Source: a virus. From it: DNA of 25,623 nt. Position numbers and translations under genes: made by a program. Numbering within the stretch: the stretch's first letter is position 1; every line of letters starts with the position of its first letter. A model generated the notes under the pieces. That model saw only the letters and a list, made by a program, of their open reading frames with translations, was not told the origin of the DNA and made no database searches. Where the stretch lies: positions 1-25,623 of the IMG/VR virus record IMGVR_UViG_3300035693_000027; one strand, written 5' to 3'. Of the stretch, positions 1-25,623 are shown piece by piece.

Positions 1-1017
1 GTTGAGCAAGAAGTAGTCATACGGTAGCGAGAGCAGGTACTCGAGGTGCAGCCGCTGTCGGTCCAGTGAGTCCTGCCCGTAGTAGCCGCGCTTGCCGAGC
101 GCCTTGAACGACACGTCCTCCGCGGCCCAGCCCGCCACCTCCGCATCCGCCGGAGACAGCACGAGGATCGGACGACCGTGCCGTCGGTGATACGGCATCC
201 ACTGGCGCACGAGGTCCGCGTCCCCGCGCCAGGAGTGGATCACGACGAGCATGCTGTTGCGTCCCTCGACCGTGCGGGGCCGGTTCTCGCCGTCCCAGTC
301 CAGCGACTGCTGGAACCACGCCGGGCGCGGCATCGGCTCGAGCACGATGCTGTCAGTCATCGCCGTACGCAGTTCCCGGATCAGACCATCGCGCTGCATG
401 ACCAGGTCAGTGGAGTAGAACCGTTGGCGCAGCCCGTCGATCCCGCCCATCATCGCGCGCTTGTTCGCCGCCTGAAGATAGGTCGGATCATCGCCGCGCT
501 GGTCATGGCGGATCGTGATGTCCTCGAGGTACACGACCCGGCCGATCTCCGCGGCCATCGCCCAGATCCATTCGTCTGCGAACCACCCCGGGAAGTCGTT
601 GGTCGTGAACCCCACGAGATCCGCCCACCGTCTCGAGATGAACGGCAACACGGGGGCGAGCCGCGGGGTGTGGTCGTTGGTGTAGACCATGACGAGCCGG
701 TCGCGCGCCTGGCGCATGCCCGAGTACACCGCCGTGTCCCAGCCGTAGGTCTCGAAGATGATGTCGTCCCCGGCGAGCATCCCGACGTCGCCGGTCGCAC
801 GCTCCCAGCACTCGTTCCACAACGCCGACATCATCGGTGGCCGCTCCCCGATGATGTAGGCGATGTTCAGGTCCGTCGGGTACTCGCCCGCAGACGGGTC
901 ATCGTCGTCGAGACGGCACACAATCTCGATGTCGGACTGTGCGGTCGCGAACGCCGAGGTCGCCATCTCCCGGAACCGCTCGGGGCGGCCGCGCGAGGGA
1001 ACGAGGATCGAGATCAT
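1..1017 (-). CDS. Glycosyltransferase, two-domain, truncated by the window edge
   Basis: The minus-strand frame from ATG 1017 stays open for 339 codons to base 1, so the C-terminus lies outside the window. The N-terminus (MISILVPSRGRPERF) is a typical GT-A opening. LDDDD near residues 38-42 is the expected metal/nucleotide-sugar acidic cluster, and LAGDDIIFE near 82-90 is a second GT-A-like acidic motif. From about residue 258 (SMLVVIHSWRGDADLVRQW) a second Rossmann-like beta-alpha unit begins and ends at YDYFLLN, which looks like the start of another glycosyltransferase domain. ATG 1017 overlaps the stop of the fucose synthase gene by 4 bases (ATGA), so the two are translationally coupled. 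The likely donor is the GDP-sugar made by the upstream genes, though donor and acceptor cannot be read from the sequence. A tailored glycan on the virion or on the host surface is equally possible. Confidence 0.8.
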   Translation of the reverse strand, partial: MISILVPSRGRPERFREMATSAFATAQSDIEIVCRLDDDDPSAGEYPTDLNIAYIIGERPPMMSALWNECWERATGDVGMLAGDDIIFETYGWDTAVYSGMRQARDRLVMVYTNDHTPRLAPVLPFISRRWADLVGFTTNDFPGWFADEWIWAMAAEIGRVVYLEDITIRHDQRGDDPTYLQAANKRAMMGGIDGLRQRFYSTDLVMQRDGLIRELRTAMTDSIVLEPMPRPAWFQQSLDWDGENRPRTVEGRNSMLVVIHSWRGDADLVRQWMPYHRRHGRPILVLSPADAEVAGWAAEDVSFKALGKRGYYGQDSLDRQRLHLEYLLSLPYDYFLLN

Positions 1018-1931
1018 TCGCTGTTGGCCTTCCACCAGTGGATCGTCCGCTCGAGGCCCGTCTCCAGCGAGATCGTCGCGGACCATCCCAGAGCTTTGTG
1101 CGCGCGCCCCGTGGAGAGACGTCGGTACGGCGTGCCGTCCGGCCGGGACTTATCCCAGATGATCTTGCCCGTGAATCCCGTCAGGGTGCCGATGGTCTCC
1201 GCGAGATGTTTGATGGACACGTCGACCCCGGTCCCGAGGTTGATCGGATCCGGCTCGTCGTAGTTCTCGACCGCATCGGCGATCCCGCGCGCCGCGTCCT
1301 GCACGTACAGGAAGTCCCGCGTCGGCATCCCCGTACCCCACAGCGTCACGTCCCCGCCGTCTGCCTCGGCGAACCGCCGGATCATCCCGGGGATGACGTG
1401 GGAGGACTCCAAGTCGAAGTTGTCCCGCGGCCCGTAGAGGTTCGTCGGGATTACGAACACCGCGTTGAAGCCGTACTGCAGTCGGTATGCCTGTCCCATC
1501 TCGAGGATCGCGCGCTTCGCGAACGCATACGGCGCGGTGACCGGCGCCGGGTAGCCGTTCCACAGGTCCGTTTCGACCTGCGGTGTGGGAACGAACTCGG
1601 GATACATACACGCCGTCCCGATCGTGACCATCTTCGTCTCCCAATGCCGAGCGACCTCCATCAAGTTGATTCCCATCGCGGCGTTGTCGTAGAAGAACCG
1701 TCCCGGCTCTGCCTCGTTCGCGCCGATGCCGCCGACCGCCGCCGCGCAGTGCACGACCACATCGGGGTGGGCTTTCGCGAAGACGATGTCGAGCGCCTGG
1801 TTCTCGTTCCCGTGAACGAGGTCGAGCTGTTTGTGCGTCGGCGCGAGCACCCGCCAGTCTCGACGCTTCAGTTCGTCGGCGACATGCGACCCCAGAAACC
1901 CGTGCCCTCCCGTGATCAGTGCTATCGGCAT
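1014..1931 (-). CDS. fcl: GDP-L-fucose synthase (SDR epimerase/reductase)
   Basis: A 305-residue extended short-chain dehydrogenase. The N-terminal ITGGHGFLGSH (6-16) is the NADP-binding glycine motif and YAFAK (135-139) is the Tyr-Lys catalytic pair. Counted with an offset of one, the E. coli GDP-fucose synthase residues align: Cys109 is Cys108, His179 is His178, Tyr136 is Tyr135 and Lys140 is Lys139. The catalytic Ser107 is replaced by Thr106 (IGTACMYP instead of GSSCIYP). The enzyme would epimerise and reduce GDP-4-keto-6-deoxymannose to GDP-L-fucose in the cytoplasm. The open frame extends far upstream, but ATG 1931 gives the canonical N-terminus and overlaps the methyltransferase stop by 10 bases. 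Its operon partner gmd supplies the substrate. Because of the Ser-to-Thr change, a related product such as a different deoxyhexose cannot be excluded. Confidence 0.88.
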   Translation of the reverse strand: MPIALITGGHGFLGSHVADELKRRDWRVLAPTHKQLDLVHGNENQALDIVFAKAHPDVVVHCAAAVGGIGANEAEPGRFFYDNAAMGINLMEVARHWETKMVTIGTACMYPEFVPTPQVETDLWNGYPAPVTAPYAFAKRAILEMGQAYRLQYGFNAVFVIPTNLYGPRDNFDLESSHVIPGMIRRFAEADGGDVTLWGTGMPTRDFLYVQDAARGIADAVENYDEPDPINLGTGVDVSIKHLAETIGTLTGFTGKIIWDKSRPDGTPYRRLSTGRAHKALGWSATISLETGLERTIHWWKANSE

Positions 1932-2512
1932 GCCCAGATCCCGTGCTTGCAGTGCGGGTTCCAGTACGGCGTGAGATCCAGCTCGACGTAGGCCGAGACA
2001 GCGAACCCGGCCTCCACCAACATCTCCTCGACGCCCGCGCGGTTCCAGGCCCAGTAGTGCCCGCCGGAGGGTTCGTTCCACTCCTCGACCGGCGTCGACA
2101 GCAGCATCTCCCGGGTGGCTTGCCGGATCAGCTTCAGGTCCGTGTCCGGGTCGTCGAGGTGCTCGACCGTGTTCGTGCAGACGTACAGGTCGACCGGCAC
2201 CAGCAATGGCACCGTCTCCAGCAGCGTGCCGGTATAGGCGTATCCCGGCGCGAGATCCCCAAGGATCGGCTCGATGTTGAAGTGCTCCCCGAGCGCACGC
2301 GCGACCGTCGCATCCCCACACGACATGTCCGCGATCGAGTCGATGTCGGTGAAGCTCTTGCCGACCGCGATCATCAGATCCCAGTAGATCCACGGGTTCG
2401 GACAGTGCGCGAGATGCGGGTGATCTGACGACGCCTGTTCCCACGGTCGGCCGTACAGCTCCTGCAGCTCGGTGGCAGAGAACTGCTCGTGCACCCGGAC
2501 CCGATCGCTCAC
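1922..2512 (-). CDS. Class I SAM-dependent methyltransferase
   Basis: A 196-residue protein. IADMSCGDATVARAL (about residues 60-74) is a somewhat divergent SAM-binding motif I. VCTNTVEHLDDPD is the motif IV-like segment seen in UbiE/Methyltransf_11-type small-molecule methyltransferases, and NEPSGGHYWAW followed by GVEEMLVEAGF is the usual late helix-strand unit. ATG 2512 overlaps the gmd stop by 4 bases (ATGA), and the gene ends 10 bases inside fcl. Lying between two GDP-sugar genes and next to a glycosyltransferase, it most likely methylates a sugar or a glycan. The substrate itself cannot be read from the sequence. No membrane segment or signal peptide is present. Confidence 0.75.
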   Translation of the reverse strand: MSDRVRVHEQFSATELQELYGRPWEQASSDHPHLAHCPNPWIYWDLMIAVGKSFTDIDSIADMSCGDATVARALGEHFNIEPILGDLAPGYAYTGTLLETVPLLVPVDLYVCTNTVEHLDDPDTDLKLIRQATREMLLSTPVEEWNEPSGGHYWAWNRAGVEEMLVEAGFAVSAYVELDLTPYWNPHCKHGIWACR

Positions 2513-3474
2513 ACGAAGACCTCGGCTTCAATCATCTCTTCGATGAGACCGTGGAACCGTGTGCGCGGCCGCCAGCCAAGCACGCGCTCGGCCTTGGATG
2601 CATCCCCGAGTAGCACCGGCGGGTCGAGCGGGCGGGCGGTCTCGGTGTCGACCACGACCCATTCCTCCCAGTCGAGTCCAACGGCCTGGAAGACCGTCTC
2701 GACCAGCTCCCGCACGGTATGCGTCTCGCCGGTCGCGATCACGTAGTCCCCCGGCTCGTCCTGCTGCAGCATCCGCCACATCGCCCCGACATAGTCCCGG
2801 GCGTGTCCCCAGTCTCGGGAGGTCTCCAGCGTCCCGAGCACGAGCGGATCCTTCTGGCCTCCCCGAGCGATCGCGGCTGCGGCGTGACAGATCTTGCGGG
2901 TGACAAACCCATGGCCGCGGCGCGGGGATTCGTGGTTGAACAGGATCCCGTTTGAGGCGTGCATCCCTCGAGCTTCGCGGTAGTTCAGGGTCGAGTAATG
3001 GGCGAAGACCTTCGCCGAGGCGTACGGTGATGCCGGGTGAAACGCCGAGTCCTCGTTGGACGGCACGTCCGGGTTCATCCCGAACATCTCCGAGCTGCCT
3101 GCCTGGTAGAACCGGGCCTCGGGTCGAAGCTGGCGTAGCGCCTCGAGGATGTGCACCGCACCGGCCCCGGTCACCTCGGCGGAGTAGCCGGGCAGGTCGA
3201 AGGAGATCCCGACATCCGACATCGCGGCGAGGTTGTAGACCTCGTCGGGCTTGGTCTTTCGGATCACCTCGGCCACGGAGGTCGGATCGGTCACGTCGCC
3301 CCACAGGAGCCTCAGATCCTCCCGACAGTTCTCCAGGCGTTGCAGGTTCGGCGAGCTGGATCGGCGGATTGTTCCGGCTACCGAATAGCCCTTACCGATC
3401 AGCAACTCCGCCAGATACGACCCGTCTTGTCCCCCGACCCCGAAGATCAGCGCCGTACGCCCCGCCTGCTTCAC
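2509..3474 (-). CDS. gmd: GDP-mannose 4,6-dehydratase
   Basis: A 321-residue SDR enzyme of the usual compact length. GVGGQDGSYLAELL (12-25) is the characteristic Gmd form of the nucleotide-binding motif, including the QDGSYL run. GSSEMFG (126-132) and YASAK (151-155) provide the catalytic Ser/Glu and Tyr/Lys. NHESPRRGHGFVTRKI (180-195) and RDWGHARDYV (220-229) are the GDP-mannose-binding landmarks of the family. The enzyme converts GDP-mannose to GDP-4-keto-6-deoxymannose, the substrate of the downstream fcl product. I chose GTG 3474 because it places the family N-terminus (KQAGRTALIFGV) at the start. The frame stays open to 3534, but those residues do not look like Gmd. It is the first gene of the sugar operon and is separated from the capsid gene by hairpins. 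Confidence 0.9.
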   Translation of the reverse strand: MKQAGRTALIFGVGGQDGSYLAELLIGKGYSVAGTIRRSSSPNLQRLENCREDLRLLWGDVTDPTSVAEVIRKTKPDEVYNLAAMSDVGISFDLPGYSAEVTGAGAVHILEALRQLRPEARFYQAGSSEMFGMNPDVPSNEDSAFHPASPYASAKVFAHYSTLNYREARGMHASNGILFNHESPRRGHGFVTRKICHAAAAIARGGQKDPLVLGTLETSRDWGHARDYVGAMWRMLQQDEPGDYVIATGETHTVRELVETVFQAVGLDWEEWVVVDTETARPLDPPVLLGDASKAERVLGWRPRTRFHGLIEEMIEAEVFV

Positions 3475-3497
3475 GCACCGGACGATACACGGTCGAG

Positions 3498-3526
3498 CCG
3501 TACCGGACACGGAGGAAACGGTACGG
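3498..3526. promoter_or_regulatory. Inverted repeat just upstream of gmd
   Basis: CCGTACCG (3498-3505) and its exact reverse complement CGGTACGG (3519-3526) are separated by 13 bases, starting 24 bases upstream of the chosen gmd start. It could be an operator or an mRNA hairpin. No convincing -10/-35 pair was found beside it. Confidence 0.3.
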
Positions 3527-3561
3527 AGCCGCACAGTGCCTCGCGATACCGCAGATATGGT

Positions 3562-3593
3562 AGAGGCCGGATCCCCGAAGGAATCCGGCCTCT
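3562..3593 (-). terminator. Perfect 11-bp hairpin after the capsid gene
   Basis: AGAGGCCGGAT (3562-3572) pairs perfectly with ATCCGGCCTCT (3583-3593) around a 10-base loop. It starts 28 bases beyond the capsid stop in the direction of transcription. No U-run follows, so it may terminate weakly or act as a 3-prime mRNA stabiliser for the abundant capsid message. Confidence 0.6.
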
Positions 3594-3621
3594 CGCCCGC
3601 TCCTGCTGGGTTAGGAGGGGC

Positions 3622-4869
3622 TTACCACTTGGCGACCTGGAACGCACGGTCGAGGTACACGGTGACCGCGAGCCGCTCCTCACAACGCAGCGCCGTGAGG
3701 TTCCGACGGAAGTAGTCGGCGTGGGAGTTCGACGCCTCAAGCGTCAGCCCTCCGCGCCGCCACAACGTCGCGCCCTCGCGGTACGCGCCGACCAACGGCG
3801 AGCCGTTGGCGATCGAGGCGGTGATGATCCGACGCAGCCCCCAGGGGTTCTGGCTGGGAGATCCATACGGCCCACCGCTGAAGTATTGACCGGTTCCACC
3901 GGTCGACTTCAGGACGTCCATCTTTGCGGCGTCCAACGGCGAGATCAGGATCCCGTCAGGCTCGAGGCCCGACTCGGTCCGAACGTGCATCATCGCTGCA
4001 GCCACACCGTCGAAGATGTTGCCGGACGCGTCCAGCTCGGTTGCGGACGAGCCGCGACCGGCGTTGGCGTACAGCTTCTGCGCGATGTAGTTCTCCTCGG
4101 CCTGACGCACGAAGAGCTGCAGACGGCCGTTGATGTACGACGCGACCTGCGGCTGATCCTCGAGCATCTCGTCCGAGACGGGCAGGAACGTAGCCACCTT
4201 GTCCACGGACTGCGTGACCTTGTTGAAGTCGAGCTGTGCGGCGGGCTTCAATCCGCCCTCAGACGTCAACACGGCCGAGCTGTTCGAGGACATGAACGCG
4301 CCGGGCACCGTCAGTGTTTCCTTCAGGTACACGATCGCGTTCGATGACGTGGTGCCCTGCCCGAGCAGGTCGGCCACGGTGAGCCGCTGCTCCACCGGAC
4401 CCTGGATCCCCGGAAGGATCATCGGGTCAAGCGTGTTCACCCCGCCACCGAAGATCGGCGAACCGGTCTCGGCGACGATGCGGTTGCCGTCGGCGTCGTT
4501 GACCTTGGCGCCGAAGGCGATGGGGCCGGACGTCCAGGAGCCGACCAACCCGCGCTTCATCAACGCGGTGTAGCCCTGGGACTTGACGAACGCATCTCCG
4601 AGCGAGGTCGCAGGTGCGTCCTCGACGGTCGGGGTTCCGTTCGTGATCTCCGACGCCTTCTCGATTGCCTCGAGGAGACGCTCGTTCTCGTTCTGCTCGC
4701 CGATGCGCCCCTTGAGGTGGTTGGTCTCGTTGATGAGACCTTCGACCTTGACGCGCTCATCGTCGTTGAGTCCGCGGGACTCTTCCTCGGCCTTGCGCGT
4801 GATGTCGCGCGCTTGGGCTACGAGTCGGTTGACCTCGGACTCGAGGTACTCAGTCGCGGTGCGTGGCAT
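3622..4869 (-). CDS. Major capsid protein, HK97 fold
   Basis: A 415-residue protein of normal length for an HK97-type capsid subunit carrying its own delta domain. Residues 1-75 are a charged, heptad-like helical region (MPRTATEYLESEVNRL onward), which is the scaffold-like delta domain normally removed by the prohead protease. A change to ordinary globular sequence occurs around residues 78-95, where the cleavage site would be expected. The C-terminal run ending RCEERLAVTVYLDRAFQVAKW-like fits the final P-domain strand of HK97-family capsids (Arg-rich segment, hydrophobic strand, Ala-Phe). The start at ATG 4869 has a strong Shine-Dalgarno (AGAAGGAGAT). The gene is isolated by hairpins on both sides and lies about 15 kb downstream of the protease, an unusual separation. 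Identification rests on sequence style and context, not on a search. Confidence 0.85.
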   Translation of the reverse strand: MPRTATEYLESEVNRLVAQARDITRKAEEESRGLNDDERVKVEGLINETNHLKGRIGEQNENERLLEAIEKASEITNGTPTVEDAPATSLGDAFVKSQGYTALMKRGLVGSWTSGPIAFGAKVNDADGNRIVAETGSPIFGGGVNTLDPMILPGIQGPVEQRLTVADLLGQGTTSSNAIVYLKETLTVPGAFMSSNSSAVLTSEGGLKPAAQLDFNKVTQSVDKVATFLPVSDEMLEDQPQVASYINGRLQLFVRQAEENYIAQKLYANAGRGSSATELDASGNIFDGVAAAMMHVRTESGLEPDGILISPLDAAKMDVLKSTGGTGQYFSGGPYGSPSQNPWGLRRIITASIANGSPLVGAYREGATLWRRGGLTLEASNSHADYFRRNLTALRCEERLAVTVYLDRAFQVAKW

Positions 4870-4973
4870 CGCGATCTCCTTCTGGACCGGGGATCGTGTG
4901 TTGCGGTCCTCAGCGCGTCCGCTCTCGACGCCACCTTGCGCGCATCACATCCGGTGCGGCAGCACGATAGCAC

Positions 4974-5006
4974 GAAGCCCCCGCCTCGAGAAGAGACGGG
5001 GGCTTC
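4974..5006. terminator. Perfect 10-bp hairpin between RTX-like gene and capsid gene
   Basis: GAAGCCCCCG (4974-4983) pairs with CGGGGGCTTC (4997-5006) around a 13-base loop. On the plus strand it is followed by TTTG, and on the minus strand (the direction of genes here) it is preceded by an A-rich run but not followed by U residues. It lies 12 bases beyond the RTX-like gene stop and probably ends the secreted-protein unit, insulating the capsid gene. Confidence 0.65.
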
Positions 5007-5017
5007 TTTGCTGACGA

Positions 5018-5398
5018 TCAGAACAGGATCTCGACCGACTCACAACCGAGGAACGTGTCGAACGGATCGCCGACGCACGCGTCGAATCCGCGACCACCAC
5101 GCAACACGTCCGGCTCGGGAGAACCGAAGACATCGACGCCGTTCAGACGGTCGTTTCCGCCGTTCCCGAGCAGGGTGTCCTCGCCCCCGTTACCGGAGAT
5201 GCGATCGTTTCCCTTGAGGCCCCAGATCGTGTCGTCGCACCGGGTGCCCGGGATGACATCGTTCTGCCGCGACCCAACGATGACGTTGGTCCCGTGGCAG
5301 TAGTCACCGTGCTCGTCATCGTTGGCGTGCGCGACGCCCATCCCCAACGACGCGAACAAGAGTCCTGACACAGCCAGAACCCCAAGTACCTTCCTCAT
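5018..5398 (-). CDS. Secreted RTX-like calcium-binding protein
   Basis: A 126-residue protein. Residues 1-25 form a Sec signal peptide (positive MRK, hydrophobic LGVLAVSGLLFASLGM, cleavage after AHA). The mature part carries degenerate hemolysin-type nonapeptides: GLKGNDRIS, GNGGEDTLL and GNGGNDRLNG (about 60-87), then VLRGGRGFDACVG. These follow the GGxGxD pattern that coils into a calcium-bound parallel beta-roll. Four Cys (34, 54, 108, 119) could form disulfides outside the cell. The frame opens at 5440, but ATG 5398 is preferred: it begins the signal peptide and has a strong GGGGAG Shine-Dalgarno. It is the last gene of the three-gene exported cassette. The final GCE segment resembles small actinobacterial exported calcium-binding proteins. 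Its function is unknown; structural or adhesive roles are plausible. Confidence 0.8.
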   Translation of the reverse strand: MRKVLGVLAVSGLLFASLGMGVAHANDDEHGDYCHGTNVIVGSRQNDVIPGTRCDDTIWGLKGNDRISGNGGEDTLLGNGGNDRLNGVDVFGSPEPDVLRGGRGFDACVGDPFDTFLGCESVEILF

Positions 5399-5443
5399 GG
5401 CTCTCCCCTTTCGTAACGGAGCCGGACCGGACCGTAGCATGTT

Positions 5444-5878
5444 TCAGCCCCAGAAGAAGACCGTAACCCACAGAACCCCTCTGATCCAGACCACGCCGAT
5501 CGCGACATGTCGGAACGCCGGGTTCAGGATATTGCGACGGTGATCCGTCGAAGCCATGAACGCGTGCTCGAGGTCGGCGACCGTCCCGTCCGTCACCCCG
5601 ACGTTCTCGCCCCAGTAGCGCCAGCGCATCCCGGCGAGATAGACCTGGGCCGGGTGCTTGGTGTGATAGATCCCACCGTGCCGATCCATCGCTCGTGAGT
5701 GAATGAGCGCGATCAGTGACGGCTCCCGATCGAGATCTACTCGAGCGAGACCGAACCGCGCGCGGGAGTGGTTGGTCGCGTGCAGCATCTTCGAGCGCAT
5801 GCCCGCCTGTGCGGCTGCGGGCGCCGCCAGCAGCACCGCGACGACAAGAAGGATCCGGAGAATCCTAGTGACAGACAT
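5444..5878 (-). CDS. Secreted CAP/SCP-domain protein
   Basis: A 144-residue protein with a Sec signal peptide (MSVTRILRILLVVAVLLAAP, probable cleavage after AQA at 25). The mature part is a short CAP domain. It has ATNHSRARFGL at the first helix, His60 in LIHSRAM, GENV (90-93) and HRRNILNP (113-120). His60, Glu91, Glu104 and His113 match the CAP cavity residues. It is close to the short bacterial YkwD-like type. CAP proteins are exported and variously linked to cell-wall or lipid interactions, and their activity in bacteria is mostly undefined. ATG 5878 overlaps the stop of the glycosidase/phosphatase gene by 14 bases, so the genes are co-transcribed and probably coupled. No tail or virion-anchor sequence is visible. 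Confidence 0.85.
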   Translation of the reverse strand: MSVTRILRILLVVAVLLAAPAAAQAGMRSKMLHATNHSRARFGLARVDLDREPSLIALIHSRAMDRHGGIYHTKHPAQVYLAGMRWRYWGENVGVTDGTVADLEHAFMASTDHRRNILNPAFRHVAIGVVWIRGVLWVTVFFWG

Positions 5879-7601
5879 CAGACCCGGAGTCCAGGACCGA
5901 CCCGGCCGAGTTGATGAACTGCCAGGAATACGAGCTGGCCCCCAGCGTTAGGAACAGCACGCCGAACTGGTGTTGGATCCGGACCTGCGAACCCGCGACA
6001 ACGGTCCCGAACGTATACGGGTTCGCACCGCCCGTGCCGACCACGAACTCGCGCATCCCGTTGATGAGACCGAACCGCTCGTAGTCGTGGTCGTGACCGT
6101 AGAGCACGATGTCGACGTTCTGCGCGGCGAGCGCCTTCCACATCGCGTCCTGTCCTGGGTCAGAGCCGTGTGTCGATCCGGATGACCAGCGCGGGTGATG
6201 GCCGTAGGCGATCTCACACGTCGAACCGTCCGCTGCCAGATCCGACGTGGCCCACGCGACCTCGGTGGCGGTCATGTGGTCGGTGTCCATCCGCACGAAG
6301 TGCCAGCCGCCGGAGTTGAACGAGTTGTAGAGCACGCCGGTTGCGGGGAACCCGAAGTAGGTACGGAACCCCGCCGCGTTCGGCGTGCCGTACTCGTGGT
6401 TGCCGACCGCTGCCTGGGTCTTGGACTTGAACCGTCCCCAGTTCGGCTCGTACTGCGCGGCATACTCCGCCAGCGTTCCCGAGTCATACACCGTGTCCCC
6501 GAGTGCCAGCACGAGCGCCGGGTTCTTCTGAATCACCAGGTCCGAGGTGCCCTTGCAGTCGATCGGTGTGTTGTCGCAGATGTCCCCCGCCGCACCAACG
6601 AGCATCCCGCCCGGAACCGGCGGCGGAGACGAGGACGGCGGCGGTTGCGACGGAGCGCCGAGCGCCTGCAGGTACGAGGTGCCCCAGGTGGTTGACGGCT
6701 CGATCGAGGATCCCTCGCCCCACTCGTTGAACGTCGTGACGAGCTGCCACTGAGCGCCGGATGCGGCCATCGCGGCCGCAGCGGTCGTGAACGCGGGCAG
6801 GCTCCGCGCGAGCCGGGCCGAAGATTCATTCGCCTTGAAGAACCCCGGCGAGACCGAGTAGCTGTAGGGGAGCTGGGCGTCAGACCGCACCGCGGGCGCG
6901 TACTGGTGCCACGAGTTGGGCTGGGACGCACAGGTCCGGTAGCCACCGAAGACCTTGAGCACGAGATAGAACCGGCCCGCATTCGCCGAGATCCACCGCT
7001 GCGCCATCGCACAGGCGTCGTTACCCCCTCCATAGACGAACAGGACCGGCTTGCCTCCGACACGCAGGTAAGCCCGATTCGATCCGTAGTGCGAGGAGAT
7101 GTAGCTCAGGTCGGAGTTGATCTGCGTGCTCGAGGGATCCGAGGTTCCCTCCGGCTCGTAGTACAGCGCCCACCGGAACGGATCCGCGGTGTTGCTCAAT
7201 AGCGCGGGGATCCGAGTGTCCGTCTTGGACCCCTGTCCCCACCATGACGCGATGCCCGCCTCGATCCCACCAGACAGCATGCTCGCGACGTGGGAGCGAA
7301 TCACCGTCGCGCTCGAGGAGTCATAGAACCCGAGCGTCGGCGTGTAGTGCGAGAACGGATTCGGCGATCCGCCCCAGGTCTCGGGGAACCACGGGTAGTA
7401 GAACGCCGCGCGGATCGGGAAGCTCGGCTGCACGTCGCCGGTTGGCGGCGGCGAGGTTGGCGGCGGGGAAGACGGCGGCGGAGACGTAACCGTCGGGGAC
7501 GGATGCGGGTTCGGATGAGGCGGTTTCTTCGCTACGACATTCGCCGTAAGGAGAGTCGTGAAGACAAGTGCCAGGGCGACAAGTACGAGAAGCCGTCGCA
7601 C
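5865..7601 (-). CDS. Exported GH99-like glycosidase fused to a purple-acid-phosphatase-like domain
   Basis: A 578-residue two-enzyme fusion. Residues 1-24 are a Sec signal peptide, followed by a Pro/Ser/Thr linker (about 26-56). Residues 62-315 resemble GH99/WbsX-like glycosidases: IRAAFYYPWFPETW at the first strand, GIASWWGQGS, and TFNEWGEGSSIEP (290-302) near the end. A second Pro-rich linker (318-330) leads to a metallophosphoesterase (333-578). It has GDI (339-341), GDTVY (368-372), GNHEY (400-404), YGHHP (466-470) and GHDHDYER (502-509). This is the full dinuclear-metal set, closest in style to purple acid phosphatases. The mature protein would act outside the cell on a mannose-like glycan and a phosphoester. 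GTG 7601 is chosen because it starts the signal peptide; its Shine-Dalgarno is weak. Substrates are not known. Confidence 0.8.
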   Translation of the reverse strand: MRRLLVLVALALVFTTLLTANVVAKKPPHPNPHPSPTVTSPPPSSPPPTSPPPTGDVQPSFPIRAAFYYPWFPETWGGSPNPFSHYTPTLGFYDSSSATVIRSHVASMLSGGIEAGIASWWGQGSKTDTRIPALLSNTADPFRWALYYEPEGTSDPSSTQINSDLSYISSHYGSNRAYLRVGGKPVLFVYGGGNDACAMAQRWISANAGRFYLVLKVFGGYRTCASQPNSWHQYAPAVRSDAQLPYSYSVSPGFFKANESSARLARSLPAFTTAAAAMAASGAQWQLVTTFNEWGEGSSIEPSTTWGTSYLQALGAPSQPPPSSSPPPVPGGMLVGAAGDICDNTPIDCKGTSDLVIQKNPALVLALGDTVYDSGTLAEYAAQYEPNWGRFKSKTQAAVGNHEYGTPNAAGFRTYFGFPATGVLYNSFNSGGWHFVRMDTDHMTATEVAWATSDLAADGSTCEIAYGHHPRWSSGSTHGSDPGQDAMWKALAAQNVDIVLYGHDHDYERFGLINGMREFVVGTGGANPYTFGTVVAGSQVRIQHQFGVLFLTLGASSYSWQFINSAGSVLDSGSDVCH

Positions 7602-7676
7602 AGCCAGAGGCTACCGAGGTTCGTCCTCAATGTCGACCAGCAAGCACGCGAGCTGGTTACGTGACCGGCACGGGAC

Positions 7677-7690
7677 AGAGTGTTCACTCT
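7677..7690. promoter_or_regulatory. Short palindrome upstream of the glycosidase gene
   Basis: AGAGTG-TT-CACTCT is a near-perfect palindrome 76 bases upstream of GTG 7601. It could be a regulator-binding site for the secreted cassette. Its short length means chance is a fair alternative. Confidence 0.25.
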
Positions 7691-7945
7691 CATCGACACG
7701 TTGCTCACCGACATCGTTGAGCGGTCGGTTTACGTATTCGTGCCTTCACCAAGCGGACCTGCAGATCCGTGCTCCTGGCGCCCGTGCCGTTCGCGTAACC
7801 AGCTCCCGCGCGAGAGGCCGACGGGCCGGTCCCTTCACCGTTTGATCGCAAGTTCCCCTAACTACCCCGGCGCGGTGACCTCCGGCCGGTTTCCCGGACG
7901 CGGCGCATCTGGCCTTCGAGGTTTGGGCATCGTATGCGAACCCGT

Positions 7946-7979
7946 CGTTCCCTCGTGCCGGGGTATCGTACCAGGAACG
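7946..7979 (-). terminator. Imperfect hairpin after the payload operon
   Basis: CGTTCC (7946-7951) pairs with GGAACG (7974-7979), with an inner GGTA-TCG-TACC hairpin. It begins 4 bases past the stop of the last payload gene. No U-run follows, so this is a weak terminator candidate. Confidence 0.35.
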
Positions 7980-7982
7980 GAA

Positions 7983-8993
7983 CTACTCGAACAGCGCCCG
8001 CATCAGCCGGGTCGTCAGCTCGTCGAGATCGGTGTCCTCGTCGACCGTGAGCAACACCTTCTCGGACTTCGCGACCGGCTCCGGCCCACGCGACGCAGCG
8101 CGCTGTTGTTCGAACTCGACGTACTCACCGGTCCCCGCGTTGTAGGCCGCGAGCTGGTGGTTGTCCCGGGCGTATCGCATCGCTTCGTCCTCGTCTTGGA
8201 TGTTGTGGGAGACGTCCAGGTATAGGCGCCCTCCGTCCACCCATCCTCCCAGGTAGGAGTTCGGCTGTCTCAGATCGTCCCCATGGTCAGTCACGAATCG
8301 ATCGATCTCGTTCTTGATGTTCGTGTGCCAGGGGTTCCCCGGGATCGCTTCCATGGGCTGCTCCGATGCCAGCGACTCGATCGAGACCGACCGCTCCGTA
8401 CCGTACTGCGAGACCATCCAGCCCGTATCCGGCTGGTCCCCGGCCAGCGACAACGAGAACCCGCCGGACCGTAGCGCCGTGTCCCCGAGACCGCCGACCT
8501 CAGCGAACCGGCCGTGCGGATCGCGTGGGTGCAGACGCTCGGTGAAGTCCTTCGAGGCCGCCATCGCGATTACATTCCAGGACGGATACCGTTCAACCAT
8601 GCTCTCGGCCCAGGCCCGTCCCTCCTCGGAAGTAAACGTGCGATGTTGCAGGATCGCATCCGGATGCACCCGGTGATATTCCTCGGCGAGCCGCGTTGCC
8701 GTTCCAGGCTCACGGCTCTCGACCCAGGAAACATCCATCCGTAGCGTTGCCGGATCTCGGTCCAGATGTAACCGACCGATCTCTTGTCCGTCCTGATTGA
8801 ACGCGCGAATCTCCGGAGACTCCCCGTCTCGTTCTATCCTCACGCCGCCCGTCTCTGCAAACCTGCCCTCCGCGTCGCGCGGGTGCAGGTGCTCGGAGAA
8901 GTCCTTGCTCCCGCGCGCTCGCGCGCGAGCCTCGTCCCAGGTTTCGCCCAGGTCGGCGATCGCGGCGGTCTCGGGCTTCAGGATCGAGGTCAT
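7983..8993 (-). CDS. Payload protein with two HPRD motifs, GNAT-like module and an unassigned phage domain
   Basis: A 336-residue protein. A short head (1-29) leads to the first HPRD motif (30-50). Residues 51-142 resemble the GNAT module of the giant polyprotein, sharing DGQEIGRLHLD, EEGRAWAESMV and YPSWNVI, but with a weaker acetyl-CoA loop (REPGTATRL). A second HPRD motif (148-168) separates this from a C-terminal domain (169-336). There, SYLGGWVDGGRLYLDVS (246-262) and ARDNHQLAAYNAGTGEYVE (275-293) form a pattern I associate with phage head-operon accessory proteins of unknown function. ATG 8993 overlaps the preceding stop by 4 bases and has GGAAGG nine bases upstream. It is the last gene of the payload operon. 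Acetyltransferase activity is uncertain given the degenerate loop. Confidence 0.7.
   Translation of the reverse strand: MTSILKPETAAIADLGETWDEARARARGSKDFSEHLHPRDAEGRFAETGGVRIERDGESPEIRAFNQDGQEIGRLHLDRDPATLRMDVSWVESREPGTATRLAEEYHRVHPDAILQHRTFTSEEGRAWAESMVERYPSWNVIAMAASKDFTERLHPRDPHGRFAEVGGLGDTALRSGGFSLSLAGDQPDTGWMVSQYGTERSVSIESLASEQPMEAIPGNPWHTNIKNEIDRFVTDHGDDLRQPNSYLGGWVDGGRLYLDVSHNIQDEDEAMRYARDNHQLAAYNAGTGEYVEFEQQRAASRGPEPVAKSEKVLLTVDEDTDLDELTTRLMRALFE
8490..8552 (-). repeat. HPRD motif, copy 12
   Basis: Encodes LHPRDPHGRFAEVGG with a KDFTER lead (residues 148-168). It lies exactly between the GNAT-like module and the C-terminal domain, showing that the motif marks module borders. Confidence 0.85.
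8844..8906 (-). repeat. HPRD motif, copy 11
   Basis: Encodes KDFSEHLHPRDAEGRFAETGG-type sequence (residues 30-50 of the 336-residue protein), placed just before the GNAT-like module. Confidence 0.85.
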
Positions 8994-9931
8994 CCGAACA
9001 ACCTTCCTTGATTCGGGTCGGGCGTGTCCTGCTCGATCTGGTCGACGATGAGCTGCAGCGCGTCGCGCATGCCGCCGTCGTAGTCATCGATGTCGAACTC
9101 GGGATCCATCACCGTCGTGAACGCCTCTGCGAACGCCTCACCGACCGAGTACCCGGCGTAATCCGAGAGCTGGCTCGTGTTCATCGCGATCGTTTCCTCG
9201 GTGCCGTCACCCAGGATCGCGTCTTTGAACGACTCCGCGAACGCACTGTCGTCCCCGAACTCGTCGTAGCCGATCACACCCATGACGTGGTGGCCGTACT
9301 CGTGCAGCATCGTAGGCGGGAGATCCCCACCACCGACACTGAACCCCGGTGAGGCATCCACCAGCTTGGTCGCAAACTCCGGATCCCCGGCAACCCCGCC
9401 GTAGAGGAAGATCGTGCCCCCGGAATACTGGGCCATGACACCCCTGTCCCGCGGATCATCCCCGACCAGGTCATCAGACCCGATCAGGCGCGAGGCCGCC
9501 ACGATCTCAGGCTCCCCATATGCATCGAAGATCGGCTGCAACCGTGGCTCGGCCAGGAACTCCGCCGCCGCCTGCTCGCACACCGCACGCTGCTTCGGTG
9601 TTACGTCCTCCGGCTTCGCCTCGTCGACATTCATCTTGGCGTAGAAGTCCTCCGGCGAGAGCGGAAACGAATCCTCCGGCGGACCGCCGTGTGCGGCGAG
9701 CAAGCTCCGGTAACGCTCGACACCGCGGGTGAACGTGTCGAACAGATCCCCGAGGTTCGTCGGCGTGTCAAACGGCGCCTCGCCCGCAACCTCGGCGAAC
9801 CGTCCGTGCGAGTCCCGCGGGTGCAACTGCTCCGTGAAGTCCTTCGCGCCCGGCTCGCCGAGGGATGCGATCCACTCGGCGAGGTCGCGGAAGTCCTCGG
9901 GCTTGGCGGGCCGGATCGAGATATCACTCAT
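8990..9931 (-). CDS. Payload protein: HPRD motif plus HExxH metallopeptidase
   Basis: A 313-residue protein. A short leader (MSDISIRPAKPEDF) precedes the HPRD motif at residues 30-50. The remaining 260 residues look like one zinc metallopeptidase domain. TMLHEYGHHVMGV contains HEYGH (210-214), and SVGEAFAEAFTTVMDPEF (262-279) supplies Glu candidates for a third zinc ligand, as in gluzincins. SQYSG-like and FLYGGVAGDPEF segments precede the active site as expected for an upstream beta-sheet. The frame runs open to 10126, but ATG 9931 fits: it overlaps the upstream stop by 8 bases, has a GGGGTG element upstream, and removes an implausible Arg/Ser-rich extension. No signal peptide is present, so it acts in the cytoplasm of the producing or infected cell. 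The peptidase target is unknown. Confidence 0.75.
   Translation of the reverse strand: MSDISIRPAKPEDFRDLAEWIASLGEPGAKDFTEQLHPRDSHGRFAEVAGEAPFDTPTNLGDLFDTFTRGVERYRSLLAAHGGPPEDSFPLSPEDFYAKMNVDEAKPEDVTPKQRAVCEQAAAEFLAEPRLQPIFDAYGEPEIVAASRLIGSDDLVGDDPRDRGVMAQYSGGTIFLYGGVAGDPEFATKLVDASPGFSVGGGDLPPTMLHEYGHHVMGVIGYDEFGDDSAFAESFKDAILGDGTEETIAMNTSQLSDYAGYSVGEAFAEAFTTVMDPEFDIDDYDGGMRDALQLIVDQIEQDTPDPNQGRLFG
9782..9844 (-). repeat. HPRD motif, copy 10
   Basis: Encodes LHPRDSHGRFAEVAG with a KDFTEQ lead (residues 30-50 of the 313-residue peptidase). Confidence 0.85.
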
Positions 9932-10784
9932 GCTGCACCCCGTAGTGCCTGTCGATCGCGTGCCCGACGATGTCGGCGATCTTGCCGTGCTGCCCGGTCG
10001 CGTACTTCCCGAACGCCTGCGCGAGTAGTTCCTCGGGGTTGTCCGCGACGTACTGAGGGTTCCCGACGTAGTCCCCGGTGCTCGCAAACTCGGTGGCGAG
10101 CTGCTTGTGAATCGCCTCGGCATCATTCCCGAACGCTCGACCTATCTCGGCGGAGATGTTCTGCACGAGGTCGGCGACATCCCTCTGTTGCTGGGAGGTT
10201 CTCGCGTTGTACTCCTCCGCGTATCCCGGCGGACGATCGGAGTGTCGGGTGATCGGCGGATCGTTTGCTTTCTCAACCCCGGTCATGTTCAGGAACATTG
10301 CATGCGCGAACTCATGCGCGACGGTGGAAGCCAGTTCGGGATCCTTCCACTTCTCCCCGTACTTCGCGCCGATGTTCGTGAACGCCATCCGCCCCGCAAA
10401 GTCCCACTTTCCCCACGCGCCCTTCAATGTTGTGGCCTTCACCGACGTAATCATCGGGACCACCGCCGGGTACCGTTCTCCGAGATCGTTGAGCGTGTTC
10501 CGCACCGTCGCCTGATCCTCTTCGTCCAACGTGCCGATCGTCATCTTCACACCGGCCATCGGCCCGGCGGAGACCATCAGCCGTGTGTCACCCGTCTCCG
10601 TGAACTGTCCCTCGGCGTCTCGAGGATGCAGGTGCTCGTCGAACGCCTTGGCGCCCGAGCCGAACTTCGCCTCCGCCTCGCGCTGCTCGCGTTCGAGGAT
10701 TGCCTCGACCTCTTCGTCGGTCAGATACTCCGTTGGGTCGTACGCCGGAAGTTTCGTGAAGTCGGTAGGGAGATAGGTCACCAT
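9924..10784 (-). CDS. Payload protein: HPRD motif plus HExxH metallopeptidase, second type
   Basis: A 286-residue protein. The leader (1-45) is acidic and helical (TDEEVEAILEREQREAEAKF), followed by the HPRD motif (46-65). The body carries a zinc-peptidase helix, STVAHEFAHAMF, with HEFAH at 157-161. Downstream, NPEELLAQAFGKYATG (249-264) could give the third ligand and supporting Glu. The sequence around the active site differs from the neighbouring 313-residue peptidase, so the two are not recent duplicates. ATG 10784 overlaps the preceding stop by 7 bases. An in-frame GTG at 10841 exists, but its extension is a low-complexity Gln/Gly run read from the previous gene's Lys-rich tail. No export signal is present. 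Target and timing of action are unknown; delivery with phage DNA is the working idea. Confidence 0.75.
   Translation of the reverse strand: MVTYLPTDFTKLPAYDPTEYLTDEEVEAILEREQREAEAKFGSGAKAFDEHLHPRDAEGQFTETGDTRLMVSAGPMAGVKMTIGTLDEEDQATVRNTLNDLGERYPAVVPMITSVKATTLKGAWGKWDFAGRMAFTNIGAKYGEKWKDPELASTVAHEFAHAMFLNMTGVEKANDPPITRHSDRPPGYAEEYNARTSQQQRDVADLVQNISAEIGRAFGNDAEAIHKQLATEFASTGDYVGNPQYVADNPEELLAQAFGKYATGQHGKIADIVGHAIDRHYGVQHE
10590..10649 (-). repeat. HPRD motif, copy 9
   Basis: Encodes LHPRDAEGQFTETG with a KAFDEH lead (residues 46-65 of the 286-residue peptidase). GRF has become GQF. Confidence 0.8.
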
Positions 10785-11983
10785 TCCAACCAGCTCTTGC
10801 CCTTCTTGGGCTTCTTGACCTTGGCCTTGCCCGTCGGCCACTCCACTCCATCATCCCAGGATATATGCGGGTGTTCCTGGATCTTCTCCCAGAACGCGGC
10901 CTGTGCGACATCGGGCGGCACGTCGTACTCCAGGGCGATCATACGCACCGCCTCCGCCATCGCTACGTACCCAGCACCGAGCACGCGGTTGCCCTTCTTT
11001 ACGGTCCCACCCGTCGAACCAAGGAACGCGATCGCATCAGGTGCCGACACCCCGTAGACCATCTCGACGACCTTGCCCATATGCGTGTCGATCGTGACCT
11101 CGTGCGTCCCGCCTGGATCCATGATGTTGTCGAAGAACGAGCGCGTCTTGTTGTCGTTGAGCACGTCCTCGGGATCGAGCTTGCCCATCATCACGGCCAT
11201 TCCCTTCGCGCCGTTCTGGTTCATGAGCTGGGGCTTCGCCGGTTTCCCCTTCAGCGTCAGCACTGTGTTGTTCCTCGTGTACTCGTCTTTCCACGCCAGG
11301 AACGCCTCCATCGGATCCATGTCGGCGATCACCTGGCCGTCTTCCGTCGTCCCGCGTCCGATGAATCTCGCCATCTCCGAGACGTAACGCTCCTCGCCCT
11401 CGCCAGTCTTCTTGTCCTTCCACACACACTTCGGCGAACAGATCCCGAACGCGGTCGCGATCCGGTCCTTCGAGATCCCGGTCTCGGCGGCAAGATCGGT
11501 CGAGATCTGCGAGGCCGACGGATACCACGACTCGGCGTGGTCGATCGCGTCCTGGTCGACGTATGCGGCCATCTTGTCCCTCAGATCCGTGATGGACACG
11601 CCGTAGTCGTCCATGATCTGAGACCACGTATCGCGTTCATCGGGCGAGAAGTCCTGGATCCGCGACGCGTTCGGCTCAAGGATCCCGGAGACGCCCGCTG
11701 TTTCGGCGAACCGACCATGCGTGTCGCGCGGGTGTTGCGACTCAACGAAGTCCTTGAACGACAGCCCCTTCGGGTTGTGCGCGAGTCCCAGCTCGACGCG
11801 GAGCGTCAGCGGCATCGCCTCGGCGACCGGCAGCGTCAGGAAGTGCTCGAGCGCTGCGGGGCCGCCGATGAACTGCAGGAACTGCCCCATGTCCGTCGGG
11901 TACTCCCACGAGACCGTCTTGATCCAGTCGGCGTTTCGTTGCACACGATCGAGGTAGACGGTCACGGCCATGACCCATCCCAC
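10778..11983 (-). CDS. Payload protein with HPRD motif and endonuclease III-like Asp-Thr-His segment
   Basis: A 401-residue protein. Residues 1-76 form a leader, residues 77-97 the HPRD motif, and about 105-375 one domain with a Lys-rich tail (KVKKPKKGK). Landmarks are HAESWYPSA (149-157), FGICSPKCVWKD (179-190), NDNKTRSFFDNI (276-287) and EVTIDTHMGKVV (295-306). The ITIDTH-type segment recalls the catalytic VDTH of HhH-GPD DNA glycosylases such as endonuclease III, and the order of elements is compatible. The hairpin Gly motif is not evident, so this is a weak inference. Similar proteins of unknown function (I recall a DUF7178-like family, unverified) occur in actinophages. GTG 11983 is chosen because GGAGG lies 7 bases upstream, inside the end of the polyprotein gene; the overlap is 22 bases. 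ATG 11971 is the alternative. Confidence 0.7.
   Translation of the reverse strand: MGWVMAVTVYLDRVQRNADWIKTVSWEYPTDMGQFLQFIGGPAALEHFLTLPVAEAMPLTLRVELGLAHNPKGLSFKDFVESQHPRDTHGRFAETAGVSGILEPNASRIQDFSPDERDTWSQIMDDYGVSITDLRDKMAAYVDQDAIDHAESWYPSASQISTDLAAETGISKDRIATAFGICSPKCVWKDKKTGEGEERYVSEMARFIGRGTTEDGQVIADMDPMEAFLAWKDEYTRNNTVLTLKGKPAKPQLMNQNGAKGMAVMMGKLDPEDVLNDNKTRSFFDNIMDPGGTHEVTIDTHMGKVVEMVYGVSAPDAIAFLGSTGGTVKKGNRVLGAGYVAMAEAVRMIALEYDVPPDVAQAAFWEKIQEHPHISWDDGVEWPTGKAKVKKPKKGKSWLEW
11693..11755 (-). repeat. HPRD motif, copy 8
   Basis: Encodes QHPRDTHGRFAETAG with a KDFVES lead (residues 77-97 of the 401-residue protein). Confidence 0.85.
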
Positions 11984-14900
11984 GGAGAATCCTCCGGATT
12001 AGTAACAGGCGTAACGCGCGCCTCGACAGTTCCACCCGCCACCAGCATCTCGGTCTCCTCCAAACACCCCGGACCGGTGACCGGTATCGAGAAGATCCGA
12101 TCAGCGGGAACTGTCGCTTCGATGATGTACGCCGTTGTTACGTAGTCGCCTCTTCCGGCGTGTGCAAACTTGTACGCCGTCGTGTCGCTCGTCGAGAACG
12201 ACGACAGTGGATTCAAACCTACCTCACGAACCTGCGGATCGGGAGAGTTAGATCCAAACGGATCCTCCGGCCCTTGGTCCGGGTCAAACTCCACACCGCG
12301 GAAGGATGCCACCTCGGTGATTCCACGATCAGCGAGGAACTTCTGCGTGTCGCTGTAGACCTGATCGACATACGCCTTCACTACACGAGAATGCGCCATC
12401 TCGTAGAGACGGTCGATCGTTGAAGCATCGGAGGTGGCGGGATCCAGTCCGAGTATCGCTCCCTCATCCGTCGACCAGGTATCGGCGGGGGATCCCTCGA
12501 AGGCGTCGTAGATGTAGCCCGCGGCGCTGTCCGGGACGCCGAGGTGCTCACCGGCCGCGATCTGCACGGCCCAGGACGTCTGGGAATCATCCGTTGCCGA
12601 TTGCATCCAGGCATCCTGCATCTTCGCCGCAGCCTGACGCCCACCAACCTCCTCGAGCGTCATGCCCTCCTCCAGGCTCAGGTGATCCCACTGGTACCCG
12701 ACTGGATCACCCGCCGTGAGACCGTTCGCATCGAGGTACATGCCCGGAACGAGATCCTGATTCTGTGCTTCCTGCGGATCGTCCGCGCGAATGACGCGCT
12801 GTCCGATCGCACCGAGCTGGGACTTCAGCGCCGGATCCTTCTTCGCGCGCTCGGCGAGCGCCTTGCCGATGTGCACCATGTTCGCGATCTTGGCCGCGAT
12901 TGCAGGATCGTCGGAGAACGGAAGCGTCCGCGCATCCTGAATCAGCGCCTCCCGCAGATCCGAGCCACCCTGTTCGGCGCGATCCGACAGCGTCGGGCTG
13001 AGCGGGGTGAGACCGCCGCCACCTCCGCCTCCGCCTGTGCCAGCTCCGCCCGTCTCTGCCCAACGCCCGAGCCGATCGCGGAGCTGGTCGGGATTGAACT
13101 TCGCGAACGCGCGCGCGAGCGCCTCCGCCTCGGGGTTAGGGTGCGTCCGCTGGAACGTATCGACCTCATCCCAGTACCGTTCCCACACTTCCCGTGGTGC
13201 GGTCTGCTCGGGCTGCGTCGGGAGCAACGCCTGGTCTTCCTCCGAGTAGTAGGTCCGCCAGATGTTCGTCGGATCGTTCGTCATCGACGGGACGGTCTCG
13301 GTCCCAATCACCACGGCCTGCTCGCGATCGAACACGATGAGCTGGTCGCCGCCGGTTGTCGGATCCTCGTTGCCGCCGGAGTGCGCGAAGATCGAGACGC
13401 TGTCATAGCCCGCGGCTTTCAACAGCGTCGTCGTGTCCTCGGCGCTATCAGCGGCACGAAACTCGCTGAGATCCTCGTCATAGATCACCGCATCCGGATC
13501 GATACCGGCCGCCTCGAGCGCCGCCTCGCGGAACTCGCCCGCGCGCGCGAAGTCAGAGGTCACGTTTCCGCGCCAGTCCAACACCAGCGGGTTCTGCGCG
13601 ACCACAACGGTCGAGACCGCGGCGTTTCCCTTGTACTCGTAGAACGCTGCGGTGTCCGGATCGACCGCGAAGTACCGTCCGTACTCGTGCATCGATTGTG
13701 CCGCCGGATTGAACCCGGTGCCCTTGATGCCGTCGACGTTGCTCATCTCGGTCATGTGCACCACGGTCTGCGGGATCTTCGTCCCCGCCGCCTCGGCCCA
13801 GGCGTGGCCCTCCTCCGGCGTCATGTCCGGCTTCCACGTCTTGCGGTAGTCGTCGGCGGCCGTTAATGCCGGGCGGATATCAACGATGGCATCCGACGGC
13901 AGTCCCTCCCAGCCATCGGGGGCGGAACCGTGCGCGGGCTGGATCAGGAACTGATCGTGACCGGAGCCGCCGATCTCATGCTGCGCGCGCTGCTCGCTCA
14001 ACCACTCCTGGGACACCGTGACCCGCAACACCTGCGCGTTCGGCCCCGCTTTCATGATGCCGTAGATCCGTGCGGCCTCCGGCGTCGTCGCCAGCCCGAC
14101 CGCGTTGAAGTCATCCGGCAGGATCTCCCGTCCGCCCACGATCGAGGCCGCGGCGACCGGCGACGTCGAGTGGTACATGACGAAGTCACCCTCCGGCGTT
14201 CGCTCCGGCGGCGTGTCGCCCTCACGCGGCCCCTCTCCCTTGCGCTCGTCGAACGGGAACCCGTCCCAGCCGTGTCCCGCCGTCTCCGCGAAACGCCCGC
14301 GCTCGTCTCGAGGGTGCAGGTGTTCGGTGAACTCCTTGCGCGCGCGGTGTTCGAGGATCGCTTTCGCCAGCTCCATCACGGTGATGTACTGCGGCGGGAT
14401 GTCGCCGTTGACCACAATCGTGCTCGGACTCATCCCGCCTTCGGTCTCGGCCTCGAAGTCGAACAGTCCGATGGCGCTCGCGAGCGCTTCTTCGAGGTTC
14501 GCGTTGGAAACATCCGGCTCCTGGCTGACGAAGGGCTTGAGTCCGTCGGCCGCCATCGCCGCGGTGTCGATCACCAGCACCTGGCCGTAGTAATATTCGG
14601 CCTCATCCGGCTCCGTGCTTGTGTAGACCGCCGCACCCTCGTACCGGTTGGACAACCCGCGCGTCTCCGAGCGCATCTGCAAACCCTCGGACATGATCTC
14701 GGGAATGCGGTCGGGATCCGTGCCGTGATACAGCACGTCGGGCCTCTGCCAGAACTGATCGCTGAACTCCTGATCGTAGTTGGGGTAGTAGTCCGACGCG
14801 TCTTGTTCGCCGACCCAGTCATAGGCGTTGTGCGTCTCAGAGAACGAGTCGTCCCCGCTCCACTCGATCACCGTCGGCTCGCCGCCGTCGACGGGCTGAT

Positions 14901-17900
14901 GCAGATACACCGCGTCAACGCCCGGCGCATCGAACTCGACCTTGATCGCACCGAGCTTCGCGATCGCGGCGCCGACCTCCTCCGGTGTGTCCAGCCCATT
15001 GTCGAGCAGCTCGAGCAGCTCGGCGGGATCATCCGGCAGATCTACCGGGATCGGAACAGCACTGTTCCCGGCCGAGTAACGCTCCGCGACCGTACCCTCC
15101 TGCTCGGCGTGCCCGAAGTACCGGATCTCGACGGGGACGTTCTCCATCCCGAGTTCAACCGCAGCATCGCGCCGGTGATTGCCCTCGCTGATCTTCGGCT
15201 GCTCGCCGTGATCGACCGTGATGAAGATCGGCTGCTTGATGCCGTTGGCCGCGATGTCCTGTTTGAACTTCTCCCAGTCCTCGCCCTGGATGTTGCGATG
15301 GTCGCCGGGCACCTCGCCCATGACACCGCGGAGGTACCGGATCGCCGCCGTCGGGATGTGTCCCTCCTCGATCGCAGTGATGTGTTGCGTGTTACCGACC
15401 TGGCCCTCGTAGTCGGTCCTCGTGAGCGACGAACCGGTCGTATCCGACTCCGACCTGATGACATTCCAGTTCGGGTACTCCCTCACCATCGCTTGTGCCC
15501 ATGCGCGCCCCTCCGCTGTGAAAGGATCGCGGTGTACGAGTAATACATCGGGAGAGTGTTCATGGAGCGCCACCGCCAGTTGAGTGGCTACACCCTGCCC
15601 ACGTAACCTCTCAACAACATCAACCGACTCCACAACAGCTTCGTTCTGGGTACCGACATTCAACCGCAACCGACCAACAACTTCTCCGTCGGAGGCCCGT
15701 GCTACCACGATCGCACGTCCCAGTGCCTCCTCGTACTGCACCCGAAGAGCCGAACCGCCGGTCTCAGCGAACCGTCCGTGCTCGTCTCGAGGGTGCAGAC
15801 GCTCGGTGAACTCGCCCGCCTTCTCGCCGGAGTCGGGCGCCTGCGCGGCGATGAGCATGTGCAGGCACTCGGCGTCCATCCCGATCGTCGCGCCGTCTTC
15901 GGGGTGATCGTCTATCCACGCGCGGACGACGGCGAGCGCACGCTCGGCATCGTCCACGCTCCCGAGCGAAGACATGATGATCGCCTTCACATCATCGGCC
16001 GTCTGCGGCGCGCGGGACTTCTCGTTGGCGGCGGTGGTGTATCCCATCTCCGACCCATGGCCCGTGCCGATGAACACAACGTGCTCGCCGGAAGCCGCGG
16101 TCGCCTTGTCGAGCTTGGCTTGTCGTTCGGGCAGCGGTGTCTGTAGCAGATCGCGTGCCCAGTCGAGCCGATCCGTCCAGGTTTCCTCTTCCTGCGCCGG
16201 ATACTCGAATGGTGGGTTGTACCTCGACAGAAGCAGAGCCTGGTTCACGCCGGTCACATACGCGTTGTAGCTCATGTAGCCGGGCGGAAACTGACCACCG
16301 CTGTAGGGAGACGGCGCGTTCGGACCGTACGCCTTCACCGCCATGAACGCCTCGCGATACGCCTCGGCGACGCCCTCCTCCAGCGGGATGTTGTGGCCCT
16401 TGTAATCCCCCGAATACAGCGTGTGTGACAGCCCGTGCGCCAGCTCGTGGCTCAGGACACCCTGACCGTCCTCGACGTCCTTCGGGTTCAGCACACGGTC
16501 AGTGCCCTCGGGGATGTCCCGCAGGACAGAGTCCCCGATCGCGATCGAGCAGTTCCAGTCCTTGTACGCGGCGACACCGTCTTCCATCGTGTCGAACTTG
16601 ATCGTGCCGCGCCACCGGTTCTTCAGGCCGGAGTCCTTCTCCATCTCGTGGTTCTGGTTGACCGAGTATTCGACCGCGGCGCGCAATCCAGCGATGCCCG
16701 TCACGTCGTCCTGCCAGGACGCCGGATACTCGATCGCATAGACCCGGCCCGATTCGTCGTCGGTGTTGCTGGCGTACACCGCATGCTCCGTCTCGGTACG
16801 CATGTACACCTCTCGTGCGGTCGTGAGACCTCGCACACCTGCAGCGATCCAACCCGGGGGTGTCTCCCACGTTCCCGCGTGCTGCGTTGGTGCGATGTCG
16901 GCGAGCACCCGCCCGTCGTTGAGCCGGATCGTCGCGGTGTCATCGCCCCGGTCGGTGCCGATCCGCATCAGCGTGCCGACGTCGCCGTCGCTCGTCACAA
17001 CGAGATCGCCCTCGTGGAAGTCACCCGCCTGCGCGCCCGCGAGACGCACGACTCCCTGCATCTCCTCTGGTGAGAGGATCCCGACCCGCTCCGGCCCGGA
17101 GTCGGTGTCCTCGAAGACCGCGTTGCCCAGCAGATACCGGGGCACACCGTTCGGGTTACCGGCTGCTGGAGCGCGGAACTCGACCGGAGACATGCCTTCA
17201 GGTAGAACCGGGAGAGCATCCAACGATGCAAGCTGGTCGGCCTGGATCAGTCTGTCTTCGTTGTCGTTGGTGAACCCGTAGCGCCCCGGCTGCTCCTTCG
17301 GGACGAACAGATGGATCCCGTCGTTGTCGACGTGGTCGATCGTGGCGACGATGTACTCAGGTGATCCGGGGCGGGACGGTTCCGACGGACCTTGGTAGTA
17401 CATGGGCACGCTGATGTAGTGCACCTCGTCCCCGACGTGTAGCCCGCGCGCGGCCAGCTCGGCCTCGTGCGCCTGGATCATCCCGGTGGCTTCAGGCTCG
17501 AGCACATCCGCGCCGTCCACCCCCGGCATGAACTGCCCGCCGAGGCCGCCCGGTGTTCCGCGGGGATAGCGCGGGTGCAGGCTCGGAGTGAAGTCCTTGC
17601 CGTTCTTGATCTTCTCGATTGCGCGCGCGTAGTTCGAGTTGTCGAGCGCGGCCCAGTCGTACTCGCCCTTGCGGACATCGTTGGCATATTCCGACAGGTA
17701 CCGGTAGGCCGCGTGCCACGGCTCGTGCACCGCGATGATCTGTTCCGGTGACACGTCTCCGTAGAACGTAACGTCGGACGCACGAGCTTCGAGATCCTCC
17801 GGCTTCTCCCAGTGTCCGATGTCGAGCTGATCGGGCGGCGCCCAGAACTCGACCACCGCGAACTGCGAATCCATCAGCCCGCCATCGGTGACTCGCTGAG

Positions 17901-19656
17901 CCTGCTGGGAGCGAACCCCGGAGCTAGCCCAGATCTGGTTCGGTTCGCCGTAGGACTCCCCGCGCGCGGTCGACCGCGTCAATCCGTGCTCGCTGATCGC
18001 TTCCGCGTTCTGCAGCGGCGTGATGTGAAACAGGCGCACGGTCCCCGGCGGTATCGGCGTCTCGCCCGGTAGCGGCGGGACCGCCGCTCCGGCTAAAGGG
18101 GCACCACCGCCCCCCGAATCCGTGAACCGTCCGTGTTCGTCGCGCGGGTGCAAGCTCGGCGTGAAGTCGCCCGCCTTGCCCTCGTTGTGCGCGTGCTCGG
18201 CCGTCGACATGCCGGTGGCCTCTTGGTGCCGGTTCTGGCAGAAACCCTTCGCGTCCTCGACGCCCATGTGCGCCGATGCGATCGCGACACACTGCGCCCA
18301 ATCGCCGGGAGATCCCCACGCGATCGCGCCGCCCGCGCCCTCGTTGAACCAACGGATCAGCGAGGATGCGTTTCCGGCGTTCCCGGCCTTCGCCCAGTTC
18401 CCGTAGACCGCGATCTGGCGAACGTCGGACGGGTTCAGCTCGTCCTCGCCAACCGTCATCGCCGTGGCCCCGACGTGAAGGTTGCCACTGTGGGACGGGC
18501 CGCTCCGCATGATCGCGAGAACGTGCTCGCCCTCATACTTCCGCGCGTCGCCCAGCCGCGTCTCGGCGTCGTCGAACCGCGTCCAGTGCACCATGTCGGT
18601 CGGCGTGTCCGGCCGTCCGGCCGTCTCACCGGGTCGGCCGGTCCACTGTCCCTCGGCGTCGCGCGGCTGGGTCTCGGAGAACTTCGCGAGCACCTCGAGC
18701 AGCTCGGGCGTGTCGATCGCGGCGGCGTAGAGGTGTGGGTCGTGAAACGCCTTCTTCGTCACGTCCGCGGCCGGGATCCCCATCTCCTCGGTCCAGAAGT
18801 TCGCCAGCGTCAGCGCCTCGCCGATGTCGGTGTCCACCACGATCACCGGCATGTCGATCGTCTCGCCGGTCCGGTAGGACTCCGCGACGTAGGCGGCCCA
18901 GCGGTGGTGGCCGTCGATGACGTAGTTGTCCCGCGTGACGTAGATCGCTCCCTTCGGGTCGTTGACGTCGATCTTGCCCGCGGCGACCGCGCCCGCGATC
19001 CCCGCGACCTTCCCGCCGTTCAGCTCCGACTGGGAGGCGCGCAGGTGCGAGGCGTCGATCGTCGTGTTGGTCGTCGCGCGTCCCGAGGATGCGAGGAACT
19101 CCCCGAACTGCCGGGACAGGTCGACCTCCCCCTTCTTGTTCCGCGGCATCTTGTCGGCCTCGGAGCCGGGGACCGGATCCTTCGTCGAGAGCTGCGGCAT
19201 CTGCACCCGCTCGATCGGCGTACCGTCGGAGCGCTTGACCTCGTCCTGGCAGAACAGGTTCGTCCCAGGGACCGAGACGTTGCACAGGTCGTAGTTCGGT
19301 GCCTTCTCGCCCTTGTCCTCGGCCTCCTTGACGATGTCTCGGAGCTTGTCCAGCAGTGTCGCGACCTCATCCGGCTGGTTCAGGGTGACGTGTCCGCCGT
19401 TCTCGAGCACGCGCGCCGCGCGTTCGATGTCGCCCCCGCACGGCACCGGATCATCCGGCGTCCCCTCGTGCTGTCCGTACAGGATCTTGCGCTCGTCGGC
19501 GAGCCGTAGCCGGGTCTCCTCCGTGTCACCGCCACCGCCACCGCCGGGCGTACTCGTGAACTCCCCGGAGTGCGGATCGCGCGGATGCAGGCGTTCGTCG
19601 AAGACCTTCGACCGAAGGACCGCCAGCTCGAGGTCACCGATATTCGTGTCGGGCAC
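11962..19656 (-). CDS. Giant multi-enzyme head-operon polyprotein (ParB-like, ART, peptidase, GNAT modules)
   Basis: An uninterrupted 2564-residue frame. GTG 19656 lies 2 bases after the protease stop and follows AGAGG; the longer open frame only mirrors the protease gene. Seven HPRD motifs (near residues 18, 325, 496, 687, 1281, 1774 and 2186) divide it into seven segments. The modules seen are ParB-like (198-300), a Cys/His module (343-495), ART-like (538-652), paired SH3/KOW-like beta stretches (about 730-960) and a zinc peptidase (985-1180). Then come GNAT (1303-1400), ParB-like 2 (1430-1515), and ART-like modules at 1638-1762, 1820-1935, 1960-2118 and 2400-2555. Poly-Gly runs follow motifs 1, 3 and 7. 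No signal peptide, membrane segment or long coiled coil is present, which argues against a tape measure. It lies between the head protease and further motif-bearing enzymes, so packaging into the head and delivery to the host is the leading idea. Enzyme activities are inferred from short motifs; the C-terminal ART is the best supported. Confidence 0.85.
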   Translation of the reverse strand: MPDTNIGDLELAVLRSKVFDERLHPRDPHSGEFTSTPGGGGGGDTEETRLRLADERKILYGQHEGTPDDPVPCGGDIERAARVLENGGHVTLNQPDEVATLLDKLRDIVKEAEDKGEKAPNYDLCNVSVPGTNLFCQDEVKRSDGTPIERVQMPQLSTKDPVPGSEADKMPRNKKGEVDLSRQFGEFLASSGRATTNTTIDASHLRASQSELNGGKVAGIAGAVAAGKIDVNDPKGAIYVTRDNYVIDGHHRWAAYVAESYRTGETIDMPVIVVDTDIGEALTLANFWTEEMGIPAADVTKKAFHDPHLYAAAIDTPELLEVLAKFSETQPRDAEGQWTGRPGETAGRPDTPTDMVHWTRFDDAETRLGDARKYEGEHVLAIMRSGPSHSGNLHVGATAMTVGEDELNPSDVRQIAVYGNWAKAGNAGNASSLIRWFNEGAGGAIAWGSPGDWAQCVAIASAHMGVEDAKGFCQNRHQEATGMSTAEHAHNEGKAGDFTPSLHPRDEHGRFTDSGGGGAPLAGAAVPPLPGETPIPPGTVRLFHITPLQNAEAISEHGLTRSTARGESYGEPNQIWASSGVRSQQAQRVTDGGLMDSQFAVVEFWAPPDQLDIGHWEKPEDLEARASDVTFYGDVSPEQIIAVHEPWHAAYRYLSEYANDVRKGEYDWAALDNSNYARAIEKIKNGKDFTPSLHPRYPRGTPGGLGGQFMPGVDGADVLEPEATGMIQAHEAELAARGLHVGDEVHYISVPMYYQGPSEPSRPGSPEYIVATIDHVDNDGIHLFVPKEQPGRYGFTNDNEDRLIQADQLASLDALPVLPEGMSPVEFRAPAAGNPNGVPRYLLGNAVFEDTDSGPERVGILSPEEMQGVVRLAGAQAGDFHEGDLVVTSDGDVGTLMRIGTDRGDDTATIRLNDGRVLADIAPTQHAGTWETPPGWIAAGVRGLTTAREVYMRTETEHAVYASNTDDESGRVYAIEYPASWQDDVTGIAGLRAAVEYSVNQNHEMEKDSGLKNRWRGTIKFDTMEDGVAAYKDWNCSIAIGDSVLRDIPEGTDRVLNPKDVEDGQGVLSHELAHGLSHTLYSGDYKGHNIPLEEGVAEAYREAFMAVKAYGPNAPSPYSGGQFPPGYMSYNAYVTGVNQALLLSRYNPPFEYPAQEEETWTDRLDWARDLLQTPLPERQAKLDKATAASGEHVVFIGTGHGSEMGYTTAANEKSRAPQTADDVKAIIMSSLGSVDDAERALAVVRAWIDDHPEDGATIGMDAECLHMLIAAQAPDSGEKAGEFTERLHPRDEHGRFAETGGSALRVQYEEALGRAIVVARASDGEVVGRLRLNVGTQNEAVVESVDVVERLRGQGVATQLAVALHEHSPDVLLVHRDPFTAEGRAWAQAMVREYPNWNVIRSESDTTGSSLTRTDYEGQVGNTQHITAIEEGHIPTAAIRYLRGVMGEVPGDHRNIQGEDWEKFKQDIAANGIKQPIFITVDHGEQPKISEGNHRRDAAVELGMENVPVEIRYFGHAEQEGTVAERYSAGNSAVPIPVDLPDDPAELLELLDNGLDTPEEVGAAIAKLGAIKVEFDAPGVDAVYLHQPVDGGEPTVIEWSGDDSFSETHNAYDWVGEQDASDYYPNYDQEFSDQFWQRPDVLYHGTDPDRIPEIMSEGLQMRSETRGLSNRYEGAAVYTSTEPDEAEYYYGQVLVIDTAAMAADGLKPFVSQEPDVSNANLEEALASAIGLFDFEAETEGGMSPSTIVVNGDIPPQYITVMELAKAILEHRARKEFTEHLHPRDERGRFAETAGHGWDGFPFDERKGEGPREGDTPPERTPEGDFVMYHSTSPVAAASIVGGREILPDDFNAVGLATTPEAARIYGIMKAGPNAQVLRVTVSQEWLSEQRAQHEIGGSGHDQFLIQPAHGSAPDGWEGLPSDAIVDIRPALTAADDYRKTWKPDMTPEEGHAWAEAAGTKIPQTVVHMTEMSNVDGIKGTGFNPAAQSMHEYGRYFAVDPDTAAFYEYKGNAAVSTVVVAQNPLVLDWRGNVTSDFARAGEFREAALEAAGIDPDAVIYDEDLSEFRAADSAEDTTTLLKAAGYDSVSIFAHSGGNEDPTTGGDQLIVFDREQAVVIGTETVPSMTNDPTNIWRTYYSEEDQALLPTQPEQTAPREVWERYWDEVDTFQRTHPNPEAEALARAFAKFNPDQLRDRLGRWAETGGAGTGGGGGGGGLTPLSPTLSDRAEQGGSDLREALIQDARTLPFSDDPAIAAKIANMVHIGKALAERAKKDPALKSQLGAIGQRVIRADDPQEAQNQDLVPGMYLDANGLTAGDPVGYQWDHLSLEEGMTLEEVGGRQAAAKMQDAWMQSATDDSQTSWAVQIAAGEHLGVPDSAAGYIYDAFEGSPADTWSTDEGAILGLDPATSDASTIDRLYEMAHSRVVKAYVDQVYSDTQKFLADRGITEVASFRGVEFDPDQGPEDPFGSNSPDPQVREVGLNPLSSFSTSDTTAYKFAHAGRGDYVTTAYIIEATVPADRIFSIPVTGPGCLEETEMLVAGGTVEARVTPVTNPEDSPWDGSWP
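11991..11995 (-). promoter_or_regulatory. Shine-Dalgarno deciding the GTG start at 11983
   Basis: GGAGG on the minus strand lies 7 bases before GTG 11983, inside the last codons of the polyprotein gene. The ATG at 11971 has no comparable site. Confidence 0.7.
11992..12459 (-). other. Polyprotein module: R-S-E class ADP-ribosyltransferase, C-terminal
   Basis: Residues 2400-2555. The full R-S-E signature is present in order: Arg2453 in SFRGVEF, Ser-Thr-Ser at 2488-2490 in SSFSTSDTTAYKFA, and Glu2534-Thr-Glu2536 in LEETEMLV. ExE favours arginine-directed transfer, as in C3-like/iota-type and T4 Alt/ModA enzymes. Upstream helices (2210-2400) may form its helical companion. Confidence 0.85.
13045..13101 (-). 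repeat. HPRD motif, copy 7 (divergent)
   Basis: Encodes KFNPDQLRDRLGRWAETGG (residues 2186-2204). HPRD is reduced to LRD, but GRWAETGG is kept. Eight consecutive Gly codons (13012-13035) follow. Confidence 0.75.
13303..13779 (-). other. Polyprotein module: ADP-ribosyltransferase-like domain 4
   Basis: Residues 1960-2118. QTVVHMTEMSNVDGIKGTGF (His1967), GRYFAVDPDTAAFYEYKG, and a final GGDQLIVFDREQAVVIG (Gln2105 at the usual catalytic strand) resemble phage head ART or ADPRT-like domains. Glu is replaced by Gln at the late position, so activity is doubtful. Confidence 0.5.
13852..14199 (-). other. Polyprotein module: ADP-ribosyltransferase-like domain 3
   Basis: Residues 1820-1935. DFVMYHSTSPVAAASIV resembles the ART opening (His1829); FNAVGLATTPEAARIYG fits the second core strand and helix, and QFLIQPAHGSAPDG the late strand. 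This is a fold-level guess. Confidence 0.4.
14275..14337 (-). repeat. HPRD motif, copy 6
   Basis: Encodes LHPRDERGRFAETAG with a KEFTEH lead (residues 1774-1794). Confidence 0.85.
14371..14745 (-). other. Polyprotein module: ADP-ribosyltransferase-like domain 2
   Basis: Residues 1638-1762. RPDVLYHGTDPDRIPEIM then SEGL shows the H-Y-type ART opening with His1644; GAAVYTSTEPDEAEYYYG supplies the second-strand Tyr region. No certain catalytic Glu is identified. Confidence 0.6.
15112..15369 (-). other. Polyprotein module: ParB/sulfiredoxin-like domain 2
   Basis: Residues 1430-1515. FKQDIAANGIKQPIFITVD followed by KISEGNHRRDAAVELG (E1491-G-N-H-R-R) is the ParB-N pattern, and VPVEIRYFG ends the fold. 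It diverges strongly from domain 1, so it is not a recent duplicate. Confidence 0.75.
15457..15750 (-). other. Polyprotein module: GNAT acetyltransferase-like
   Basis: Residues 1303-1400. DGEVVGRLRL then VDVVERLRGQGVATQL, with R1352-G-Q-G-V-A, is the acetyl-CoA pyrophosphate loop. It ends EGRAWAQAMV and YPNWNVI, as in the paralogous module of the 336-residue protein. Confidence 0.7.
15754..15816 (-). repeat. HPRD motif, copy 5
   Basis: Encodes LHPRDEHGRFAETGG with a GEFTER lead (residues 1281-1301). This is the cleanest copy and serves as the consensus. Confidence 0.9.
16117..16704 (-). other. Polyprotein module: HExxH zinc metallopeptidase
   Basis: Residues 985-1180. GVLSHELAHGLSHTLY places HELAH at 1070-1074. 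EEGVAEAYREAF provides Glu1098 24 residues after the last His, the gluzincin-like arrangement. It could process other payload parts or a host target. Confidence 0.75.
17521..17598 (-). repeat. HPRD motif, copy 4 (divergent)
   Basis: Encodes KDFTPSLHPRYPRGTPGG and continues LGGQFMPG (residues 687-712). Asp has become Tyr and a Gly-Pro insertion breaks the GRF part. Confidence 0.7.
17701..18045 (-). other. Polyprotein module: ADP-ribosyltransferase-like domain 1
   Basis: Residues 538-652. TVRLFHITPLQNAEAI followed by SEHGL is the usual first strand, His and helix of DarT/PARP-like (H-class) ART folds. SPEQIIAVHEPWH closes the domain. The catalytic Glu assignment is uncertain. Confidence 0.5.
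18109..18171 (-). repeat. HPRD motif, copy 3
   Basis: Encodes LHPRDEHGRFTDSGG with a GDFTPS lead (residues 496-516). Confidence 0.85.
18172..18630 (-). other. Polyprotein module: unassigned Cys/His domain
   Basis: Residues 343-495. The end contains GDWAQCVAIASAHMG and GFCQNRHQEATG, with Cys456, His463, Cys473 and His477 spaced like a small metal site. I have seen similar Cys/His segments at the ends of phage capsid-operon proteins. The function is unknown. Confidence 0.5.
18637..18684 (-). repeat. HPRD motif, copy 2 (divergent)
   Basis: Encodes KFSETQPRDAEGQWTG (residues 325-340). Leu-His has become Gln and Phe has become Trp. Confidence 0.7.
18757..19065 (-). other. Polyprotein module: ParB/sulfiredoxin-like domain 1
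   Basis: Residues 198-300. ASHLRASQSEL opens the fold and YVIDGHHRWAAY, with D248-G-H-H-R252, is the phosphate/nucleotide-binding signature of ParB-N/Srx-like domains. Members include nucleases, CTPases and kinases; which activity applies here is not readable. Confidence 0.7.
19543..19605 (-). repeat. HPRD motif, copy 1
   Basis: Encodes LHPRDPHSGEFTSTPG with a VFDER lead (residues 18-38), at the extreme N-terminus of the polyprotein. Six consecutive Gly codons (19528-19545) follow. Confidence 0.8.
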
Positions 19657-19658
19657 GG

Positions 19659-21203
19659 CTACCTCTTGATCTCGAGGTTCGCGATGATGTCGTTGAACTC
19701 GGTCAGCTCGGCGTCGAGCTTCTTCTCCTGGGCGACCTCGCCGGTACCGTTCATGTCCGAGGCCCACTTGTCGACCGCACCGGCCAGCGCATCCTTCAGC
19801 GCGGCAGCGGCCTTGGCGCCGACCACCCGTCCGGACTTCGTGGCGGCCCGCTTCTCGTTGGCGTAGAGCGCGCGCACCTGCGCCATCGCGGCGGCCTCGG
19901 TCGGATGACACGCGACCTGGGAGCCGTCGGCGTCCTTGATCACGCAGTATTCGTCCCCGTGCTTCTCGACGTGCCAGGGCTTCCCGAGGGACTTCTCCTC
20001 CGGGGGCTTCCAGCCGCGCTTGCGCGCCTCGGCACGGATCGCCTCGCCGAGGCGGGCGCGTTCGATCGGCTTCAGGAACTTGTCGGCCTCCTTGGGGATG
20101 TTGATCTTGCCCGACTCGTGGAAGTTGTCCCGCATCAGATGTGCGAGCGCGATCACGTCTTCCTTGGGCATCCCAGCCTCCCGCAGCGCCTTGCGAAGAT
20201 CGTTCAGCGTGCCTTCCCCGAGCGGGTGGGTCTTGTCCTTCTCCAGCTCGGCGTCGCTGGGCTTGGGCTTGTTGCTACCGCCATCGCCCGCGGTCCACTC
20301 ACCACCCGCTGCGCGCGGGTGCTGCTCCTCGACGTATGCCTTCTCCGAACCCGAGTGCGCGTTGAGGTGGGACTCGGCCGCGCCCTTGGACTTCAGATCC
20401 GGAGCGCCGCCGCGACCTCCATGGAGGGCACCAAGGGCCGCGGCGACGCCTGCCGGATTCGCCTCCGCACCGGGAGAGGAATGATGCGGCAGCGCCCAGT
20501 GCGCGGCGGTATCGGGGTCCGAGTCGTTCGCGCGCTCGAACGCGATCTTGCGGAAGTCCGCGGCCGAGGAGCAGGAGCGCATCGCCGCGGCGCCGTCCCA
20601 GGACGCCTTCTCGATCGCAGCCTTCAGCTCGATGTCGGCGGCACGGTCGAGCCGGAGCTTCATCCGCCGTTCCTCCTCGATGTCCCCGTTGGACTTCGTC
20701 CCGAGCGAGACCGTCGCGGGGTTCGCGCCCTTCAACGTCGGGCCGATCTCGATGATGTCGACCGTCGTCAGCTCGTTCGCACCATCCTTGCCTCGGCGCT
20801 CGCCGCCCGCCGGGATGTCGTAGCTGAACGAGAACTCCTTGACGCGGCGCTCGGCCAGCAGGTCATACACCTGCTTGGCGAAGGGCTTGTGCACGTCGAG
20901 GTGGCCCTTGACGAGCAGCCCGCCGGGAACCTGTCCGGCCTTGCCCCGGATCTCGCGCACGTCCGCGGGATCGACGTAGCCGATGTGTGCGAACGGATCG
21001 CCCCAATCGTGTGACCACAGGACCGGGATGGGATCCCCCGCCGTCTTCCACTTCTCGATCGACTTCTCGAACGCGCCCGGCATCACCCGATCGTTCTGCA
21101 GGTCGACATTGCCGAACACCGACACAACCGCCTCGAACGTGCCCTCGCCCTCGTCCGGACGCGCCTTGAACGAGCTGATGTCGTAGGACTTGTGAAGCGT
21201 CAT
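19659..21203 (-). CDS. HK97-type prohead protease with long C-terminal extension
   Basis: A 514-residue protein, roughly 2.5 times a minimal prohead protease. Residues 5-170 are the S78-type protease: GTFEAVVSVFGNVD, DRVMPGAF, VLWSHDWGDPFAHIG (His65) and VKEFSFSYDI (Ser125). NPATVSL closes the domain. It cleaves capsid delta domains and other head proteins during maturation. The extension holds a WDGAAAMRSC segment (202-211), an HPRD-like motif (288-309), a helical domain (318-402), a Cys/His segment with KPWHVEKHGDEYCVIKD and VACHPTEAAA (408-439), and a final charged helix that may serve as scaffold. The motif it shares with the downstream payload proteins suggests a common route into the head. 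ATG 21203 has an AGAGGAG Shine-Dalgarno. No separate scaffold gene is seen. Confidence 0.88.
   Translation of the reverse strand: MTLHKSYDISSFKARPDEGEGTFEAVVSVFGNVDLQNDRVMPGAFEKSIEKWKTAGDPIPVLWSHDWGDPFAHIGYVDPADVREIRGKAGQVPGGLLVKGHLDVHKPFAKQVYDLLAERRVKEFSFSYDIPAGGERRGKDGANELTTVDIIEIGPTLKGANPATVSLGTKSNGDIEEERRMKLRLDRAADIELKAAIEKASWDGAAAMRSCSSAADFRKIAFERANDSDPDTAAHWALPHHSSPGAEANPAGVAAALGALHGGRGGAPDLKSKGAAESHLNAHSGSEKAYVEEQHPRAAGGEWTAGDGGSNKPKPSDAELEKDKTHPLGEGTLNDLRKALREAGMPKEDVIALAHLMRDNFHESGKINIPKEADKFLKPIERARLGEAIRAEARKRGWKPPEEKSLGKPWHVEKHGDEYCVIKDADGSQVACHPTEAAAMAQVRALYANEKRAATKSGRVVGAKAAAALKDALAGAVDKWASDMNGTGEVAQEKKLDAELTEFNDIIANLEIKR
20277..20342 (-). repeat. HPRD-like motif inside the protease, copy 13
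   Basis: Encodes KAYVEEQHPRAAGGEWTAGD (residues 288-307). HPR is kept, Asp has become Ala and GRF has become GEW; a Gly/Ser-rich stretch follows as in the other copies. Confidence 0.7.
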
Positions 21204-21231
21204 CGCAGGCTCCTCTGGGTCGAGAGGTTCA

Positions 21232-23331
21232 TCATAGGCTCACCGACATCACGCACGAACAGTTCGCGGTCTCGTCGGCGTTCCCGGTCGCACCGTCACC
21301 GGGGAAACGCAGACCATTGGCGAAGGTCTCCTCGAACTCGATCGACGTACCGTCCAGAGCGGCGTGAGACGCTCTGGGATTATCGGAAGTGACCAACCAC
21401 GTCTTCTTCACCGCCAGGTCGTTCTGGTGCGCGGCCTCCCCCGCGGCCCAGTTCATCGCGAAGGTCGTGTTCGATCGGGACAGCTCGTCGATCCGCCCCT
21501 CCCCGAACACCGCGTCCGCGTAGTCCTCGAGCGGTGTGTTCGAGGTTCCGTAGGTCTGCACCAGGTTCATCGTCGAGTTGTTGATCGCCTCGGACTTCGC
21601 CTGGGCCGACACCTGGAGGTACTCCGAGGTCCGCTCGGTCGACCAATCGGCGTCCAAACTCTTAGCCGTGTTCTTGCCGACGTGCTCAACGGTCTGCAGC
21701 GACACACCGAACAGATCGGCGGCGAGTTCCTTGATCCACCGTTTCGATGCGAGGTCGGTCTTGCCGCCCTTGAGCGCGTTCAGTTGGCGAGTGAAGAACT
21801 TCGCGAACATCGAAGCATGCCGCTCCTCGAACCGTGCTCGAGTCTCGCGCATGAACGCGATGAGGTCGCTGGCGGCTTTCGTCCGCGCCATCTTGAGTTC
21901 GTGGCCCGCCAATATCGCTTCGACCGAGTCGCCCTTCGCATCCGGTGACAGCACCTCCTTGATCTGTGCCTGGCTCAACGACGCCGTGCCGGGTGGCAGA
22001 GCTGGCGCGTTCCCACCTCCCGGCAACGGCGTCGGGGTCGTTCCGGCCGGATTCAGCCCCTGCGCGGGCGTATCGACCGGTGACTGCGGCGCTCCCTGTG
22101 GTCCGCCGCCGCGCATCGAGTTCATCGGGATGAAGATCAGGTCGCCGTCGGTGATCGGCGGCAGGTTCAGCCGCGAGCGCGCCTCGTTGACGGTGACCAC
22201 CGGTCCGCCCGCCGTCGTCGCCATCACCGCGGCCTGCTGCTCGAAGTTGCCGCGCATCTTGGCGTCCAAGTTGAACTCGAGATAGAAGGTCTTCCGCGTC
22301 GCCTTGCTCAGCTCGAACTGCGGCAGGAGCTGCGCCTCGATCTCGTTCTCGACCCGCGTGAGGTAGGGCGGCAGCGTCGAGGTGTAGAAGTAGCTCAGCG
22401 TGTCGGCGCCCGGGTCCGCGCCCGATGTTTGTGCGAGCACCTTCGCCGCCGGGTAGTGGTAGGCCGCGGCGACCTCGGTGCGGTTCAGTTTGCGCGCGTT
22501 GAGATATTCCATCTCCTTTGGCGACCACTCGGTGTCCTTGAAGCTCATACCCGGTTCCAACATGAACGGCGTGTAGGAGTTCTGCGCGCCCGACAGCGCG
22601 ATCTCGGCGTCGGTGAGGAAACTCTCGCGCGCTTCGTCCGACATCCTCGGCGCATCAACCGCCTGCTCGATGACGCCGTCCTTGCGAAGCGCGTTTGCCC
22701 AACGGTGCTCGCGGTCCTGCGAGGCGGCGTAGTCCTCGGCGAGGGTCCGGCGAAGGGTCTCGAGCGGCGCGATGTGGCCGTGGTTGATCGCGGGGTCGAA
22801 CCCCCAGAAGACCACCAGCTCTGACGGGGGGATACGTTCCCCCGTCGCCATGGCTCGCCACTCGGTCACCCGCCCGGTCCGCGGATCGTACTGAGGCGTG
22901 ATCGCGCTCGGAGGAATACGTACGAGCGCGGCCGGAGGGTGACCGACCATCCGCCAGAACGCGATGTCGAAGATCCCGATGTCGGCGAACAGCGCAAACC
23001 AGAACCGGTAGGGACTCATCAGCGGCTCGGGTTCGCCCAGCAGCTCCATCATCGGGTGGTCGACCTCGATGCGCGCGTCGGCGAGCAGGGGTCCGCGCGG
23101 ATCCTTCATGTACATCTTGATCGACAGCTCCGCGGCCTCGCGTGCGAGGTCGGAGACAACGGTCCGCACGTTCGGCTGCGACGCGTAGAGTTGCTCGTAG
23201 GATCCGGCCAGCCCATAGAGACGCAGCAGGTGGGTAACCGGGGGCGGAAACTCGGTGATCCGAAGACCATCCGGGGACAGTCGAGCCGACTTCCGGCCCC
23301 CGCGGATGATCCGGGTCAGTGGATTCTCCAT
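21232..23331 (-). CDS. Portal protein fused to a MuF-like minor head domain
   Basis: A 699-residue fusion. Residues 1 to about 420 match the HK97-type portal: NVRTVVSDLAREAAELSIKMY, LIPP-like surface strands, an ISPLE-like GHIAPLETLRRTLAED, WSPKEMEYLNARKLNR, and a C-terminal VNEARSRLNLPPI. A Gly/Pro-rich linker (about 415-460) joins a helical region and a C-terminal MuF/SPP1 gp7-like domain. That domain has KKTWLVTSDNPRASHAALDG and FANGLRFPGDG, and it ends in NCSCVM. The portal dodecamer forms the DNA entry vertex; the MuF domain is a minor head component that enters with the DNA in some phages. ATG 23331 has a GAGGAG element a few bases upstream. It lies 54 bases after terL and 28 bases before the protease. 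Portal/MuF fusions are known but less common than separate genes. Confidence 0.85.
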   Translation of the reverse strand: MENPLTRIIRGGRKSARLSPDGLRITEFPPPVTHLLRLYGLAGSYEQLYASQPNVRTVVSDLAREAAELSIKMYMKDPRGPLLADARIEVDHPMMELLGEPEPLMSPYRFWFALFADIGIFDIAFWRMVGHPPAALVRIPPSAITPQYDPRTGRVTEWRAMATGERIPPSELVVFWGFDPAINHGHIAPLETLRRTLAEDYAASQDREHRWANALRKDGVIEQAVDAPRMSDEARESFLTDAEIALSGAQNSYTPFMLEPGMSFKDTEWSPKEMEYLNARKLNRTEVAAAYHYPAAKVLAQTSGADPGADTLSYFYTSTLPPYLTRVENEIEAQLLPQFELSKATRKTFYLEFNLDAKMRGNFEQQAAVMATTAGGPVVTVNEARSRLNLPPITDGDLIFIPMNSMRGGGPQGAPQSPVDTPAQGLNPAGTTPTPLPGGGNAPALPPGTASLSQAQIKEVLSPDAKGDSVEAILAGHELKMARTKAASDLIAFMRETRARFEERHASMFAKFFTRQLNALKGGKTDLASKRWIKELAADLFGVSLQTVEHVGKNTAKSLDADWSTERTSEYLQVSAQAKSEAINNSTMNLVQTYGTSNTPLEDYADAVFGEGRIDELSRSNTTFAMNWAAGEAAHQNDLAVKKTWLVTSDNPRASHAALDGTSIEFEETFANGLRFPGDGATGNADETANCSCVMSVSL

Positions 23332-23385
23332 CGACTCCTCACGAGGTCATCGACGGGTTGCGGCCGTCTCGGGGTGCAGCGTACA

Positions 23386-25116
23386 TCATGCTTCCGGCTC
23401 AACGAACCCGGAGAACCCATGTTCCGGCTCGAGATCGAGCACCGGCTGGACCCAAACCGAGCAGTGACCGGCCGGTGCCACGATGCATTCGGGCTTGTGG
23501 TGGCGCTTGATGTGCCCGCAGGTCGCGCAGTTGTTCGCCAGGTTGTCATACGGCCCCGGGAGCATCGTGCCCGAGGCGATCGCGTCGCCGCGGGCCTGCC
23601 ACGACAGCGCGGCGGCCGCCGCACCGTCGATCTTCTTGGCCGAGCGCGGTGCCTCCTTCTGCAACACGAACATCGCGTGACCGTCTTCGTCGTAGACGTT
23701 CATGATCTTGCGGCGCGCGTTGGCGACGTGCTCGCGCATCAGCGGGTGCCCGTCGTGGGTGAGGTCGCCGGTCATGATGGCCGAGACGAAGTTCCGGATC
23801 AGATAGCAGGTCGGCTTGGGCCGGTTCATCTGCCACTCGATGATCCGTTTCTCCCCCCAGCGGCCCTGCCAGCGCTCCATCAGCGGGGAGATGTTGGCGT
23901 ACTGGGATCCGGGGTCGATGTAGACCCGCCAGATGTGGAACCGGTCGAACGCATCGAGCAGCGTGCCGTCAACTTCGTCCATCGGGTGCTCATAATCGTC
24001 CGGCGCCTGTTCGGGACGCTGCCAGATCCCCAACACGAACGAGAACCCCTCGTTGATGGTCGTTCCAATAACCGCTAAGGCGTCGACATAGCGGGCGCCG
24101 TCGACCCCGACCACGATCCGCTCCCGGTCCTTCGGGTGCTTGTTCGGGCGGGACTGCTGATCCCACAGCCGGATGTCGAACGCCTTGTCCTCCCCGGGCA
24201 CGATGCGGTTCATGAAGAACCGCTCTGCTTGAGCGAGTTCTCCCCGCTCGAGCAGGTTGTCGATCTCCGAGGAGATCCTTTCCGTGTCGATCCACGGGTT
24301 TCCCCCGTAGAGCGCGCGCAGCACGCGCATGCGCTCGCGCTGGTTGCGAATCGACCCCGGTCCCGGCTGCAGCATCATCTTGTAGACGCCGGTCTCCTTG
24401 TCGAACGTCGATTGCGCGACCGAGTCCTCCGCGGGATCCCAGGCGTTGCCGGTCTCCATGAACCGCCCGCCCATCCCGGCGAGGTTGCGGCGTTGGGTGT
24501 CGGCGAGCTTCCGTCCGCCGTTGCGATCGGTCCAGTCGTGCGCCTCGTCCTGGGCGGAGAAGGTGATGCGCTGCCCGAGTCGGGAACGGGCCGAGGCGGT
24601 TACCGGATCGATCCTCCCGCCGTCCACGAAGTTGATCCGTGTCTCGCCCGTGTCGGGGATGTCGGCCTTCAGTTCCCCGAGGCGGATCATCGGGATCAGC
24701 GCGCGCCAGATGTTCTGGGTCTGATCCTCCGAGACGGCCGTCACCTGGATCCACGGGGTCGCCCAGGGACGCCCCACCGGGTTCCCGTCGGCGTCCCAGC
24801 CGTCAAAGAGCACCGGGCCGAGCGTTTCGGCGATGATGACGGCCGCCGACAGCGGCCCCTTGCCCCACTTCTGCGGCGCGACGAGTTGGCCGCCCCGATC
24901 GAACAGGAACGCCCTCGAGGGCTTGCGCCGATCGACCTCCGCCTCGGGCTTCAGCGCGTACATCCCCCAGATGAACTCGCGCTGCTCCGGCGACAGGATG
25001 AACGGCTCGCCCGCGAACTCCCCGTCCGGCACCACGCAGAAGGTCTCGATGAACTGCACGACCTGGAATCCCAACGTCGGGATCTCGCCCTGCACCGATG
25101 CCCCGCGCCAGGGCAC
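23386..25116 (-). CDS. terL: Terminase large subunit with Cys/His-rich C-terminus
   Basis: A 576-residue protein. LVAPQKWGKGPLSA (78-90) is the phage-style Walker A; ITFSAQDEAHDW (184-195) contains Walker B and the DEAH catalytic carboxylate. The nuclease half shows VVGVDGARYVDALAVIG (Asp339), VYIDPGSQYA (Asp401) and KKIDGAAAAAL (Asp498), the three-acid RNase H-like site. It packages DNA through the portal and cuts it. An unusual C-terminal segment follows: C530-A-T-C533-G-H535, His539/540, Cys544, His551 and Cys552, a likely zinc site. GTG 25116 is chosen because it lies 2 bases after the small-terminase stop; the upstream open frame reads an Arg-rich antisense-like extension. No similar tail is standard for the family. 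Confidence 0.9.
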   Translation of the reverse strand: MPWRGASVQGEIPTLGFQVVQFIETFCVVPDGEFAGEPFILSPEQREFIWGMYALKPEAEVDRRKPSRAFLFDRGGQLVAPQKWGKGPLSAAVIIAETLGPVLFDGWDADGNPVGRPWATPWIQVTAVSEDQTQNIWRALIPMIRLGELKADIPDTGETRINFVDGGRIDPVTASARSRLGQRITFSAQDEAHDWTDRNGGRKLADTQRRNLAGMGGRFMETGNAWDPAEDSVAQSTFDKETGVYKMMLQPGPGSIRNQRERMRVLRALYGGNPWIDTERISSEIDNLLERGELAQAERFFMNRIVPGEDKAFDIRLWDQQSRPNKHPKDRERIVVGVDGARYVDALAVIGTTINEGFSFVLGIWQRPEQAPDDYEHPMDEVDGTLLDAFDRFHIWRVYIDPGSQYANISPLMERWQGRWGEKRIIEWQMNRPKPTCYLIRNFVSAIMTGDLTHDGHPLMREHVANARRKIMNVYDEDGHAMFVLQKEAPRSAKKIDGAAAAALSWQARGDAIASGTMLPGPYDNLANNCATCGHIKRHHKPECIVAPAGHCSVWVQPVLDLEPEHGFSGFVEPEA

Positions 25117-25118
25117 GA

Positions 25119-25562
25119 CTACCCCGCGGCGGCGGTCGGGACGTAGGTCTGGTGCTCGACAGACTGCAACGTCGGGGCGGCGCGCTGGGCATCCTCGAGG
25201 TGCTGCGGGATCTCCCAACGCAGTCCCTGCATCGCCTTGGGGCTTACCCCGATCTTCGCATCGAGCTGTCGGACCTCGGAGAGCAGCTTGGAGTCAGATC
25301 CGAGGCTCACAACGACCCACATCCGGGTGTACAGCGCGACGTCGCCGAAGCACTTCATGCGCTCCCACTCGACCGCCTGCGGGAGATGCCACAGCTCGTC
25401 CCAGCGCTCGGCCTCAAGCTCCGCGATCTCGTCTGACGGGGAGATCGTGAGCGGCCACTTCGGGATCTCGGCGACGTGCCCGTTCGGATCGAGCTGGATG
25501 AATCCCGGCGACGCGTTGCGCCGTCGACGTTGTCCCGGAGTCTTCGGTGGTGGGCCTGGCAT
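25119..25562 (-). CDS. Terminase small subunit (P27-like)
   Basis: A 147-residue protein starting at ATG 25562. The N-terminus MPGPPPKTPGQRRRRNA is the Gly/Pro/Arg-rich head typical of actinophage P27-type small terminases, which recognise the packaging site. LEAERWDELWHLPQAVEW and MWVVVSLGSDSKLLSEVRQLDAKIGVSPKAM form the expected helical DNA-binding and oligomerisation core. The frame stays open to ATG 25601, but the extra 13 residues do not fit the family, and neither start has a strong Shine-Dalgarno. It directly precedes terL (2-base gap), the usual order. Identification is by N-terminal style and position. Confidence 0.75.
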   Translation of the reverse strand: MPGPPPKTPGQRRRRNASPGFIQLDPNGHVAEIPKWPLTISPSDEIAELEAERWDELWHLPQAVEWERMKCFGDVALYTRMWVVVSLGSDSKLLSEVRQLDAKIGVSPKAMQGLRWEIPQHLEDAQRAAPTLQSVEHQTYVPTAAAG

Positions 25563-25623
25563 ACCGAGCAGGATAACCCGCAGATGACGATCCAGAAACA
25601 TCCCGTAGACAAGGCGAGCGACC

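What the first reader, a model, noticed from the sequence alone, without database searches (positions are those of the whole stretch)
8490..20342. Thirteen copies of an LHPRDxxGRFAExGG motif across six adjacent genes
The motif occurs seven times in the polyprotein, five times in the four following proteins and once, degenerate, in the protease extension. It sits at the start of proteins or between modules, usually after a lead such as KDFTE and before Gly-rich linker. Outside the motif the proteins share little. This fits a sorting tag for the prohead interior, a maturation cleavage site, or a recombination linker for module exchange. I know such HPRD-GRF strings from other phage head proteins, but know no established function.
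Basis: partly seen in the sequence, partly recalled or inferred. Interest (0 to 1): 0.9.

Follow-up and report, generated by a model that had tools for sequence, protein, structure and literature searches.

The report
Shared tag on phage head cargo
A short, strongly conserved peptide (about [W/F]-[D/N]-E-x-x-H-P-R-D-x-x-G-R-F-x-x-G-G) is attached in front of many unrelated enzyme and toxin-like domains encoded in the head genes of bacterial and archaeal tailed viruses, and is probably the address label that loads them into the virus head for injection into the next host.

Summary
All 13 copies are present on the - strand: seven in the 2,564-aa polyprotein, five in the next four genes and one degenerate copy in the protease extension. 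The copies are conserved as protein, not as DNA. The motif is not private to this phage. It occurs in at least 118 IMG/VR contigs, in roughly 10 cultured or named virus lineages including the archaeal virus HHTV-1, and in Streptomyces contigs. Reversed and random controls are near zero. It lies in head operons: 28 of 33 records have it within 3 kb of a portal or MuF gene, against 9.9 expected. It is attached to portals, MuF proteins, maturation proteases and injected-effector domains (ADP-ribosyltransferases, zeta toxin, RelA/SpoT, PBECR, LPD3, ParB). It was never C-terminal in 72 complete ORFs; more than 100 different modules follow it. Best reading: a modular virion-loading (cargo) tag for polyvalent or MuF-type injected effectors, working like the T4/P1 capsid-targeting sequences but without the P1 sequence, shared across viruses and used many times per genome. 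A maturation cut nearby remains possible, and the receptor is unknown (a portal/MuF vertex is suggested). The DNA recombination-linker idea is not supported. No earlier description was found.

The parts
23386..25218 (-). terminase large subunit (context; ORF as called, true start probably downstream)
   Evidence: phrog_19179/phrog_9, E 4e-81
21232..23331 (-). portal-MuF fusion protein (no tag)
   Evidence: phrog_2662 portal E 7e-108, head morphogenesis 528-698; no tag
19659..21203 (-). S78 prohead protease with long C-terminal extension carrying a degenerate tag
   Evidence: PF04586 15-166, E 3e-15; phrog_3244
20295..20321 (-). degenerate tag HPRAAGGEW in protease extension
   Evidence: a relative with a 62% identical portal has KHGTHDQSEHGNWADGGGGG in its protease extension instead
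11962..19656 (-). polyvalent polyprotein, 2,564 aa, seven tag-led modules (ParB-like, ART/Tpt1-like, GNAT, ParB_N, HExxH, DRAT-like)
   Evidence: Pfam; start GTG 19656 with SD-like AGAGG
19558..19590 (-). tag 1 LHPRDPHSGEF
18643..18669 (-). tag 2 QPRDAEGQW
18124..18153 (-). tag 3 LHPRDEHGRF
17530..17580 (-). tag 4, expanded LHPRYPRGTPGGLGGQF
15769..15798 (-). tag 5 LHPRDEHGRF
14290..14319 (-). tag 6 LHPRDERGRF
13060..13086 (-). tag 7, degenerate QLRDRLGRW
10778..11983 (-). tagged DUF7178 protein
   Evidence: PF23802 E 2e-15
11708..11734 (-). tag 8 HPRDTHGRF
9924..10841 (-). tagged zinc-metalloprotease-like protein (HEFAH)
   Evidence: PF12725/PF10026 weak matches; HExxH in translation
10602..10628 (-). 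tag 9 HPRDAEGQF
8990..10126 (-). tagged zinc-metalloprotease-like protein (HEYGH); true start probably downstream of the first ATG
   Evidence: translation; no Pfam match
9797..9826 (-). tag 10 LHPRDSHGRF
7983..8993 (-). two-tag protein; first module homologous to the GNAT-like module after tag 5
   Evidence: 45% over 79 aa, E 4e-16
8859..8888 (-). tag 11 LHPRDAEGRF
8505..8534 (-). tag 12 LHPRDPHGRF
3622..4869 (-). HK97-fold major capsid protein, without tag
   Evidence: phrog_10 E 9e-42; no tag

Best explanation
The motif is a portable virion-loading (cargo) tag. It is a short linear peptide, roughly [K/A]x[W/F][D/N][E/P]xxHPR[D/G]xxG[R/K]FxxGG, that precedes each effector module of proteins packed in the head and injected with the DNA. 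Inferred mechanism: during prohead assembly the tag docks its module to a shared interior partner, most plausibly at the portal/MuF vertex, so any domain placed behind it becomes cargo. Cargo genes have fused into polyproteins and have been fused to portals, MuF proteins and proteases, each module keeping its own tag. Shown here: the tag, its protein-level conservation, head-operon location, cargo type and N-terminal polarity. Inferred: incorporation, docking partner and ejection.
For: Logo of 135 non-redundant tags. Unbiased check: W or F at -5 in 69 of 109 HPRD..GRF ORFs of 150 aa or more. 81 pattern matches in 50 tag records against 1 for the reversed pattern, 1 in 50 random records, and no tblastn match for a reversed motif. 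Tags lie within 3 kb of portal/MuF in 28 of 33 records against 9.9 expected. Pfam census of 90 tagged ORFs: ADP-ribosyltransferase 8, zeta toxin 6, portals, MuF 4, LPD3, LPD13, PBECR1/2, ART-PolyVal, proteases. Architectures such as portal-tag-RelA/SpoT (L195), MuF-tag (L182) and tag-ART (L168), and portal-tag-LPD3. Never C-terminal in 72 complete ORFs; 54 of 99 first tags within 60 aa of the start. 135 following segments form 111 clusters. MuF is present in 29/50 tag records against 9/50 random ones, and in 11/18 against 2/14 of those with a phrog_12 portal. AF2 of the tag alignment gives a turn-like core at pLDDT about 85 within low-confidence flanks. Precedent: the N-terminal 30 residues of P1 DarB direct a reporter into the capsid (PMC9024508).
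Against: No virion proteomics or binding data. Portal-tag-effector fusions are already tethered to the head, where a loading tag seems redundant. The MuF link weakens to p = 0.09 or p = 0.03 when dominant clades are removed, and 21 of 50 tag records show no MuF match. One tag is on a conjugative actinobacterial plasmid protein, before a hydrophobic stretch, outside any head. No single receptor gene common to all tag-bearing viruses was identified.
Confidence: 0.55

Rival explanations
1. The motif is a maturation cleavage site: the prohead protease cuts at or beside each copy, splitting the polyprotein and freeing effectors from leaders, portals or MuF domains.
For: Copies lie between modules and after short leaders. 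A maturation-type protease is present in the window and in several tag-bearing phages (S78; DUF2213 in PhiXhv-5, Orimi01, RHph_N28_2, and a match to a home-made profile in Brigit). E or D is the commonest residue two positions after GRF (39%), loosely resembling Glu-ending sites. It would explain the tags in portal fusions.
Against: Characterised sites are short (AXE in SPN3US, PMC10052503; E120/S121 in the P1 capsid protein, PMC9024508), whereas here a 9-residue core plus an upstream aromatic is conserved. The window's capsid protein lacks it and no capsid family appears among 90 tagged ORFs. The Helicobacter prophage has the tag but no recognisable DUF2213 protease, although it looks decayed.
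Confidence: 0.2
2. The motif is an ejection or translocation signal: it engages the portal or tail channel so that each module leaves the head with the DNA, while loading into the head uses other determinants.
For: Strict N-terminal polarity, presence on portal-fused effectors and MuF association.
Against: No direct data. Internal copies in a 2,564-aa chain would not be at the leading end unless the chain is cut.
Confidence: 0.15
3. The motif is a recombination linker: repeated DNA that promotes module exchange by homologous recombination.
For: Modules are shuffled behind the tag and tagged genes differ between relatives.
Against: Codon choice in the window copies matches random usage (0.556 against 0.519 +/- 0.039; third-position identity 0.49). 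Conservation across very different genomes is of the peptide.
Confidence: 0.05

Closest known systems
T4 internal-protein and P1 DarB capsid-targeting sequences (CTS)
   Same: Short N-terminal peptide that routes unrelated proteins into the head for injection; DarB is itself a giant effector protein (PMC9024508).
   Different: No P1 Dar/Ddr/Ulx protein examined has the HPRD..GRF tag, and P1 Dar N-termini share no consensus (PMC9024508). Here one sequence is shared by many proteins and viruses and repeated inside polyproteins.
Polyvalent proteins of phages and conjugative elements (Iyer et al. 2017, PMC5512222)
   Same: Multi-domain proteins with ART, ParB, metallopeptidase, PBECR and LPD domains encoded near portal/terminase and predicted to be packaged.
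   Different: Nothing resembling the tag was found in that paper (term HPR absent and the motif passages shown unrelated).
MuF polymorphic toxins (Jamet et al. 2017, PMC5576092)
   Same: Head-associated MuF domain joined to variable C-terminal toxins.
   Different: Here a conserved peptide separates the structural domain from the effector, and most tagged proteins have no MuF domain. The word 'motif' does not occur in that paper's held text.
Prohead-protease cleavage sites (AXE of SPN3US; LxE of T4 and HK97 gp4 sites from general knowledge)
   Same: Repeated peptide in head proteins of protease-bearing phages.
   Different: Longer and much more conserved; absent from the window's capsid protein.

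Membership tests
Polyvalent protein (window polyprotein) | Two or more distinct effector-type domains in one polypeptide | tested here: met
   Tpt1/ART-like, GNAT, ParB_N, ParBc_2-like, HExxH and DRAT-like matches in one 2,564-aa ORF, several of them sub-threshold
Polyvalent protein (window polyprotein) | Encoded beside portal/terminase head genes | tested here: met
   TerL, portal-MuF, protease upstream and capsid downstream
Polyvalent protein (window polyprotein) | Packaged in the virion and injected | not testable with these tools
   needs virion proteomics
Capsid-targeting sequence (T4/P1 type) | Located at or near the N-terminus of cargo | tested here: met
   54 of 99 first tags within 60 aa of the ORF start; never C-terminal in 72 complete ORFs
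Capsid-targeting sequence (T4/P1 type) | Sequence shared with the P1 Dar signals | tested here: not met
   DarB, DarA, DdrB, DdrA and Ulx lack the motif; T4 signals were not compared
Capsid-targeting sequence (T4/P1 type) | Sufficient to bring a reporter into heads | not testable with these tools
   bench test proposed
Prohead-protease cleavage site | Present in the major capsid protein, the protease's main substrate | tested here: not met
   window capsid protein has no tag; no capsid family among 90 tagged ORFs
Prohead-protease cleavage site | Cut in mature virions | not testable with these tools
   needs N-terminal or semi-tryptic mass spectrometry
Recombination linker repeat | DNA-level identity beyond what the peptide requires | tested here: not met
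   synonymous codon identity equals chance
MuF polymorphic toxin | MuF domain fused to a C-terminal toxin | tested here: not met
   the window's MuF domain lies in the untagged portal protein; some relatives (L182, L056) do fuse MuF to a tag

The most novel reading that the evidence does not exclude
One conserved peptide is a common loading and/or ejection signal recognised at the portal/MuF vertex in bacterial and archaeal tailed viruses, so the injected effectors of uncultivated viruses can be listed by searching for it.
Probability: 0.35. Interest if true: 0.88.

Novelty: new variant of a known kind. Interest (0 to 1): 0.73.

Why it matters
How tailed viruses choose which proteins to pack and inject is known only for a few models (T4, P1, giant phages), each with its own signal. 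A shared tag would let unknown injected effectors be read directly from sequence, including anti-defence and host-takeover domains in the uncultivated viruses where the tag is commonest. It would also give a simple handle for testing cargo loading in phages of Gordonia, Streptomyces and haloarchaea.

Tried and rejected
Literature search for the motif string returned nothing; the earlier HPRD/GRF word search was uninformative. A profile search of PDB sequences gave only chance hits: Cyclin-Y, and a phage 7-7-1 baseplate protein without the upstream part of the motif. Single TerL (phrog_9) matches were too few to anchor distances. The search for relatives of the window's own portal gave only three contigs, two of them the same phage. 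tblastn with the HDQSxHG variant found nothing in named phages. Receptor by co-occurrence: MuF is enriched but clade-biased. No tagged phage with published virion proteomics was found.

Full report
WHAT IS THERE. The window is a whole IMG/VR record of 25,623 bases, possibly a fragment of its virus, and reads as a tailed-phage head operon on the - strand: TerS, TerL, a portal-MuF fusion, an S78 prohead protease with a long extension, a giant polyprotein, four more cargo-like genes, three secreted-looking genes, and an HK97 capsid protein. All 13 motif copies claimed are present. Most fit the HPRD..GRF motif well, some with small changes in the GRF part; three in the polyprotein are clearly degenerate, and the protease copy is HPRAAGGEW. 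The polyprotein most likely starts at GTG 19656, with the first tag 23 aa in.

PROTEIN, NOT DNA. Among eight full copies, residues agree in 65% of positions. Where residues agree, the codons are identical only as often as random codon usage predicts (0.556 against 0.519 +/- 0.039). The peptide is under selection; the DNA is not a repeat. This speaks against the recombination-linker reading.

HOW WIDE. The same strict pattern gave only 21 stretches in 257 Gb of bacterial and archaeal genomes, more than half of them Streptomyces contigs. Cultured or named viruses with the tag include Streptomyces phage Gilgamesh gp48 (4,624 aa), Gordonia phages Sixama, GodonK, Phendrix, Boopy and JKSyngboy (KHKRD variant), Xanthomonas PhiXhv-5/7, Pseudomonas Orimi/Orisa, Rhizobium RHph_N28_2, Faecalibacterium Brigit, a Helicobacter prophage, and the archaeal virus HHTV-1 gp13. 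A reversed motif found nothing.

CONSENSUS. From 135 non-redundant tags: [K/A]x[W/F][D/N][E/P]xxHPR[D/G]xxG[R/K]F, then Gly/Ser-rich sequence. The HPR..G.F core was required by the search, so its invariance there is by construction. The aromatic at -5 was not required by the first scan, and it is W or F in 69 of 109 ORFs of 150 aa or more.

WHERE. In 50 tag-bearing IMG/VR records the loose pattern matched 81 times or more against once for the reversed pattern, and within each record always on one strand. In 33 of these with a recognisable portal or MuF gene, 28 have a tag within 3 kb of it (9.9 expected; median 519 b against about 7.4 kb at random). In the cultured viruses examined the tagged gene lies among the terminase, portal, MuF, protease and capsid genes.

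ON WHAT. Pfam census of 90 non-redundant tagged ORFs: ADP-ribosyltransferase (8), zeta toxin (6), portals, MuF (4), LPD3/LPD13, PBECR1/2, ART-PolyVal, ParB_N, 2'-5' RNA ligase, SAM lyase, S78 and DUF2213 proteases. No capsid family appeared. Where both parts are recognisable, the order is structural domain, tag, effector: portal-tag-RelA/SpoT (L195), portal-tag-LPD3 (Helicobacter prophage), MuF-tag-unknown (L182). Other multi-tag proteins exist with 2-4 copies (L203, L039, L076). The segments behind 135 tags fall into 111 clusters at E 1e-3, 101 of them singletons: the tag is constant, the cargo is not.

POLARITY. In 72 complete tagged ORFs at least 43 residues follow the start of the last tag (10th percentile 149). 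In 99 ORFs with a defined start, 54 have the first tag within 60 aa. The tag leads modules and does not trail them.

MECHANISM. The combined pattern is what a cargo-loading signal predicts, and it works like the N-terminal 30 residues of P1 DarB, which suffice to carry TetR-mCherry into P1 heads (PMC9024508). It is not the same signal: P1 Dar proteins lack the motif. A cleavage site is the main rival. It gains from the inter-module positions, from tags in portal fusions and from protease presence. It loses because characterised sites are one to three residues (PMC10052503, PMC9024508), because the window's capsid protein lacks the motif, and because the tag core is long and predicted as a compact turn (pLDDT about 85 for residues 11-20 of the 40-aa alignment). 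MuF genes are enriched in tag records (29/50 against 9/50, p = 7e-5; 11/18 against 2/14 among phrog_12-portal records, p = 0.012), but the signal is carried partly by two clades and weakens without them (p = 0.03 and 0.09). Docking at a portal/MuF vertex is therefore a lead, not a result.

LIMITS. The library search is not exhaustive. No proteomic data were available. Many contigs are fragments, and ORF starts were taken mechanically. One tag lies at the N-terminus of a plasmid protein in Amycolatopsis beside conjugation genes, which a head-only reading does not explain.

Noticed in passing
L131 (2481-3722 and 3726-4628): In a relative (portal 62% identical) the protease extension carries KHGTHDQSEHGNWADGGGGG at the place of the degenerate tag, perhaps a second class of the same kind of tag. 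The next gene begins with EDQPRDWHGRFGEG before a different module.
   Followed up: partly
L140 11998-12567 (Amycolatopsis sp. FU40 plasmid NZ_CP091379): A 189-aa protein starts MLAWNEADHPRGADGRFIAKGGG followed by a hydrophobic segment, on a plasmid with relaxase and TraM-like genes: the tag outside a phage head.
   Followed up: partly
window 5018-7601, - strand: Three secreted-looking genes sit between the cargo genes and the capsid gene: RTX calcium-binding repeats, a CAP domain, and a GH99-like plus calcineurin-like phosphoesterase fusion.
   Followed up: no
window 1-3534, - strand: By reading of the translations, sugar-nucleotide genes (GDP-mannose dehydratase-like, GDP-fucose synthase-like) and a glycosyltransferase-like ORF follow the capsid gene.
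   Followed up: no
L138 about 4993-5468 (Rhizobium phage RHph_N28_2): The tag begins an ORF in another frame overlapping the annotated portal end, followed by a PBECR-like sequence (by eye); not annotated as such in the record.
   Followed up: no
G027:16576-17877 and G037:59359-60474 (records of L087 and L177): Portal matches read through an in-frame TAG in two tag-bearing records; could be recoding, a sequencing error or a pseudogene.
   Followed up: no
L056, L065, L088, L092, L108, L110, L185 and window tag 1 module: One module type recurs directly behind the tag in portal fusions, MuF fusions and free-standing ORFs (cluster of nine); function unknown, with only a weak ParB-like match in the window copy.
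   Followed up: partly
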